A stretch of DNA of 64,000 bases. Origin: Trinickia caryophylli. GTDB lineage: Bacteria; Pseudomonadota; Gammaproteobacteria; Burkholderiales; Burkholderiaceae. The stretch's first letter is position 1; the number at the start of each line of letters is the position of its first letter. The position numbers and the translations under genes were made by a program. The stretch is from contig NZ_CP139970.1 of NCBI RefSeq assembly GCF_034424545.1, forward strand, positions 1,860,001 to 1,924,000, given 5' to 3'. The notes beneath the pieces were generated by a model. It searched no databases, had not been told where the DNA came from, and saw only the letters and a program-made list of their open reading frames with translations. Positions 1 to 64,000 of the stretch are shown here, one piece after another.

Positions 1-517
1 GAACATGGTGCTCAACGGCATTGCGCTGATCCTCTCGCTCTTCATCATGGCGCCCGTCGGCATGAATATCCGCGATGCGCTGCAAGCCCGCAACTTCACG
101 CCCTCGGGCTCGTTCTCGACAGCCGATGTCAGCACGATCATGGATGCCGCGCTGCCGCCGATCAAGGACTTCCTGACCGCGCACACGCGGCTGCGCGACC
201 GCGAGTTCTTCGTAAAAACGGCCACGAGCGTCTGGCCGAAAAACCGTGCGGACGGTCTCAAGGACGACGATCTGCTCGTGCTCGTGCCGAGCTTCACGCT
301 CGCCGAGCTCACGAAGGCGTTTCAGATCGGCTTCGTGATCTACATCGTCTTTATCGTCGTCGATCTGCTCGTCGCGAACATTCTGCTCGCGCTCGGCATG
401 CAGATGATCGCGCCGACCACGATCTCGGTGCCGTTCAAGCTACTGCTTTTCGTCGCCCTCGACGGCTGGTCGCTGCTCGTGCACGGCCTCGTCCTGTCCT
501 ACCGGGTGGCGGGATGA
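1..517 (+). CDS. sctR: SctR (YscR/HrcR/FliP family) T3SS export-apparatus protein, 5' partial
   Basis: This is the C-terminal part of the inner-membrane export-apparatus subunit SctR; the reading frame is already open at the first base, so the start lies outside the window. About 171 of the usual roughly 215 residues are present. Visible hallmarks are the family sequence around NMVLNGIALIL, the hydrophobic FIMAPVG segment, a central periplasmic loop with the FTLAELTKAF motif, and two further membrane segments at the C terminus (FVIYIVFIVVDLLVANILL). SctR forms the core pore with SctS and SctT, which are encoded in the minus-strand operon of the same island. Its stop codon overlaps the start of the next gene as ATGA, which suggests translational coupling to the transglycosylase gene. 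Confidence 0.95.
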   Translation, partial: NMVLNGIALILSLFIMAPVGMNIRDALQARNFTPSGSFSTADVSTIMDAALPPIKDFLTAHTRLRDREFFVKTATSVWPKNRADGLKDDDLLVLVPSFTLAELTKAFQIGFVIYIVFIVVDLLVANILLALGMQMIAPTTISVPFKLLLFVALDGWSLLVHGLVLSYRVAG

Positions 518-1356
518 ACACGGGGCTGCGCGTGCGCCGGATGCTCGCATTCGGACTCGCCTGCGCGGCGCTCGTGCTCGCAAACCCGAGTGCCGACGCA
601 CGGGCGGGGGCCCCCTCCGCGCAAAGCCCGGCCTTCGTTTTACTCGCCCGCACCTGCGCGCCGAACGTCGACGCGAGCACGCTCTCGGCGCTCGTGCGCA
701 CCGAGTCGGGCTTCAATCCTTTCGCGATCGGCGTGGTGGGCGCGCACCTCTCGCGCCAGCCGGCCTCGCTCGCCGAAGCGCTCGCGACCGTGGCCGAGCT
801 CGAAGCGCGCGGCTACAGCTACAGCGTCGGCCTCACCCAGGTCAACAATCGCAACTTCGCCAAATACGGCGAAACGGCGGCTTCGCTCTTCGAGCCGTGC
901 CGCAATCTGCGTGTCGGCGGCGCCATCCTCACCGAGTGCTTCGCCCGCTCCAGCCGCGCCGCGGCAGGCACGCAACTGGCGTTGCGCGCGGCCCTGTCCT
1001 GCTACTACAGCGGCAACTTCACGACCGGGTTCTCGAGTGGCTACGTCGCTCAGGTCGTCTCGAATGCGCGGCGCGATGCGCTGCGCTCGGGTGCCGAGCC
1101 GATCCCGCTCGTGCGCGACCCGGGCGGTGCGCCCGTTCGCCCCCGCCCCGCCGTGCGTCCGGTCGCGGCGCCCGGCCCCGCCGCCACGGCCGCGGGCGAT
1201 GCTCCCGCCGCGTTGCCGATCGCGCCCAAAGCGACACCGGCGCCGGTCCGCAGCAGCTCGCCGTCATGCCATGGCCGGCCGCTCGTCATGGTCTGCCGCG
1301 GCCTGAGCGCGGCGCGAATCCGCTCGCTGTGCGTGCGCTGCCTCGACGCAAACTGA
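514..1356 (+). CDS. T3SS-associated lytic transglycosylase (VirB1/IagB-like)
   Basis: Predicted periplasmic muramidase that would open peptidoglycan locally for assembly of the secretion machine. A signal peptide covers residues 1-29 and ends near ADARA. The SLT-type domain has the catalytic glutamate E64 in VRTESGFNPF, the GLTQVNNRNF motif near residue 110 and a cysteine-containing CYYSGNF segment. The spacing resembles VirB1-type enzymes more than short IagB proteins. From about residue 195 the protein becomes Pro/Ala-rich, and the last 35 residues (Cys- and Arg-rich) look unlike a folded domain, so the C terminus may be degenerate or frame-shifted. The gene overlaps sctR by 4 bases and precedes the giant LysM protein, consistent with a role at the cell wall. 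Confidence 0.85.
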   Translation: MNTGLRVRRMLAFGLACAALVLANPSADARAGAPSAQSPAFVLLARTCAPNVDASTLSALVRTESGFNPFAIGVVGAHLSRQPASLAEALATVAELEARGYSYSVGLTQVNNRNFAKYGETAASLFEPCRNLRVGGAILTECFARSSRAAAGTQLALRAALSCYYSGNFTTGFSSGYVAQVVSNARRDALRSGAEPIPLVRDPGGAPVRPRPAVRPVAAPGPAATAAGDAPAALPIAPKATPAPVRSSSPSCHGRPLVMVCRGLSAARIRSLCVRCLDAN

Positions 1357-1647
1357 CGCGCGCCGGGGCCAGCCCGATGCCCCAGGGAAATCGCGAGGCA
1401 CGGCGCTTGCTCCACGGCGCTTGCTCATTAGGCTCACCTATGCCGAGCGCGCCGATGCGCGAAAAGCCCCCGCTCCGCGCTCTTTCGTAGACTTCGCGGC
1501 AAGCCGCGCACGCATGCCCCACCCCCCTACGAAACACCCGTGTCTGGCGTCCTTTCCGGGTCCTTACACTCGCAGAGTGTGCCTAGGCGGCGCGCGGGTG
1601 GCGTGCACCCGGCCAAAGCCGAGGCCGGCTCGATGGCGGAGGCTTGC

Positions 1648-4600
1648 ATGCTGGAAATCGATGGCGTCGGCATGGGCGTCAACTGGATGCATTTTCTCGA
1701 AGCGACGCTCGAGAAGCCCAAACCCCTGCCTCCGCAAAACACGTCGACGCAAACGAGTTCGCAGCCTCCGGTCCTGCCGCCGCAGATCACTGTGAACGTC
1801 AATGCCAACACGGATCCGTCCAAGCCGACCAACGGCGACATTTCGGCCGCGACCACGCTGATCCAGACGCTCGCCGAGCAATACCGCCCGCCGCCGCCCG
1901 AAATCACGGTGACGGACCCGACGACGAAGGCGGCCCAGCAGGCGATTCAGGGCGCACAGACTCAATACGACAACGCCTACGGCGATCTGCAGAAGAAGTA
2001 CACGACGCTCACGAGCCTGCAGTCGGACCCGACGGCGAGTCCGGCCGACGTCAAAAAGGCGCAGACCGAATTCGACAACGCGCAGACGGCGACGAACAAG
2101 GCGGCGCGCGAACTGGAGGTCACGACCGACGCCGGCTACATGGTCGCCTATGCCCAACAGGCGAAGGAGGACGGGAAGGCCGTGCCCGGCGCGAAGCAGG
2201 CCGCGGCGGACGCGCTCAAGGCGCTGCAGCAGCAGATCCCCGGCTTCGATCCGAAGACTTCGCAGTTGCCGAAGAACATGACGCCGCAGCAACTCGGCGC
2301 CTACGACGCCTGGCAAAAGGCCGATGCGGCCTATGCGAAGGCGCAAAGCCGCGAGAATGCGGACATCGCCAATTCGAACCTCGCCTACGCGCAGTTGCAG
2401 GGATACGCGTCGGACAAGACCTACGCGGGCGCGATGGATGCCGGCATCCAGAACCTGAACGACAAGCTCGCGCCGCTCGGGCTCGAAGTGCAGGCGCCCG
2501 AGGCGATCGACAGCGCCACCGCGCAAGGCAACATCGCGAGCGCGGCCGACGACGCGAACTATGCGAACGCCTGCCTGAGCGCCGCGAGCGACGCCTCGAA
2601 CGTGGCCGATATTCAGGTGACCTACGACGCGGTGTCGGGCAAGTTCGGACCGACCGTGATGAACACGACCGTGGGCGCGCAGAAGGATCTGCTCACGCGC
2701 GCGCAGACGGCCGCGGCCACGAGCGGCGGGTATCTGCAGATGCTCGCCTCGGACCGCAACGCGACCAAGCTGCAGACGTCGTACAACAACGCCGTCACGA
2801 CATCGAACGCGTGGCACAAGGCACATCCCGATTCGCTGCTCACGAACGCACCGGTCGACACCGACGTGGCGAACGCGTATCAGGCATTGACCGACGCGAA
2901 GACGCAGGCCAGCCTGATGCACGACAGCTTCGTCGCGGCCTATGGCAACTCGCTCGCCGCGCAATACGACGACGCGGCCAACGGCTTGCAGAACAAGTAC
3001 GACCATCGCACGATGTGCACGGTCAACGACCCGACGCCGCTCGAGATCAAGGGGCTCAAGGTCGTGGCTTCCGCGCTGCACGCGGCCGACGGGCGCCTCA
3101 CCGATTCTGTCAACGACAAGGCGACGAAGACGGCGCTCGACAAGGCGCTCACCACCCAGGCACAGAACAAGAGCACGCTGCAGACGGTGCAGCAGCAGTA
3201 CGACGACTGGAACAAGCAGCACGGGCAGACGTCGACGCCCTTCGACAACGTCGTCGCGCACGGCTCGCCGGGTCACGTGATGCTCACGGCGTCCGGCGGA
3301 CCTTATCTCGTCAATCCGTACTCGCAGCAGCTCTCCGATGCGCGCGACGCGCTCGATCGCTCGAACGCCCAGGTGGATCAGCTGCAGTTGCTGTCGAACA
3401 GCGCCCACGCGCAGGTGCTCTTCGATCAGTTCTACAGCGGCCTCAGCGACAACCTGCTCAATCCCGTCACCGACGACGACAAGGCCGATTTCGCCAAGGC
3501 GCTCGATCAGTTCTATGCGTCGCACCGGGGCCAGTTGTCGAACTCGATGCTCAATCAGGCCAGCGAAGCGACCAACAAGGGCGCGGCGTACGACTTCCAC
3601 GGCATGAGCGACAACGAGCAGAAGAATCTGATCGGGCAGGCGCTGCAGTTGAAGACCACGCCGAGCGCGAACAAGAACGACCTCCAGTACAGCGGCGACG
3701 CGCTCGATACGATCGACAAGGTCTACAACGAGATCCACGACGTCGGCGGCGACCACGCGAAAGTGAGCGTCATGCCGATGGTCTACGCGTCGAAAGACAG
3801 CGGCATGACGACGACGGCGCTCTTCAAGGTGACGAGCGGCGACGGCAAGACCGAGTATGTCGACGACACCGGTGCCCACTACTCGAGCGTCGACAACTTC
3901 ATCGACGACAATCAACTCTCGTCCGACGGCACGCTCGACATCGCGACCGGCTACGAGAACGGTACGCTGAAGGTTCGCCAAAGCAGCGCCCACCATGACG
4001 ACTGGTGGGACAGCACCCTGCACACGCTGGGCGCGAGCAATCTGAACCTCGGCACGCTGCTGGGCGGCATCGGGCTCGAAGTGATCGGCAGCGTGCTCGA
4101 TTTCACGGGCGTGGGTCTGCCGCTCGGCATCTCGCTCAATGCGATCGGCGGCGGCATGATCACCGGCGCGACCATCGCCGCGGCCACCTATTCCGCGAAC
4201 GATCTCGTCAACCGCGGCATGCACGACCAGTCGATGAGCATCATGGATGCCGGCGCGCGTGCCGATTACATCAACCTCGTGCCGCTGGGTGCCTCGGCCG
4301 CGGCCGAGAAGGTCGTGCCGAAGCTCACGGCCACCAATCTTTTCAAGGGCGGGGTGGAGGCGGTCGGGCTCGATGCCGGCAAGGCGGCAAACGTCGTCAA
4401 CAAGACGGCCCGCTACACCGCCTTCACCACGGCGATGGGCGGCGCGGGCGAGGCAGCCGGCCAGCTCGTGTACGACGCGGTCACGGGCAAGGGCAACATC
4501 GCCCGCGATGTCTCGTCGCTCGTGCAAAACGTCGGCCTCGTGTTCGGCAAGAACGCGTTGACGGCCTTGTCGAAAGGCGTCGTGCGCAATTACGGGCAGT

Positions 4601-7600
4601 TCGCCGCCCGCAACCAGGCCGGCAACGGCAACCTGTTCATCGGCGGGCAGCAGGTCGGCGTGCGCGGTGTCGACGGCTCGCGCACGAATGCGCTGACCCT
4701 GGACCGCTCGCTCGCGACGATCGACGGCAAGTCCGTCACCGTCGACCCGGCCGACGGCACGCTGCGCGTCGGCAATCGCACCCTGACCTACGAAGGCATG
4801 CCCGTGCGCGTGCTGACTGGCGCCAACCGCGTCAATACCGGGCACGCCCGGCAAACGGGGCTCACTGCGGTGCTCGGCGACGACGGCAGCATTTCGATCG
4901 TCGCGCCCGGACGCGACGGCCGCTTCAGTCGAACCCGGCTGAACGCCTACGACACGGGCGCGCGCGTCACGATCGACGAATCGGGCGGCCTCACGCTCTC
5001 CGATGGCCTGAACCTCTCCCGTCCCGGCAAGGTGCTCACGCCCGAGCAGATACCTGAGCGCGTGCAGCAGATCGTCAATCGCAACGCGCCGCCGGCGGCA
5101 GCGCCCCAGGCACCGGCCGATCCGGTCGACGCGACGCGCGACACGCCCGTCGACACCACGCAGTCGGACCCTGTGGTGCGCCAGGCAACGCAAGATGCGA
5201 GCGCGCGGATTTCGCAGGCGGCGGCCGATTCCGCCCGCATGACGAGCGAGCAGATTGCCAACGCGTCGCGCGGCCACGAACGCCGGGCGCAAACCGAGCA
5301 GGAATCCATCGACACGCGGCGCGCCGAACGCCGTGCCGCTCAGGCGCGGGCGGTAGACCTGCGTCGCGTGGACGACCCGCGCGGCACCGGCGCCGACGAA
5401 GCCCGCCCCATGACGTTCCGGCAGCGCGTGGCATGGACCGCGGCCAATGCCACGGAACTGCCGCCCGAGGCACTCGACCACCCGGGCGGCCTGCCCCTCG
5501 GTAGCCGCGAGACGAGCCCCGCCTTCATCGACGAGCATCAGTTCGAGGGGCACACGCTCTACGTCGTACGCAACGACGCCCGCTCGCAGGGCGTGCCGCA
5601 GCCTGCCGAAGAGGCGGCGCCGCTCGATCCGGCCAGCCCGAATCGGCGCGCCGCGACGGCCCTGCCCGACGAAAGCCCGATCGTGGTGCTCGAAGGCAGC
5701 GTGGAAGCCGAGCGCGCACCCGAGATCGCCAATACGTTGAACCGGCCGGTACTCGTCGCCCAGCGCGGTGTGCTCGCCGCGGACGGCGCCATCGACGCGC
5801 CGAACGGGTTCGTACGCTTCGATCCGGCACCACGGGCAGCCGCACTCGCGGAAACGGCCGCGATGACGGAAAGCGGGCTTTACGTCGTCACCGACGAGAT
5901 GCTGACGGGCGCGCAAAACGAACGCGTGCACGACGAACCGATGGTCTATCGCAATGGCCTTTACGTGCCGAAGGAGGTGGCCGAGGCCAAGTCGCGCAGC
6001 GAGGAGACGCAAACGCCCGCAACCGACAAAACGCAGGCAGCCAGACCGCGCGTGGCGGAGCGCGCCGACACCGAGAACCCCGAAATGGCTGCGCCGGACA
6101 TGCGCGAGGAGCCGGCGGCGACGGCAGGCGACGGCAAGGTCGGCTTGCTGACGAGACTGCAGATGCGCTTCGGCGGCGCCCCGTTGCCGAACGAGGTGAG
6201 CGCGCTTGCGCAACAGTCGGGCACGCTCGCGCAGCAGATGCGTCAGCTCGAGGCGAACGGCTGGACCGTCAAGGTGGGCCGCGAAGGCCGCGGCAGCCGC
6301 ATCGACGCCAGGAAAAAGCGCGTGATGCTCGACGGCGGCCTGCGCGAGACGGGCAGCATGACCTACGCGCTCGCGCACGAAACGAAGCACGCGGTCGAGG
6401 CGATCGACGGCACGACCGGGCTCGACTACAGCGGCCGGCGCGCGTTCACGCGCAAGGCGCTCGAAGCCGAGGCGCGTGCGCAGATCAACGCCTTCGAAGC
6501 GCGCTACGAAATCGAGATGGCCGGTGAGGGCAACATCGCGGCGAACGTCAGGTTGCCCGATGCGATCGAGAAGATTGCCGGGCAGTGGAAGCCGACCGAC
6601 GACTACGCGGGCACCGTCGAAAAGCTCGCCGATGCATTCGGCGAAAGCCCCGTCTCCGGAGAGGGCGGCAAGACGTATGCGGCATTCTACGGCGAGGCAT
6701 TCGACCGCGTGCAGGCCGGCCGCGGCCGGCGCGGCGCCGATCCGGGGCGCGTGATGCCGGCGCCCGACGGCACACCGAGGAGCGAAGGCGGGCACGACGC
6801 ACGGGTGCCCGTCGATCCGGCCGTGCTCGAGGCCGGCTTCGAGCAGGCGGTTGCGCGCTCGCCCGTGAACGAGGCCACCCCGCTCTCGTTCGCCGACGAT
6901 CTGGAGCAGGTCAGCGCGCACGAGTTCCTGCTCGACGATCGCTATCAATACGAGCGCTCCGGCTATTCGACGCATGCGATCGGCCTGCCGTTCTCGCGGC
7001 CGACCGAGCTCACGCGCGCCCGCGCGCAGGAGCTTGCCGACATCAGCGGCCTCTATGTCTTCACGCCGCGTGTCGATGCGCCCACCGTCTGGGAACAACT
7101 GACACCGCGGCCGCGCAACGCGTCGCTGGACGGCCGCGTCGAACTGGACGCCGATACGCAGACGCTTCACGTCGTGGGCGACGACGGCGTGCGCCGGCCG
7201 ATCGACCCGGAAGCGCATCTGGGCCGCATGCTCGGCGAGGGTGCGTACAAGACCGCGTTCGAACTCGGCAACAAGACCGTTGTCGTCTATCGCGATCTGA
7301 TGCCGCTCGAAGTCGATCCGACGGAGACGCCCACGCCCGTCGACGAACCGCACGCGATGATCGCGAAGACGGATCGACTCAAGGCGCTCGGCGCACCTTA
7401 CGTGGCCCGGATCGACGGCGTCGCGCGCGTTCACGGCCACGATGCGCTCGTCATGGATACCTATGCCGGCGCCGACCGGCTTCTCACGCGCGATATGGCC
7501 GTGACGGGGCCAGGCAGCGGGCAGCACATGCCGTTCTACGACCTGACGCTCTTCAACGAGCGGTCGATCGAAAGCCTTTCGGCCACGCGGGACTGGATGG

Positions 7601-10600
7601 TCGACAACAACGTGCAGATCATCGATCTGCAGTTCCTCGTCGGCCGCGACGGGACGTTCCATCTCGCGGACTTCGAGGAGATCAACGAGAACCGGCCACC
7701 GCGCCCCGTCTCGCTGAAAACGATCGACGATTACATCGCGCTCGCGCAGTCCCAGGTCGAGCGCAGGAGCGGGGCAACCGCCCCCGCCCCGGGCGAGCCG
7801 GTCGCCCCGGCCGCTCCGGTCGCTCCGGTTGCAGTGGCGCCCGGCCACACGTCCGGCAACCAGGCGGGCGAAGGTGCCTCGTTCGCGCAACGGGTGGAGT
7901 GGACGCGCGAGCGAGCGCGGCCGGATTCGCCGTTCGCCCCGGGCACGCCGGACGTCGAACAGCTGCAATACGACAGAACCAGTCGCGCCTGGCGCACGCC
8001 CGAGCGCGACGCGACCATCGTGCAAACGGAGACCGCCGAGGACGGCTCGCTGCTGCTCGACGGTCAACCGATCAGCGTCAGCGAGTTCACGCTGCAGCTC
8101 GGCCATGACTTCCGCGAGCATGGCGGCGAGATCGTCTTTACCTCGCCATACATGAAGCCGGAAATCGCCGCGCAATTCGCGAATCTTTGGGGGCGCCCGG
8201 TCTACGTGCCGCACGAAAGCACCTACGCCGCCGACGGCTCGATGGTCGATCTCAGTCATTTGCAGCGCTACGATCCGTCGCCGCTCGGCGGTCCCGATCT
8301 CGGGCAATTGGCCGCCGACAGCCGCGGCGTCTATCGCAACGGCGACCCGACGCAGCGGCTCTCGGCCGAGCAGCACATGGGCACGCTCCTCGGCTACGGC
8401 GGCGAAAAGATGGTGTTCGAGCTGGGCCACGACGCCGCACTCGGGATCTTCGAGCGCGGCCCGCGATTCGACAACGCTTACCATCTGCGCACCGCGCGCG
8501 AGGAATTCGACGCGCTCGCCCATCTGCGTGCGCTCGGCGTGCGTACGGTTTCGATGAGCGGCCCGTTCTCCGTGCACAACCGGGTCGGTGTGCTGTACCG
8601 TCCGCTCGGCATCATGCACACGCACGACATGGTGAGAAACGGCGCACTCCCGGAGCGGATCTCGCGCGCGGGCCTCGCCAATCTGAAGCATGCCGAGGAT
8701 GTCGCGACCCGGCTGAAACTCGATTACGACTTCCAGGGAATCGTCACGCGCGACGGCGACTTTCTCGTCAACGACCCGGGCCCGATCGGGCGTGCGGACC
8801 GGCCGATGAGCGAGGCCGAGCGCGCACAGCTCGAAATGCGCCATGCCGATACGCTCTTCAAGATTCAGGAGGTTCGGGGCATGATCCGCGGCGGCATGCA
8901 AAGCGGCCGCATCGAGCTCGCCCACCCGGAGGCGCAGGAGGTTTATCAGCCCGGCGAATACGGGCAACAGCGTGGGCAAAAGCCGTCGATCATCACGCGC
9001 ATCCGCATGCGATTCGGCGGCGCACCGCTGCCCAAACAGGCGCTCGACATGATCGGCCATTCCGATCTGCTCAACGCGCAGATGCGGCTTTGGAAACAGG
9101 CCGGATGGAAAGTCGTGCTCGGCCGGGAAGGCCAGGGCAGCAAAACCGACGTCGCCCGGCGGCGCATCGTCATCGACGGCAAGTTCCGCCAGCCCGGCGC
9201 GATCGTCTATACCCTCGCTCACGAAGCCGGCCACGCCACCGAGGCAATCCAGGGCAAGCTCTCGCTCGATTACAGCAGCCCCGAAGCCTACGCGCGAAGC
9301 CTGCTCGATGCGGAGGCGCGCGCGCAGATCAACGCGTTCGCGGTGCGCGACGAGATCAAGGCCGCCACCGGCGTCGACATCGGCGCGCAAGTGCGTCTGC
9401 CCGAGGCGATCGAACGCGAATACGGCCGAGCGAGGGCCGACGATCCGCAGTCCGTCGCACGTCTGGCGGATGCGTTCGGCGCGGCGCGGCCATCGCTGCC
9501 GGGGCACGCCGACTATCGCAGCCTCTACGAGGCACAGGCGCGCACGGTGCGCGTAGGCGAAGCGCCGCCCGCCATGGCGGCACCCGATCCGTCCAACGCG
9601 CCGGTGCCCGCCGGCGGCGCCAACGCGAACGCGGCAGCAGGGGCCGGCAACCGGACGAGCCCCGCCACGCCCGAGGAACGCGCCGCGGCGCTGCTCGACG
9701 AGCACGGCAAGCGCACGCTGCGCCGCCTGGACGGCGCGCGCGTCCCGCGACTCGACGTGCTCGCCAAGGAAGCGGGACGCGACTCGCACGTGCTGATCAC
9801 CCAACATACAGCCGCGCCGAAATCGAAGAACGCGCTTCATTCTCAACCGAAGGTCATCGCGGAAGTGACCGTCGACGAGCACGGCGCGCTCGGCAAGCCG
9901 CAACCGGTCGACCGCAGCGGCCTGCCGCGCGACCTCAAGCGCGCGATGAGCCGCAACTCGGGCTCGCGTGGCCTCTCGGCGCGCAAGGGCTTCGACTTCT
10001 ACATCTCGCCGGTAGGCGCCGAGGAACTGGCCAATTTCGGCGGCGCCTCGAAGATCGAGGTCGAGAACGACCGCACCAAGGTTTCGTGGCAGACGCAGCC
10101 GTCGAACCGGGGCCTGCATCCCGACGTGGTGCGCGACGCAGACGCACTGGCGCAGGCTCCGCATTTCAAACGGCCGAAGCAGGCCGGCGAGGCGGCGGCC
10201 ACCGGGCAACGGATCTACGCCGTGGACGACGAGTCGGGCAAGGTGCTCGGTCACGCGAAGCACGTGTCGGGCGACAAGTGGCGCTACTACGAGAAAGCGA
10301 AGGTGGACGGCACGGAAATCGCGCCGACGGATCTTCGCGAGGCGTTCCGCCGCCATATCGGCCGCCTCGGAGTCGGCCCGACCGGCCGCCGCGGCGTCTC
10401 GTTCTTTCTCAGCGATCTCGAACCGGCCGACGTCACGCGCCTGGGCGGCTTCGACCCGGTCAAGAAGAAAGATCCGGACGAGGCCGAGCAAAAGCCGCAC
10501 AGGAAGATCAGCGACATCACCCAGGTGCAGATCGAGCGCGGCAGCGCCGCGGCACGGCGCGGGCTGGGCCACGTGAGCGATGCCGCGCGCCGCAGCGCGG

Positions 10601-13600
10601 CGCTGCTGCGCCGGCAGCAAAGCGCGACGCAGGCCGTGACGCAGGCTACGGCTCGCGCGGCGGTGACGGCCGGCACGAGCGAGGCCGCGTCGAAACCGCT
10701 ACTGCCGCCGAACATGCTGCCCAAGGGGACGAAGGCAACCGATCCGCTTGCGGTAATGGACTTCGGCGGACACAACGCGCTGCATCTGCTGCGCGCGCTC
10801 GACCAGAAGAGCATCGGCGACGAGTATCACATTTACGTCTACGACGACGTGAAAGATTCGCTCGCGCTCTCGCTCGGCGCGCCGACGGCCATCATCGCGC
10901 CGCGCGACGGCGGCCATCGCTGGTTCGATACCCGCAAGGAAGCCGAGAATCCACGCGACAAGGGCGTGCCGCTCGACGAGATGCCCATCGGCCGCAGCCA
11001 TTACGGTGCGAACATGCACTTCGTGCTTACGCGGCTCGAACCCGCCGAATTCCTCGACCATACCGGTCCGACGCGCCTGAAAGCCCTCGAAGCGCGCCGC
11101 AAGGAACTCGATGCGCAGTGGCGCGAAGCGAAGGAAGGCGCGAAGACGTGGTCGAGCTATTCCGCGCTCGCCGATCACATCAAGTCGAGAATCGACGGCA
11201 TGAAGACCGACATCTCGAGCTTGCGTCGACGGGTCGGCACGGCTCACGCCACCGAAACGCTGGACATCGATATCTACCAGCCGGCCATGTCGACGTCGAC
11301 GGTGGTCGAGGCCAAAGTGCGCAACGGCGCCCCCGATCCCGAACAATGGTTCGGCGAACAGGAACGCATCGCGGCCTACAACGGCCGCAAGACCGGCGAG
11401 GGACGCCTGCGCTTCTCGGGCCGTGCGCAGACCGTCATGGCCGACTTCCTCGAATGGAAGGGGCTCGGCAACAGCGGCTATGTGGCGCGCGACGTGACCT
11501 CGACGTCCCCGCGCTTCGCGCCGATTCCGCGCAAGACACTCCTGCGCATCGACGGCGAACGTATCGCACGCCATTTCGGCATCGCCACCACAGCAGATCG
11601 CCGGGCGATCGGCGCCTTCGTGGATTCCCCGTGGCAGGTGCAGCGGCGCGTGGCGCTCATGTCCCGCTCGTTCTCCCTGCGCGACGATCCGGCGCTCATG
11701 ACGCAACAGGTCGAACGATTCGGCGGGGTGACGCCGGTGGTCACGCTCGTGGTCGACCCGCATTCGCTCGCGGCGGCACTCGGGCAGCCGCACGATCCCG
11801 ACTTTCTGCGCGACGTCAAAGCGCTCGGCGAACAGGAGCACGCCACCTTCAACGCCGACGAAGGCATCATCGAGCCGGCCCAGGATTCGAACGGCAAGCC
11901 GCTTTACATCGACGAGCTTCACCATCTGCACAAGTGGCTCACCGAAGCGTCGAAGACCGGCTTTGCGATCCGGCTCGAAACGGCACCGTCGCGCGCGCTC
12001 GTCTCCGACGAGGACATGCGCTTTCAAGCGGGCACCGACGACACCTACATGAACCACGTGCGTACGTTGAGCGCGCTCGACCGGTGGGCACAGCAGCATC
12101 CCGACACCCCCGCGCCGTCGGTGATGGTGACGTTCCACGGCTGGGACTCGGTGCTCGAATCGGTGCCGGGCGCCGGCCACGCGCGTCTCTTGCGCGAAAT
12201 GCTCGACCGGCCGACGCTCGAATGGCTGCATGTGGGGCTCTCGTACGGCACCCACGGCGCCGACTTCATCGCCAACCAGGATCTGACGACGGCGCTTGCC
12301 GATCTCATCGTCGAATACCGCGGGCAACCGGAGAAGCTCGCGCGGCTGCACGGCGCCGACGCGCTCACGCGCGTGTTCGAGCGCGTGGACCGGCAAACGC
12401 TGGCCGACCAGCAGGCGCTGCTGTTCGCCGAGGTGGAACGCATCGGGCGCAACAAGGGGCTCAAGCCCGAAGATCTCGATGCGCTGCGCGAGCAGCTCTA
12501 TCAGGGCAACACGACCGAGTTTCTGAACGCGGCGCGCAAGCGCACGATCGATTACGCCCGCACCCAGTGGACCGACGACAACCCCGCTCGCGGCCGCGTG
12601 CAGGAGCGCGCACGCTCGTTCTCGATCCGCTGGCACGATCAGTACGGCAATGCCGTCGTGGGCCGCCGGTTCAGCACCCCGTCCGCGCTAAGCGGCACTG
12701 TCGAGGATCCGTTCGGCTACTGGAGCTCGGCGGTGTCGAAGCCGGAGTTGCGCAACAACGACAGCAAGCCCATCAGCTTGAGCCGCAAGACGGCGGCACA
12801 GCTCGAGACCAAACCGATCGACGCGAAGGACCGCGCGAAAGCCGAGCTCACGGCGTTGCGCGTGCATGAGCCGCTGCGTCACTGGTGGAGCCCGAAGATC
12901 CTCGGCTGGACGGTGGCGGGCGGCACGACATCGGGCTTCCTCGGCGCCAACGCGGTGAACCTGCTACACACGTTCGGCAGCGAGGGGCTGCACCGCACCA
13001 GTACGTCGCTCTTTGTCGGCACCCGTGCCGGCCGCGTGTTCCAGGCCCTGCATCAGGGTGCGGTGACGAGCCTGAAGAACGGCGACCCGCGCGTGTTCGA
13101 CTCGGTGGTCGACCGGATCGAGCGCAGCTTGCGCGTGCAGCTGGGCCCGCAGAGCATCAATGAGGCACGGCTCGCGCAACTCGATCTCATCGCGAAGGAA
13201 GGCAAGGCGAAGGCCGCGCAGTTTCGCAAGATGAACGAGGACGGCCTGCTTTCGTTCGACGATGCAGTGAGCCATACGAAGGCGATCGCGGTGGAAACGC
13301 TTCTGCAGATGCAAGGCGTGATGGGCGGCACATCGCTCAAGCGCCTGCACCGCGGCAGTCCGCGGCATTGGATCGGGGTAGTCGGGCGCAGCGGCGCGAT
13401 GATCGGCTATTCCGTGACGGCCGCGACCAACGTGGCGACGGCATGGTCGCATCCCGCAGCCGCGCCGATTCTGACGACGCTCGGCGCCACGCTCGGTTTC
13501 GCCTATACGAGCCGCGTCTTTTACGGCGGCTTGCGGCACATCAATGCGGAAAAGCGCAGCATGTTCGTGCGCTTCACGAGTTCGGCCGGTGACTTCGTCA

Positions 13601-14268
13601 CGTCCGCGGCCGGTTTCGCGAACGGCATCAACCAGTTGGGCATGGACAATCCGATGGGCTGGCTGTCGATCTCGTCGGCCGCGATCCTCGGAGCTGCGCA
13701 ACTGCACGCGCGCTTTCCGAACGCGACGCCCGGCGTGAGCCGCTTCCCGACCGCGCTCGCCCTGGCGCCGGTGGGCATCTACGCCGCCACGCTGCTGAAC
13801 AATATCTTCGGCGATTCGGGCGGCAGCAGCGCGAATCAAAACAACACGCAGCACATGCAGCCGCCGGGGGCGACCGGCAGCCCGTCGCCACAACCAACGA
13901 GCCCCTCGTCGCAACCGGGCACGCCGGGCGCGCCCCCCACGCCCGGTACCAGCGCGACACCGACGACCCCGGGCGCTCCGCCGACGAACCAGCCGGGACA
14001 ACCTCCTTCTCAGCAGCCGACGCAGCCGACGCAGCCGCCCGCGAAGCCGAAACCGTATCTCGTCGTCGACGGAGACTCGCTGTGGGTCATCGCCGATCGA
14101 CACCGGCAGACGCTGCTCGATGCCGCGCACGTGCCGCAGGACAAACGTGCGCACATGTCGCGCGGGCGGCAGGACCAGGTCGCATTCGAGGAAATCCTCC
14201 AATTGAACCCGGGCCTCGCGAGACATCCGGGGCACATCAATCCGGGGGACCAGATCGTCGTCGGATGA
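1648..14268 (+). CDS. Giant T3SS-linked multidomain protein: DUF4781-like region, two HExxH domains, two kinase-like domains, LysM
   Basis: About 4206 residues. The start at 1648 was chosen because GGAGG lies 5 bases upstream; in-frame ATGs at 1540 and 1633 are alternatives. Order of parts: Gln/Ala-rich coiled-coil region (residues 60-590); a DUF4781-like region (590-780); a hydrophobic stretch (795-860); a kinase-like domain with Gly loop LGEGAYKTAF (1862-1871), D1993-L-Q and D2008-F-E; a second kinase-like copy with a Gly-Tyr-Gly-Gly loop near 2249 and D2361-F-Q. Flanking the kinase pair are two metallopeptidase-like domains with H1577-E-T-K-H and H2525-E-A-G-H, each preceded by R-M-R-F-G-G-A-P-L-P. 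Residues 3350-3600 are unrecognised. Membrane segments lie near 3755, 3915-3970 and 4040, followed by a Pro/Thr linker and a C-terminal LysM (4137-4206). It could be a secreted toxin or effector, or a wall-anchored accessory protein. Function is inferred only from these motifs and its place in the T3SS island. Confidence 0.8.
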   Translation: MLEIDGVGMGVNWMHFLEATLEKPKPLPPQNTSTQTSSQPPVLPPQITVNVNANTDPSKPTNGDISAATTLIQTLAEQYRPPPPEITVTDPTTKAAQQAIQGAQTQYDNAYGDLQKKYTTLTSLQSDPTASPADVKKAQTEFDNAQTATNKAARELEVTTDAGYMVAYAQQAKEDGKAVPGAKQAAADALKALQQQIPGFDPKTSQLPKNMTPQQLGAYDAWQKADAAYAKAQSRENADIANSNLAYAQLQGYASDKTYAGAMDAGIQNLNDKLAPLGLEVQAPEAIDSATAQGNIASAADDANYANACLSAASDASNVADIQVTYDAVSGKFGPTVMNTTVGAQKDLLTRAQTAAATSGGYLQMLASDRNATKLQTSYNNAVTTSNAWHKAHPDSLLTNAPVDTDVANAYQALTDAKTQASLMHDSFVAAYGNSLAAQYDDAANGLQNKYDHRTMCTVNDPTPLEIKGLKVVASALHAADGRLTDSVNDKATKTALDKALTTQAQNKSTLQTVQQQYDDWNKQHGQTSTPFDNVVAHGSPGHVMLTASGGPYLVNPYSQQLSDARDALDRSNAQVDQLQLLSNSAHAQVLFDQFYSGLSDNLLNPVTDDDKADFAKALDQFYASHRGQLSNSMLNQASEATNKGAAYDFHGMSDNEQKNLIGQALQLKTTPSANKNDLQYSGDALDTIDKVYNEIHDVGGDHAKVSVMPMVYASKDSGMTTTALFKVTSGDGKTEYVDDTGAHYSSVDNFIDDNQLSSDGTLDIATGYENGTLKVRQSSAHHDDWWDSTLHTLGASNLNLGTLLGGIGLEVIGSVLDFTGVGLPLGISLNAIGGGMITGATIAAATYSANDLVNRGMHDQSMSIMDAGARADYINLVPLGASAAAEKVVPKLTATNLFKGGVEAVGLDAGKAANVVNKTARYTAFTTAMGGAGEAAGQLVYDAVTGKGNIARDVSSLVQNVGLVFGKNALTALSKGVVRNYGQFAARNQAGNGNLFIGGQQVGVRGVDGSRTNALTLDRSLATIDGKSVTVDPADGTLRVGNRTLTYEGMPVRVLTGANRVNTGHARQTGLTAVLGDDGSISIVAPGRDGRFSRTRLNAYDTGARVTIDESGGLTLSDGLNLSRPGKVLTPEQIPERVQQIVNRNAPPAAAPQAPADPVDATRDTPVDTTQSDPVVRQATQDASARISQAAADSARMTSEQIANASRGHERRAQTEQESIDTRRAERRAAQARAVDLRRVDDPRGTGADEARPMTFRQRVAWTAANATELPPEALDHPGGLPLGSRETSPAFIDEHQFEGHTLYVVRNDARSQGVPQPAEEAAPLDPASPNRRAATALPDESPIVVLEGSVEAERAPEIANTLNRPVLVAQRGVLAADGAIDAPNGFVRFDPAPRAAALAETAAMTESGLYVVTDEMLTGAQNERVHDEPMVYRNGLYVPKEVAEAKSRSEETQTPATDKTQAARPRVAERADTENPEMAAPDMREEPAATAGDGKVGLLTRLQMRFGGAPLPNEVSALAQQSGTLAQQMRQLEANGWTVKVGREGRGSRIDARKKRVMLDGGLRETGSMTYALAHETKHAVEAIDGTTGLDYSGRRAFTRKALEAEARAQINAFEARYEIEMAGEGNIAANVRLPDAIEKIAGQWKPTDDYAGTVEKLADAFGESPVSGEGGKTYAAFYGEAFDRVQAGRGRRGADPGRVMPAPDGTPRSEGGHDARVPVDPAVLEAGFEQAVARSPVNEATPLSFADDLEQVSAHEFLLDDRYQYERSGYSTHAIGLPFSRPTELTRARAQELADISGLYVFTPRVDAPTVWEQLTPRPRNASLDGRVELDADTQTLHVVGDDGVRRPIDPEAHLGRMLGEGAYKTAFELGNKTVVVYRDLMPLEVDPTETPTPVDEPHAMIAKTDRLKALGAPYVARIDGVARVHGHDALVMDTYAGADRLLTRDMAVTGPGSGQHMPFYDLTLFNERSIESLSATRDWMVDNNVQIIDLQFLVGRDGTFHLADFEEINENRPPRPVSLKTIDDYIALAQSQVERRSGATAPAPGEPVAPAAPVAPVAVAPGHTSGNQAGEGASFAQRVEWTRERARPDSPFAPGTPDVEQLQYDRTSRAWRTPERDATIVQTETAEDGSLLLDGQPISVSEFTLQLGHDFREHGGEIVFTSPYMKPEIAAQFANLWGRPVYVPHESTYAADGSMVDLSHLQRYDPSPLGGPDLGQLAADSRGVYRNGDPTQRLSAEQHMGTLLGYGGEKMVFELGHDAALGIFERGPRFDNAYHLRTAREEFDALAHLRALGVRTVSMSGPFSVHNRVGVLYRPLGIMHTHDMVRNGALPERISRAGLANLKHAEDVATRLKLDYDFQGIVTRDGDFLVNDPGPIGRADRPMSEAERAQLEMRHADTLFKIQEVRGMIRGGMQSGRIELAHPEAQEVYQPGEYGQQRGQKPSIITRIRMRFGGAPLPKQALDMIGHSDLLNAQMRLWKQAGWKVVLGREGQGSKTDVARRRIVIDGKFRQPGAIVYTLAHEAGHATEAIQGKLSLDYSSPEAYARSLLDAEARAQINAFAVRDEIKAATGVDIGAQVRLPEAIEREYGRARADDPQSVARLADAFGAARPSLPGHADYRSLYEAQARTVRVGEAPPAMAAPDPSNAPVPAGGANANAAAGAGNRTSPATPEERAAALLDEHGKRTLRRLDGARVPRLDVLAKEAGRDSHVLITQHTAAPKSKNALHSQPKVIAEVTVDEHGALGKPQPVDRSGLPRDLKRAMSRNSGSRGLSARKGFDFYISPVGAEELANFGGASKIEVENDRTKVSWQTQPSNRGLHPDVVRDADALAQAPHFKRPKQAGEAAATGQRIYAVDDESGKVLGHAKHVSGDKWRYYEKAKVDGTEIAPTDLREAFRRHIGRLGVGPTGRRGVSFFLSDLEPADVTRLGGFDPVKKKDPDEAEQKPHRKISDITQVQIERGSAAARRGLGHVSDAARRSAALLRRQQSATQAVTQATARAAVTAGTSEAASKPLLPPNMLPKGTKATDPLAVMDFGGHNALHLLRALDQKSIGDEYHIYVYDDVKDSLALSLGAPTAIIAPRDGGHRWFDTRKEAENPRDKGVPLDEMPIGRSHYGANMHFVLTRLEPAEFLDHTGPTRLKALEARRKELDAQWREAKEGAKTWSSYSALADHIKSRIDGMKTDISSLRRRVGTAHATETLDIDIYQPAMSTSTVVEAKVRNGAPDPEQWFGEQERIAAYNGRKTGEGRLRFSGRAQTVMADFLEWKGLGNSGYVARDVTSTSPRFAPIPRKTLLRIDGERIARHFGIATTADRRAIGAFVDSPWQVQRRVALMSRSFSLRDDPALMTQQVERFGGVTPVVTLVVDPHSLAAALGQPHDPDFLRDVKALGEQEHATFNADEGIIEPAQDSNGKPLYIDELHHLHKWLTEASKTGFAIRLETAPSRALVSDEDMRFQAGTDDTYMNHVRTLSALDRWAQQHPDTPAPSVMVTFHGWDSVLESVPGAGHARLLREMLDRPTLEWLHVGLSYGTHGADFIANQDLTTALADLIVEYRGQPEKLARLHGADALTRVFERVDRQTLADQQALLFAEVERIGRNKGLKPEDLDALREQLYQGNTTEFLNAARKRTIDYARTQWTDDNPARGRVQERARSFSIRWHDQYGNAVVGRRFSTPSALSGTVEDPFGYWSSAVSKPELRNNDSKPISLSRKTAAQLETKPIDAKDRAKAELTALRVHEPLRHWWSPKILGWTVAGGTTSGFLGANAVNLLHTFGSEGLHRTSTSLFVGTRAGRVFQALHQGAVTSLKNGDPRVFDSVVDRIERSLRVQLGPQSINEARLAQLDLIAKEGKAKAAQFRKMNEDGLLSFDDAVSHTKAIAVETLLQMQGVMGGTSLKRLHRGSPRHWIGVVGRSGAMIGYSVTAATNVATAWSHPAAAPILTTLGATLGFAYTSRVFYGGLRHINAEKRSMFVRFTSSAGDFVTSAAGFANGINQLGMDNPMGWLSISSAAILGAAQLHARFPNATPGVSRFPTALALAPVGIYAATLLNNIFGDSGGSSANQNNTQHMQPPGATGSPSPQPTSPSSQPGTPGAPPTPGTSATPTTPGAPPTNQPGQPPSQQPTQPTQPPAKPKPYLVVDGDSLWVIADRHRQTLLDAAHVPQDKRAHMSRGRQDQVAFEEILQLNPGLARHPGHINPGDQIVVG

Positions 14269-14605
14269 CGGGTCGCTGTTGCAAGACACGCCCCGACAGC
14301 CCATTCGCAGAGGCCGTGGTCCCCGTCGCCACACTGGTGGCGCAAGCAGTGCATCCAGGTTGGGCGGAGGTTCGGCGACCTGGACGGTCCGGCCGGACCA
14401 AGCCGGACCGGCGTGCCGAAGCCCGGCCCGCCGGTTCGCGCGGGTCTGCGCAATTTCGCCGCCCTGACGAATCATCGCGCGCCGCACGGCTAGCATCGGG
14501 AGCCCTGTCCATCTCCGAAGCGGTGCCCGGCGCGTTCCTCCGACCGGAGCAGCCTGAGCCGTTGCATTGCGCATCGGATCGATGTAGCGCCGCGCCCCCT
14601 TCGCC
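14269..14605. other. Intergenic region between giant protein and AWR-like effector genes
   Basis: No gene was recognised in these 337 bases. They hold a perfect 14-base palindrome, GGTCCGGCCGGACC at 14386-14399, followed by a partial second copy (CCGGACCGG). There is no T-run behind it, so it is at most an imperfect terminator or attenuator. No hrpII-type box (TTCG-N16-TTCG) and no clear Shine-Dalgarno sequence was found before the next gene at 14606. Confidence 0.5.
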
Positions 14606-17600
14606 ATGAAACTCCCGTCACTACCGGGGCTGTCCGCCAGCACGTGCGCGGCAAATGCCGCCGAGCCCCCGGCCCGCGCGTTGGGCGAAGGCGAGCGCCC
14701 CGGCAACCACGCGCGGGAACGGCCTGCGACGAAGCCGCGCAACGGGTTGCTCGAAGGCTTCAGGCGTCTCGTGCGGCCCGCCGCCATCAGCGTGACCATA
14801 GCCCCCGGCTATACGCGCACGACCATCGATCCGCTGCCGCCGAGCACGCTGCCCGAGGGAAAGCCATCGCCCGGGGGCCATCGCCGAGCCGCTGCGGCCA
14901 GTGCCCAGACAGGCATCGGGCGATGGATCGCGAAGCGCACGCAGGCGCTGCCCTACAAACTGCACCCGCCCTCGGCGCCGGCTCCGCCGCCACGCGCCGC
15001 GGAAGCACCCGATGCCGAACAAGCCATGCTCAGCGAATCCGCTTTCGTGGCGACCGTCGCCAAGCTGTTCCCCGATGGGCTCGAGGCGCCTTCGGCTGCG
15101 TCCTCCGCGGTTACCGAACTCGCCGCGGGATTCGCGCACGCGGCCGACGCGCGCCCCACCGAAGCACCACCCGCCCACTATGCCGGGGTGCTGCAATGCG
15201 CACGCGCGCTCGCCGCGGCCACGCAGGGCGACGCGGCACGGGCCGTGCGCGCCTTGCGTCATCTGCAGCACCATGCATTGCTCGGCTTCCTCGGCAATGG
15301 CGACCGGCGTACCGGCACGCCCCGCGCCCATGACGCCGCCGCCGTGGACAGCGCAGCCGAGCGCGACGCGTGGCATGCCGCTCGAATTCTGAGTCATACG
15401 ACGGTGGGCTTCGATGCGCTCGTGGCTTTGCGCGACGACGAGACGCTTTCGTCCGCCACCGTCGACGGCGCCATGAAGCGCGAAAGCTTGCGCACGTTCC
15501 TGCAGGCCGCCGACCATCTCGCCGCGCACGTTCGCGAGGAGGCCGCCGCGCACCGCGGAGCGTCCGTACCGCGAGAAGCTTCCGCCCCCGCGAGCGCCGC
15601 TTGCCCCGACGATGCGGCCTCGCCGAGCGACACGTCCGGGCCCCGCGGCGCCGCGATGTCCGATAGCCCCGATAGCTCCGATAGCCCCGAGGCTGCGTGG
15701 CACGAAGCGCTCCGGCGCCTTGCGGTGGGCCACGCCGGGCCGGATTCGCGCGACACGATGGCATTGAACGCGCTGGCGTGCGCGGCGAAAGTCTATGCGG
15801 CGCCGCATGCGAGCGCTCAAGCCATCGGCGACGGCGCGCAGCTTGCGGCCTACGTGGCCTGGCGCAGCGGCTACCGCGAGTCAGGCGCCGGCTCGGCTCT
15901 CGCGCGCACGCAATCGCGCATCGCGAAATTCCTGACCTGGGTTGCACGCTCGGAACGGCGGGCCACGCACCGGCGCCACGCTTTCGACCCGCGCCGCGCG
16001 CTCGGCCAACGCAAGTCGCCGTTGACCGCGATGACCTACAACGCGGCCGGCGCCAATCTCGGTCTCGTGAGCCGCGAGGCGCAATCGTTGCGCGATGCCG
16101 TCGATACCGCGCTCGCCGGCGTGCTCGACCACCTCCAGGCATGCCGGCAGCGCGGCCACCTCTCGCCCGAGCAGCGGGGCGTGCTGCTGCTGCGCGAGCA
16201 GTATCTGAAGCGGTGGCGCGCCAGCGTCGGAGAACTCCGAAACCCGACCCGCCTGAAGCTCTCGCACCGGGATCGCGACACGATCGCAACGGCGGTTCGC
16301 GTACTGGCTCCGCGCGCGGGCCTGCAAGCGCATGCCGTTCTGGCGGCGCGCATGGTCTCCGATCTGAAACACCTGGACCTGCGCACGCTCGAGGCGTGGT
16401 TGCACGAGGCCGGCATGCCCGGTCCGAGGCCCGACGAAGCCGGCGATGCGCTGCCCGCCATCCGCCTGGCGGCCGCGATCGCACGCGGTCGGCCGATCAA
16501 GCCGGCCGATACCACACACAGCGCTTTTCGCGAGGCCCTGCGCGACATCGTCGCGAAGACGCCGCTCGGCAACAACGTGCGGTACTTCGACGGCGGCACC
16601 TGGGGCCTCAACGTGAACACGTCGCTGAACATGCGCGATTTCACCGTGCACAAGGCCGGCCTCGGCGTGTCGCTCGGCCCCGGCATCAAAGCACTGCAGG
16701 GACGGCACGCCTTCCTCGAAATCGGCTCGTCCTCTTACGGCGGCGAGATCTTCATGGGTACCGATACGCGCTATTCGACCGGCGCCGCGATCGGTCTGTT
16801 CGGCGGCGCGGCCGTGGGTGTACACGGCCTGCATTTCGCCTTCGGCGCCGGCGGCGGCGTGGCCTATTCGCATGACCGCAGCGCGCCGTCCGGCGTCATC
16901 GTGCGCACGCGCTTGCGACGCGACGAAGGCGGCAAGGTCACCGACTCCTGGCGCACGCATGCCAGCGCCGTCATCGATTTTCTCTATGAACAAGGCGCAC
17001 TGGCCGCAAGCGCGCGGCGCCCGTCTGCCGAGACGCTCTGGGAACGGTTCAGCGAACGCTTTTTCCGCGAGCCCGATATCTCCGTCAACTGGCGCGAGCA
17101 GCGGCGCAGCAGCCACACCGTCTCCGAAAACGCCGGGATCATGGCGCGTCTCGCGCTGAGCGGCCTGCGCATCGGCCCCGCCCTCAACGCCACGCGCGAT
17201 ACGCTGCTCGCGGGCAAGAACGAGCGCATCGACGCCAATGGCTGGCTGCGCGGCGTCGAGCGCACCCGCACGCGCTCGCGCGCACTGACGGGCTCGGCCG
17301 CGCTCGTCGGCGCGGTCGCGAGCGCGGGCCACTTCTCGGGCCATGCGGGGTACCCGGAGTCGGTCAGCATCCCGAGCGTGCCGATCGTTGGCGCGATGTC
17401 CACATTCGCCCCCCATGGCGCGAGCGTCGTGCTGCGAATCGTCGACGAGCATGGGCGCCTGAACGCGAAATACATCCGCAGCCTCGTCGAATTCGTCGAT
17501 CCGCGCGCGTTCGCCGCGCATGTCGAACGGCGCCGCGGGCAGATCGCGCGCACCGATGGCAGCAACGCCCGGCTCGACGCGTTCCTGCGCGAAGTCAAGG

Positions 17601-17992
17601 CATGTGCGATACGCGGCAATCAGGCTTATGGCGAAAGTCTGAAAATCCGGCCCGACGTGGCCGATACGCTGAGCGCCTATGAAGCCGAGATCGAAACGCT
17701 TGCACGATGCGCGAACGGCTCGCCGCGCGGGGCCGAGCGCGACGAGATCGCGCGCCTGCGCCAGCGGATCGGAGACTTGCTCGCCGACCCGCAAAGCTGG
17801 AAGGTGTCGGGCTACTATACCTACGAGATCAATACCCGCGGCTACGCGGCGGGCCCGGCCATGATCGTGCAGGCCACGGCGGCCACCTCCACGGCCGGCG
17901 AGCGCGTGCTGGCCGAACTCGCCGTGAGCGAGCTCGAGGCGCTCGACGATCCGGTGGGCGCCGCGCATGGCGACGCCGACGGCGTGCATTGA
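14606..17992 (+). CDS. Probable type III effector with an AWR triad (RipA/AWR-like)
   Basis: A 1128-residue protein without signal peptide or membrane segments. The N terminus (about 100 residues) is rich in Pro, Ala, Ser and Arg and looks disordered, as expected for a type III secretion signal. An Ala-Trp-Arg triad sits at residues 418-420 in a context (AWRSGYRESG) that recalls the AWR/RipA effector family of Ralstonia, whose members have a similar length of around 1000-1100 residues; this assignment is from memory of the family, not an alignment. Residues 690-780 are Gly-rich with alternating small and aromatic residues, suggesting a beta-rich fold. The gene lies inside the T3SS island, converging with sctU. 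No Shine-Dalgarno sequence is clear at this ATG, so the start could be further downstream. Confidence 0.6.
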   Translation: MKLPSLPGLSASTCAANAAEPPARALGEGERPGNHARERPATKPRNGLLEGFRRLVRPAAISVTIAPGYTRTTIDPLPPSTLPEGKPSPGGHRRAAAASAQTGIGRWIAKRTQALPYKLHPPSAPAPPPRAAEAPDAEQAMLSESAFVATVAKLFPDGLEAPSAASSAVTELAAGFAHAADARPTEAPPAHYAGVLQCARALAAATQGDAARAVRALRHLQHHALLGFLGNGDRRTGTPRAHDAAAVDSAAERDAWHAARILSHTTVGFDALVALRDDETLSSATVDGAMKRESLRTFLQAADHLAAHVREEAAAHRGASVPREASAPASAACPDDAASPSDTSGPRGAAMSDSPDSSDSPEAAWHEALRRLAVGHAGPDSRDTMALNALACAAKVYAAPHASAQAIGDGAQLAAYVAWRSGYRESGAGSALARTQSRIAKFLTWVARSERRATHRRHAFDPRRALGQRKSPLTAMTYNAAGANLGLVSREAQSLRDAVDTALAGVLDHLQACRQRGHLSPEQRGVLLLREQYLKRWRASVGELRNPTRLKLSHRDRDTIATAVRVLAPRAGLQAHAVLAARMVSDLKHLDLRTLEAWLHEAGMPGPRPDEAGDALPAIRLAAAIARGRPIKPADTTHSAFREALRDIVAKTPLGNNVRYFDGGTWGLNVNTSLNMRDFTVHKAGLGVSLGPGIKALQGRHAFLEIGSSSYGGEIFMGTDTRYSTGAAIGLFGGAAVGVHGLHFAFGAGGGVAYSHDRSAPSGVIVRTRLRRDEGGKVTDSWRTHASAVIDFLYEQGALAASARRPSAETLWERFSERFFREPDISVNWREQRRSSHTVSENAGIMARLALSGLRIGPALNATRDTLLAGKNERIDANGWLRGVERTRTRSRALTGSAALVGAVASAGHFSGHAGYPESVSIPSVPIVGAMSTFAPHGASVVLRIVDEHGRLNAKYIRSLVEFVDPRAFAAHVERRRGQIARTDGSNARLDAFLREVKACAIRGNQAYGESLKIRPDVADTLSAYEAEIETLARCANGSPRGAERDEIARLRQRIGDLLADPQSWKVSGYYTYEINTRGYAAGPAMIVQATAATSTAGERVLAELAVSELEALDDPVGAAHGDADGVH

Positions 17993-17993
17993 C

Positions 17994-18013
17994 GCGCCAG
18001 CCGCGCGTGGCGC
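17994..18013. terminator. Hairpin between convergent effector and sctU genes
   Basis: GCGCCA and TGGCGC form a perfect 6-bp stem with an 8-base loop, directly after the effector stop codon and just before the sctU stop codon. There is no T-run. Its position between two convergent genes only 28 bases apart suggests a shared terminator. Confidence 0.35.
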
Positions 18014-18020
18014 ATTCCGC

Positions 18021-19052
18021 TCAGGCAGCGCCCCTCGCCCACTTGAGCAGCCTCGCGACCTCCTCGAAGTGACGCTGCTCGATCGTCCCGTTTTCCGGGG
18101 TGGACTCGTAGAGCGCCTGCGCGAGGCCGATATTGGCCAGCGTCGGCCGCAGCTCCACCTGCGCGAGCTTGACGATGCGCTCGGCCGCTTCGCCTTCGCC
18201 GCGCGCGAGCACCCACGGCAGGGTGCCGAGCCCACCGTAGTAAAGCGCCACCGCCACGCGCGGCGAATATACGACGACCGACGCATGGCCGATCTTGTCG
18301 GAGAGCGAGGCGAGTTGCAGCTCGGTCGCGATCATGCGGCGGCGCGAGCGAATGTGCGGATCCCCCTGGTCTTCCTTGTGCTCGCGGCGCACCTCTTCTA
18401 TCGACATGCGCATCTTGCGGTTGTGCTCGAAGCGCTGGTGGACGATGTCGATGATCGCCATCACGATGAAGACGAGCGCGGCCCAGCCGAACAGCATCAG
18501 CAGCAGATGGGCGAGCAGAGCGAGAATCCCCGCGGGGCGCGTGAAGCCCGACTGCACGGCCGGATCGAGCGACGTATAGATGAGCCAGCCGAACACCGCG
18601 ACGAGCAGCACCGTCTTCACGAGCAGCTTCACGAGGTTGACGAGGTTGCGCAGCGACCAGAGATTCTTGATCCCCTCCGCTGGATTGATGTTCGAGAGCT
18701 TCGGCACGATCCGGCTCACGGCGATCACACCGCCCACCTGCACGAAACCGGCAAGCAGCGCGACGACGAGGCCCACGCCGATGAAGCCCAGCGACGGCGT
18801 GAGCAGGGTGCGCGCGCCGCCGTCGATGAGCGAGGCGATGCGTGCGCCCGGGTCTGCCGCGCCGGCCGCTTCGAACACGAGTAGAAAAAGGGCCTGCAGG
18901 TGCCCGAAGATCTGCGCGATGCCGCCCGCGATCGCCACGCCGGCGCCGACGAACATCGCCGTCGATACGGTCTCGGCGCTTTTCGGTACGTCGCCTTTTT
19001 CGCGCGCCTCTCGCAAGCGCCGCGCGGTGGGCTGCTGTGTCTTCTCTGCCAT
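18021..19052 (-). CDS. sctU: SctU (YscU/HrcU/FlhB family) export switch protein without the NPTH motif
   Basis: Export-gate protein that normally switches substrate specificity after self-cleavage in its cytoplasmic domain. The family N terminus (AEKTQQPTARRLREAREKGD), four membrane segments (about residues 31-61, 85-115, 143-163, 176-203) and the cytoplasmic linker with HKEDQGDPHIRSRR are all present, and the length (343 residues) is normal. The NPTH motif, expected at residues 262-265, reads YSPR. Asn, the residue that starts autocleavage, is absent, while the surrounding frame (SVVVY..RVAVALYY) still aligns. The DNA shows no frameshift. The gene is last in the minus-strand operon, 3 bases behind sctT. 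SctU is confidently identified; how it switches specificity is unknown. Confidence 0.93.
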   Translation of the reverse strand: MAEKTQQPTARRLREAREKGDVPKSAETVSTAMFVGAGVAIAGGIAQIFGHLQALFLLVFEAAGAADPGARIASLIDGGARTLLTPSLGFIGVGLVVALLAGFVQVGGVIAVSRIVPKLSNINPAEGIKNLWSLRNLVNLVKLLVKTVLLVAVFGWLIYTSLDPAVQSGFTRPAGILALLAHLLLMLFGWAALVFIVMAIIDIVHQRFEHNRKMRMSIEEVRREHKEDQGDPHIRSRRRMIATELQLASLSDKIGHASVVVYSPRVAVALYYGGLGTLPWVLARGEGEAAERIVKLAQVELRPTLANIGLAQALYESTPENGTIEQRHFEEVARLLKWARGAA

Positions 19053-19055
19053 GGC

Positions 19056-19886
19056 CTAATGCGCCCCGCCCATCAGCGCACGCAGCATGCCGACGAGGCC
19101 CGTATCGGGGTTGAGCTGCGCGTGCAGCGTCTGGTAGACGAGCGGCATGAAGAGCACCATCATCAGCATCGCGAGCGCGCTCTTCACGGGCTGCGAGAAC
19201 GTGAAAACGTTCAGTTGCGGCACCGCGCGGCCGATGAGGCCGATGCCGGCCTCCACGAGCACGAGCACGATCACGACAGGAGCCGAGAGCTTCACCATCC
19301 AGACGAAGACGGTATCGGTCTGGCGCACCACGAACGTCGAGAGCATCGATGAGAGATTCGGCGCCATCTCGGCCACGGGCCACCACGTATAGGACTGTGC
19401 GAAGAGCTGCACGATCATCTGCAGGCCGCCCGCCGTCACGAACAGCACGATGGCCACGTAGTTCAGAAAACCCGAGGTCGGGCCGCTTTCGTGGCCGCCC
19501 ATCGGATCGAAGAAGGCGGCGTTGCCGCTGCCGGTCTGAAAATCGATCAGGTAGCCGATGCCCTGGATCGCGAACAATACCGCGCCCATCGCGCCGGCGA
19601 GCAGCAGGCCGATCACCGCCTCCTTCGCCGCGAGCACGCACCAGACCAGGAACGGCAGATCGACGACCGAGGCCGGATCGATGACGGGCGCGACGAACGC
19701 CGCAATGACGACGGCCAGCCCGTTGCGCACGAGCCCCGTCACGATCTGCTCGTTGAAGACGGGCATGATCAGCATGATCGGCAAGAGCCGCGGCATGACG
19801 AAGAGCAGAGGCCGGGCGCTCGCCGCAATGTCGGCGAAACTGTGAGCCTGCTCTAGCATCGGCTGTCCGGGTGAAAGGCGGGCCAT
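19056..19886 (-). CDS. sctT: SctT (YscT/HrcT/FliR family) export-apparatus protein
   Basis: Polytopic inner-membrane protein of the T3SS export gate. It has the FliR-family features: N-terminal ARPLLFVMPRLLPIML, the central motif GIGYLIDFQTGSGNA followed by acidic and Pro residues, and C-terminal membrane helices ending in ALAMLMMVLFMPLVYQ. With 276 residues it has the family's usual length. The longest start overlaps the end of sctO by 34 bases; an internal ATG at 19859 (MLEQAHS) would overlap by only 7 bases and is at least as likely. It sits between sctO and sctU, the same relative place as hrcT at the end of the hrpB operon of Ralstonia. Confidence 0.93.
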   Translation of the reverse strand: MARLSPGQPMLEQAHSFADIAASARPLLFVMPRLLPIMLIMPVFNEQIVTGLVRNGLAVVIAAFVAPVIDPASVVDLPFLVWCVLAAKEAVIGLLLAGAMGAVLFAIQGIGYLIDFQTGSGNAAFFDPMGGHESGPTSGFLNYVAIVLFVTAGGLQMIVQLFAQSYTWWPVAEMAPNLSSMLSTFVVRQTDTVFVWMVKLSAPVVIVLVLVEAGIGLIGRAVPQLNVFTFSQPVKSALAMLMMVLFMPLVYQTLHAQLNPDTGLVGMLRALMGGAH

Positions 19887-20449
19887 GCTTCGTGGCCGCC
19901 CTCGGCTTCGCGGGCAGCGCCGTCGGCACCGCCCGCGCCGGCCAACTCGGCGAAGCGGCGCACCGCGTGGCTGTCGGCCACTTCGTCGGCGGCACGCTCG
20001 AGCCGCGCGGCCCGTGCGCGCTGCGCCTTCTCGCCGGCTTTCTCGAGCTTGTCCTCGGCGGCCTTCGCGCGGCGCGCGGCGCGCTGCAGTTGCGCGAGTT
20101 GCGCCTCGTGGCTGTCATGGCGCTGGCTGGCCTCGGTAACCGAGCGCGTGGCCGTGCCGATGCGCATGTTCACCGTGCGCGTATCGGCGGCCGCTTCCTG
20201 CAGCGCACGCGCCGAATTCGCGGCGTCGGCTCCGGACCCGCCAGCCGCGGCGAGCCGCTGCTGGATCGCCGCCTTGATCTGCGCCTGCGCGTTCAGGTGC
20301 GCGACAGCCTGATCGAGCGCACGGCGGCTTTGAGCGGCAATGCTTTGCTGGCGCGCGGCCGCCACGCGCGCGATCTGAGCGCGCATCTCGCGCACGCGGC
20401 GCAGCCGCGCGAGTGTGGCGAGCACGGCGGCGTCGTCGGCGTCAGACAT
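19853..20449 (-). CDS. sctO: SctO (YscO/HrpB7-like) T3SS stalk protein
   Basis: About 198 residues, almost entirely Ala/Arg/Glu/Gln-rich coiled coil, with no signal peptide or membrane segment. Such proteins act as the central stalk of the secretion ATPase, comparable to FliJ. The assignment rests mainly on composition and on its position between the ATPase sctN and sctT, which is the HrpB7 position in the hrpB operon. The start at 20449 overlaps the sctN stop codon by 8 bases; a longer frame starts at 20488 but would read deep into sctN. The last 25 residues are Gly/Ala-rich and less helical. Confidence 0.78.
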   Translation of the reverse strand: MSDADDAAVLATLARLRRVREMRAQIARVAAARQQSIAAQSRRALDQAVAHLNAQAQIKAAIQQRLAAAGGSGADAANSARALQEAAADTRTVNMRIGTATRSVTEASQRHDSHEAQLAQLQRAARRAKAAEDKLEKAGEKAQRARAARLERAADEVADSHAVRRFAELAGAGGADGAAREAEGGHEAWPAFHPDSRC

Positions 20450-21824
20450 GATCGTTCGCCAGGCGAATGAGACGCGCGAGCATCGCATCGAAGCCGACGT
20501 TCTCGGTCGCGGCCTGCGTGCAGAAAGCCATCAGCGGCTCGCGGGCGTGCAGTGCGAGATCGCCGAGCCGGTCGCTGCCCTCCCGGTACTCGCCGATCTG
20601 CACGAGCAGCTCGATCTCCTGGTACTTCGCGAGCAACTCTCGCAACCGGCCCGCCGCGCGCTGATGCACCGGCGACGTCACGAGCGGCATCACGCGCGAA
20701 AGGCTCGCGAGCACGTCGATGGCCGGATAGCGGTTGGCCAGCGCGATCTTGCGCGAGAGCACGATGTGGCCGTCGAGAATCGAGCGAACCTCCTCGGCGA
20801 TCGGGTCCGACTCTTCGTCGCCTTCCACGAGTACCGTATAAAGCGCCGTGATCGAGCCGTTCGCGCCCTGCCCGGCACGCTCGAGCAGGCGCGGCAGCAC
20901 CGCGAAGGTCGAGGGCGGAAAGCTGCGGCGCGTCGGCGGCTCGCCGCTCGCCAGCCCCACCTCGCGCTGCGCGCGCGCAAAGCGCGTGAGCGAATCGACG
21001 AGCAGCAGGACGCGCTTGCCCGCATCGCGGAAATGCTCGGCAATGGCCGTGGCCACGAGCGCCGACTTCACGCGCTCCATCGCGGGCCGGTCCGACGTGG
21101 ACACGACGAGAATCGAGCGTGCGCGCACCTCGGGCGAGAGCGAATGTTCGATGAACTCGCGCACTTCGCGGCCGCGCTCGCCGACGAGCGCAATCACGTT
21201 CACATCGGCCTTCGCGCCGCGAGCAATCATGCCGAGCAACGTGCTCTTGCCGACGCCCGACGGCGCGAAGATACCGACGCGCTGCCCTTCGCCGAGCGTC
21301 ATCAGCGAATCGATCACGCGCACGCCTGTAGCGAACGGCTTGTCGATCATGCGCCGCGCGAGCGGATTCGGCGGCTCCTGCTGCGTCGATACCCAGGCCG
21401 TCGCCTGCACGGGGCCGCGCTCGTCGAGCGGCTGGCCGAGCCCGTCGAGCACGCGGCCGAAGAGCGCCTCGCCAACGGGAAAGACGTGCTCGCGCCCCGA
21501 GGGGACGACCGTCGTCTCGGGCGAGAGTCCGGCGACATCGCCTAGCGGCGTGAGCAGCGTCGTCTGGCGCGAGAAGCCGACGACTTCCGCGAGCAACGTG
21601 GGCCGGTTCGGCGTGCGCAGCTCGCAGATCTCGCCGAGCCGCGCGCGAATGCCCGTGGCGTTCAGGATCTGTCCGACCGCATGGTTCACGCGCCCTTGCA
21701 CCGACACCGGCGAAAAGAACGCGAGGCCCGCGTCGAGATCGCCGACGAGCCGCCCGCTGTCGAGCGAGGCGGATTCGCCGAAGCGCTCGTCGTCGCCGGC
21801 CGGCGCTGCGCCGAATGCGCTCAT
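20442..21824 (-). CDS. sctN: SctN (YscN/HrcN/FliI family) T3SS ATPase
   Basis: 460-residue cytoplasmic ATPase that energises unfolding and release of substrates from chaperones. The Walker A motif APSGVGKST lies at residues 187-195, followed by VGERGREVREF and the Walker B segment KRVLLLVDSLTRFA; the catalytic-glutamate region GERGRE and the C-terminal SPVHQRAAGRLRELLAKYQE are intact. The ATG at 21824 overlaps the sctL stop as ATGA, which fixes the start; the longer open frame to 22457 is only the antisense-free extension through sctL. Partners expected in the same operon, sctL (stator) and sctO (stalk), flank it on both sides. Confidence 0.97.
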   Translation of the reverse strand: MSAFGAAPAGDDERFGESASLDSGRLVGDLDAGLAFFSPVSVQGRVNHAVGQILNATGIRARLGEICELRTPNRPTLLAEVVGFSRQTTLLTPLGDVAGLSPETTVVPSGREHVFPVGEALFGRVLDGLGQPLDERGPVQATAWVSTQQEPPNPLARRMIDKPFATGVRVIDSLMTLGEGQRVGIFAPSGVGKSTLLGMIARGAKADVNVIALVGERGREVREFIEHSLSPEVRARSILVVSTSDRPAMERVKSALVATAIAEHFRDAGKRVLLLVDSLTRFARAQREVGLASGEPPTRRSFPPSTFAVLPRLLERAGQGANGSITALYTVLVEGDEESDPIAEEVRSILDGHIVLSRKIALANRYPAIDVLASLSRVMPLVTSPVHQRAAGRLRELLAKYQEIELLVQIGEYREGSDRLGDLALHAREPLMAFCTQAATENVGFDAMLARLIRLANDHV

Positions 21825-22450
21825 CGCGGCGCCCCCGGCAAGTGCTCGCGTCGAATGGCCTGGCGCAACGCGTCGATCTGCAGATCGAGGCTCGCGTCGA
21901 TGCGGCCCGACGGCGTTTCGACCGTGCAGGCATGCGCGCTCAGTTGCGCATCCTCGACGATCTGGATCTTCTGTGCGCGCGCGGGGCCTGCAAAGGCGGC
22001 GGCGAGCGCCTCCTGCATCTCTTCCTTTCGGCCCGGCGCGACATGCACGACGAGAAACGGCTCGTCGCGCACGAGCGGCACGATCCGCGCGAGCGCCGCT
22101 TCGTAGAGCCGCTGCGGATGCATCTCGCCGACTATCGTGCGCACGGCCTTCACGACGATCTCGGCCATCGACTCCTTCATCGACTCCATCGTCTTGGCCG
22201 CCAGCAGCGCCTGACTGTAGGTGCGCGCCGCGTACTCTTTCTGCGCGCGGCGCAGCCCTTCCTCGTAGCCCGCGGCCTGGCGCGCCTCGAACTCCGCCTG
22301 AGCGGCGGCGACGATGCGCTCCGCCTCCTCGCGCGCGGTCGCGATGACGGCGGAGGCATCGAGCAGCGTCGCGTACTCGCGCTCCTTGAGCACCTTGCGC
22401 TCGGACAGCAGCTGCAGGTTGTCGCTCGTGATCAGAAAAGCCAGTCCCAT
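21821..22450 (-). CDS. sctL: SctL (YscL/HrpB5/FliH family) ATPase regulator
   Basis: 209-residue peripheral stator protein that binds SctN and links it to the sorting platform. It begins with MGLAFLITSDNLQLLSERKV, typical of the family, followed by a charged Ala/Glu helix (residues 30-95) and a globular C-terminal domain ending in the ASLDLQIDALRQAI segment seen in HrpE/YscL proteins. It overlaps sctK by 19 bases and sctN by 4 bases, so translation is probably coupled. No catalytic role is expected. Confidence 0.9.
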   Translation of the reverse strand: MGLAFLITSDNLQLLSERKVLKEREYATLLDASAVIATAREEAERIVAAAQAEFEARQAAGYEEGLRRAQKEYAARTYSQALLAAKTMESMKESMAEIVVKAVRTIVGEMHPQRLYEAALARIVPLVRDEPFLVVHVAPGRKEEMQEALAAAFAGPARAQKIQIVEDAQLSAHACTVETPSGRIDASLDLQIDALRQAIRREHLPGAPR

Positions 22451-23127
22451 ACCGCAAACCTCTCGGGAATCAGAAACAGGAACAGCAGCTCGCCGAGCTG
22501 GTCGCGCTGCGAGCGGTTGAGCAGATACGGCGCCGCCTCGTCGATCGCGCGGTTGAACTTGAGCGGCACGCGCCGCTCGACAGGCGTTCCCGCGGCCGCC
22601 ATGAAATCGGCAAGCAGCCGCCCGCCGCGCGCGCGAATCACGGCCGGCAGCGCCGCCGGCTCACCGCGCCACGGCTCGAGCGTATCGCCGAGCGCGCTGA
22701 ACGCGGGCGCCCGCTCGAGCGTCAGTTCCAGCGCGTCGGCGCCGACTTTCGCCGTGACCTCGGCGCGAATGCGCCGCACCGGCAGCGCCTCCACGAGCCA
22801 CGCGCGATGCAGCAGCAGCCCCGCGTAGGTGGCGAGCTGCTCGAGTGCGGCGCCGGGCAGCAACGCGAGGCGCGCGAGCGGCGTGGCCACGTCGAAGTCG
22901 GCCAGGTCCGCCACCCCGTGGCGCTCGAGCAGGTGGCGCGCGATCACGCGGCGCCCGGCCTCGCCGAAGCGCGACAGTTGCCGGTACGCCCCGGGCCAGT
23001 CCTCGGGCAGGCGCGTGACGTGCAGGTACGCATCAGGCCGCAAGTTGAACTCGCAGACCATCCGGTAGAACGGCACGCGCCGCGGCGGCGCGGGCGGCTC
23101 GAGCGGCTCCGTCCACGGCAGGCTCAT
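22432..23127 (-). CDS. sctK: SctK (YscK/HrpB4-like) sorting-platform protein
   Basis: 231 residues. The region FYRMVCEFNLRPDAYLHVTRLP near the N terminus and the C-terminal NRSQRDQLGELLFL segment fit the SctK family, a sorting-platform subunit joining SctQ to the SctD ring. It lies between sctJ and sctL, which is the HrpB4 position of the hrpB operon. The start MSLPWTE at 23127 was preferred over a longer frame to 23223, which would run into the sctJ coding region and adds only basic low-complexity residues. Sequence conservation in this family is low, so context carries much of the call. Confidence 0.82.
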   Translation of the reverse strand: MSLPWTEPLEPPAPPRRVPFYRMVCEFNLRPDAYLHVTRLPEDWPGAYRQLSRFGEAGRRVIARHLLERHGVADLADFDVATPLARLALLPGAALEQLATYAGLLLHRAWLVEALPVRRIRAEVTAKVGADALELTLERAPAFSALGDTLEPWRGEPAALPAVIRARGGRLLADFMAAAGTPVERRVPLKFNRAIDEAAPYLLNRSQRDQLGELLFLFLIPERFAVWDWLF

Positions 23128-23158
23128 GGCGCGGCACTCATGCGGCACTCCCGCAGCA

Positions 23159-24040
23159 TCAGGCGCCGTCGCGCGCGCTGTCGGCCACGCGCATCGCGCG
23201 CGAACCCGACGAGGCCGCCCCACCGCGGCCGTTGCCGAAGAGCCCGGCGAGCCGGGCGCCGAACATGCCGCGACGAGCGGCGGAGAGCGCGATGACCGCG
23301 AGCGTCATCAGCAGCAGGGCCGCAACGAGCCAGCCGAGCGGCGAGCGCAACCGCAGCGCGTCGACGAGCGCATCGCCGATCGCATTGGCCTGCACGGGCT
23401 TGGCCGTGGTCGGCTGCAGGAACAGCGAGACGTTGTCATACTGCAGCCCCTCGATGCTGTGGGTGACGAGATCCTTGACCATCGGCGCCATCGCGCGCAG
23501 ATCGACGCCGGGCTTGTAGCGAATGTAGACGGCCGCCGAAGACGGCTTGATCTTGTCCGCGAGCGGGTCGTTCTCGGGAATCACGACCTGCACGCGCGCG
23601 ACCACCACGCCTTCGATCGACTGCAGCGTGCGCGTGAGCTCCTGCGAGAGGCCGTAAAGGTAGCGCATGCGCTCTTCGGCCGGCGTCGAGACGAGCCCTT
23701 GCTTCTGAAAGAGTTCGCCAATGCTTGCGTAGTGCGGATGCGGCAGCCCGTTCGCGCGCAGCACGGTCAGCGCCGGCTGCAGATCGTTCTCGGCGACTTC
23801 GACCTGCCACGCGGCGCGATCGGAAGCGTCGCGCGCGTCGTTGTCCTTCGAGGCCGCGATGCCGGCCTCGCCGAGCACGCTGATCATCTCGTTCGCCTCG
23901 GCTTCGGTCAGGCCCGAGTACAGCTCTTTCTGGCAGCCCGCCAGCAGCACGAGCGCACCCGCGAGCAGCACGCGCGCAAGCACGCGCCGGCCGCGCCGCG
24001 CGCCGTCCCGGCCGGGCAATGAAAATGAGCTCACCGTCAT
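23159..24040 (-). CDS. sctJ: SctJ (YscJ/HrcJ/FliF-like) inner-ring lipoprotein
   Basis: 293-residue lipoprotein of the inner-membrane ring. The lipobox LLAGC places the lipidated cysteine at residue 36, after a longer than usual basic N terminus. It shows the typical YSGLTEAEANEM start of the first ring domain, the second ring domain with VVVARVQVVIPENDPL and SAAVYIRYKPG, and a C-terminal membrane helix (LGWLVAALLLMTLAVIAL). The ATG at 24040 overlaps the sctI stop by 4 bases. Partners are SctD, which forms the second inner ring, and SctC in the outer membrane. Confidence 0.96.
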   Translation of the reverse strand: MTVSSFSLPGRDGARRGRRVLARVLLAGALVLLAGCQKELYSGLTEAEANEMISVLGEAGIAASKDNDARDASDRAAWQVEVAENDLQPALTVLRANGLPHPHYASIGELFQKQGLVSTPAEERMRYLYGLSQELTRTLQSIEGVVVARVQVVIPENDPLADKIKPSSAAVYIRYKPGVDLRAMAPMVKDLVTHSIEGLQYDNVSLFLQPTTAKPVQANAIGDALVDALRLRSPLGWLVAALLLMTLAVIALSAARRGMFGARLAGLFGNGRGGAASSGSRAMRVADSARDGA

Positions 24041-24555
24041 TCCTGGTTCTTGAGGATCGAATGGGTGAGCCCGTTCGTCGCCTGCGCGACGGCGAGGCTC
24101 AGCTGGTACTCCGAAATCGTCGTCGTGGCGCTCCACTGGAAGTCCATGGCCTGCGCCATGGCCATCATCGGGTCGTTCGCGTTCTGCCCCATCGACTGCA
24201 GCATCTCCACCTGATGGGCCTGCAGCTTCGAGTAGCGCGTATCGAGCTCGCTCGTGTAGCCGCGCAGCCGCTCGGCGAGCGACGACGGCGCGAACTGCGG
24301 CTTCATCTGCACTTCCATGGCGCCGGGCTGATACGCGACGACTGGTGCGGCCTGCGTGGCCTGGGCGGTTTGCGCGACTTGCGCGGGTGCCTGCTGCGCA
24401 CTGCCGCTCGCCTGCGCCGCCTGCCCCGGCGGCGACTGCATCAGGCCGTCGAACTGCCGGACCTGCGCCTCGTTGTGCGCGCCCGCCGGCGCACCCTGCG
24501 CGGCCTGCGCGAGCGTGGCCGCCACGGCGGGCGGCGCGGTGCCGGAAACGTTCAT
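24037..24555 (-). CDS. sctI: SctI (YscI/HrpB2-like) inner rod protein
   Basis: 172 residues. The N-terminal two thirds are Gln/Ala-rich and unstructured; the last 40 residues (MDFQWSATTTISEYQLSLAV and on to SILKNQE) match the C-terminal rod-forming helix of the SctI family. A good Shine-Dalgarno sequence (AAGGAG) precedes the ATG. The position directly before sctJ is that of hrpB2. At 172 residues it is longer than many SctI proteins, the surplus being the low-complexity N-terminal part. Confidence 0.85.
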   Translation of the reverse strand: MNVSGTAPPAVAATLAQAAQGAPAGAHNEAQVRQFDGLMQSPPGQAAQASGSAQQAPAQVAQTAQATQAAPVVAYQPGAMEVQMKPQFAPSSLAERLRGYTSELDTRYSKLQAHQVEMLQSMGQNANDPMMAMAQAMDFQWSATTTISEYQLSLAVAQATNGLTHSILKNQE

Positions 24556-24776
24556 GTCTGTTCTCCTTGCCGATCTGGTTTTCAGGGCTGGCTCGCGCCG
24601 GTCGCTGGCGCGCGAACATGCCCTAAGGCGAACGCCACCCCGGAGTCCGCGCCTGCGCGCTTACTCCGATCGTCATCGCAACCGCATCGGATGCCGGCGG
24701 ACGCAAGACGCCGAAGCGCTTGCACCCGCCGGGCACCGGCACGCTCGCGACGAACCGGGGCGGACAGCCGCCGCCG

Positions 24777-24977
24777 TCAGGCGCGGCCGGCGGAGCCGAT
24801 ATGCTCCGCAGCCTGCGAAGCCGCCGTGCCGGCAGCCTGCGTGACCGCACCGGTCGTCTGAAACGTGCTCGTCGAACTCTGGACCTGGAATTGGATCTCG
24901 GTCAGCTTCGTCTGAGCCTCGATCAATTGGTTGGCCTGGTTCTGAACTCCACTGGTATCGGTGACGTTACCGCTCAT
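24777..24977 (-). CDS. Small protein in T3SS operon, candidate needle/pilus subunit
   Basis: 66 residues, helical, rich in Gln, Ala, Thr and Ser, with no signal peptide, cysteine or tryptophan. The start MSGNVTDTSG is supported by AAAGGAG seven bases upstream. Size, composition and the place between sctD and sctI are what would be expected of the needle or Hrp-pilus subunit (SctF/HrpY/HrpE), which is otherwise missing from the window. The WSxxYN-like motif of SctF needles is absent, so it may be a different small secreted component. The assignment is inference from context. About 220 bases without a recognised gene separate it from sctI. Confidence 0.45.
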   Translation of the reverse strand: MSGNVTDTSGVQNQANQLIEAQTKLTEIQFQVQSSTSTFQTTGAVTQAAGTAASQAAEHIGSAGRA

Positions 24978-25135
24978 CGCTCGCTCCTTTACGTTGACAA
25001 ACATCTCGGCGACGCAGCCCCATGCCGCTACCGCCATGGCTTACCGCTGCGCGCGGGCGGCCCCCATGGCCGCTCTCGCGCCTCGGCTGCGCGGCGCGTG
25101 CTCTCACGCGCGCCGCAAAACGATTCTCCGCGCCG

Positions 25136-26542
25136 TCACGGCGCGTGCCCTTGCGACGCACCGGACGGCACCGGTCCGAGCACCGGCGCCGAGGCGCCGC
25201 CCGCCGTGCCACCCGCATGTACCGCGCCCGCTCCGTCGGTCGATGCCGATGCGCCGACGGCAGCCGCCGACGCCGGCACCGGCACCGGCATGGCGACACC
25301 CGTTGCCGCGCCGCGCGCGACGGTGCCCGGCGTTGCCGCATCGGCGGCGGCCGTGGCCGTGCGATTGCCGCCCAGCGGCATCACGATGCGCCGGCCGTCG
25401 TTCTGAAACACGACCTGATCGCTGTCGATCGAGACGACGGTCGGGCCTTCCTTCATCTTCGAGCCTTCGAAATAGCGGCTGCCGTCGGCCGTTTCGACAT
25501 AGCGATCGTCGTCGCTCACGAATACGGTGACGATCTCCGGAATGCCCGCCACACCGCCGAGCACGCCGATGCTCGCAGGCGTGTTCGGATCGCCGTAGTT
25601 CACGTGGTCCACCACCTCGAGCGCGGGCCGCGCATCCTTCGTGTAGTTGCGGATGCGATCGGCGATCTGCGCGTGCGGCGCCGTGCCGGCGAGTTCGATC
25701 CTGCCGCGCCCCAGGTACGAAATCGCGAGCGGCGTATCGCTGAAATAGGTCTGCGCCGTGGCGATCAGATCGCTGACGACGTAGACGGTGCCGAGCGCCG
25801 CGCTTTCGACGCCGGCCACGATCTGCGCGACTTTCTCGCGCTCCGCCTCGTTTTTCACGTAGCCGGTGACGACCGCGCCGTCGTCGCGCGGCGTCACCGT
25901 GAGTTCGGGGTACGGGCGCAGCGCCTGCTGCAGCCGGTGCACGCGCGAAACCGCCGATTCGTGCTGCCACGGCAGGCTGCCCGACCACGCAATGAGGCCG
26001 TAGCCGAGCGCGCCGAGCGCCACGCCGCCCCAGAGCGCCAGCAGCACGAGCATGAAGCGGCGGCTGCCGACGCGGCGCACGGCTGCCGCGAGCCACCCGA
26101 GCCACGCGGTGTCGTGTTCGGCGAGCGGCTTTTCGCTCTCGGCCGGCAGCGCGGCGGCGGCCTGCGCGTTGCGCGCGATGCCAAGACGCATCGAGCCGAT
26201 CGTCAGCACGTCGCCCGGCGCCAGCGAGCGGCGTCCGGCCACGAGCGGCTCCTCGTTGAGCAGCACCGGCGCGCCACCTTCGGCGCCCGCGTTCTGCACG
26301 GTCACCGCGAGCGCGCCCACTTGCAGGCACACCTGCTTCGGGCCGATCTCGCGGTCGGGGAGGATCACCTCGCAGTCGGCCGCCGTGCCGATCCAGTTCG
26401 CACCGCGCGCGAGCGACATCGTGCGGCCGTACATCGGCCCGCTCAGAAAGCACAGATTCCAGGGCGAGGCATCGACGGCCTGGCCAGACGGCGCCGAACT
26501 CATCGACATGCCCGCGCCGCGGGAATCAAGGATTGACGCCAT
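25136..26542 (-). CDS. sctD: SctD (YscD/HrpW/PrgH-like) inner-membrane ring protein
   Basis: 468 residues. Residues 25-125 form an FHA-like cytoplasmic domain (WIGTAADCEVILPDREIG and the GDVLTIGSMRLGI strand), as in SctD. A single membrane helix follows at about 163-185 (FMLVLLALWGGVALGALGYG), then periplasmic BON/ring-building domains (VTGYVKNEAEREKV). The last 90 residues are Ala/Pro/Gly-rich and extend beyond the usual family length. The ATG overlaps the end of sctC by 17 bases. It connects the SctJ ring to the SctC secretin. Confidence 0.9.
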   Translation of the reverse strand: MASILDSRGAGMSMSSAPSGQAVDASPWNLCFLSGPMYGRTMSLARGANWIGTAADCEVILPDREIGPKQVCLQVGALAVTVQNAGAEGGAPVLLNEEPLVAGRRSLAPGDVLTIGSMRLGIARNAQAAAALPAESEKPLAEHDTAWLGWLAAAVRRVGSRRFMLVLLALWGGVALGALGYGLIAWSGSLPWQHESAVSRVHRLQQALRPYPELTVTPRDDGAVVTGYVKNEAEREKVAQIVAGVESAALGTVYVVSDLIATAQTYFSDTPLAISYLGRGRIELAGTAPHAQIADRIRNYTKDARPALEVVDHVNYGDPNTPASIGVLGGVAGIPEIVTVFVSDDDRYVETADGSRYFEGSKMKEGPTVVSIDSDQVVFQNDGRRIVMPLGGNRTATAAADAATPGTVARGAATGVAMPVPVPASAAAVGASASTDGAGAVHAGGTAGGASAPVLGPVPSGASQGHAP

Positions 26543-28661
26543 TTCCCTTTACTCCTTGCGCTCCTTGCGCGCCTTGCGGCGGCGGCGCGGCCGTGAGCGC
26601 ACCGGACGCCGCCGCGGCCGGCTCGCCGGGCGACGGCGCGGGCGCCCCCGCCGCCGACACCGCCGAGGCAGACGACGCGGGCGCCACGGGCGGCAGCGCC
26701 GGCGGCCCGAAGCGCGTGCCCGGCAGCGGCTTCGGCGTGAGCGGCACGACCACGTCGTTGTCGGGCGCCCGGTACATCGCTAGACCGTTCGCATCGGGCT
26801 GCACGTCGCTGCCCGGATTGACCGGCGCGCCGTCCGGTGCGTACATCGACGCCGTACTCACGACGCGCGGCGTGAGCAGATAGAAGCGCTCCATGTGCTC
26901 GCCCGTCTTGTCGGTGTACTTGAAGAGATTGCCGATCAGCGGAATGTCCGAGAGCCAGGGCACCCCGCTCTTGTTGATCTGCACCTGCCGGTTGTCGAAG
27001 CCGGCAATGAGCAGGCTTCTGCCCTCGTCGATCATCGTCTTCGTGACGATGTTGCGCTGCTGGATCACCGGCACGTTCGACACCGACTGGTTCGGCACGA
27101 CGTTGCCGTCCTGGATGTCGACGGACATCATCACGCTGTCGATCGGGGAGCCTGCACGCTGCACCGCGCTGTCGTCGACGATCATCGGCGTGACCTTGAT
27201 GCTCGTGCCCGTCGTCACGCTGTAGAGCGAGGAATCCTGGAACCCTTGCACCTGCACGTAGAACTGCGTGAGGTTTTCCAGAATGGCCTCGGTGTTGTCG
27301 AGCGCCAGCACCTTCGGCTTCGAATGCAGTTCGGCCTTGCCGGCCTGCGCGAGCGCGTTGATGCGCGTCAGCAGGTAGTCGCGCAGCGAGCCGCCGATCG
27401 AGGCCGTGAGCGCGATGCCCGTGGGCATGAACGTGCCGGTCTGCCCCGCCTCGGTCGTGCCGATGCCGAACGTGAGCGGCGGGTTGCCCGTGCCGTTGTA
27501 TTGCGTGTTGCCGTTGAGCGACGAGGCCCCGTTGCCGATCTGGATATCGCCGTGCGACGTATGCAGACGCCAGTCGATGCCGAGGCTGTCGAGCGAAGTC
27601 TCGTCGATGTCGATGATCGTCACGTTGATTTCGACGATGCGCGGGCGCACGTCGAGATCGTGGATCAGCGACTGATAGCGGTACATGTTCTCGGGAAGAT
27701 CGCGTATGAGCACGGCGTTGATGGCCGGATCCGATTCGATCTGCGGCAGCGTGTTGCTGTTGTCCGCGCCGTTGAGCGAGAACGGCATGCCGCTGTCCGG
27801 CTGCTGGCCCGAGTTGCCATAGCCATTCAGGCCGGCCGAACCGCCCGCCATGTCCGGAAACTCGATGCGCGGCACCGCGATGGTCACGCCCGAGCCGAGC
27901 TTCATCTGCCGCGCGGCCGCGCCGAGCGTGGCCGTGGAAGGCGCGTAGTTCGACCGCGAGCCGGCCTTGCCGTACAGGCGCCGCAGGATCGTGGCCACGC
28001 CCGGAATGACCACCTCCTTGCCCGAGCGGTTGATGGTGAAGTCGGAGGCCCATGCGTATTTGAGGCGGAACGCCCGGACGTCGGCGAGCTGTCCGTTCGT
28101 CGACGGGTTGCCGACAGTGCCCACGGCCTGCCGCACGAGTTCGATGTAGCGGCGCGGCCCCGATACGTAGATGCTGTTGGCGCGATCGTTGATGACGAGC
28201 GAGTAGCGCTTGTCGGGAATCTGCATCGATTCGAGCGCGCGCCCGATCTCGCCCGACGAATTCGGCGGAATGGGGATCACCTCGCTGCGCGATTGATCGG
28301 CCGGATCGACGTAGAGGAACGAGCCGTCGTAGTACCAGGTGAGCCCGTAGGTCGAGCAGATCGAATCGAGCGTCTGTTCCGGCGTGCCCGAGAAACGCCC
28401 GCTGATCGTGCCGTCCACCTTGGGATCGACGATGGCCGTCACGCTTTGCGACGCGGCGAGCTCGCGAATGAAATCGGCGATCTTGCGGCCCTTGGCCACG
28501 ATCGTGAACGGCCGGTTGCGCCAGCGCAGCTCGGCCGCCCGCGAGGGCAGCGAGAGCGCGGACAAGATCGACACGGACAGCAGGGCCGTGACGACGAAGG
28601 CCGTTGCGGCGGTCTGCGCACGCCTTTTGTTGAATCGGAATCGAACCGCCATTCGGCGCAT
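26526..28661 (-). CDS. sctC: SctC (YscC/HrcC) T3SS secretin
   Basis: 711-residue outer-membrane secretin. The start at 28661 overlaps the sctS stop (TGATG). A signal peptide covers about 45 residues and ends at SRAAE; the longer basic n-region is typical for this family. N0/N1 domains follow (FTIVAKGRKIADFIRELA; SGTPEQTLDSICSTYGL), then N3 repeats and the C-terminal secretin barrel with VPWLSDIPLIGNLFKY, the secretin signature. A Pro/Ala-rich tail of about 70 residues ends the protein; it could be where a pilotin or the wall binds. sctC and sctD are coupled by overlap. Confidence 0.96.
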   Translation of the reverse strand: MRRMAVRFRFNKRRAQTAATAFVVTALLSVSILSALSLPSRAAELRWRNRPFTIVAKGRKIADFIRELAASQSVTAIVDPKVDGTISGRFSGTPEQTLDSICSTYGLTWYYDGSFLYVDPADQSRSEVIPIPPNSSGEIGRALESMQIPDKRYSLVINDRANSIYVSGPRRYIELVRQAVGTVGNPSTNGQLADVRAFRLKYAWASDFTINRSGKEVVIPGVATILRRLYGKAGSRSNYAPSTATLGAAARQMKLGSGVTIAVPRIEFPDMAGGSAGLNGYGNSGQQPDSGMPFSLNGADNSNTLPQIESDPAINAVLIRDLPENMYRYQSLIHDLDVRPRIVEINVTIIDIDETSLDSLGIDWRLHTSHGDIQIGNGASSLNGNTQYNGTGNPPLTFGIGTTEAGQTGTFMPTGIALTASIGGSLRDYLLTRINALAQAGKAELHSKPKVLALDNTEAILENLTQFYVQVQGFQDSSLYSVTTGTSIKVTPMIVDDSAVQRAGSPIDSVMMSVDIQDGNVVPNQSVSNVPVIQQRNIVTKTMIDEGRSLLIAGFDNRQVQINKSGVPWLSDIPLIGNLFKYTDKTGEHMERFYLLTPRVVSTASMYAPDGAPVNPGSDVQPDANGLAMYRAPDNDVVVPLTPKPLPGTRFGPPALPPVAPASSASAVSAAGAPAPSPGEPAAAASGALTAAPPPQGAQGAQGVKGNGVNP

Positions 28662-28939
28662 CAGAAGACACCTGTCGAAGAAGTGAACAAACGCGTCAGC
28701 GCTTGCTGCGCGAAGCGCAGCACCTCGCCCCCCAGCCATCCGGACAACACCACGAGCGCGACCATCACGGCGATCAGCCGTACGGCAATGCCGATGTTCG
28801 CGTCCTGCACCTGCGTGACGGCCTGCACGATCGCGGCCGCCAACCCCGTGACCGTCGCAATGACGACGATCGGCAACGAAAGCATCAGCACGAGCACGAG
28901 CGCCTGCTGGGTGAGATCGAGGATCGAGGAACTCGTCAT
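28661..28939 (-). CDS. sctS: SctS (YscS/HrcS/FliQ family) export-apparatus protein
   Basis: 92 residues with two membrane helices separated by the conserved QVQDANIG loop (ALVLVLMLSLPIVVIATVTG and LIAVMVALVVLSGWLGG), which defines the SctS family. It assembles with SctR and SctT into the export gate. The start overlaps the sctV stop as ATGA and the stop touches the sctC start, so the three genes are translationally linked. Length is normal for the family. Confidence 0.95.
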   Translation of the reverse strand: MTSSSILDLTQQALVLVLMLSLPIVVIATVTGLAAAIVQAVTQVQDANIGIAVRLIAVMVALVVLSGWLGGEVLRFAQQALTRLFTSSTGVF

Positions 28940-31143
28940 TGCACGGCCCCCGCCGCCGGGCCGCGCGCCGGCCGCACCTCGGCTCCCGCGCCAACCGTGC
29001 CGTCGTCGGGCGGATTCTTCACCCATCCCACCGTATGCAGTTGAACGTCTTCCTCGACCTCCTGATACGAAAGCACCGGCAGATCCGGCAGCACCGGCTG
29101 CAGAATCGACTTTGCGTAACGGCGCGCGCCGAGCGCGATCATGACGGCGAGCCGCGCGTTGCCGTGCGGCCCCGGCGCCGCGCTCGCGGCATTGACGATC
29201 GCGCGCACCTGCTCGCAGATGTCCTGCTTCACGCCGCTCGACAGCGCAAGGAAATTGCCTTGCTTCGTGCGCATGACCGCGCCTTCGATGCGCTCCTGCA
29301 GGTTCTGCTCGAAGAGCACGACGCGCAGTTGGCGCGTGGCGCCCGCATAGCGGTCGGTGATCATGCGCCGCAAATCGATGCGCACGAGTTCGACGAGCGC
29401 AACCACGTCGTCGGGTTCGTTCGGTGCCCACGTGATGAGGCTCTCGAAAATCACGCGTAAATTGCGGATCGGCACCTGCTCGGCCAGCAGGCGCCGCAGC
29501 ACTTCGGTGATCCGCTGCAGCGGCACGAGGCGCGTGAGCTCGCCGACGAGTTCCGGATGCTCGCGCCGCACGAGGTGCACGAGCGCCTGCGTCTCCTGGA
29601 TGCCGATGAGTTCGTCGGCGTGCTGGCGGACGATCTGCTCCACGTGTGCCGCGAGCACGGCCTCGCACGACAGGTGCCTGCTTTCGTGCGCGGCGCCCTC
29701 GGGCTTGATCCAGAGTGCCGTCGCGAACGGGCCGAACGGTTCGGCCGGCTGCCGCTCCGCCTGCTCGGGCAGCGGCGACGTGCCGTCCCACAACTGCCAG
29801 CCCGGCTTCAACGCACCTTGCGCCGCGAGCACGTCCTGCAGATAGATGCGATAGGTGCCCTCGGGAATCTTGTCGTCGTCGGTCAGCGTGATGCGCGGGA
29901 AGACCGTGCCGATATCGGCATCGACACGCGCCTTCGCCCCCGAAAGCGAGGCCTGCAACTGCGCGAGATTGATCGCGCCGCGCAAATCGGCCGAAAGCGT
30001 GACGGAGATGAGCGACGTGACACCGGCCGCATGCGTGACGCGTGCCGCTTGTCCCTCGCCCTCCGTGCCGCCCACATGGCCGGCAATATTGATGAGGTTG
30101 AAACTCGGCGCGGCCGTGCGCCGCTTCATCTGCATCAGGGCGATGCCGCCCAGTGCGAGCGCGATGAGCGCGAACGACCACTTCGGGAAGCCCGGCACGA
30201 TCAGAAAGCCGGTCAGCACGAGCGCGGCGATCAGCAGGGCGCGCGGATGCGCCATCAACTGCTCGCCCAACTGCTCGCCGAGCTGACGCTGGCGCGAGTC
30301 GCGCGTGGCCACGCGCGTCGTGACGATGCCGGCCGCGATCGAGACGAGCAGCGACGGAATCTGCGACGCCATGCCGTCGCCGACGGTCAGGATTGCGTAG
30401 CGCTGCAGCGCCTCGCCGATGCTCATTTGATGCATGAGCGTACCGACGGCGATGCCGGCTACGATGTTGATGAACGCGATGACGAGGCCCGCGATGGCGT
30501 CGCCCTTGACGAACTTCATCGCGCCGTCCATCGCGCCGTGCAGTTGGGATTCCTGCTCGAGCTTTTCGCGGCGCTCGCGCGCCTCGTCGGCGCTGATGAT
30601 GCCCGCGCGCAGATCGGCGTCGATGCTCATCTGCTTGCCCGGCATCGCATCGAGCGAGAACCGCGCGCCGACTTCGGCGACGCGCTCGGAGCCCTTGGCG
30701 ATGACGATGAACTGCACGACGGCGATCACGAGAAACACCACGCCGCCCACGACCACGTTGTTGCCGACGACGAGCCGGCCGAACGCGTCGATGACGTGGC
30801 CGGCGTTCGCGTGCAGCAGAATCAGCTTGCACGACGCGATATTGAGCGCGAGACGGAACAGCGTCGTGAAGAGCAGCAGCGCCGGGAACGAAGAAAAGCT
30901 GACGGCGGACGGCACATAGGTGGACACCGTCAGCAGCACGACGCTGATCGCGAGGTTCAGCGAGATCATCCCGTCCAGCGCCGCTTGCGGCAGGGGCAGG
31001 ATGAACAAGGAAATGACCGCGGCCACGAACGCCGCGAGCACGAGATCGGCTCGCGGCGAAGCGGACCATCGCGCGCCGGCTACGCTTGCGCCGGCGGAAA
31101 ACATCCGCTGCCAGTCGCGCGGAAGCGCCTTGAGATCAGCCAT
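28936..31143 (-). CDS. sctV: SctV (YscV/HrcV/FlhA family) major export-gate protein
   Basis: About 735 residues. The N-terminal half has the family's membrane helices with the FHIPEP-type region around FRLALNIASCKLIL and the charged loop DAMPGKQMSIDADLRAG; the C-terminal cytoplasmic domain forms the nonameric ring that docks chaperone-substrate complexes (EVLRRLLAEQVPIRNLR). The start MADLKALPRD at 31143 was preferred because the longer frame to 31233 begins with GTG and only translates a run of 12-bp DNA repeats. It is the first gene of the minus-strand T3SS operon, so the region upstream should carry the main promoter. Confidence 0.96.
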   Translation of the reverse strand: MADLKALPRDWQRMFSAGASVAGARWSASPRADLVLAAFVAAVISLFILPLPQAALDGMISLNLAISVVLLTVSTYVPSAVSFSSFPALLLFTTLFRLALNIASCKLILLHANAGHVIDAFGRLVVGNNVVVGGVVFLVIAVVQFIVIAKGSERVAEVGARFSLDAMPGKQMSIDADLRAGIISADEARERREKLEQESQLHGAMDGAMKFVKGDAIAGLVIAFINIVAGIAVGTLMHQMSIGEALQRYAILTVGDGMASQIPSLLVSIAAGIVTTRVATRDSRQRQLGEQLGEQLMAHPRALLIAALVLTGFLIVPGFPKWSFALIALALGGIALMQMKRRTAAPSFNLINIAGHVGGTEGEGQAARVTHAAGVTSLISVTLSADLRGAINLAQLQASLSGAKARVDADIGTVFPRITLTDDDKIPEGTYRIYLQDVLAAQGALKPGWQLWDGTSPLPEQAERQPAEPFGPFATALWIKPEGAAHESRHLSCEAVLAAHVEQIVRQHADELIGIQETQALVHLVRREHPELVGELTRLVPLQRITEVLRRLLAEQVPIRNLRVIFESLITWAPNEPDDVVALVELVRIDLRRMITDRYAGATRQLRVVLFEQNLQERIEGAVMRTKQGNFLALSSGVKQDICEQVRAIVNAASAAPGPHGNARLAVMIALGARRYAKSILQPVLPDLPVLSYQEVEEDVQLHTVGWVKNPPDDGTVGAGAEVRPARGPAAGAVQ

Positions 31144-31541
31144 TGTCGAGTACTGACTCCCTGTTGTTACGCCGACCGTCACTTCGATCGTTACTTCGAT
31201 CGCTACTTCGGTCGTTACCCCGATCGTTGTCACGCGCCGGCAGGTCCGACCGGTGCGGCGCTATGCGCACGACCCCGATCTTTGCCGTGTTTTCCGGCTT
31301 CTGAACAACATACGAACGCGCGCGCCTTCACGCGACGGCTCGCCCGAAGACGGCACAGCTGCTGTCCAGCCGGGCCCCTTCGGGTATCCGAACGCGATCG
31401 AGTGTAACGGGCCGATTCAACGGATAACGGTAGTCGTCTCGTAGCTGACGAGGCGCTTTGCGGGCCCTTTCACGGGCCGTACTACGAAAGTTGCACGGGG
31501 CCGATCAAGTGCAACGTATTGCTACGAAGTGCTACAAATTG
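31144..31541. other. Upstream region of the T3SS operon
   Basis: No gene was recognised in these 398 bases between the minus-strand luxR-type gene and sctV. The region should contain the promoter of the sctV-to-sctU operon. Its main feature is the set of 12-bp direct repeats listed separately. Neither a hrpII box nor a convincing sigma-54 element was found by eye. Confidence 0.5.
31167..31226. repeat. Five 12-bp direct repeats upstream of sctV
   Basis: Five adjacent, in-register 12-base units with consensus TTACTTCGATCG: positions 31167-31178, 31179-31190, 31191-31202, 31203-31214 and 31215-31226. Units differ from each other by one to four bases, and most end in the palindrome CGATCG or a close variant. 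They begin 24 bases from the sctV start codon. Spacing near one helical turn suggests a multi-site protein-binding array, though a simple slippage repeat is possible. Confidence 0.7.
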
Positions 31542-32429
31542 CTACTGATTCGCGAGCGCGACGGGCTCCCACGCACGCAGCCGCCGCCCCGCGAGATAGG
31601 CCAGTTGAGCACGGTTTTGGGCGTTGAACACTCGTTCGAGCCAGTGGATGTGATAGCCGACCTTGTGCAGCGAGATCTGCAGGGCGTCGGCGATACCCTG
31701 ATCGGAGAAGCCCTGCACGAGCCGTTCGAGCACCGCTTCCTGCTCGTGCGCGAGTACGACCGTGCGAATGCGGCGCACGCGTGCTTCGAGAAACGGCTGT
31801 ACGAAACGGTGCACGGCGAGGCTGATGGCCAGCGCCGTGCCGAAAACACGATCGTTGATCCAGTCGTGGTCGTGCGTCTCGGAGGCCAGCCCGACGCTCA
31901 CGCGCAAGCCCAACTGCGGGGCCGACAACGCAAAGATCACGCCGCTTCGCATGTTGTGCGTGCGCAGCGATGCCGCGAGCGCCTGCATGCGCCGGTCATT
32001 GCAGGCGCGGGCCCGTTCCTCGATGAGCCCGAGGCCCCACGCTACTGGAAAACCCGTCTGTTGCATTTCCGCGAATCGAGGGTCGACCTCGTACCACATG
32101 TTCGAGAAATACGGTTGAATGAACGACACCGGCGCGAGGTCGCGCAGGATATGGGCGTAAAGCATGCGCTGACCGACCATTTCAAACGCGCCATAAGTCA
32201 ACGTGCTGAAGCCGGCAGCACGCATGCGTTGATGGCACTCATTGAAGTTCGATAAAAACGCGTCGAATTTTCCGGATACGTCTTCCGCCTCGGTAAAAAA
32301 TGGATTCAACGCGGCGTGCGCGGGCGCTTGCGCGTCCATAGCGGCAACGTCGGGCTGTTCGCGCTGTTGCGCGAGCACATCGGCCCTGGAAAACAATTCG
32401 ACGATCGGTGCGCCTTCAAACGGAGTCAT
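31542..32429 (-). CDS. LuxR-family regulator with acyl-homoserine-lactone-type binding domain
   Basis: 295 residues: an N-terminal ligand domain (about 55-210) and a C-terminal LuxR helix-turn-helix (VLERLVQGFSDQGIADALQI). Aligned by spacing to TraR pocket residues, Y107, D116, P117 and W131 are conserved, while the position of TraR W57 is F103. An amino-terminal extension of some 50 residues is unusual. It is read away from a second luxR-type gene 269 bases off and towards the T3SS operon, so T3SS control by cell density or a plant/host signal is a reasonable guess. No luxI-type synthase lies in the window, so it would be a LuxR solo. Confidence 0.85.
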   Translation of the reverse strand: MTPFEGAPIVELFSRADVLAQQREQPDVAAMDAQAPAHAALNPFFTEAEDVSGKFDAFLSNFNECHQRMRAAGFSTLTYGAFEMVGQRMLYAHILRDLAPVSFIQPYFSNMWYEVDPRFAEMQQTGFPVAWGLGLIEERARACNDRRMQALAASLRTHNMRSGVIFALSAPQLGLRVSVGLASETHDHDWINDRVFGTALAISLAVHRFVQPFLEARVRRIRTVVLAHEQEAVLERLVQGFSDQGIADALQISLHKVGYHIHWLERVFNAQNRAQLAYLAGRRLRAWEPVALANQ

Positions 32430-32534
32430 GGTGCTTCCTGGCTGTCATTCGATAGGACTGCGAAGAAACCCCCGTCTCGATCTGGTCTTTCTTGATTGTT
32501 TTATTGGCTGATCGACTGCAGTATTGCGGTTTTT

Positions 32535-32548
32535 GATATTACGATATC
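32535..32548. promoter_or_regulatory. Dyad in the divergent luxR-luxR promoter region
   Basis: GATAT and ATATC form a perfect 5-bp inverted repeat around TACG. It lies in the AT-rich 269-base region from which the two luxR-type genes diverge, and could be an operator for one of them. It does not look like a standard lux box. Confidence 0.3.
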
Positions 32549-32698
32549 TTACTGTCATGCGGTTGTCGAAGCCTGCGTCGACGATGTACAAAGATTCGAA
32601 GAAGCGCGGTTTCTCCCCGAACCGGCTTGCGAACGAGACAAGAAGTATTGGTTTGCCGATCCCGCCGCGGATCCGGCACGCTGCACCGAGGGCTCCCC

Positions 32699-33619
32699 AT
32701 GTCTGAGATTGCGTCGTACGAACCCACCTGCCCCGCGCGCGCTTCGGTGCCGTGGCCAGCGATGACGGGCCTCGCCGCCGAAGCGCCGGCGCCCGAGCCG
32801 GGCGATGCCGGCACGATTCCGGTCGTCTGGTACAACGATTCGAAACCCTCGGTGCTCGAGCAGGCGGGCGCGCCGCGTCTGGGCGTGGCGGAGACGCTCG
32901 CGCGCGCGCAGAGCGAGGCCGAGCGTTCGCGCATCGTAGCGAGCCTGCTCAGCCTCACCGGCTTTACGACGTTTGCTTACTTCGCCCTCGAATTCGCGCA
33001 CGATCGCGTGCAACGGCTCTTTTTGCATGAAGCGTTTACGCCGGCCACCTGGCGCGGCGAATACGTCGAGCGCCGCCACTTCGGCGTGGACCCTCGTACG
33101 TTCGGCGCGCGCAGCTGCAACATGCCCATGGTCTGGGATCTGCGAACGCTGCGCGACGAGCCGAGGCTTGCCGACATCGCGGCTACCGATGCCGATGCGC
33201 TCGATGACTTCCTCCATACGATGCGCAACGACGGCATGTGCAACGGCATCATGTATTCGATGGCCGTGCCGGGCACGCGGCTGCATGCGTTCATGAGTTT
33301 TACGTCGTCGCGCAGCAACCGTGAATGGATGGCATCGACGACGATCGAGCAGGCGCTTTCGATCGGCCTTTCGGTGCACAAGTTCGCTTCGCCGAAACTG
33401 ATGGCGGTGGCGCGCGAGCACGCGGTGCACAGCCTCACGCCATTCGAGTACAAGCTGCTCGCCGGGATTGCCGAAGGTGCATCGGACAAGGAGATCGGGC
33501 GCAGGCTCGATACCACCGCGCACAACGTCGACTATCACCTGCGCAAGCTGCGCAAACGCTTCGGCGTGTCGAATCGGATCGAACTCACCTATCTCACGTC
33601 GAAGATGGAGCTGATCTGA
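32699..33619 (+). CDS. LuxR-family regulator with complete AHL-pocket signature
   Basis: 306 residues with an N-terminal autoinducer-binding domain and a C-terminal LuxR helix-turn-helix (LTPFEYKLLAGIAEGASDKE). The spacing of W118, Y122, D131, P132 and W146 reproduces the TraR set W57, Y61, D70, P71 and W85 exactly, so binding of an acyl-homoserine lactone is likely. The ATG at 32699 was chosen over upstream frames because it opens a conserved-looking N terminus; the Shine-Dalgarno sequence (GAGGG) is moderate. It diverges from the luxR-type gene at 31542-32429 and ends in a strong hairpin shared with the opposite candidate effector gene. Confidence 0.88.
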   Translation: MSEIASYEPTCPARASVPWPAMTGLAAEAPAPEPGDAGTIPVVWYNDSKPSVLEQAGAPRLGVAETLARAQSEAERSRIVASLLSLTGFTTFAYFALEFAHDRVQRLFLHEAFTPATWRGEYVERRHFGVDPRTFGARSCNMPMVWDLRTLRDEPRLADIAATDADALDDFLHTMRNDGMCNGIMYSMAVPGTRLHAFMSFTSSRSNREWMASTTIEQALSIGLSVHKFASPKLMAVAREHAVHSLTPFEYKLLAGIAEGASDKEIGRRLDTTAHNVDYHLRKLRKRFGVSNRIELTYLTSKMELI

Positions 33620-33643
33620 GCGAGCGTGAGCGCACGCTCGCTC
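33618..33643. terminator. Strong hairpin between luxR and candidate effector
   Basis: An 11-bp perfect stem, GAGCGAGCGTG with CACGCTCGCTC, and a 4-base loop (AGCG) starts within the luxR stop codon. It lies 18 bases from the stop of the convergent minus-strand gene. No long T-run follows in either direction, but stem strength and position fit a bidirectional terminator. Confidence 0.6.
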
Positions 33644-33660
33644 TGTTCGTCGGGACGATC

Positions 33661-34512
33661 TTAACGGCCCACGCGCCGCATCGACGACACTAACTCGTCG
33701 CTGCGTGCCCACTCGTGTTCCTCGTTCTCCGAGGCGGGGAACTCGATCGCATGGCGCAACGCGCTGTGCTCCGACACGAGCGTTCGCACCTCGTCGACGA
33801 ACCGGTCGCGCTCCGGGCCCGGCACGCTCATGCGGACGTCCCGATCCGACCAGAGTCGGCTAAGCCGCTCCGTCATCGCTTCATAACGGCTGCCCATATC
33901 CTCGTTGCCCAACTGCGTGACCGGGTCGCGCGCAATCGAAGCATGGTCGCCCAAATGCGATGCTACCGACGCGAAGTCCCTCAGCGCGGATGCCGCATCC
34001 TCGTCGCTATAAGTGAACCCCACTTCCGACGGTGAGTAGCGGCGTGCGCCCGTTCGGTCGGCGTTCAGAATCGACGCCGGGTTGCTCGGCAAGCCCAGCT
34101 CCGCACGATGCGTTCCCAAGCCGAGGCTGTTGACCGACGCATGCGTGTGCGAAGACGCATGCGTGTGCGACGACGCGGTCGATCGCGTCGAACGAGCTGT
34201 GCGCCCCGTCGCCTCGGTGCGGCCGCTGCGTCCCGATCGGGCCTCGCTGGATGCACTCCGTACCGACGACGACTCGCCCTGCTCGCTGATCGCGGCAAGC
34301 CTCGAAGCCGCGACCCGGCGGCGGTTCGTCTCGGCACTCCGGTCGCTTCCTGCCGTGCTCGATCCCGTCGTAAGCCGTCGCAGGCTTTCGGTGATGCCAC
34401 TCATTCTCGAACGCCGGCCCGACGTCGACGACGTCGTGCTCGATGTGGTGGACGGCGCGCTCGCAGGCGTGCTGGTCCAGTCGCTGCCGCTGTTTCTGTT
34501 GATTCTGCTCAT
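33661..34512 (-). CDS. Ser/Thr-rich candidate type III effector
   Basis: 283 residues, no signal peptide, no membrane segment, no cysteine. The first 50 residues are extremely rich in Ser, Thr and Gly and lack acidic residues after position 11, which is typical of type III secretion signals. A short tandem repeat (HTHASS, encoded by two 18-bp units at 34136-34171) lies around residue 118. From residue 150 on the protein becomes acidic and helical (SDEDAASALRDFASVASHLG) and ends in MRRVGR. I recognise no enzyme motif. Its place beside the T3SS operon and regulators supports a secreted substrate, but this is inference. Confidence 0.55.
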   Translation of the reverse strand: MSRINRNSGSDWTSTPASAPSTTSSTTSSTSGRRSRMSGITESLRRLTTGSSTAGSDRSAETNRRRVAASRLAAISEQGESSSVRSASSEARSGRSGRTEATGRTARSTRSTASSHTHASSHTHASVNSLGLGTHRAELGLPSNPASILNADRTGARRYSPSEVGFTYSDEDAASALRDFASVASHLGDHASIARDPVTQLGNEDMGSRYEAMTERLSRLWSDRDVRMSVPGPERDRFVDEVRTLVSEHSALRHAIEFPASENEEHEWARSDELVSSMRRVGR

Positions 34513-35267
34513 TTATCCAATCTCTCTCGGTATCTGTCGTGTCTGTGGTGTCCGCGCTCGATCAACGAGTGTCGCGGTTGCAAAGGTCGCGTCAACCAGG
34601 CGGCGACCGGTTGTGCCCGAGCGACGAATAAAAGGCGGAGGGGAGGGATATGCGCGCAAACCCGCTGGTGTGCGGTGTCTGCGCGAATGCGCTGCGCGAT
34701 GCGGCATGACGCGCCGCGTGCGCGCGATTGCCGCGGCCAGCGGCCGGTACCGGCGAACGCGGCCGCGCGAAGACGGATGCGCGGCTCGACGCTACGAGCC
34801 GCGGCATGCGGCGGGACGAACGCTTGCCTGCCGCATCGGCTGTGCTCTGTTGCACCATGGATCGGTTTCTCGATAGTGATAAAGAGCGCATTGGATACCT
34901 GCACCCGATGCGCATCCCGCAGCAAACGCTCGGTTGGGCATTTCCCGACTGCGCGTTTTACCGCCCGCTTCTTTCCCGCCCTTCGGTTTTGCGCCGATTC
35001 GAGCGCAACCCAACGACCGGAAAGGGGTCCAGGATGCAACGTCCCATTCGCGGCGGCGGCCGTCCGGGCGAAAATACGGCGACTCGGGCGAAAATGCGGT
35101 GTCAGGCGATGCCATGCCCGCTACGGGGTCCGGTAGCGGCCCCGTGCGCCGGTCGATGCGCGCACGCCCGGGCGTCGCACCATTCGCGATAGCGAGCGGC
35201 GTTGCAAGCTAGACCCCAGGTGGCACAGTTCAGTTTCTTATCCCCGGACACGAAGGAGAAGACGGTC
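34513..35267. other. 755-base region without recognised gene
   Basis: Several short open frames cross this stretch, but all have the composition of random high-GC sequence, none has a good ribosome binding site, and none encodes a recognisable motif. The stretch at 34860-35000 is somewhat richer in A and T. It may hold remnants of a decayed gene and the promoters of the flanking effector and methyltransferase genes. Confidence 0.5.
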
Positions 35268-36113
35268 ATGAATGACGCGCGGCAAACGGCGAACGAGCAG
35301 TTCGCGCTTTGGAACGGATATGCCGGCCGTGCCTGGGTCGACACCCAGGCGACGCTCGATCGATTGTTCGAACCCATTCAGACGATGCTCGTCGAGGCTG
35401 TACGCAACGCATCGGCGCATAGCGTGCTCGACGTCGGCTGCGGCACGGGCGCCACGACGCTCGCCATTGCGCGCATGCTCGGTACGCACGGGCGCTCCCT
35501 GGGCGTCGATCTTTCCGAGCCGATGATCGCGGCGGCGCGCACGCGCGCCGAGCAGGAAAACCTGCCTGTCGCGTTCGTGTGCGCCGATGCGCAAACGCAT
35601 GCCTTCGAGCCGGCCAGCGCCGACATGATCGTCTCGCGCTTTGGCGTGATGTTTTTTGCTGATCCCGTTGCCGCCTTCACGAACCTGCGCAGCGCGGCCC
35701 GTGACGGTGCGGCGCTTCACGCCATCGTCTGGCGCAGCGCGGCCGAGAATCCGTTCATGACGACAGCCGAGCGCGCAGCGGCGCCGCTGCTGCCGAACTT
35801 GCCGCCACGCCGCGCCGAGGGCCCCGGCCAGTTCGCGTTCGCGGACCGTGCGCGAGTGAGTTCGATACTCGAGAAGAGCCGGTGGACACACGTCGAGATG
35901 CGCCCCATCGATGTCCCATGCACGGTGCCCGCGGACGCTATCGCAGGCTACGCGAGCCGGCTCGGCCCGGTCGGTGCGGCGCTGCAGGAAGTCGACGAAC
36001 CCACGCGCGAGCGCGTGCTGAAAACGGTTAGCGCCGCATTCGGCGAATATCTGCATGGCGGCGAGTTGCGGTTCGACGCGGCTTGCTGGGCCGTTACAGC
36101 GCGCGCGGGATGA
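35268..36113 (+). CDS. Class I SAM-dependent methyltransferase
   Basis: 281 residues. Motif I reads VLDVGCGTGATTLAIA, followed by an acidic residue at the end of strand 2 (GVDLSEPM) and CADAQTH, DMIVSRFGVMFF and motif-like positions in order, which define a Rossmann-fold methyltransferase of the UbiE/methyltransferase-11 group. GAAGGAG six to twelve bases before the ATG supports the start. The substrate cannot be read from the sequence; the N terminus (QFALWNGYAGRAWVDTQ) is common in small uncharacterised Burkholderia members. It converges with the DUF2182 gene, so it is probably transcribed alone. Confidence 0.88.
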   Translation: MNDARQTANEQFALWNGYAGRAWVDTQATLDRLFEPIQTMLVEAVRNASAHSVLDVGCGTGATTLAIARMLGTHGRSLGVDLSEPMIAAARTRAEQENLPVAFVCADAQTHAFEPASADMIVSRFGVMFFADPVAAFTNLRSAARDGAALHAIVWRSAAENPFMTTAERAAAPLLPNLPPRRAEGPGQFAFADRARVSSILEKSRWTHVEMRPIDVPCTVPADAIAGYASRLGPVGAALQEVDEPTRERVLKTVSAAFGEYLHGGELRFDAACWAVTARAG

Positions 36114-36200
36114 TGTGCGGCATTTCGAGGCCGCCGGTTCGGTAAGGCCACTGCGCAGGCGCTCGGTCGATGTGCGCAGCGGCACCACGACGTGGCGAAG

Positions 36201-37052
36201 TCACGACGCCAGCGCCACCGTCAGCATGACGGCGCCGAATGCGAGCAAGGCGGCACCGATGGCGCGCGGCGCTTCCTTTCCGGCCGGCGCAAGGCGTTCG
36301 ATCGTCGTCGCGCCGGTCACGAACGCCATCGCGCGCAGATCCATTGCGCCGGTGACGAGCAGCACCGCCGTCAGCCCCGCGCCGCAAAACATGCAATGAA
36401 ACGCGAGACGCATGCCCTCGCAGCCGCCCGTCCACGCGCGCCGCGCCATTCGCCCGTTGCGCGTTCGCGGACCCGCACGCCGCCGCATGCCGCGCAGGCA
36501 TGCCAGATGGTGCGTTTTCCACGCCGTGAATTGCATCGCGCCGGCCCACAGTACGGTTGTGCCCGCAACGATGGGGCACGCGCGAGCGAGCGCCGGCACC
36601 GCCATTGCCATCTGGAAGAACGCCGCGCCTGCGGCGAAAACGAGTGCGCCTGCCGCCGCCCACACGAGGAAGTACCCGGCCAATAGGCATGCAACCGATG
36701 TTTCGGGCCGGGCCGCATCGGTGCGATTCGCCGCTCCGAGATAGCACCACAGCATGGGCGCGAGCGAAGGCAGCATCATGACCGCCATCATGACGGTCCA
36801 CATACCGACGAACGAGGCGGCCAACTGGTGCCAGGACTCGCCGCAAAGCGGCACCCAGGCCGCCGAGATCGACCACCCGCCCGGCATCGGTACAGCCCCC
36901 ATCGCAGCCATGCGTCCGGCCTCGCGAATCGTCACCGCAAGGCCAGCTGCGAATAACGCTGCGCAAATGGCCGCGACGACGTACGGCTCGCGCTGACGCG
37001 AAGCTTCGCGTGGCGGCCGGTGGCCGGCGCGAACGATCTGGGTGCCGGACAT
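36201..37052 (-). CDS. DUF2182 integral membrane protein
   Basis: 283 residues with six to seven predicted membrane helices. The segments MWTVMMAVMMLPSLAPM and the CMFCGAGL motif near the C terminus mark the DUF2182 family, described as predicted metal-binding integral membrane proteins. The start MSGTQIV at 37052 leaves 7 bases to the upstream DUF899 gene, suggesting an operon. The function is unknown; co-occurrence with a thioredoxin-like protein hints at copper or redox handling, which is speculation. Confidence 0.82.
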   Translation of the reverse strand: MSGTQIVRAGHRPPREASRQREPYVVAAICAALFAAGLAVTIREAGRMAAMGAVPMPGGWSISAAWVPLCGESWHQLAASFVGMWTVMMAVMMLPSLAPMLWCYLGAANRTDAARPETSVACLLAGYFLVWAAAGALVFAAGAAFFQMAMAVPALARACPIVAGTTVLWAGAMQFTAWKTHHLACLRGMRRRAGPRTRNGRMARRAWTGGCEGMRLAFHCMFCGAGLTAVLLVTGAMDLRAMAFVTGATTIERLAPAGKEAPRAIGAALLAFGAVMLTVALAS

Positions 37053-37059
37053 CGTTCGC

Positions 37060-37833
37060 CTAGCGCGCATGCGCGGTTTCGTATTCGTCGTGCCGACGCC
37101 ACCAGACCCCGGTCTCGTTGCGGCCCTTAGGCGCGCGATCGAGCCACTGATACATCCCCCACAAGCCGTCGAGGCCGCGCGCATAGGTCGAATACGCGTG
37201 ATAAACGACGCCGTCCTCGAGCACGAACGTGCTCATGCCCGGCCTGTCGCGCGTATAGGTGAGAGGGTCGGTGCCGCAGGTATTGGCGAACTCGACCACG
37301 GGCGGCGGCGCCTGTGTCGCGTCCATCGCATGGCCGCCGCGCCGGAAGTTGTATTCGATGCCGCCGCCGCGCTGCTGTTCTTCGGTGAACGACACGTTGA
37401 AGTCGAAATTGAAGTCGCTTTCGACCGACGATGCCCACGGAAACGACCAGCCCATTCTGCGCTTGTAGGCCTGCAGTTTCGCGAGCGGCGCGCGCGAGAC
37501 GGCCATGAGCGTCACGTCGTGATGTGCGAGATGCTCGACGAAGCCGTCGAAACCGTCGGCCAGCGCCGAGCACGATGGGCAGCCGGCCTTGTAATCGGGG
37601 CCGAACATGAAGTGATAGACGAGCAGTTGCGAGCGTCCGCCGAACAGATCCTGCAGCGTGGCGGGGCCGCCTTCCGTTTCGAACCGATAGGCCTTCTCCA
37701 CGCGCACCCAGGGCAGCGCCTCGCGCTGCCGCGCGAGTGCGTCGCTGCGGCGGGTCAATTCCTTTTCCGCTTCGAGCAGTTCGAGCCGCGCAGCCAGCCA
37801 TTCGGCGCGCGAGGCAACCGTGTGTTCAGTCAT
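37060..37833 (-). CDS. DUF899 thioredoxin-like protein
   Basis: 257 residues of the DUF899 family, which has a thioredoxin-like fold. Recognisable parts are the helical N terminus (LARQREALPWVRVEKAY), YHFMFGPDYKAGCPSCSALAD with a CxxC pair, and the C-terminal segment DRPGMSTFVLEDGVVYHAYS. The CPSC pair is compatible with redox activity. The ATG at 37833 (MTEHTVA) follows a GGAGAGAACG Shine-Dalgarno-like sequence; a longer frame exists to 37866. It is divergent from the winged-helix gene at 37932, which may control it. Confidence 0.85.
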   Translation of the reverse strand: MTEHTVASRAEWLAARLELLEAEKELTRRSDALARQREALPWVRVEKAYRFETEGGPATLQDLFGGRSQLLVYHFMFGPDYKAGCPSCSALADGFDGFVEHLAHHDVTLMAVSRAPLAKLQAYKRRMGWSFPWASSVESDFNFDFNVSFTEEQQRGGGIEYNFRRGGHAMDATQAPPPVVEFANTCGTDPLTYTRDRPGMSTFVLEDGVVYHAYSTYARGLDGLWGMYQWLDRAPKGRNETGVWWRRHDEYETAHAR

Positions 37834-37931
37834 CGTTCTCTCCTCGGGTAGACACATATCGATCAAAACCTCTGTGCTAGATTAGGACTGCCGAACGATG
37901 CAGGGGGAGTGACAAGTGTGGCGGGATTGCA

Positions 37932-39152
37932 ATGGATTCGATGATCGCGTCCGCGGCGCGTGCGCTGGCCGCCGGTGATCCGCTCGGCGCGCTGAACCGC
38001 GTCGCGCTGCGCGACGATGCCCATGCACTCGCATTGCGCGGCATCGCGATGGCGCAACTCGGCGATCTCGCGCGTGCGAAAGCACTCGTGCGCCGAGCAG
38101 CCCGTACGTTCGGCCCCGAGCAAGCGGCAGCACGCGCGCGATGTGCAATCGCCGAGGCCGAAATCGCGCTGGCCTCGCGCGATCTGAGCTGGCCCGCGAA
38201 GGCCCTCGATGCGGCTCGCAAGACGCTCGAACAGCACGGCGACCATGCCAACGCCGCACACGCGCAATACCTCGAAATCCGCCGCCTGCTGCTGATCGGC
38301 CGGCTCGACGAGGCCGAAGACAAAATCGCCGCACTCGAGCCCGCGCGCCTGCCGCCGGCGCTCGGTGCAGCGCATGCACTCGTCGTGGCCGGCATCGCCA
38401 TGCGCCGCCTGCAGACCAAAACGGCACATGCCGCGCTCGGGCGTGCCGAACACGCGGCCCGGCGTTCGGGCATTGCCTCGCTGATCGCGGAAGTCGAAAG
38501 CGCGATGCGCCTGCTGACCGAGCCCGCTGCGCAACTGATCGCCCGCGGCCGTCAACAGATGCTTCGGCTCGATGAAGTGGAAGCGCTCCTGATGACGGAT
38601 GCGTTCATCGTCGATGCATGCCGCCACGCCGTACGGTTTGCCGGAACCGTCGTGCCGCTCTCGAATCGTCCCGTGCTGTTCACGCTGGCGCGCGCTTTGG
38701 CCGAGGCCTGGCCCGACGATGTGTCGCGTGCGGCGCTCGTCGCACGCGCGTTTCGCGCAAAAACGGCCGACGAATCGCATCGCGCGCGCCTGCGCGTCGA
38801 AATGGGTCGGCTTCGCAAGGCACTTCACGGTATAGCCGACATCGGCGCGACGAAAGGCGGCTTTGCGCTCATGCCGCGCCGCGCGCGGGAAGTCGCGGTG
38901 CTCGCGCGCCCGGTCGAAGACAAACATGCAGTCGTGCTCGCATGCCTCGCCGATGGCGAAGCGTGGTCGAGTTCCTCGCTGGCGCTGGCGCTGGGCGCCA
39001 GTCAACGCACCGTGCAGCGCGCGCTCGACGCGCTCGCCGCCTCGGGCCGGGTTCAGTCGTTCGGCCTGGGCCGGGCACGACGTTGGACGATGCCGCCCAT
39101 ACCGGGATTCGCGACGGCATTGTTACTCCCCTCGCCGATACCGCTCGAGTAG
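37932..39152 (+). CDS. TPR-like helical protein with C-terminal winged helix, probable regulator
   Basis: 406 residues. Residues 1-200 are repeated Ala-rich helical pairs resembling TPRs (LALRGIAMAQLGDLARAKAL), and the last 70 residues form a helix-turn-helix of the winged type (WSSSSLALALGASQRTVQRA followed by LDALAASGRVQSF). A middle segment (GRLRKALHGIADIGATKGGF) looks like the C-terminal part of an OmpR/SARP-type DNA-binding domain. It is divergent from the DUF899-DUF2182 operon and 9 bases upstream of the beta-propeller gene. Probably a local regulator; its signal is unknown. Confidence 0.7.
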   Translation: MDSMIASAARALAAGDPLGALNRVALRDDAHALALRGIAMAQLGDLARAKALVRRAARTFGPEQAAARARCAIAEAEIALASRDLSWPAKALDAARKTLEQHGDHANAAHAQYLEIRRLLLIGRLDEAEDKIAALEPARLPPALGAAHALVVAGIAMRRLQTKTAHAALGRAEHAARRSGIASLIAEVESAMRLLTEPAAQLIARGRQQMLRLDEVEALLMTDAFIVDACRHAVRFAGTVVPLSNRPVLFTLARALAEAWPDDVSRAALVARAFRAKTADESHRARLRVEMGRLRKALHGIADIGATKGGFALMPRRAREVAVLARPVEDKHAVVLACLADGEAWSSSSLALALGASQRTVQRALDALAASGRVQSFGLGRARRWTMPPIPGFATALLLPSPIPLE

Positions 39153-39161
39153 GATCGCCCC

Positions 39162-39836
39162 ATGAACACATCAGCCGCCGACATCGTCCGCGAGTACGGA
39201 CCCTTCCCCGGAATCGACGCCGTGCATGGCCTGACGTACGACGGCCAACAGGTGTGGTTCGCTTCCGGCACCAAGCTCAATGCGCTCGATCCGGCAAGCG
39301 GGTGCACGCTGCGCGCGCTCGACGTGCCCGCGCAGGCGGGAACGGCATTCGACGGCCGGCACCTGTTCCAGGTGGATGGCGATTTCATCCGCAAGATCGA
39401 TCCCGAATCCGGGCGTGTGCTCGCGAGCATTCCCGTGCCGAGCGGCGGCGGGATCTCGGGCCTTGCCTGGGCGGAAGGCATGCTGTGGGCCGGGCAGTAT
39501 CGCGAGCGGACGATCCACCAGATCGATCCCGAAACGGGGGCTGTCGTGCGCAGCATTCGCACCGATCGCTTCGTGACCGGCGTGACGTGGGTCGATGGCG
39601 AACTTTGGCACGGTACCTGGGAAAACGACGCGAGCGAGCTGCGCCGGATCGATGCCACGACGGGAGAAGTGCTCGATCGCCTCGACATGCCGGCCGGCGT
39701 GGGGATATCCGGGCTCGAATCGGACGGCGCGGACCAGTTCTTTTGCGGGGGCGGCACGAGCGGAAAGATACGTGTCGTGCGCAGGCCCCGGCGCAATCAG
39801 AGCGAGGGCGAGCAGACGGGCGACGCACGCCGCTGA
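39162..39836 (+). CDS. Six-bladed beta-propeller protein (glutaminyl cyclotransferase / SMP-30-like)
   Basis: 224 residues made of repeats of the type GLTYDGQQVWFASG, GLAWAEGMLWAGQY and GVTWVDGELWHGTW, each followed by an IDPETG turn, which is the pattern of glutamine-cyclotransferase-like and SMP-30/YncE beta-propellers. No signal peptide, so it is cytoplasmic. It follows the winged-helix gene with AGGAT before the ATG, and is likely in the same transcript. A catalytic role cannot be assigned; the protein may be a sensor or scaffold for the regulator upstream. Confidence 0.75.
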   Translation: MNTSAADIVREYGPFPGIDAVHGLTYDGQQVWFASGTKLNALDPASGCTLRALDVPAQAGTAFDGRHLFQVDGDFIRKIDPESGRVLASIPVPSGGGISGLAWAEGMLWAGQYRERTIHQIDPETGAVVRSIRTDRFVTGVTWVDGELWHGTWENDASELRRIDATTGEVLDRLDMPAGVGISGLESDGADQFFCGGGTSGKIRVVRRPRRNQSEGEQTGDARR

Positions 39837-40036
39837 TTCATCATCTCGATCCGGCCTCGCTCGCATCCGGATTCCACGCCGCAAGCCAGCACGTCCACGG
39901 CGCCGCAAAAGCCGGCGCCGATCGACCTCAATCGACGTCAATCCGACCATTCAATAACGTCAGTTTTTCTCCTTCTCGCACCATCGCGAGTCGAATCCAT
40001 TCCGACGATTCGATAAAACTCGACCGTTCCAAAACT

Positions 40037-40054
40037 CCCCTTATATCTTAGGGG
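40037..40054. promoter_or_regulatory. Inverted repeat upstream of the biosynthetic cluster
   Basis: CCCCT and AGGGG flank the 8-base AT-rich core TATATCTT in the AT-rich region before the first gene of the cluster. It could be an operator or part of the promoter; no regulator is shown to bind. The surrounding 250 bases are clearly richer in A and T than the rest of the window. Confidence 0.35.
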
Positions 40055-40130
40055 TAGACAGCGATTAGGGCCCCAAAATATATTGAGCCACACAACAACC
40101 CCGACAATCGCTCGACGATTGATTCAAAAA

Positions 40131-40829
40131 ATGAACAACGAATATTTAACGTTGATTTATGAGAGAAAAATCAACACCTCGACGATTTCCGACGTTCTCG
40201 ATTCATTCGGCGTCGAATCCGCACTGAATCCCGGCATTCGCCCGATGATTCGCTCCGGGAATGAAAAAGGCCATTATTTTGCGGGTACGGCCTATACGGT
40301 CAGATGGGCGCCCGTCAGAAAAGGCGCCGATATCATGGCCGCGCAGGAGTCTACCTGGGAACAGGTGAAGCGCTTCCTGGTTCCCGAGCTTGGCGATGGG
40401 GCCCGGAAAGTTTATGTGGCCGGTGCCGGCCCGATCCTGACGTCGGCGGCGCTGGCGGGCGCGATGAGCTGCACCTATTTCGACCGTCTCGGCTTCGAAG
40501 GCGCGGTGTTGGGCGGCGCGGTGAGAGACATCCCCGAATTGCGCGGCCTGCGAATGCCCGTGCTCGCAAGCAATCCGATTCCCGTGGATACGCAAGGCAG
40601 TTACCGCGTGGCCGGGACCGGGGATTTTTGCGTCATCGACAACAAGACGATTCACACCGGCGATCTGATCGTATCGGATGAAAGCGGCACCGTGGCAGTG
40701 CCGGCGACATTGATCGAAGCGGTATTGGATCGCGCCTGTAAAACCGATGAACTGGAAGCCGAAATGCTTCGGCAAATTCGCGCTGGACGCTCGCTGCCAA
40801 AACTGGTTGAAGAGCAACGCCGGATCTGA
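40131..40829 (+). CDS. RraA-like aldolase/decarboxylase, first gene of the biosynthetic cluster
   Basis: About 232 residues of the RraA/dimethylmenaquinone methyltransferase fold, whose enzymatic members are 4-hydroxy-4-methyl-2-oxoglutarate aldolases and oxaloacetate decarboxylases. Diagnostic parts are TISDVLDSFGVESAL near the N terminus, the substrate and metal motif GGAVRDIPELRGLRMPV, and GDLIVSDESGTVAVP. An upstream TTG at 40083 could add 16 residues; neither start has a clear Shine-Dalgarno sequence. The next gene follows after 31 bases. In the cluster it could supply or remove a 2-oxo acid; the substrate is unknown. Confidence 0.8.
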   Translation: MNNEYLTLIYERKINTSTISDVLDSFGVESALNPGIRPMIRSGNEKGHYFAGTAYTVRWAPVRKGADIMAAQESTWEQVKRFLVPELGDGARKVYVAGAGPILTSAALAGAMSCTYFDRLGFEGAVLGGAVRDIPELRGLRMPVLASNPIPVDTQGSYRVAGTGDFCVIDNKTIHTGDLIVSDESGTVAVPATLIEAVLDRACKTDELEAEMLRQIRAGRSLPKLVEEQRRI

Positions 40830-40860
40830 CGCACGACTGCTTTGCCCCGAGGAGATCGAC

Positions 40861-41400
40861 ATGCTGAAAATCCACACCCTGGGCCCGCCCGGGACGAATT
40901 GCGAAAAGGCGGCGAAAGTCTATCTCGACCGCCGCGGCATAGACGGACAAGTATTGCTTTACGAAACGCTCGAAGAAGCGGCGGACGAAATGATGTGCAC
41001 GGAGGAGCCCGACGACGTGCTGCTCGGCTGCATCGTTTATCCCTATCTGCACGAACTCGTATTTCGCAATCACCACTGGATGAAGCTGGTTGATTGCTTC
41101 GTGGTGGATACCTACGACATGGTCTTCGCCAGCCGTCTCGCCGATGTATCGCGCATCGCGAGCATCGGCTCGCACCCCGCCCCCGTCGATCTGCTCGCCG
41201 GCGTGACCGGGTTGCCGGGCGCGCTCGAGCCCGTCCTCGTCACCTCCAATGCCGAAGCGGCACGCCTTTGCGCGGCGGGCCGCTTCGACGGCTGCATCTC
41301 CACGCGGCTGGCCGCCGAACGCGCGGGCCTCCACATCCTGCAGAACTTCGGGCCTGTGCCGATGGGCTTCAGCATCCACGCGAAAGGAGCACACCAATGA
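40861..41400 (+). CDS. Prephenate dehydratase-like protein, possibly BacA-type prephenate decarboxylase
   Basis: 179 residues forming only the prephenate dehydratase catalytic domain, with no ACT regulatory domain. LGPPGTNCEKAAKVYL matches the family's first motif (GPxG[ST]) and SHPAP the second, but the TRF motif that true prephenate dehydratases need is replaced by a segment reading FGPVPMGFSIHA. This pattern, together with the size, recalls BacA-type enzymes (bacilysin, AerD, SalX), which decarboxylate prephenate without aromatisation. That reading is from memory and untested. GAGGAG before the ATG fixes the start, and the stop overlaps the aminotransferase start as ATGA. A cupin and an aminotransferase nearby parallel the bacilysin set. 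Confidence 0.7.
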   Translation: MLKIHTLGPPGTNCEKAAKVYLDRRGIDGQVLLYETLEEAADEMMCTEEPDDVLLGCIVYPYLHELVFRNHHWMKLVDCFVVDTYDMVFASRLADVSRIASIGSHPAPVDLLAGVTGLPGALEPVLVTSNAEAARLCAAGRFDGCISTRLAAERAGLHILQNFGPVPMGFSIHAKGAHQ

Positions 41401-42254
41401 AGTGGTGGCTCGACGGCAAACTGATTCCCGCCGATACGCTCTCGGTGCCCATCAACACCTACTCGCTGCACTATGGCCTGTGCGTGTTCGAAGGCATTCG
41501 GTCGTACAGCCTCGAAGGCGGCCGCACCATCTTCCGGCTGGAGGAGCACATTGCGCGCTTTGTCGCGTCGGCGGAGATGCTCGGCTCGCCGATCACGGGA
41601 TACCGCGCAGGCGAGCTCTGCGATGCGGTCATGGCCGTGGCCGAAACCGCCCCCGCCAACGATCTCTATATACGGCCGCTTTACTACGTCGGCAACGGCA
41701 TCATGGGCCTGCGCGCCACGCCGCTCGATCAGCACGTTGCGGTAACGGCATGGCAATGGCAAACCGATCGGTCGCACCCACGCTACACGTCGGGAATCAA
41801 GGTCGTGATTTCGCGGCACACGCGGCGCAAGGATTACGCGCAAGCGAAAGTGTCGGGCAATTACCTCGCGTCGGTCGCGGCCGTCAATTCGATTCCCGCC
41901 GGATTCGACGAAGCGATTCTGCTCGACGAAGACGGCTACCTATGCGAAGCGACCGCGCAAAACGTGTTCGTCGTCCTGCGCGACACGCTGCACACGCCGC
42001 GCGTGAAATCCTGCCTGAACGGCATCACGCGTAACGCTGTGATCGAGGTTGCCCGCAAGCTCGGGCTCGGCGTGCACGAGCGCGACATCACGCCAGCGGA
42101 ACTGCTGGCGGCCGATGAGGCGTTTCTGACGAGCACGGCCTCCGAAGTGCTGCCGATCGCGCAAGTCGAGTCGCATCGGCTCGGATCGGCCGCACCGGAT
42201 TCATGCACGTCGCGGATTCGGCAGACGTTTCTAGACCTCGTTCAATCGCACTGA
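41397..42254 (+). CDS. Class IV (branched-chain-type) PLP aminotransferase
   Basis: 285 residues of the IlvE/D-amino-acid transaminase fold. The PLP lysine is K151 within QAKVSGNYLAS; NTYSLHYGLCVFEGIR, EATAQNVFVV and TSTASEVLPI are the other family motifs. AAAGGAG lies eight bases before the ATG, which overlaps the previous stop. In context it would convert a 2-oxo acid made by upstream enzymes into the amino acid loaded by the adenylation domain. It is probably a dedicated paralogue rather than the housekeeping IlvE, because it sits inside the cluster and is shorter than typical IlvE. Confidence 0.9.
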   Translation: MKWWLDGKLIPADTLSVPINTYSLHYGLCVFEGIRSYSLEGGRTIFRLEEHIARFVASAEMLGSPITGYRAGELCDAVMAVAETAPANDLYIRPLYYVGNGIMGLRATPLDQHVAVTAWQWQTDRSHPRYTSGIKVVISRHTRRKDYAQAKVSGNYLASVAAVNSIPAGFDEAILLDEDGYLCEATAQNVFVVLRDTLHTPRVKSCLNGITRNAVIEVARKLGLGVHERDITPAELLAADEAFLTSTASEVLPIAQVESHRLGSAAPDSCTSRIRQTFLDLVQSH

Positions 42255-42285
42255 ATTCTATTCTCGCCAAGCTAAAGGAGCAGAA

Positions 42286-42954
42286 ATGGGAGCACCGTAT
42301 TTCATGCACAACCGCACTTTCTACCGCAACACGCCCGATGTGGATCTCGGCTTCCTGCAGGCGTCGTTCGATAACGTGCCGTACGACCAATACTTCACGG
42401 CCGGCCAGCGGTTTCGAACGACCTCGCGCGTCGCCATCACCGAGCACGGCTTGAAACTGCTGCCCAAGCGCCCGCTGTATCAACCTCCCTCGGTGAACAA
42501 GCTCCAGAACTACGGGGGAATTTGCCGGAATTACGAGGATGCCCCGGTCTCGCTCATCGAATCCGAGCCGTTTCGCAAGCTGATCGCCGAGTGGATCTCG
42601 CGCACGGGGCTGCAGCCCGAGAGCTTCTCGGTCCATCAGATCCGCACCACGGGTACGGGCAGCCCGGTCCCCGAGGGCCGGCACCACGACGGCACCGATT
42701 GGACGGGCCTTTACGTCGTCAAACGCCACGGCATCGAGCCGGAGAGCGCCCGCACGACCTATTGGGATCGGGACGGCGAGATCGTCATGCGCGACGTTCT
42801 CGCCGAAGGCGAACTCATCACCTTCGAGGACGGCAAGTACACGCACGATACGACGGCCCTCACCCCGACGCTCGACGGCGCCTATCGCGACGTGTTCGTA
42901 CTGACGCTTCCCGAACACGGTGTGAACGTGCCTGCCGAACTCATCGGGGAATGA
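42286..42954 (+). CDS. Fe(II)/2-oxoglutarate dioxygenase (isoleucine-hydroxylase-like, PF10014 type)
   Basis: 222 residues. The double-stranded beta-helix iron site is H133-x-D135 (in GRHHDGTDW) with the distal H187 (in YTHDTTAL). SVHQIRTT and WDRDGEIV belong to the 2OG-Fe dioxygenase family 2, whose best known members hydroxylate free aliphatic amino acids such as isoleucine. The start has TAAAGGAG seven bases upstream. One base separates its stop from the cupin gene. It may hydroxylate the amino acid precursor before or after loading; unlike the halogenase in this cluster, it keeps the carboxylate ligand D135, so it should be a hydroxylase. Confidence 0.85.
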   Translation: MGAPYFMHNRTFYRNTPDVDLGFLQASFDNVPYDQYFTAGQRFRTTSRVAITEHGLKLLPKRPLYQPPSVNKLQNYGGICRNYEDAPVSLIESEPFRKLIAEWISRTGLQPESFSVHQIRTTGTGSPVPEGRHHDGTDWTGLYVVKRHGIEPESARTTYWDRDGEIVMRDVLAEGELITFEDGKYTHDTTALTPTLDGAYRDVFVLTLPEHGVNVPAELIGE

Positions 42955-42955
42955 C

Positions 42956-43336
42956 ATGCCGCTTTTCAGCAGAAGTGCCTTGAGCGTTCATCAGGTCATA
43001 GACGGCGGGCGGGCAAGCTTCATACACGCGGAGCGCTTCTCGCTCGCGTTCTGGAAGCTCGATGCGGGCGCCGTGCTGCCGCTGCACCGGCATCCCCACG
43101 AAATGGCGCCGAACGTCATGTCGGGCGCCATCGATCTGACGGTGGGCGATGAAACATATCGTCTGCGCGCGGGCGATACGTTCGTGATTCCCCCCGACGT
43201 TCCGCATTCGGCCGTGGCACTGGAAGCGTCCGAAGTGATCGACGTGTTCGCGCCCGTGCGCGAGGACTACCGCGCACTGGCCGCCGGATCCGCCTCGACG
43301 TACCTGGGCCCGACGACGCGGACCGTCGAGCCCTGA
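42956..43336 (+). CDS. Small cupin-domain protein
   Basis: 126-residue single cupin barrel. The first motif is present as LPLHRHPHEMAPNVMSGAIDL and the second as DTFVIPPDVPHSAVA, giving a plausible 3-His metal site. Possible roles are an isomerase comparable to the bicupin BacB, a dioxygenase, or a non-catalytic binding protein. It follows the dioxygenase gene after one base, within an apparent operon. The combination of a prephenate-type enzyme, a cupin and an aminotransferase is shared with bacilysin-type pathways, but BacB has two cupin domains and this protein only one. Confidence 0.75.
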   Translation: MPLFSRSALSVHQVIDGGRASFIHAERFSLAFWKLDAGAVLPLHRHPHEMAPNVMSGAIDLTVGDETYRLRAGDTFVIPPDVPHSAVALEASEVIDVFAPVREDYRALAAGSASTYLGPTTRTVEP

Positions 43337-43372
43337 GCTCCCTGCCCCCAAACGTCCCAAGCGAGGCAAACG

Positions 43373-44920
43373 ATGGAAACGTACTATTCGATGCTGTCGC
43401 GGCATCGTGCCAGCGAGCGGCCGGCGTTCATCGATGCGGGTGGCCGTCTGCTCTCCTACCACAAGCTCTTCGAGCATGCCGATGCGATTGGGCAATGCCT
43501 CACGCGCCTGCTCGGCGATGCGAACTGCGCCGTCGGCGTATTGCAGGACAAGAGCCTCACTGCCGTCGCGTCCATTTTCGGCGTATTGGCCGGCAATAAG
43601 GTCTTTGTCCCGATCTCGCCCGGGCTGCCCGCAGCGCGGCGCGATTCGATCGTTCGGGCAACGTCGATGAAAGTCGTAATCGTCGACTATGCGCTCGCCG
43701 ACGACGTTGCGCTGGAACTGGCGCGTCTCGGCCTCGCCCTGGTGTTTTGCGCCGTGGACGAAGACGGATTGCGACTGCATGTGGCCAACCGCGAGTCGAT
43801 CGGCAGCGAGCCGGCCGCGGCGATCCACGACGAGCCGCTGAGCCACATTCTGTTCACGAGCGGAACGACAGGCACCCCCAAGGGCGTCATGATCAAGGCC
43901 GAAAGCCAGGCGGCCTTCACGCGCACGATGGCCGCCGCGTTCGGCCATAACTCGTCGACACGCTGGCTCTCCGTCTCGCCGCTCTACTTCGACGTGGTCA
44001 CGCTCGATCTGTTCGTCGAGGCCTATTGCGGCTCGACGGTCTACCTCTATCAGCCTGGCCTGCCCGCGGCCGAGCTAGCCTACACGCTCGAAAAGCACGC
44101 GATCACCGATGTGCTCTTCATTTCGTCGGTGGTGAAAATGCTGGCGTCCGAGTTTTCCGAACTCAAGCGCCGGGATCTCTCGCGGCTCAGGCAACTCTGG
44201 TATGGCGGAGAGTCCTGCCCCGTCGAAGCGTTGAGGAAAATCAAGCAATGGCTTCCGCACATCGCGTTCGCGCAATGTTACGGGCCCACCGAAGTGTGCA
44301 ACAACTCGACGCTGATGCGCTTCGACGACGTTCCGCCCGGCCATACCGGCTTCATGCCGCTCGGCAGACCGATCGACTCCGTGGAAGCGTACGTGGTGGA
44401 CACCGACGGAGAATTGCTGCGAGGCCCGGGCGTCGGCGAACTCTATCTCGGCGGCGTGCAGGTCATGGCCGGCTATCTCGGCGATGCCGAGGGCACCGCG
44501 GCAAAGCGGGTTCCCAATCGTTTCAACCCGGCCTCGCCGTACCCGCTTTTTCGCACCGGCGACTTCGTTCGCCTCGACGCGGACGGCCTGCTCTGGTTTC
44601 ACGGCCGCCAGGACGACCTCGTCAAAGTGCGCGGCAATCGAATTTCGCTGCATGAAGTCCAGGCCGCTTTCGTCTCGGAGCCCGAGATCGCCGATGCGAT
44701 CGTACGCGTGGTGCCCGATTCGATCGGCGGCTTTCTCGACGCCCTCGAGGCCGTGGTGATCTGCCATCGCGCCATCGACAAAAAAGCGCTCGTCGAGCGC
44801 CTGCGCTCGCGGCTGCCGGCCTACATGGTGCCGGACCGGATCCACATCGAACTGAGAAGCGACGTGCCGATCAAGGAGAACGGCAAGCTCGATCGCCACC
44901 AGTTGCTGTCGCGCATCTGA
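43373..44920 (+). CDS. Stand-alone NRPS adenylation domain
   Basis: 515-residue amino-acid (or hydroxy-acid) AMP ligase. Core motifs are in order: A3 LFTSGTTGTPKGVM, A4 around D207 (YFDVVTLDLF), A5 CYGPTEVCNNS, A7 LFRTGDFVRLDADG, A8 GRQDDLVKVRGNRI and A10 KENGKLDRHQ with the catalytic lysine. D207 corresponds to the Asp that contacts the alpha-amino group, so an amino acid is the likely substrate. No carrier or condensation domain is fused; the carrier is encoded 93 bases downstream. GAGGCAAACG before the ATG supports the start. The specificity code could not be read reliably by eye. Confidence 0.92.
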   Translation: METYYSMLSRHRASERPAFIDAGGRLLSYHKLFEHADAIGQCLTRLLGDANCAVGVLQDKSLTAVASIFGVLAGNKVFVPISPGLPAARRDSIVRATSMKVVIVDYALADDVALELARLGLALVFCAVDEDGLRLHVANRESIGSEPAAAIHDEPLSHILFTSGTTGTPKGVMIKAESQAAFTRTMAAAFGHNSSTRWLSVSPLYFDVVTLDLFVEAYCGSTVYLYQPGLPAAELAYTLEKHAITDVLFISSVVKMLASEFSELKRRDLSRLRQLWYGGESCPVEALRKIKQWLPHIAFAQCYGPTEVCNNSTLMRFDDVPPGHTGFMPLGRPIDSVEAYVVDTDGELLRGPGVGELYLGGVQVMAGYLGDAEGTAAKRVPNRFNPASPYPLFRTGDFVRLDADGLLWFHGRQDDLVKVRGNRISLHEVQAAFVSEPEIADAIVRVVPDSIGGFLDALEAVVICHRAIDKKALVERLRSRLPAYMVPDRIHIELRSDVPIKENGKLDRHQLLSRI

Positions 44921-45013
44921 GGTCCGACAGCCGATACCGGCGCCGACACCGACATCCGAATGCACCGCCACGAGGCGGATGCCCCCATCGACGCAACCAC
45001 GACAGGAAAGACC

Positions 45014-45277
45014 ATGTCCGAACTGAACGACTATCGAACGCCCGAAGAAGCCGAACTTGCGCGGATTTTCTGCGAAGTGATGAACCTCGATCGAATCGAG
45101 CGCGAGGCGGCCTACCTCGAACTCGGTGGCAATTCCGTGTCTCTTTATCTGATTCTCGAAAAGGTGAAGGAGCGATACGCCATCGATCTCGATCCGCAGC
45201 TCTTCTTCAAGGACGAAACGTCTTCGCTGCGCGCGCTGGCTACCGTGATCGCGCGCCAGACCGCCGTGCTCTTCTGA
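45014..45277 (+). CDS. Stand-alone peptidyl/acyl carrier protein
   Basis: 87 residues. The phosphopantetheine attachment site is S41 in LGGNSVSLYLI; the four-helix carrier pattern (EEAELARIFCEVMNLDR near the N terminus) is clear. LGGNS rather than DSL favours a peptidyl-type carrier. It lies between the adenylation domain and the halogenase, the arrangement used in syringomycin and coronamic acid pathways, where the amino acid is halogenated while bound to the carrier. A frame upstream of the ATG is open but has no ribosome binding site; GGAAAG precedes the chosen start. Confidence 0.92.
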   Translation: MSELNDYRTPEEAELARIFCEVMNLDRIEREAAYLELGGNSVSLYLILEKVKERYAIDLDPQLFFKDETSSLRALATVIARQTAVLF

Positions 45278-45313
45278 ACCGGCACCGAGCCCCACCATCG
45301 AGGCAGACAACCC

Positions 45314-46195
45314 ATGACACGCGAATACAGCCTGACACCGGAAGAACTGTCGAAGTTCTGGGCCAACGGATTCATCGGCCCGTTCACGCTCTACGAACCC
45401 GACGAAATGGAGCGCCTCTGGGCCGACGTGAGATTGAAGCTCTTCGACCGGTCCCGCTCGCCCTACCCCGAATCCCGCTTGAATTACGACCGGCATCTCG
45501 ACGTCAAGCCGCTGAGCGACATCGCGAGCCACCCGCGCATCGTCGATCGCGTGGGCAGTATTTTGGGCGACGACTTGCTGTGCTGGCGCTCCGAATGGTT
45601 TCCGAAGTACCCAGGCGACGAAGGCACGGAATGGCACCAGGCAAAGACGTTCGTCGAATTCGAGGGTAATCCGCGCCTGCGCCCCACCGAAAACAAGACC
45701 GGGCTGTGGGGTCTGACCGTCTGGACCGCGTTTACCGAGGCGACGCGCGAAAACGGCTGCATGAAGCTGATGCCCGGCACGCAGGACGAGTGGTTCTTCG
45801 ACGAAACGCGCTCGGTCGAGCACGATCCGTCACGGATCAACAACAAGGTCGCGGAGAACGAAAAGCGCGGCTTTTTCGGCTACGACTGGGACAAGCTCAA
45901 GGTCGATCCGAACTGGAAGCCCGACGAATCGCGTGCCGTGCACATGGAAATGCGCCCGGGCCAGTTCTTTATCTTCTCGTCGCAAACGCTGCACGGCTCC
46001 GAGCCGAATCGCAGCCGGACGCAATCGCGCTTCGGATGGTCCACGCGCTACGTCGCCACGCAGGTCCAGGTCTACCCGGGTTACGACCGCTATACGAGCC
46101 TCGGCGAGACGTTGTCCCTGCGCGATTACTCGACCGTGCTGGTGTCGGGCAACGACCGGTTCGGCCACAACACGGTGCGCGCGCCCCTGGCGTGA
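45314..46195 (+). CDS. SyrB2-like non-heme Fe(II)/2-oxoglutarate halogenase
   Basis: 293 residues. It follows the SyrB2/CytC3 'chlorinating enzyme' pattern closely: NGFIGPF near the N terminus, LNYDRHLD, LLCWRSEWFPKYPGDEGTEW, MKLMPGTQDEW, RRGFFGYD-like segment and MRPGQFFIFSS. The iron site reads H108-Q109-A110, with Ala in place of the Asp/Glu ligand; this gap is where chloride binds in SyrB2 (HTA). The distal histidine is H227. Hydroxylases of the PhyH family keep HxD, so the HQA motif is strong evidence for halogenation. The substrate should be the aminoacyl group on the carrier protein encoded just upstream. Genes before and after are spaced by 35 bases, so this is one operon. Confidence 0.92.
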   Translation: MTREYSLTPEELSKFWANGFIGPFTLYEPDEMERLWADVRLKLFDRSRSPYPESRLNYDRHLDVKPLSDIASHPRIVDRVGSILGDDLLCWRSEWFPKYPGDEGTEWHQAKTFVEFEGNPRLRPTENKTGLWGLTVWTAFTEATRENGCMKLMPGTQDEWFFDETRSVEHDPSRINNKVAENEKRGFFGYDWDKLKVDPNWKPDESRAVHMEMRPGQFFIFSSQTLHGSEPNRSRTQSRFGWSTRYVATQVQVYPGYDRYTSLGETLSLRDYSTVLVSGNDRFGHNTVRAPLA

Positions 46196-46229
46196 CGCTA
46201 CGGTGCAACGCTTGGCGGAGATGGCCATC

Positions 46230-47159
46230 ATGAGAGAACCCGTGTTTGTCGGGGCCCCGTCGTTCGCGGCGGGGGAATTCGTCGAACTCGAGCAGTTGGA
46301 GCTCGACGCAACGAGCCGGGCCTCGCTGCACGATCTGGGCGTGAGCGGCGCGCGCACGTCGGGCGACGTGCCGTTGATGACGCTGGCGGCGCGCGCGGCC
46401 CGCAAGGTGCTGGACGCGGCGCCGATCAGCGGCGACGACGTGGACGCCGTCGTGCTCTGCACATCGAGTTTCTGGCGGCACCGGGAGCTTTCTTCCGGCG
46501 AGATCAGCCGCACGCTGCTCGATCTGGGGCTCAGGCGCGCACAAGTAGTGATGGCTTCGGTGATGGGCTGCCACAACGCGATCACAGGCCTGCGCCTCGC
46601 GCGCAGCCTCATTCGCTCCGAGCAATTCGAACACATCATGCTCGTGACGGTCGACATAGCCGAACCGGGAGCCACACGGCTCGCCGACGGCCCCTCGGTT
46701 CTAGGGGACGGCGCCGCGGCCTGCCTCGTCGCCACCCGGCCCTATGGCAATGCCTATCAATTGATGGACCTCGTGCTTTACGACAAGCATCCCATCGCGA
46801 AGCTGGGCGACAGCGCAGACGACCGGCAGTTGAAGCTCGTGGAATGGCTCGCCGCGATCAAAAGCGTCTGCAGCGATCTGTTGAAACGCAACGCGCTCTA
46901 TAGCGATCAGATCGATCGGCTCGTATGCAACAATTACAACCCGCGAATGAACCGGTGGATCGCGAGCCAGGCCGGCGTGAGCGCAGGCAAGGCATGCGCA
47001 TTCGATCGCACGCGCGGGCATATCTGGTCGTCCGACATTCTGATCAGCCTCGCCGAAATCGCGCAGGCACGCGATTTCGAGCGTATCGATCGCCTGATGT
47101 GCGTGGGATCGGGTCCGCACAACTTCGGTGCCGCGCTGCTCGAGCGGCGCGCCAGCTGA
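46230..47159 (+). CDS. KASIII-like (FabH/thiolase-fold) acyltransferase or ketosynthase
   Basis: 309 residues with the thiolase fold. The nucleophilic cysteine is in SVMGCHNAITGLRLA, and a C-terminal His (FDRTRGHIWSSD) and Asn (NNYNPRMN) could complete the C-H-N triad. The family includes chain-initiating ketosynthases and enzymes that transfer acyl groups from carrier proteins to O, N or S nucleophiles (such as CerJ or ChlB3). Here it may release or extend the halogenated aminoacyl group. The ATG at 46230 has GGAG nine bases upstream; the ATG at 46221 is alternative. A strong hairpin follows the stop. Confidence 0.83.
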   Translation: MREPVFVGAPSFAAGEFVELEQLELDATSRASLHDLGVSGARTSGDVPLMTLAARAARKVLDAAPISGDDVDAVVLCTSSFWRHRELSSGEISRTLLDLGLRRAQVVMASVMGCHNAITGLRLARSLIRSEQFEHIMLVTVDIAEPGATRLADGPSVLGDGAAACLVATRPYGNAYQLMDLVLYDKHPIAKLGDSADDRQLKLVEWLAAIKSVCSDLLKRNALYSDQIDRLVCNNYNPRMNRWIASQAGVSAGKACAFDRTRGHIWSSDILISLAEIAQARDFERIDRLMCVGSGPHNFGAALLERRAS

Positions 47160-47161
47160 AA

Positions 47162-47196
47162 CGCGGCCCGCTTCGTCGGCGACGAGGCGGACCGCG
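47162..47196. terminator. Large hairpin after the KASIII-like gene
   Basis: Sixteen paired positions around a GGC loop, with one mismatch and one G-T pair, start two bases behind the stop codon. There is no T-run. It may end part of the transcription or protect the upstream mRNA, and separates core biosynthetic genes from the transporter genes. Confidence 0.5.
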
Positions 47197-47220
47197 AGCA
47201 TCCTTATCAAGGCCCCGCTC

Positions 47221-48477
47221 ATGCCAGAGATTCAAATTGTCGTCATCGTCTGCGCGACGATCCTCGCCGGCTTCGCCGCCAGGGCGATCGGCCAGCCCGT
47301 CGTCGTCGGCGAAATGGCCGCGGGCATTCTGTTGGGCCCGGCCGTGCTCGGCAGCCTCGCACCGGCGCTGCAACAGCAGCTGTTTCCGGCCGATTCGCTG
47401 GGCGGACTGCAGGCGATTGCCGAGTTCGGCCTCATGCTGTTCATGTTCATCGTCGGGACCGAGCTGTCGGAACCCACACCCGACGCCGCTCGAAAGAACG
47501 ACAGCCGGCTCGTCTTGTGGACGTCGGCGGCAAGCGTCGCCGTTCCGCTGGCGATCGGCGTGGGCTGTGCGATGGCATTGAGCCCGGAGATGGGCATCCC
47601 GGAGGGGCAGCGAGGTCGTTTCGCGCTTTTCCTGGGCACGGCGATGTCGGTCACTGCATTCCCGGTGCTCGCGCGCATGCTGGCAGACCACGGCATGCTC
47701 GGCACGCCGATCGGGCGCGTGGCCATTGCCGTGGCCGCGGTCATCGACATTTACGCCTGGATACTGTTCGCCGTGTGCACGGCGCCTTCACCCGCGCATG
47801 CCGGCACCGGCATGCTCCTCAGGCTTTCGTTGCTCCCGCTGGCCTGCGCTGTCGCGATCCGTTTCGCGCGGCCCCGGCTCGCCGCTTGGCTCCCCCGGCC
47901 CGGCAACGGCGCCCGCACGCAGCCAGGCGAGAGCCAATTGCCTACGCTCGCCGTCGTTGCCGTCGTCTTCGCCGCCGCCGCGGCAGCCCGCGCCGCGGGC
48001 CTGCATCCGGTGCTCGGCGCATTCGCGATCGGATGTTGCTTTCCGTCCGGCACGGCGCTCAGCGAAAAAATCAAGCGCGACCTCGGTGCGATTGCGGGGC
48101 GCTTCCTGATGCCCTGCTACTTTGCGCTCGCGGGCCTCAGCATGACGCGCGACGCATTCGGCAGCGGGGGGATTGCCCCGCTTTGCATACTGCTCGCCGT
48201 TGCCGTCTTGTCGAAGGTGTTCGGCACGGCCGCCGGCGCGCGCCTGGGCGGCGCAACGTGGCGCACCGGCATGCTGCTGGGCGTGCTGATGAATGCGAGG
48301 GGGCTCGTGGAGCTGATCTTGTTGAAGGAAGGCTTGAATGCGGGCGTGATCACGCCGCGGCTTTATACGCTGATGCTGCTCGTCGCGCTGATCACGACCG
48401 CCATGACCGGCGGCTTCAATACGTTCCTTGTTTCGCGTCGCTCCCCGCATCTGCTCGCTCGCGAGAAAGCGGGTTGA
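47221..48477 (+). CDS. CPA2-family cation:proton antiporter
   Basis: 418 residues, about 12 membrane helices. VVVGEMAAGILLGPAVLG, FMFIVGTELSEP, GTAMSVTAFPVLARML and LGVLMNARGLVELILLKEGL are Na+/H+ exchanger (KefB-like) motifs. The carboxylates VTAFP-type unwound region and MNARGLVELI are intact, so it should be active. Such genes are often found beside halogenation or antibiotic clusters, where they may give self-protection, pH balance, or ion supply; which applies is unknown. No NAD-binding domain is fused at the C terminus. Confidence 0.87.
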   Translation: MPEIQIVVIVCATILAGFAARAIGQPVVVGEMAAGILLGPAVLGSLAPALQQQLFPADSLGGLQAIAEFGLMLFMFIVGTELSEPTPDAARKNDSRLVLWTSAASVAVPLAIGVGCAMALSPEMGIPEGQRGRFALFLGTAMSVTAFPVLARMLADHGMLGTPIGRVAIAVAAVIDIYAWILFAVCTAPSPAHAGTGMLLRLSLLPLACAVAIRFARPRLAAWLPRPGNGARTQPGESQLPTLAVVAVVFAAAAAARAAGLHPVLGAFAIGCCFPSGTALSEKIKRDLGAIAGRFLMPCYFALAGLSMTRDAFGSGGIAPLCILLAVAVLSKVFGTAAGARLGGATWRTGMLLGVLMNARGLVELILLKEGLNAGVITPRLYTLMLLVALITTAMTGGFNTFLVSRRSPHLLAREKAG

Positions 48478-48691
48478 GCCGCAGCGAAATAAAAATCGAT
48501 GCCCGCCTGGCTTTTTGGAAATGGCAGTAGTGCGGCTGCTTCAAGCCGAGGCAAATCATTTCATTACACGATCGGCCATATGCACGGCGAGTGTGATACG
48601 GTTTGGCGTTCGGTAGTTCAAGGCGTCGCGCATAGCAGACACCGGCGCGATGGAGGTCGACCATCGTTTCAACCGTTCGCACAGGCCGAAT

Positions 48692-49621
48692 ATGAATACC
48701 ATTCTGTATGTCGTCACGGTGGCGATTTGGGGCAGCACCTGGATTGGCATTCATTACCAGGTTGCTTCCATACCGCCCGGCGTCTCGCTGCTCTATCGCA
48801 CCGCAATCGCGGCCGTCGTCATGCTTTCCATCTGCCTCGTCACACGCAAATCGCTGCGTTATCCGGCGCGGGATCATCTTCTGCTTGCGCTGCAGGGGTT
48901 CTGCCTCTTCGCGGGCAGCTACTGGCTCGTCTATATCGGCGCACAGTCGCTCGAAAGCGGATTTGTCGCGCTCGGGGTATCGACCGTTATCGTTTTCAAT
49001 CTGATCAATTCGCGTATTTTCCTATCGAAGCCGATCGAAAAGATTGTTTTGGCGGGTGCATTGATCGGACTGACGGGCGTCATGCTCGCGCTGATTCCCG
49101 ACTCGGCCGCGCCAGCAAGCGGTGCGAGGATTCACGCCATTCTCATTACGCTGGCGGGCGCCTATATCGCCTCGGTCGGCAACATCGTGTCCGGCAAGAC
49201 CAATGCGCGAGGCATTTCCGTGTTGCCGGCAAACGCGCTTTCGCTCACCTACGCCTCCCTGGCGCTTGCGCTGCTCGTTTTTGCGAGCGGCACGCCGTTG
49301 TCGTTCGATCCCCATGTGCCGTACGTCGTATCGTTGCTTTACCTCGCGATCTTCGGGACGGTCATTGCATTCCTCTGCTATCTGACGCTGCTCGGCCGGA
49401 TCGGCGCCGGGCGCGCCGCCTATGCGATGCTGGCGTCGCCCGTCATCGCACTCGTGATTTCGTCGCGGATGGAAGGCCTTTCGCTCAGCGCGCGCGTGGT
49501 CGCGGGTACGGCGCTCGTCATCGTCGGCAACTGGATCATCATGCGCAAGCCGCGGATCGCCGGGCGCACAGGCACATCGGGCACGCCGGGCGCCGTTGCC
49601 GGCCCGGGCGAGAGCCGATGA
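48692..49621 (+). CDS. EamA/DMT-superfamily exporter
   Basis: 309 residues, ten predicted membrane helices in two EamA repeats. AIWGSTWIGIHYQV near the N terminus and the second-half AYIASVGNIVSGK and LYLAIFGTVIAFLCYL segments are typical. Proteins of this type (RhaT/YdcZ/EamA) export small metabolites and amino-acid derivatives, so it is the likely exporter for the cluster's product. The start MNTILYVV at 48692 begins directly at the first helix. Its stop overlaps an in-frame ATG of the next gene. Confidence 0.85.
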   Translation: MNTILYVVTVAIWGSTWIGIHYQVASIPPGVSLLYRTAIAAVVMLSICLVTRKSLRYPARDHLLLALQGFCLFAGSYWLVYIGAQSLESGFVALGVSTVIVFNLINSRIFLSKPIEKIVLAGALIGLTGVMLALIPDSAAPASGARIHAILITLAGAYIASVGNIVSGKTNARGISVLPANALSLTYASLALALLVFASGTPLSFDPHVPYVVSLLYLAIFGTVIAFLCYLTLLGRIGAGRAAYAMLASPVIALVISSRMEGLSLSARVVAGTALVIVGNWIIMRKPRIAGRTGTSGTPGAVAGPGESR

Positions 49622-49671
49622 ACCCGGAACGCGGCCGCGGCGTTGCGGCACCTGCTGACGGAGCCATGTCA

Positions 49672-50226
49672 ATGAACACATGCACGCTGTACGCGTTTCG
49701 CGGATGCACACCCCGAATCGAGGGATCGGATCATTACTTTGCGCCCGGCGCACGGATCATCGGCGACGTCACGATCGGCGAACGCGTCAGCGTCTGGTTC
49801 AACGCCGTGATTCGCGGCGATCGTGACCATATTGCTATTGGCCGGGGGACAAACGTACAGGATCTGGCCATGCTGCACGTCGATACGGGGTTTCCGTTGA
49901 CGATCGGCGAAGGGGTGACCATCGCCCATCACGCGACGCTGCATGGCTGCACGATCGGCGATCATTCTCTGATCGGCATCAACGCCGTTGTGCTCAACGG
50001 TGCGCGCGTGGGCCGATGCTGCGTGATCGCCGCCAATGCGCTCGTGGGCGAAGGCGCGGAGGTACCCGAGCGCAGCGTTTTTGTCGGCAGCCCGGGCCGC
50101 GTCATCCGGCAGCTCAGCGACAAGGAAGCCGCCGATCTCGAAGCCGTCAGCGCGAGCTATGCGGCGCACGCACGCGAGTTCGCCGCCGACTGCCATGCGC
50201 TCGAGCCGGCGGCGATCGAACGTTAG
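49672..50226 (+). CDS. Gamma-carbonic-anhydrase-like hexapeptide-repeat protein
   Basis: 184 residues of left-handed beta helix built from hexapeptide repeats (IGDVTIGERVSVWFNAVIRG). The metal histidines expected in gamma carbonic anhydrases are in MLHVDTG and TIAHHATLHGC, so the metal site looks complete. GGAG lies eight bases before ATG 49672; an in-frame ATG at 49618 overlapping the exporter stop would add 18 low-complexity residues. In this family many members are acyltransferases or have no known activity, and the link to the biosynthetic cluster may be incidental. Confidence 0.82.
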   Translation: MNTCTLYAFRGCTPRIEGSDHYFAPGARIIGDVTIGERVSVWFNAVIRGDRDHIAIGRGTNVQDLAMLHVDTGFPLTIGEGVTIAHHATLHGCTIGDHSLIGINAVVLNGARVGRCCVIAANALVGEGAEVPERSVFVGSPGRVIRQLSDKEAADLEAVSASYAAHAREFAADCHALEPAAIER

Positions 50227-50672
50227 ACGAACTCGAGACGAGGTTTCTCCGTAAAGATCTGGCGGCAGATCTTCCATACGCCGCCGTCTTTGCGAAGGTG
50301 CCAGAGCGCACGGTAGATCAGGTCCTCCGTCCCTTCGCCGCTCGTTGTGTCGAATGGTTCGACGTGAACCTCGACGAGCGCCGTCGCAAAGCCGAATTGC
50401 GGACGGAACAGGCCGCACTCCTGGAAATTCATTTTGATGTGGATGTCCGCCTGCTTCGCGACGAACGCGAAGCGAATGGCGGCGGGGCCACGCCGGTCCG
50501 GCGCGCGGGGCGGCGACCATAGCGCATCGGGCGTATAGAGCGACGAATAGCGGGCGGCGCTGTTCGAGTTGGCTGCTTCCACATAATCGCATTCGATAAA
50601 ACGCCGGATCTCCATGAGTTCCGCGTCGTGCTCGACGTCCAATGTGGCGGATGTGTTCGGCGATAGCTGCAT
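50223..50672 (-). CDS. NTF2/SnoaL-like protein
   Basis: 149 residues with a cone-shaped alpha+beta fold typical of SnoaL and ring-hydroxylating dioxygenase beta subunits: IRRFIECDYVEAANSNSAA at the N terminus, YTPDALWSPPRAP, and a C-terminal RALWHLRKDGGVWKICRQIF. It converges with and overlaps the preceding gene by 4 bases. Family members are cyclases, isomerases or binding proteins. A longer frame reaches further upstream, but the start MQLSPNTS is where fold-like sequence begins. No residues allow a catalytic call. Confidence 0.75.
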   Translation of the reverse strand: MQLSPNTSATLDVEHDAELMEIRRFIECDYVEAANSNSAARYSSLYTPDALWSPPRAPDRRGPAAIRFAFVAKQADIHIKMNFQECGLFRPQFGFATALVEVHVEPFDTTSGEGTEDLIYRALWHLRKDGGVWKICRQIFTEKPRLEFV

Positions 50673-51072
50673 GGTGAAAGTCCGAGAAATGAAATCCGTT
50701 TTCGATGGCCTCGCCATTGGGCAAGCGCTCTCAGTGTATTTGAGAGTCCGGTTCGCTTTGAGCTCTAACAAATGAGGGGTTTTCAGCGCGGGCGCGGGCG
50801 CCCGACCGGCAAAGCCCGGCCAAGGTCTATCGACGGAATGCTGCTTTACGCGTGGGCGAACTGCCCGTATCGCGCCTGAAAGGCCCGGATAAATAGTATG
50901 AAATGAAATGCGCCATATTGGGGCATAAAGCGATGGCACCAACGAACCGTCCGCGATCAGCCGCACGACTCTGGTTAATACACATTGAGTGCCGCATGGC
51001 CCTTCAATAAGATCGAAAATCGCCCTTCCGATAATTGCCGGAGCCCTCCCGATCATACAGCCAGAGGGCCCA
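50673..51072. promoter_or_regulatory. Divergent promoter region of NTF2-like and luxR genes
   Basis: These 400 bases hold no recognised gene. The part from 50870 to 51070 is rich in A and T and should contain the promoters of the divergent genes. No lux-box-like inverted repeat was found by eye. Confidence 0.45.
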
Positions 51073-51786
51073 ATGAAAAATCGATACGAAGACTATATTA
51101 GCGCCTATGGACTAAAGGCGGCTAATGCAGACGAATTGATGCGAGAAATAGACGTACAAGTCGGCTCACTAGGATTCGACACCTGGTGGTTTTCGTTGCT
51201 CGTTCCGAGTCCGGTGACATTACCGCGTCTTTATCTTCGGGGAAATTTTCCCGAGGAGTGGGCGTCGCGAAACGCTCGCGGATGGCAACCGGGCCGCAAT
51301 CCAATTCTCCGTCGCGCTCACTACGCTTGCCTTCCGATCGCGTGGGCCAGCGAAGATCAGAGCACGGATCGTGAATTCTGGAGCGTGCTGACTCAGCGCG
51401 GAAATCGGTACGGGTGGTCCAAGCCCACGCGGATCTATGCTCATGCCTCCTCGGTATTGACGTTGGCGCGCGGAGACAAGCCGCTTTCGTATACCGAACT
51501 CCGAGAGAAAGGCCCGGCGCTGATGTGGCTGTCATACAGCGTTCAGCAATCGATGTGTGCCGAGCTCGAGGATGAATTGCGCGTGGCGGATGGGTTCGGC
51601 CTTACCCCGCGCGAGAGAGAGGTCATGCTATGGACCGCCGAGGGCAAGACGTCCTCGGAAATATCGTCCATTCTGAACATCGCGGAAACGACGGTGATTT
51701 TTCACATCACCAATGCCGTCAAGAAGACGAACTCCGTGAATCGGGCACAAGCGGCGGCGAAGGTCGCGCTCTGGGGGCTGTTCTGA
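51073..51786 (+). CDS. LuxR solo with altered ligand pocket
   Basis: 237 residues, a size typical of LuxR-type receptors, with an N-terminal ligand domain and a C-terminal helix-turn-helix (LTPREREVMLWTAEGKTSSE). By spacing, W63 and W91 correspond to TraR W57 and W85, but the TraR Y61 position is N67 and the invariant D70 position is N76. The Asp normally anchors the lactone amide, so a non-AHL ligand is likely, as in the plant-responsive OryR/PsoR group, although those differ at other positions. It stands at the end of the biosynthetic cluster and probably controls it. No luxI-type gene is nearby. Confidence 0.88.
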   Translation: MKNRYEDYISAYGLKAANADELMREIDVQVGSLGFDTWWFSLLVPSPVTLPRLYLRGNFPEEWASRNARGWQPGRNPILRRAHYACLPIAWASEDQSTDREFWSVLTQRGNRYGWSKPTRIYAHASSVLTLARGDKPLSYTELREKGPALMWLSYSVQQSMCAELEDELRVADGFGLTPREREVMLWTAEGKTSSEISSILNIAETTVIFHITNAVKKTNSVNRAQAAAKVALWGLF

Positions 51787-52002
51787 ACGCGCGTGACAGG
51801 TCCGGCGAATAACGCGCGCCGATATCCGCCTGCAAGCAGGCACCGCACTCGCAGCACGGTCCCGGCTGGACGCATCGTCAGCCAGGATCGCGCTGCGGGA
51901 CGTCGGCGGTTATTCGTTATTCGTATTCGAACGTCGGCGAGAGGGGCATCCTCGGGCGACGGCGGATGCCCGCGCCCTTGGTATCGCCCCTTTCCGCGCG
52001 CA

Positions 52003-53940
52003 TCAGCTGTCGATGCGTACCTGCACGCCCGCCGAACGATAGAGCGCAGTAGCCTTGTGCCCGTCGACCACCACCGAATCGAATTGCCCCGTCAACTGGC
52101 TCGTGTCCATGATGTCGATGACGTCACCGGCCTTGGGCGTCATGCCGCTGGCGAGCTTCACATGCAGCGTGCCGCCCGCGATCGTCGTGCGTCCCGTCAC
52201 GGCCAGACGACCCGCATCGCCCGCGCCGCGGTCGATTTCGAGCGTACCGCCTTTCAGCTGCGTGTACTTGCCGGCGATAGATGCGCGCGCAACGGCCGAG
52301 ATCGCGACCGTACCGCCGCTCACGTAGACGTCGCCCGAGCCGAACGCTTGCGCAGAGCCCGCGGCGAGCGTTCCGCCGCGCACTTCCGTGCCGCCCGTGT
52401 AAGTGTTCGTGCCCGCCAGCGTCAATGCCCCGGTGCCCATGAACGTCAGCTTGCCCGTACCGCCGATATCGTTGCGCCAGGTATCGGCCGCGTTGAAGCC
52501 ACCCTGCGACGCGTCCATCGAAATCGTGACGCTGCCGTTGAATTGACCATAACCGTCTGCGGCGGCGAAGAAATTCAGTCGGCCCCAGCCTTCGGCGTCA
52601 TCGAGCATCGGGTAGCCGGATGCAAGCGCGGTCGTCTTCAGCACCACGCGGCGTTGGTCCGCGCTCAGATACGGCAGCCGCGTTTCGAGCAACGCTTCCG
52701 CACCCTTCGGCACCACGGCTGCCGCGGTCGTCGACGCGATCGGCGCGAAGCCGAACGTCAGCCGGCGCAGATAGTTGGCCTTGTTGGTCGCATAGTCCGA
52801 GAAGCGATCGTTCGCCGGCGTGCCCGAATGCGCGAAGGCGAGGAACGTGGTGGCATCCGTATTCGTTGCCGCGTAGAGTGCCGTGTGGGCTTGCGCGAGC
52901 GCGGCCTGCTTCGTCGCGCTCGCCGATGCGACGATATTCGCGACCACCGATGCTTCGCCCAGTACGCGGCCGCCGATCACGTCGAGCGGCGAATGCATGC
53001 CGGCGAGAATCCGGTTCTCGCCGAGTTCGAGGCCGCGGCTCACCATCTCCTGGAAGCGCTCGGGCACCAGATAGGCCATCGCGAACGCGTCGCGCACGCC
53101 CTCGGCCGAATGCCCGCTCGGGAAGCCGCCGTCGGTGGAGGGCGTGCCGCTTTCGGCCGGCACGAGAGCCGGGGCGACGATGACACTGCTGCTCCAGCGG
53201 TAGGGGCGTGCGTACTTGTAGAAGCGCTTGGACGGCTCCGTGGATGCGTTCGTGCCCATCGCGTTGATGAAATCGACCACCTTGCCGAACGTCGCGTTTG
53301 TCGAACTGCCCACACCGGTGTTGTTGCCCGTGTCGTTATACAAGGTGCTGGTTGCGTTGGCAGGGATGGACGTGATGCTCGTGGTCTGCTGCGTTGCCGT
53401 GCGCCATGTATCGGTGAGCGGGCCCATGCCGTCGGTCACGCTGTAGCCCTTGCCGCGACGGTCATCGTAGTACGCCGCTTCGGCTTGTGCGGCCGTACGC
53501 GCGGTGGTTGCGTCCACAACGTATTGAACGTTCGCGTTCAATACAGTCGGATTGAGCGCCGTGCCGTTCGGCGTGCCGTCGGTGGGCACGCCCGTCCATG
53601 TCGATGCCACGACGGCCGGGAAGCCGTCCACGGCCGGTGCACTGACGCCGGCATCGACGATGTCGGTCAGCGGCTGCCACAACGTGCGGAAGCCCGCGAG
53701 CACGCGCACGCCGGCATTCGTGTCCATCGTCGCGTAGCGCGCGTCGCCGCGCTGGTTCGTGGCGTAGGTGTCGACGAAGGCTTTGGCCGTGGGGACAGGG
53801 GCGGTGTCGACGAAGCCAGGGTCCGCCGGTGCCGATGGCGCGTCGGTCGCGTTATCGCCGCCACCGCAGGCAACAGCGAGGAAAGAAAAGGATGCCGCGC
53901 ACGCGAGCGTGCGTAGGCGAAGGTAAGGCTGCGTGGCCAC
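52003..53940 (-). CDS. PAP2-type acid phosphatase lipoprotein with autotransporter-like repeat tail
   Basis: 645 residues. A lipobox LAVAC puts a lipidated cysteine at residue 25. The PAP2 phosphatase motifs are complete: KYARP (residues 242-246, basic-RP motif), PSGH (274-277) and R310 with H316 and D320 (RILAGMHSPLD). The C-terminal part (about 480-600) has Gly/Thr-rich repeats of the autotransporter-associated beta-strand type (GTNTYTGGTEVRGGTL), but no autotransporter beta-barrel follows. It is probably an outer-membrane or periplasmic phosphatase or haloperoxidase-fold enzyme; vanadium haloperoxidases share these motifs, so that reading cannot be excluded. Confidence 0.83.
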   Translation of the reverse strand: MATQPYLRLRTLACAASFSFLAVACGGGDNATDAPSAPADPGFVDTAPVPTAKAFVDTYATNQRGDARYATMDTNAGVRVLAGFRTLWQPLTDIVDAGVSAPAVDGFPAVVASTWTGVPTDGTPNGTALNPTVLNANVQYVVDATTARTAAQAEAAYYDDRRGKGYSVTDGMGPLTDTWRTATQQTTSITSIPANATSTLYNDTGNNTGVGSSTNATFGKVVDFINAMGTNASTEPSKRFYKYARPYRWSSSVIVAPALVPAESGTPSTDGGFPSGHSAEGVRDAFAMAYLVPERFQEMVSRGLELGENRILAGMHSPLDVIGGRVLGEASVVANIVASASATKQAALAQAHTALYAATNTDATTFLAFAHSGTPANDRFSDYATNKANYLRRLTFGFAPIASTTAAAVVPKGAEALLETRLPYLSADQRRVVLKTTALASGYPMLDDAEGWGRLNFFAAADGYGQFNGSVTISMDASQGGFNAADTWRNDIGGTGKLTFMGTGALTLAGTNTYTGGTEVRGGTLAAGSAQAFGSGDVYVSGGTVAISAVARASIAGKYTQLKGGTLEIDRGAGDAGRLAVTGRTTIAGGTLHVKLASGMTPKAGDVIDIMDTSQLTGQFDSVVVDGHKATALYRSAGVQVRIDS

Positions 53941-54162
53941 GAAACGTTCCCTTGATCATTGATTTTCGAAAGATCGGATGGTAGGGGGCGTTTGTTAAGG
54001 TTTCGGGAAAAGTAGGATTTGTTCGCGCGCGCCGGCGGCTGTTTCGATTGCCCACGCGCCAGGCTCGCGAGACTCGCCAACGCGGTCGAGGTCCAATTGG
54101 CATATACGGCGTTTTCCGCGGCTCGCCGATCGAGCATTTGATCGACGAGCCGTACCGGCCGT

Positions 54163-55923
54163 CTAAAACTGCGTCATCAATTGGAATCCCACCGTCACGT
54201 GTGCGGTTTCAAAGCTGGCCGGCTTATATATCGGAGTGCCGGCAAAGACCTCATATGAGTAGGCGCCGAAACGCGTGCGGACGCCGCCGCGCAGCCCGAT
54301 CACGGCGCCGGCCAGTTGCGTGCCGGCCAGGAACGCCGTGTTGGGGCCGTAGGCACGTCCGTAATCGATGCCCGCATACGCGCAGTGCCCGGTCTGCGCG
54401 ATCGGCACTTGCAACTCGTTGCGCCAGTAAAAGCCACGCTCGGCCGCGAGCATCGTTTCGCCGTCGAACCCGCGCACGGTGTAGCGGCTGCCGATCGTCA
54501 GATCGTCGATGTAAAACAGCGTGTCGTTCGTGAATTGGCCGTGCACCGTCGTGACGTAACGCAAGTTCTGGCCGGCCACGGCAAACGGCACCGACAGGTT
54601 CGCGTCGAGCACGGCCATATGGAAGCGATAGGTCGGGGCGCCGTTTCCGGAAGTGTCCGGTGTCGCACCGAGCCAGCCGATGCCTTGGCGGTACGCAAGC
54701 GTGCCGTCGAACTGCGCGGCACCGAAGTAGTGGCGATCCGTTACGCCTGCCTCGATAAACGTATTGTCGCGACGCTGTTGGGGAATCTCCGTGTCATCGA
54801 TGAAACTCGCGCCCCAACGCTTCGTTAGCTGGAACTCCACGCCGAACACGTCGTTCTGGCTCCGGCTCAATACGCGCTGCAGCTTCATGCCAAGCGACTG
54901 CGCGTTGCCGCTCGAAATGAACGTCTGGTTCACACCGGCAATCTGCTGGTAATAGGTGTTGGCATTGCCGGAAAGCGTCGCGGTCCAGTAACCCCATGGC
55001 ACCGAATAAAAGCTGTTGAAGCCATGCGAACCCAGGCGCTTGTCGCCAAACTCCAGGTCTTGGCTTGCACCAATGTTGAACAGGTCGTTGAGGCCGAGGG
55101 GATTGTCGATGCCGAGCGACAGGTTGCCTTGCAATTTGCCCGTCGCTCGCGTACCCGAGTTGTCGACCGATGCGACGACCGTCCAAGCCTTCGAGCGTTT
55201 GACGTTGATGACCACATCGCTCTCGCCCGGTACCTCGGTAGGATCGATCTGCATGTCGACGTCCTGGCTCGACACCCGTTTCATCTGCTCCAGGCCCTGC
55301 TCCAGATCGCGCAGATTCAGCAAATCACCGCCACGCGCCGGAAACGCCGACTTCCAGGTGCCGCGCGCGGCGGCGTCCGCAAAACGCAGTTGTCGAATGA
55401 TTCCTGGTACAAGCGAGAGCTTTAGCGTGCCCGCCGAAAGGTCCTGCTCGGGCACGAGCACGCGCGTGGTCACATAGCCCTTGCTCAGAATCAATTGCTG
55501 CACGCCCTTCACGATCTGCTCCACGCCCTGCTTGCCGATGCATTGGCCGCGGTAGTGATCGAGCCATTCACGCGCAAACGCGAACGGGTCGAGCGGAAGC
55601 CCCGATGCACCTCGCGTGCGCACCGCCTGCGGCAAGGTATCGGGCACGTCGAGCGCGAAAGCGCCGATGCGAAAGCACAGTTTCTCTGCCGGCAGGTCAG
55701 GCCATCCGGCTGTTGACGGCGCCGCAGTACGCACACCCGGTGCGTTGACCGTTCGCTCGCGTTGCTGCGCCTCGCGTTGCTGTTCTATCAGTTGCTGCTG
55801 CTGCGCCGAACTGCGCGCAGCGTTCGCGGCGTCGGGCGAGGTGGGGGACTGTTGTGCCTGTACATCAAAGGTGACGAGTATCAGTGCCGCAGACCAGATC
55901 GTCGCGGCGCGCGTGGAATGCAT
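54163..55923 (-). CDS. bcpB: TpsB-family outer-membrane transporter of the inhibition system (CdiB/BcpB)
   Basis: 586 residues. After a signal peptide (about 1-24) comes a Gln-rich segment forming the plug helix region (QQQQLIEQQREAQQRER), a POTRA_2/ShlB domain pair (RGASGLPLDPF; LILSKGYVTTRVLVPEQDL), then a 16-strand barrel with VRGFDGE about 100 residues before the C terminus and the final aromatic residue F. This is the FhaC/ShlB family. It exports the partner exoprotein encoded further upstream. The order exoprotein, immunity, small lipoprotein, transporter is that of Burkholderia bcpAIOB loci rather than the cdiBAI order of Enterobacteria. Confidence 0.93.
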   Translation of the reverse strand: MHSTRAATIWSAALILVTFDVQAQQSPTSPDAANAARSSAQQQQLIEQQREAQQRERTVNAPGVRTAAPSTAGWPDLPAEKLCFRIGAFALDVPDTLPQAVRTRGASGLPLDPFAFAREWLDHYRGQCIGKQGVEQIVKGVQQLILSKGYVTTRVLVPEQDLSAGTLKLSLVPGIIRQLRFADAAARGTWKSAFPARGGDLLNLRDLEQGLEQMKRVSSQDVDMQIDPTEVPGESDVVINVKRSKAWTVVASVDNSGTRATGKLQGNLSLGIDNPLGLNDLFNIGASQDLEFGDKRLGSHGFNSFYSVPWGYWTATLSGNANTYYQQIAGVNQTFISSGNAQSLGMKLQRVLSRSQNDVFGVEFQLTKRWGASFIDDTEIPQQRRDNTFIEAGVTDRHYFGAAQFDGTLAYRQGIGWLGATPDTSGNGAPTYRFHMAVLDANLSVPFAVAGQNLRYVTTVHGQFTNDTLFYIDDLTIGSRYTVRGFDGETMLAAERGFYWRNELQVPIAQTGHCAYAGIDYGRAYGPNTAFLAGTQLAGAVIGLRGGVRTRFGAYSYEVFAGTPIYKPASFETAHVTVGFQLMTQF

Positions 55924-55973
55924 TGTTCTTGTTCTCTACGAAGTTCTTATCGGCCCGGCGAGACGTATTCCGA

Positions 55974-56645
55974 TCATCGGCTCGCGCTATTCTTGCTCAC
56001 GCTGCTCGATGCGGAGCATGCGGGTATGTAGTGCCCCTCCACCGGCTCATCGAGTCCTTTGTCGTCGATGCGGCGAATGACAACCGCGCACTCATGCGAA
56101 TGGCGCCCCGTCGGCTGCACGAAAAGATAGATGTCGTAGTCCTGACCGGGCACGGGCGTGAAGCCAGCCTTTGCTGTGCACGACCACGAAACGGAGGTGC
56201 CGCCGCCTCCGGTCCCCATTAGAACGGCGAGCGGTTTTCCTGCATCGACCACGTACTCGCGAATCATGTCTTTGCGTACGAGGCCATCCGTTCGCATCCG
56301 CGGGCGAGGGCTCGGAGGCATGCCGATCGTGACGCTGCGCGATGAATACTTGAAGCGGGAGAAATAGCCGTCGTCGACGTCGATGCGGTCGGGGTCGGTG
56401 TCCCACCAAGCGGTATAGCAGGTACCCGGTCGGATCGAGGCGTTTTGCAGGTCGTTGCCCGTCAGTATGCGGACGCGGGCCGAGACGGTTGGATCGTAGT
56501 GGGGTGCTTCCGTCGTCACGTAGTGGGCCGGTGCGCAGGCCGCGACGAGGACTGGCAGGCATAGCATCGCCAGTACACGAATAGACGCCCCCGGGGATGG
56601 CGACCCACAGCCCTCTTTGTATTTTTTTCTGATCAATTCAGTCAC
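55974..56645 (-). CDS. Small lipoprotein, candidate BcpO-type accessory
   Basis: Up to 223 residues; the lipobox LVAAC is preceded by the hydrophobic segment RVLAMLCLPVLVAA, so the true start may lie at one of two later ATGs. The mature part is rich in Thr, Asp and Tyr and beta-prone, with four more cysteines; no known motif. It sits directly upstream of bcpB with 50 bases between, the place of bcpO in Burkholderia bcpAIOB loci, where a predicted lipoprotein of unclear role is encoded. Homology to BcpO was not tested. Confidence 0.65.
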   Translation of the reverse strand: MTELIRKKYKEGCGSPSPGASIRVLAMLCLPVLVAACAPAHYVTTEAPHYDPTVSARVRILTGNDLQNASIRPGTCYTAWWDTDPDRIDVDDGYFSRFKYSSRSVTIGMPPSPRPRMRTDGLVRKDMIREYVVDAGKPLAVLMGTGGGGTSVSWSCTAKAGFTPVPGQDYDIYLFVQPTGRHSHECAVVIRRIDDKGLDEPVEGHYIPACSASSSVSKNSASR

Positions 56646-56827
56646 TCTTTATTTTTAAATACACCAAATATTTAAGCATCGACACCTAGACATCCGCCGC
56701 TCGATGGAAATCTCCGAAACGTTAATGGGAGCGGAGACATCACCTATGGATTCTGGTCATTGTTGGACCCCGTTCCCATTCAATGATTTTACGATGTTGC
56801 AAGGCGCGGCTCGCGCGGTTCCCAATA

Positions 56828-57211
56828 TCATTTGCCGGTCCGAGCGACCTCAAGTTGATGTCTAAATTCATCCACGGGAGGCAGGGGGTAATCTACCGTG
56901 TTACAGCCCTTCCTCTTTGCGAGAGCGATGTTCTCAAATGCTTTCTCCTGATAACGGTTGAAGGCTGCTGCATACGGTGACGGCGCCTTCTCGCTGATCA
57001 AAAAAAGCTGCACGTTCGCTCCCGTTACATCGCCCTTCTTCCCATAGCTTTCGCTGAAATTCGTGATAGCCCAGTTATTTAGATAAGCCGCCACCTTCGC
57101 ATGCTGTTCACACGTTAATTTTTCACCGGCATCACTCGATCGACTGGTCACGCATCCAAGCAAAGTTTGCAACAAAATAAGACAGAGCATGTATCTAGCG
57201 ATTGATTTCAT
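56828..57211 (-). CDS. Small lipoprotein of unknown function
   Basis: 127 residues with a clear signal peptide and lipobox LLGC (lipidated C20). The mature part contains two further cysteines and helical, Lys/Asn-rich sequence (LNNWAITNFSESYGKKGD). Codon use is more AT-rich than in flanking genes, as for the toxin-immunity modules next to it, which suggests that it arrived with them. It could be a periplasmic immunity protein or a second BcpO-like lipoprotein. No family was recognised. Confidence 0.6.
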   Translation of the reverse strand: MKSIARYMLCLILLQTLLGCVTSRSSDAGEKLTCEQHAKVAAYLNNWAITNFSESYGKKGDVTGANVQLFLISEKAPSPYAAAFNRYQEKAFENIALAKRKGCNTVDYPLPPVDEFRHQLEVARTGK

Positions 57212-57345
57212 ATTTTCCTTTTGTTATGCGATCGGCCGCCTTATCGAAATTAACATACCACCTGAAATTCAACAGACTCCAACCAGCACCGTAAGATCAG
57301 GTAGTAGCAGTCACACCTGCACCACTGGCGTCCCGCGCCAGCCGA

Positions 57346-57804
57346 TTAATTACATACCTTCATCGTCATCACATTGAATACCATTGAAAATCCGTAGACC
57401 TCACGAGGCAAGCCCTGTGAGCTGTCCCTTTCAGGAGAAAGTTTGATCTTCGCCACCATATCACCCTTACACAGAACGACGGAGTCTTCATCACTACGCC
57501 TCTCAACCCACCCCCTCCCCATCAATTCCTGCCGATATGCCTCGGCCAAATCACGACTCCAAGAATTGCCATTTATATTCTCTATCAACAAAGCACCACC
57601 AATTTTCGCATTCGAGTATACGGAATCAACTACGCCGCCCCTCTTTAACGTAGCATCCATCTCTTGCACCATCATCTCCAGATGAACCTCAGACTCTCTC
57701 TTTGATGGATTTTTATGTATTGCCCACAGTCCCGCACACAGCCCCAGAATCACCAAAAATACCCAGCCCATCGATTTCCACAGTCCACTCTTAATGTTTG
57801 GCAT
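57346..57804 (-). CDS. Probable immunity protein for orphan toxin module 2
   Basis: 152 residues with one N-terminal membrane helix (GWVFLVILGLCAGLWAI) and a soluble C-terminal domain, presumably periplasmic. The start MPNIKSG lies 14 bases inside the end of the preceding orphan toxin frame, the tight coupling seen in toxin-immunity pairs. It is clearly AT-rich relative to the window. No family recognised; the role is inferred from position and size. Confidence 0.6.
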   Translation of the reverse strand: MPNIKSGLWKSMGWVFLVILGLCAGLWAIHKNPSKRESEVHLEMMVQEMDATLKRGGVVDSVYSNAKIGGALLIENINGNSWSRDLAEAYRQELMGRGWVERRSDEDSVVLCKGDMVAKIKLSPERDSSQGLPREVYGFSMVFNVMTMKVCN

Positions 57805-58582
57805 TCGAACTCTCCATCCATGGAATGGCGAATAGAGGAAAGCTATAACCTCCCGAACCATTACCACCGGGTTTTGGCTGCTTCGTGACCCCACCAAAGC
57901 CAATGCCTACTTCGATCGCTGTTTGACCACCAACCGAATGGTTCAATCCACTGCAAACCCCAAATAAACATCCGTTTCCACCGACGGACGGCCCAGAGAG
58001 TAGTTGATCAGTTGCATACTCTCGATCTCCCGCACTTTTTCCAACATTATCCGGAATCATTCCGAACACGACTCCTGCTCCTTTCTCACGAGAGGCTGCG
58101 ATAGAACCGCCTACGTAGACATTCCCGTTATATAGATTAACGGTCACACTCCCGCCCGGTCCCGCGCCTCCCTGCAAAGTAACATAGCCAATCGTCCCTG
58201 GCCTCCGTGCACCGATAGCCGCTTGAGACGCTCGTTGGTCAGCCTGCGCATCGTCCGAACTATATGTGAAGAGATTGTTTCCCGAAATTTGCCGGATCAA
58301 ACCGCCATATGAACTCGCCGAGAAAAATGTTCCGTTGTAGCTCTTCAGCTGACTCTGTTCATCTGTATAGGCAAGGCCTTCACTCTGTAGCGCAGAGTAC
58401 TTCGAGTAGTCCGCCGTGCCTGGAGCATATTGCGCTGCGCACTGTACAAGTGCACATGCTGCTGCCTCGAGGCGATGTTCTTTCGTCGCATCACCATTCG
58501 CCAGTTCCTTGATAGCCTGTTTTTCTTCCGGATGGAGCTGCCGATTGTAAAGATCTGGGCAACCAACCGGCGGGGAACATGC
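57791..58582 (-). pseudogene. Orphan CdiA/BcpA C-terminal toxin module 2 (no start codon)
   Basis: An open frame of 263 codons from the first base after a stop codon. It begins within a few residues of DLYNRQLHPEEK, the same sequence that precedes the variable toxin in the main BcpA, and then diverges (QSEGLAYTDEQSQLKSYNG; later Gly-rich GNGCLFGVCSGLNHSVGG). No ATG or GTG with a ribosome binding site lies at the beginning, as expected for an orphan module kept for recombination into the main gene rather than for expression. The downstream gene overlaps and is its likely immunity partner. Toxin activity is unknown. Confidence 0.75.
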
Positions 58583-58599
58583 CTATCGTTTCTACCAGA

Positions 58600-58869
58600 T
58601 CAGTTTTTAAACCAAGGACCGAATTTCGAAGAATCGTCGCTCAACATGCCGGCCTTGCGTAATCGACCAGGTAGATACCTGACGAACACAACCAGCAACA
58701 GTATAAAGAAGGGAAGACCAATAGCAAACGAAGCTACGCCGTCACTCAGACCGATCACCTTCCGGCATATGGCAATCACAATAACCGCGTAAAATCCAGC
58801 GGCGCCGACCGATATACCACCGACAACTCCTATTATTTGGCTAACTGCATAAAGACGCCTCCAGTTCAT
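58600..58869 (-). CDS. Small membrane protein, probable immunity for orphan module 1
   Basis: 89 residues with two membrane helices (IIGVVGGISVGAAGFYAVIV and FAIGLPFFILLLVVFV) and a basic C-terminal loop. The ATG overlaps the stop of the toxin module by 4 bases. Size and topology resemble the immunity gene behind the main BcpA (59687-59935), which suggests that both toxins act at the inner membrane. No family recognised. Confidence 0.65.
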   Translation of the reverse strand: MNWRRLYAVSQIIGVVGGISVGAAGFYAVIVIAICRKVIGLSDGVASFAIGLPFFILLLVVFVRYLPGRLRKAGMLSDDSSKFGPWFKN

Positions 58870-59684
58870 TGCTGGCCTCCTGTATGACGAATATCATTTA
58901 TAACAGCAGCTCCCTTTGAACCCACGCCGAACAGCAGAATTCCCTGTGTTGTCCCACATGGCGCCGCCTGACCAATGAAGGGTATCAAAGTATTGTTGTT
59001 AAAACGTGGTACCGTTACGTCGAACATGGACCCAGGGCGATTCAAACCATCGGCAACACCCATTTTTAGCGGAACCGGCGCATAAAGAGCTCCGATCGCT
59101 GTGGCAAGGTTCAGACCATCATATGCCACGTTCCCCCAACCAGCAGGCAATACCTCATTGAAGCCATAGCGTAGCGGATTTATGCCGGCGGCACTGATAC
59201 CGTTGTATCGGTTGTACAGTCCGTCAGCCCCTTCAGCCATATCGCTGGCACCAAAAGCCACCATCGGAACGCCTGCCGCACAGCCCAAGCTGGTTGTACA
59301 AAGCGCAGCCCCCGTCTTAGTCGTCAGCGCACCCGTGACAATCTTTGCCCCATCCTTCACCACGCCCAGCGGATCGCTCTTGAACATATCCGCAATCTTC
59401 TGCCCTGGCGTGTAATCGAACAGGCCCGCTTCCTTCTGCCCATTCACCCACGCCAACTCCGGCCCGAGTTGCGACGCCTCAACCTCGCTCACAAAGTTGG
59501 CATTGCGCTGATCGCTTCCTGGCGGATATTCCGCCCAACACTTCACGGCGTAGCACGCGGCCCTGGTCAGTTTTTCTTCTTCGGCCTTGTCCCCATGCGC
59601 CGCATCGTGAATCGCCTTCTTTTCATCCGGATGCAACTGCCGATTGTAAAGATCCGCGTTCAACGCACCACCCGCGCCAGCCAT
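58866..59684 (-). CDS. Orphan BcpA C-terminal toxin module 1
   Basis: 272 residues. MAGAGGALNADLYNRQLHPDE matches the pre-toxin end of the main BcpA; the following 60 residues are related to other CdiA tails (LTRAACYAVKCWAEYPPGS), and the rest is unique (YDGLNLATAIGALYAPVPL; VPRFNNNTLIPFIG). An ATG is present two bases behind the bcpI stop, so translation is possible, but no Shine-Dalgarno sequence is seen. It lacks the secretion domain and so cannot be delivered unless recombined into bcpA. The toxic activity could not be identified; a membrane-directed toxin is suggested by the hydrophobic immunity partner. Confidence 0.75.
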   Translation of the reverse strand: MAGAGGALNADLYNRQLHPDEKKAIHDAAHGDKAEEEKLTRAACYAVKCWAEYPPGSDQRNANFVSEVEASQLGPELAWVNGQKEAGLFDYTPGQKIADMFKSDPLGVVKDGAKIVTGALTTKTGAALCTTSLGCAAGVPMVAFGASDMAEGADGLYNRYNGISAAGINPLRYGFNEVLPAGWGNVAYDGLNLATAIGALYAPVPLKMGVADGLNRPGSMFDVTVPRFNNNTLIPFIGQAAPCGTTQGILLFGVGSKGAAVINDIRHTGGQQ

Positions 59685-59686
59685 CG

Positions 59687-59935
59687 CTACTGCTCGTCGT
59701 CAGAGGGAGACGCTCCGACTTCCTTCTCTCGCGTCAGGGCGCGTAGCTCCTTGGCGAATTGGTAAGTGATACTTCCAACTATGGTCAAGTAGATCGGCAA
59801 GCCAACTAGCACTGGTCGCCAACTCGCCCCCTGTGCATAAGAGAACACGAGTACCACCGCAGGAATTCCTATGGCGCATACATAGGCCCAAACGGCCCGC
59901 CTTACTATGGAACGCTTCTTTTCCCGAGCACTCAT
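59687..59935 (-). CDS. bcpI: Immunity protein of the main BcpA toxin
   Basis: 82 residues with two membrane helices (AYVCAIGIPAVVLVFSYAQG and VLVGLPIYLTIVGSITYQFA) flanked by basic residues, and an acidic C terminus. It starts 4 bases behind the bcpA stop codon. In this position a cognate immunity gene is expected; small membrane immunity proteins protect against toxins that insert into the inner membrane. The last 250 residues of BcpA are strikingly hydrophobic, which agrees. Assignment is by position. Confidence 0.7.
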   Translation of the reverse strand: MSAREKKRSIVRRAVWAYVCAIGIPAVVLVFSYAQGASWRPVLVGLPIYLTIVGSITYQFAKELRALTREKEVGASPSDDEQ

Positions 59936-59939
59936 CGGC

Positions 59940-62900
59940 TTACTTTCCAGAGATCTTCTGCTTGTCGGCTTCGATTGCGGCTTGAGTTGGCCCAGATAGC
60001 ACTTGCAGAAGTTGATTGATGCTCATTCCAATTGGTCCTGGCATTTTTGCCTCTACGCCCGCGCCAAACAAACTGCTTGCTGTGCCAATCCCCGCCGACA
60101 GATCCGCGCTACTACCCGGATTCGTCATTGCCGTCGCTCCAAATGCGCCGACGCCGCCCCACAATGCGTTATAGACGCCAACCGCCACTTTTCCGCCTGT
60201 TGCGTTACCCAGCGTGTTTAATGGCAGAAAGAAAGGTGCCGCTGCTCCGGTCACACCGCCGACCGCCAGCGACTTCCCAACATTCGGCCCGTCGTTCGAG
60301 AGCCCCATCGCGTGGCTGATCACGTCGCCTGCATAATCATACGTCGCACCCAGCGCCCAGGCCGTCGCCGCAGTTGGCGCCACCGCCCCGAGCGTGAACA
60401 ATCCAACCGCTGCGCCCGCTGCCATGCCAAATTGGGGATTCGCCTCGTGCCCCGGCAACGACCGCTGCTCGGGTGTCAACGAGCCGTCCTTGTTGCCATG
60501 GAGGAACGGGCTGTTGTATTCGGCCGTCGTGGCCCGGAACAAGCCGTTGCTGTTTTGACTGATATAAGCAACGGCGGTCGCATCACCGCCCGGCCCCTTG
60601 CTGGCCGCCGCGTCAACAAGCCGATAGCCGTTCGCCAGCAGCATCTGCTGGGCTTGGTCGTCGGTGATGTCTTGGCCTGTCTTGTCCTTGTAGAACTGCG
60701 CAAACCTGCCGGCGTTGTCTTTGGCCCACCGCCGTTCGTCAGGATGCAACTGCCGATTGTAAAGATCAGCCAACGACGCAGTAGCCGCGCCCGCACCTCC
60801 ACCAACCGCTGCCCCCGCGGCCGCTGCGATCAAATTCCCAAGCCCATTGCCGAGCGCGTGCCCCAACGTCCCCGGCGCACCGAAGTCATCGGCCATCTCG
60901 TTCAGCTTAGGTGCCAACCCTGCCGACACGCCAGCTCCTGCAGCCCCACCAAACGCACCCGCGGCGCCACCCGCCCCAAGTCCCCCCAACATCGCTCCGC
61001 CCAGGATATGTAGCCCGATGCGGTCAGCCCCGCCTTCTGCCCATGGTTTGGCTTCGTCCTTATACTGCTCCGCAAGGTCAGCCTCTCCAAGCAATGAAGC
61101 TGCCTTCGCGCCGTCCTCCGCCCGAGCCTTCTTGTAGTCGCTATACGTGCCGATCGCCTGCGCCACCTGCGCACCCGCCGCATTTGCGGCATTCATCAGG
61201 TCCGACTGCTGCGAAAGCATATCGTTGATATCGGGCAACTTCGATACCGTGCCGTTGAGATCGGACGTATCGCGATCGAGCGCGCCCAGATTCTGCTTCT
61301 GACTCGCCGCGTCCGTAAGCGTAATCGCGCCGGCACTCACGGCACTCTTCGTCAGTGCATTTTCGTCCCCATTCGCGAACTGGGGAATCATCGGCACGAT
61401 ACCCATGCCAGCACCGCCGACAGTCACACCTGCACTATTGGCACTGTAGTGCGAGTGATTTTCGATATCCGAGAAACTGAGCGAGCCCGTCGTCAGCGAA
61501 TTCTTGGACGCATCGGCATCGCTCGCGACGTAGGCCCCCTTGAGATCGGTATTGCCCTTTACGTCGATAGCGTACCCGCCGTCGCCAGCCTTGATCCCGG
61601 CCTGTTCGACCACCGCTGCATAATTGCCAGCCGCGTTGCCGCGCTGTGCGCTGAAGCTCGCGCTGGCGCCGCCATACTGGCTGATCGAGAAGCCCCCGCC
61701 CGAGCTCGATTGATGCGCCGCGCTCACGGTCGTGTCCTGAACGCTGGCAACGTTCAGATCTCCACCAACGTCAACCTTTACCAGTCGCCCAGCAACGTCC
61801 GAACCGACGATGTTCGTATCGCCGCCAGACCGAACAGCGACGCTATTAGAAGCGGACACGTGCGAGTTGTTCTGCATCACGGCATCGGAGTTTGCATCGC
61901 CATGCGCATTCGACATCGATGCCGAGATGCCGAATCCGCTCCCGAACGAATAGGACACGCCCACACTCGCACTGCTCGAACTGTTGGAACTGCGAGTAGC
62001 GTCCGTGTTCGTCGTATTGACGATATTGACCTGGTTCTTCGCATCCAGCAGCACGTCGGTCGCTTTGATGTCCGAACCGGCCACCGTCACGTTGCCACTT
62101 CCTTGCGTACCGTCTCCGGTCGCAACGAAAGCCACGGTCCCGCCTGCGTCGATCGCGCTACCGGTCTGCGTCGTCTGATCTTCCTTCGACGTGCTTTTCG
62201 ATTCGCTCGTGCCGAAACTCAACTGCACACCGATGTCGGGCGTCTTCCCTGGATTCAAAGCCATTGCTGCGCCGGCATTTCCGATGGCCCCCGCCGCCGC
62301 AATCGAATGCAGTGCCGACGCCCGCCCGTCTTTACTATTGGAAGCTGCACGAGACTCGGACGCCGCCGTCATGATGGCGTTGCCGATGCTGCCCGATAGC
62401 CCGAGCGTAAAGCCGCTCGTCTTCGTCTCGTGCGTTTCGTCGTGGTGGTTGGTGCTCGTCGCCGAGTCGATGGTTACGTTGGCAGCCTGACCGAGCACAT
62501 CCTGCGCCGCGATCGCGGTGCTGCCAGTGACATGCAGGTTATTGCCCGCGACGAGCGTTACGCTCCCACCCGTGCTGCCGACAATGCTGCCATTCTGCGT
62601 AATGGCATTGTCATGTACCGTGTCTTTGCTATCCGTGTTGCCGTACGAAATCCCTGCTCCTCCGCCTGCTCCGAGACCCGAGCTCGTCTCCTCGTGGAAG
62701 TGGCTGCTTTGGCTCGTATCCTGCGTCGTCACGATGTTGAGGTCATGCACCGCCGAAAGCGACAAGTCGTGCGTCGACGCAATGGTCGACCCCGCAACGA
62801 TCAAATCATGCCCCGCACTGGCAGCAACGACATCGCCCGAGACGGTCGAGCCCGCCGACACGATCTGATGCGAACTCTTCTCGTCCGTCATCGTGCTGCT

Positions 62901-64000
62901 CGACAGGAAGCCGGAGTGGCTATCGTGCGTCCAGCTCTGCGAGTCATGCGTCTCGGTAACCGCGCCCACCGTGACGTCGCCAGTCGCGACCAGCTTGACG
63001 GCGCCCCCGTTGACGCTGCCATCCGTAGCCGTCGTGCCGGTGGTCACACTCGAGCCCAATACCTTCATGTTCCCGCCACTACTGGGCGAAGCTGCCGCAC
63101 TCACCCCCTCCAGCGCAAGCAACGTTGCAGCGGTCCCTGCCTGCCCCGCGCCGAGCAGTACGGTGCCCGACGCATTGATATCGCTTGCGCGTGCCGTTTC
63201 GTCATATGACGACGCCGTATGCTGGGTCAGGCGGCCACCCAGCGATCGCTCGTCATGCGTCTGGATGTCCTTCGCGGCCGTCACCGTCAGGTCGTTGCCC
63301 GCGATCATCGACGCATCGCCGGCCGCTTGCACCGTCGAGCCGGTAACGGTCGTGTCGCGGCCCGAAATCGCCGTCAGACTACCGCCCGTCACAATCGAAC
63401 TCCCGACGTTTTTCGTCAGATTGTCATGGCCGCCGCTCAGCCCGTCATCCGTGTGCACCTCCTGCGTGGCCGCGAGCGTGACGGTGCCCACGTCGATATC
63501 GCGCCCTGCCGCGAGCATTGCATTGCCGCCCGTCTGGATCGATGCGCCTGCGAGAGTCACGTCGCGCCCGGCGATCAGTGCGGCGTCGCGCGACGCGGAA
63601 ATCGTGCCGGTAGCCAGCGTACCTTGCGACGTTGCCGTGGAAACCAGGTTCCCGTCGCGCAAGGTCTGCGTGACACCGAATGTTTCGCTCTCGTTGACGA
63701 TGTCGCGCCCGGCCCGCACCATCGTATCGGCGCCACCTATCCGGCCACTTACGTTTCGGACATCCTGTACCGCCGCGACGGTCGTCGTCCCGCCGCTCCC
63801 AATCACGCCACGATTGACGATATTGTTGCCGAGCACCGTCGTCGCAACATCGCCAACGATATGGCCGCGGTTGGCAACGTCGCCGGTGGCGTCAAGGCTG
63901 ACGGACTTGCCCGCCACCAACGCGCCACTATGCTGCAGATCGACGGTGTCGGCCTGCGCGAGATAAAGCTTCGGCACGAGCACAGATTGCTGCGTGCCAT
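59940..64000 (-). CDS. bcpA: BcpA/CdiA-type giant exoprotein, 5' partial
   Basis: At least 1353 residues; the frame is open at the window edge. It contains filamentous-haemagglutinin repeats (VSLDATGDVANRGHIVGDV; AGRDVTLAGASIQTGGNA) and the haemagglutinin-repeat region seen in CdiA. The pre-toxin region has Gly/Ala-rich helices and ends at ADLYNRQLHPDER (DNA 60741-60767), a variant of the (Q/E)LYN boundary motif of Burkholderia systems. The 270-residue C-terminal toxin is hydrophobic (AAPFFLPLNTLGNATGG; GGVGAFGATAM) and suggests membrane action. BcpB should secrete it and BcpI protect the producer. A contact-dependent inhibition role is known for the family and inferred here. Confidence 0.92.
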   Translation of the reverse strand, partial: GTQQSVLVPKLYLAQADTVDLQHSGALVAGKSVSLDATGDVANRGHIVGDVATTVLGNNIVNRGVIGSGGTTTVAAVQDVRNVSGRIGGADTMVRAGRDIVNESETFGVTQTLRDGNLVSTATSQGTLATGTISASRDAALIAGRDVTLAGASIQTGGNAMLAAGRDIDVGTVTLAATQEVHTDDGLSGGHDNLTKNVGSSIVTGGSLTAISGRDTTVTGSTVQAAGDASMIAGNDLTVTAAKDIQTHDERSLGGRLTQHTASSYDETARASDINASGTVLLGAGQAGTAATLLALEGVSAAASPSSGGNMKVLGSSVTTGTTATDGSVNGGAVKLVATGDVTVGAVTETHDSQSWTHDSHSGFLSSSTMTDEKSSHQIVSAGSTVSGDVVAASAGHDLIVAGSTIASTHDLSLSAVHDLNIVTTQDTSQSSHFHEETSSGLGAGGGAGISYGNTDSKDTVHDNAITQNGSIVGSTGGSVTLVAGNNLHVTGSTAIAAQDVLGQAANVTIDSATSTNHHDETHETKTSGFTLGLSGSIGNAIMTAASESRAASNSKDGRASALHSIAAAGAIGNAGAAMALNPGKTPDIGVQLSFGTSESKSTSKEDQTTQTGSAIDAGGTVAFVATGDGTQGSGNVTVAGSDIKATDVLLDAKNQVNIVNTTNTDATRSSNSSSSASVGVSYSFGSGFGISASMSNAHGDANSDAVMQNNSHVSASNSVAVRSGGDTNIVGSDVAGRLVKVDVGGDLNVASVQDTTVSAAHQSSSGGGFSISQYGGASASFSAQRGNAAGNYAAVVEQAGIKAGDGGYAIDVKGNTDLKGAYVASDADASKNSLTTGSLSFSDIENHSHYSANSAGVTVGGAGMGIVPMIPQFANGDENALTKSAVSAGAITLTDAASQKQNLGALDRDTSDLNGTVSKLPDINDMLSQQSDLMNAANAAGAQVAQAIGTYSDYKKARAEDGAKAASLLGEADLAEQYKDEAKPWAEGGADRIGLHILGGAMLGGLGAGGAAGAFGGAAGAGVSAGLAPKLNEMADDFGAPGTLGHALGNGLGNLIAAAAGAAVGGGAGAATASLADLYNRQLHPDERRWAKDNAGRFAQFYKDKTGQDITDDQAQQMLLANGYRLVDAAASKGPGGDATAVAYISQNSNGLFRATTAEYNSPFLHGNKDGSLTPEQRSLPGHEANPQFGMAAGAAVGLFTLGAVAPTAATAWALGATYDYAGDVISHAMGLSNDGPNVGKSLAVGGVTGAAAPFFLPLNTLGNATGGKVAVGVYNALWGGVGAFGATAMTNPGSSADLSAGIGTASSLFGAGVEAKMPGPIGMSINQLLQVLSGPTQAAIEADKQKISGK

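Follow-up and report, generated by a model that had tools for sequence, protein, structure and literature searches.

The analysis covered a window of 64,000 nucleotides from Trinickia caryophylli, in which positions 40131–51786 are occupied by one tight run of genes. All genes proposed in the earlier note, including two transporters and a LuxR solo, were borne out by Pfam/NCBIfam matches for each of them, and two further genes unnamed there, for a hexapeptide-repeat protein and a minus-strand NTF2-like protein, were present inside the block. The features are listed below in their order along the DNA.

40037–40054, no strand assigned: 18-bp dyad CCCCTTATATCTTAGGGG, candidate operator, with perfect 5-base arms in the window
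40055–40084, plus strand: sigma-70-like promoter TAGACA-18-TATATT (1 found vs 0.3 expected)
40131–40829, plus strand: RraA/HMG-aldolase-like metal enzyme (PF03737, 74 bits; GGAVRD motif)
40861–41400, plus strand: PDT-like protein, BacA/TdaC-like, predicted prephenate decarboxylase (PF00800, 26 bits, cut-off 25.2)
41397–42254, plus strand: class-IV (IlvE-like) aminotransferase (Aminotran_4 PF01063, 149 bits)
42286–42954, plus strand: PF10014 2OG-Fe dioxygenase (2OG-Fe_Oxy_2, 118 bits)
42956–43336, plus strand: single-domain cupin (Cupin_2 PF07883, 51 bits)
43373–44920, plus strand: stand-alone adenylation (A) domain (AMP-binding PF00501, 207 bits; alignment to LgrA)
44960–45277, plus strand: stand-alone thiolation (T, carrier) domain (PP-binding PF00550, 34 bits; LGGNS)
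45314–46195, plus strand: predicted SyrB2/CytC3-type non-haem iron halogenase (TIGR01762)
46221–47159, plus strand: predicted KASIII-like acyltransferase (ACP_syn_III_C, 35 bits; Cys117-His267-Asp272)
47221–48477, plus strand: CPA2-type cation/proton antiporter (Na_H_Exchanger PF00999, 147 bits; TIGR00932 score under its cut-off)
48650–49621, plus strand: EamA-type (DMT) exporter (PF00892, 96 bits)
49618–50226, plus strand: hexapeptide-repeat (gamma-carbonic-anhydrase-like) protein (PF00132)
about 50223–50846, minus strand: NTF2/SnoaL-like protein (PF14534/PF12680, both below cut-off)
50989–51786, plus strand: LuxR solo with altered autoinducer pocket (PF03472 and PF00196)

Extent, conservation and candidate control region of the block

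The intergenic gaps from RraA to the antiporter ranged from -4 to about 60 bases, with 172 bases upstream of EamA. For the RraA gene, the ATG at 40131 is the most likely start, since that of the longer ORF is overlapped by the promoter; the orthologues also align from 40131. The KASIII-like gene may start at 46230, as its orthologues do. The gene order from RraA to LuxR was the same in Trinickia acidisoli and, from RraA to the NTF2-like gene, in T. terrae up to the end of the compared DNA, with NTF2-like orthologues present in both species. None of the eight flanking genes (five upstream at 35202–39833 and three downstream at 52006–56645, the latter compared with T. acidisoli only) had a match in the sister-species stretches compared. 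Because the order is the same in three species, the tested flanks are unshared and one conserved promoter-plus-dyad set precedes the first gene (rraA), region 40131–51786 is, as judged from sequence comparison, a single conserved gene block.

It is very improbable that the block consists of separate functions that became neighbours by chance. Such an origin would agree with the lack of a halogenase match in 27 of the 28 loci that combine a PDT-like gene with RraA and cupin (in the stretches compared, several of which end at contig ends), and with a halogenase lacking the RraA-PDT-cupin set in the same genome; against it, order and spacing were retained in three species despite the changed flanks, and for the PDT-like protein, the KASIII-like enzyme and the dioxygenase, relatives carried one and the same metagenome contig signature (P0025, P0004 and P0131; 4 contigs, longest 52138).

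In both sister species the dyad was retained, one mismatch affecting an arm, and its perfect form was absent from their stretches L005 and L008. Its pattern was expected 0.03 times in the window; with up to 2 mismatches the site was the only match in the 6.59-Mb genome, the reversed control pattern also giving 1. Apart from the same position read on the opposite strand, the window had no further copies, and L006 had none. In the promoter region, GTAGAC and AAATATATT were invariant across the three species. AHL-responsive LuxR proteins carry Y61 and D70 (TraR numbering) in the acyl-homoserine-lactone pocket; the LuxR solo has asparagine at both positions (assigned by eye), and the T. acidisoli protein likewise has asparagine at the D70 position. 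No luxI was found in the block; the two luxI genes of the genome scoring over the cut-off were both on contig C2, and a third, sub-threshold match was 1 Mb away on C1. The LuxR solo likely acts via the single dyad and promoter in front of rraA, where it would bind.

The PDT-like family and the first five genes

The claim that the second gene encodes a prephenate-type enzyme held in part: the protein is BacA-like (29% identity) and unlike the genome's own PheA, scoring 75 bits against BacA and 12.7 bits against the own PheA domain, while its family also includes a tropodithietic acid protein of unsettled role. TRF is the catalytic motif of prephenate dehydratase (PheA). Where the four readable PheA rows carry it (L094 and L095 being left out of this comparison), the window protein has PMGF and BacA has PMSW, and N-x-TRF was found in none of the 73 family loci (74 minus L080, which gave no match). 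The end motif was present in its strict form in 58 of these loci, M[GC]F was retained by eye in 12 more, and the motif is not shown in three (L070, L077 and L078). An ordinary PheA was ruled out by the loss of TRF, the presence of the PDT domain only, and a separate PheA (208 bits) in the genome. A sequence search of solved structures with the PDT-like protein gave no match up to E 0.1, and no true BacA was found in Bacillus atrophaeus. The PDT-like enzyme is likely a non-aromatizing prephenate decarboxylase.

Among the 73 loci, the PDT-like gene was accompanied by RraA and cupin in 28 and by DUF6421 in 29, never by both, and it lay within tropodithietic-acid-type clusters in 13. The family tree comprised 71 rows; it included the proteins of the window and of T. 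acidisoli as additions and omitted L031, L077, L078, L079 and L080. Of the 28 RraA+cupin loci, 16 had a DAHP synthase gene on the same strand no more than 4 kb away (12 of these loci are proteobacterial, 4 actinobacterial; they are partly close relatives and not independent cases), which indicates a shikimate origin; the block itself had none. The complete five-gene cassette adjoined an AzlC exporter in two loci and an ATP-grasp ligase in one, which, like the aminotransferase of the block, speaks for an amino acid as the product of the cassette.

For the RraA-like protein, the family names, aldolases among them, all scored below their cut-offs. The cupin, claimed earlier to be of the bacilysin type, is indeed present, but as a single small domain of 126 amino acids nearer to generic cupins (4e2g, 60 bits) than to BacB (3h7j, 44 bits, fourth match). 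The aminotransferase is of the branched-chain type (PRK06606, 267 bits, cut-off 279), and the PF10014 dioxygenase, which we take to be of the type hydroxylating free amino acids, has HHD at residue 133 and TH at 186.

A different gene context of RraA came from locus L122, whose halogenase is 57% identical to that of the block and where A, T and halogenase genes are followed by those for a thioesterase (167 bits), an RraA-like protein (95 bits; the window's RraA as tblastn query did not pick it up) and an aminotransferase of class IV (135 bits). No PDT-like match was obtained at this locus, which also encodes a DmpG-type aldolase and an acetaldehyde dehydrogenase (168 bits); the presence of RraA therefore does not have to mean prephenate. 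By-eye naming of neighbour families in L122, L081, L123 and the window agreed with the profile scans. The pairing seen in L122, together with the kinship of RraA to aldolases of gamma-hydroxy-alpha-keto acids and the branched-chain type of the aminotransferase, would suit a front end in which RraA and the PDT-like protein handle such an acyclic keto acid on the way to a short branched or unsaturated amino acid. We consider this route improbable, given the DAHP synthase genes near RraA+cupin loci of two phyla and the BacA-like motifs of the PDT-like protein.

Predicted carrier-bound halogenation and the KASIII-like enzyme

The halogenase scored 418 bits with TIGR01762 (cut-off 226), and its best PDB matches were 3gja (CytC3, 316 bits) and 2fct (SyrB2). 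In halogenases of this type, His-x-Ala replacing His-x-Asp/Glu lets chloride bind the iron, and their known substrates are mostly small aliphatic residues; the block enzyme has WHQA at residues 107–110, aligned with WHQA of 2fct and 3gja. Stand-alone A and T genes adjoin it, as in the CytC and Syr carrier pathways. The A-domain pocket was read as D-V-L-L-W-G-C-N-N-K (by eye, at the GrsA positions), a code matching no substrate that we know of, and a tblastn search of plasmids with the A domain gave only relatives of less than 60% identity. In the class sample, halogenases occurred in the own genome and in one other of 369. The T. caryophylli genome has a second set of halogenase, KASIII, T and antiporter genes, which speaks for the KASIII-like enzyme as a transferase, and a 32% relative of the hexapeptide-repeat protein lies at this second halogenase locus.

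Pfam scans of the 14 block proteins found no thioesterase or alpha/beta-hydrolase release enzyme, the KASIII-like gene being there instead. Its residues C117, H267 and D272, with His-x4-Asp spacing, were invariant in 6 of 6 aligned rows and correspond to C113, H296 and D301 of ChlB3. Condensing KASIII enzymes of the FabH type have a Cys-His-Asn triad, and a condensing function was ruled out by the triad: HQxN and GN of PqsD are NNYN and GH in the block enzyme, the condensing-enzyme His and Asn both being changed. Foldseek with the KASIII model ranked ordinary FabH first and ChlB3 second, so that the fold alone does not separate the two types. The Cys-His-Asp triad, as in CerJ and ChlB3, supports a role in transfer or release; on this ground the release by the KASIII-like enzyme suggested earlier would fit better than condensation. 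Among 299 family genomes, only three weak relatives were found outside the block at E 1e-15 or better, none with a halogenase match in the surrounding 3.7–3.8 kb; around other halogenases, KASIII genes were looked for within about 1.5 kb.

The same enzyme allows for a product in two parts, in which an ordinary small amino acid is loaded and chlorinated and then coupled by the KASIII-like enzyme with a hydroxyl or amine of the cassette amino acid, A-T-halogenase-KASIII replacing the dipeptide ligase of bacilysin-like clusters. An ATP-grasp ligase accompanied the PDT-like gene in 17 of the 73 loci, once with the full cassette (L042); CerJ/ChlB3-type enzymes transfer acyl groups, CerJ onto a sugar hydroxyl; the dioxygenase could supply a hydroxyl acceptor; and the nearest halogenase, CytC3, has a small aliphatic substrate. 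Nevertheless, such a product seems unlikely, since L122 joins amino-acid-building genes to A, T, halogenase and thioesterase and showed no coupling enzyme in the parts examined. This gene set favors loading of the built residue itself.

Proposed pathway and comparison with known systems

The preferred reading, to which we give even credence for and against, is that the first five genes make a non-aromatic amino acid whose precursor is likely prephenate, and that the A, T, halogenase and KASIII-like proteins load, chlorinate and transfer this amino acid; the substrate, acceptor and product are those we infer from the genes. The PDT-like enzyme, its dehydratase TRF lost, would decarboxylate prephenate without formation of a benzene ring. 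Shifting of the ring double bonds would be the task of the small cupin, and the pyruvyl enol might be the target of the RraA-like metal enzyme, the weakest step of the scheme. Transamination by the IlvE-like enzyme and hydroxylation of the free amino acid by the PF10014 dioxygenase would follow. The amino acid would then be activated by the A domain and carried by the T domain while the halogenase exchanges an sp3 C-H for C-Cl. From the carrier, the chloroaminoacyl group would move to the cysteine of the KASIII-like enzyme, which takes the place of the thioesterase in the related cluster, and onward to an alcohol, an amine or water. Export or protection would fall to EamA and the antiporter. 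Against this scheme count the A-domain code without a familiar substrate, the lack of DAHP synthase, BacG-type reductase and dipeptide ligase in the block, the presence of TdaC-type proteins in the PDT-like family, the mostly small aliphatic substrates of SyrB2-type enzymes, the Foldseek ranking and the RraA context of L122.

A wider proposal is tentative and somewhat doubtful: that a chlorinated, ring-reduced, prephenate-derived amino acid leaves its carrier via a chloroaminoacyl-moving ketosynthase-fold enzyme, and that the PDT-like/TdaC family, with RraA+cupin or DUF6421 as exchangeable partners, is a general bacterial entry from prephenate into non-protein amino acids. If true, the block would be a compact enzyme set for a halogenated non-protein amino acid; compounds of this class include some that act as antimetabolites or antibiotics. 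No described cluster with this gene set was found among the matches listed in open-access literature; with no product known for it, the block offers a lead to what is likely a new chlorinated natural product.

The TdaC protein of tropodithietic acid is, at 47% identity, another member of the PDT-like family, whose partners suggest a reaction on prephenate. The TdaC-type plasmid has the order LysR, GST, PDT, thioesterase, acyl-CoA dehydrogenase (genes that presumably bear the tda names); unlike in the block, neither RraA, cupin nor aminotransferase is listed beside the PDT gene. The role of TdaC is called obscure in PMC7497051, and Janthinobacterium makes tropodithietic acid without TdaC according to PMC13163973. 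DUF6421, the other common partner of the family, is replaced in the block by RraA and cupin; its member PolE is described in PMC12614342 as an iron/pterin amino acid desaturase.

With the CerJ and ChlB3 acyltransferases, the KASIII-like enzyme has in common the Cys, His and Asp and the His-x4-Asp spacing, yet the kinship is distant (ChlB3 31 bits by sequence; 20–22% identity in the fold alignments), and in contrast to them its predicted substrate is a chloroaminoacyl carrier. To our knowledge, a KASIII-type release step has been described from no carrier-bound halogenase pathway. With bacilysin bacABCDEFG the block shares the BacA-like protein, a cupin and an aminotransferase, but it has a different PDT-like family, a small single cupin instead of the bicupin BacB, RraA and the PF10014 dioxygenase. 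A bacilysin cluster was ruled out, as neither a BacG-type reductase nor a BacD-type ATP-grasp ligase was found among the 14 block proteins scanned. Chlorotetaine is a chlorinated relative of the bacilysin-type amino acid.

CytC1-CytC4 (gamma,gamma-dichloroaminobutyrate) and SyrB1/SyrB2 (chlorothreonine) likewise use stand-alone A and T domains, and of the solved structures CytC3 comes closest to the block halogenase, followed by SyrB2. Their pathways have the thioesterase CytC4 and the alpha/beta-hydrolase-type transferase SyrC, whereas here the KASIII-like enzyme follows the halogenase and the amino acid is apparently built by genes of the same block. Apart from the partly upheld prephenate step, the earlier interpretation is supported in its release by the KASIII-like enzyme, for which transfer or release is a better fit than condensation, and in its combined logic: one conserved block unites a front end resembling that of bacilysin with a back end for carrier-bound halogenation of the syringomycin/CytC type.

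Content and boundaries of the gene block

The window occupies C1:1860001-1924000 in a two-contig genome of 6.59 Mb. Family scans recovered every gene that the earlier note had named in the block, with families in agreement. The plus-strand order was: rraA-like, prephenate-dehydratase-like (PDT-like), class-IV aminotransferase, PF10014 dioxygenase, cupin, A domain, T domain, halogenase, KASIII-like, CPA2-type antiporter, EamA exporter and hexapeptide protein, followed by an NTF2-like gene (minus) and a LuxR gene (plus). The intergenic gaps from the rraA-like gene to the antiporter ranged from -4 to about 60 bases, with 172 bases between the antiporter and EamA. By tblastn, T. acidisoli contained the block from rraA to luxR at 66-94% identity, and T. 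terrae from rraA to the NTF2-like gene, where the comparison stretch ended. None of the eight flanking genes tested had a match in the sister-species stretches compared, the downstream side being represented by T. acidisoli alone. The block from rraA onward is one unit, and the finding is real, with clear boundaries. Of the 11 genomes in the genus sample, two had the PDT-like gene: that of the window and that of T. acidisoli.

Upstream of rraA the DNA of the three species was largely dissimilar, yet CCYCTWATATCTTRGRGGTAGAC and AAATATATT were conserved. They include an 18-bp dyad (40037..40054), whose 5-base arms are perfect in the window and have one mismatch in each sister species, immediately followed by a TAGACA-18-TATATT promoter (40055..40084, plus strand). 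A whole-genome search for a second copy of the dyad with at most two mismatches gave none, and the backwards-read control pattern gave one match. The dyad position suits a LuxR-type activator, which would bind it as a candidate operator. Two positions of the LuxR protein deviated from the autoinducer-pocket residues of AHL-responsive LuxR proteins; no luxI was found near its gene, and the two luxI genes above the cut-off in the genome were both on contig C2.

Elsewhere in the window, a PAP2-domain protein with passenger-type repeats adjoins a ShlB-type outer-membrane transporter for two-partner secretion, which is encoded on the minus strand (52003-55923), and within 2001-24000 the AT skew was mostly positive and GC high across about 18-20 kb.

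Halogenation module and KASIII-like enzyme

The halogenase scored 418 bits with the chlorinating-enzyme model (cut-off 226) and retained WHQA in the alignment to CytC3 and SyrB2. The A domain was of the NRPS adenylation kind, scoring below the cut-off of the curated model TIGR01733 (287.5 vs 317.4 bits), with the pocket D-V-L-L-W-G-C-N-N-K as read by eye at the GrsA positions. Halogenases of the SyrB2/CytC3 type were found in 14 of 299 family genomes, at 16 loci. Of these and one more locus, just the three Trinickia-type blocks and the second locus of the window's own genome had a KASIII-like gene within about 1.5 kb of the halogenase.

Halogenase loci outside the block
L081, second locus of the window's own genome (G000:C2:10001-30000, 4972-11702): SyrB2-type halogenase, KASIII-like enzyme (GHxxxxD), T, antiporter
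L122 (G088, 2800-12085): A, T, halogenase, thioesterase, RraA-like, class-IV aminotransferase, acetaldehyde dehydrogenase, DmpG-type aldolase, LysE exporter
L123 (G185, 7592-12540): A, T, halogenase, SDR, antiporter

L081 also encoded a cysteine-dioxygenase-type cupin, an acyl-ligase-type AMP-binding protein, a hexapeptide protein and, by eye, a methyltransferase; no match to the window's A domain, RraA or PDT-like protein was obtained there. The antiporter type of L123 recurs next to such halogenases. The L122 halogenase was 57% identical to that of the window, and the content of this locus indicates that there, too, RraA-bearing amino-acid-building genes accompany the A-T-halogenase set. Its RraA was too distant from the window's to match by tblastn. 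L122 seems to be a further cluster for a chlorinated amino acid, and in it a thioesterase occupies the position of the window's KASIII-like gene.

Among the 7997 candidates sharing most words, to which scoring was confined, the KASIII-like protein had six relatives, one of them weak and the other five at 38-95% identity. Cys117, His267 and Asp272 were invariant in all six rows of the alignment, while the His and Asn of condensing KASIII enzymes were altered. According to PMC9573744, ChlB3 transfers acyl groups via Cys113, His296 and Asp301, and CerJ has a triad of the same kind. The structural model (mean pLDDT 82) matched FabH best and ChlB3 second. One relative of the KASIII-like protein (P0004), a PDT-like relative (P0025) and a dioxygenase relative (P0131) had a common contig signature, so this gene combination probably occurs beyond Trinickia.

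Partner genes of the PDT-like family

Of the 73 loci that gave a match, 28 had both RraA and cupin (same strand, within 4 kb), and neither occurred without the other; DUF6421 was present in 29 and an acyl-CoA dehydrogenase, as in tropodithietic acid clusters, in 13; three had none of these, and ATP-grasp ligases were present in 17. RraA+cupin and DUF6421 overlapped in no locus (P = 3e-9 under independence, but the loci are not independent). The DUF6421 family includes PolE, described in PMC12614342 as a desaturase of amino acids that depends on iron and pterin. The partner labels, mapped on a 71-row tree, required six changes vs 32 after shuffling; RraA+cupin was not a single clade (four changes), and the window clustered with two other Trinickia and three Pseudomonas (96/87).

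The shikimate pathway was considered chiefly because 16 of the 28 loci with RraA and cupin carried class II DAHP synthase (12 proteobacterial, four actinobacterial). The window's five-gene set reappeared with an AzlC exporter (L022, L039) or an ATP-grasp ligase (L042) and, with those partners, looks like a cassette making a free amino acid. The RraA+cupin loci L007-L076 had an RraA-PDT-cupin trio. Class-II DAHP synthase was frequent there, and most of these loci lacked a window-type aminotransferase close by; their hosts include Providencia, Proteus, Morganella, Yersinia, Serratia and Aeromonas, among others.

Comparison with tropodithietic acid and bacilysin pathways

The chemistry of both block halves is supported by kinship and motifs; we infer the link to prephenate and what RraA does, as well as where chlorination occurs, which acceptor is used and what product results. 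A Phaeobacter plasmid had the order LysR, GST, PDT-like family member (47% identity), thioesterase and acyl-CoA dehydrogenase, which we take to be the tda order. In PMC7497051, the role of TdaC is termed obscure and prephenate use is proposed. Janthinobacterium, according to PMC13163973, produces tropodithietic acid without tdaC, which speaks against a simple reading. For bacilysin, the pathway steps were taken from PMC9147277. The Bacillaceae loci L035, L027 and L044 had EamA, ATP-grasp ligase, PDT-like, DUF6421 and class-I aminotransferase genes in a row, a set that we read as a bacilysin-like dipeptide cluster in which BacA is replaced by the PDT-like protein.
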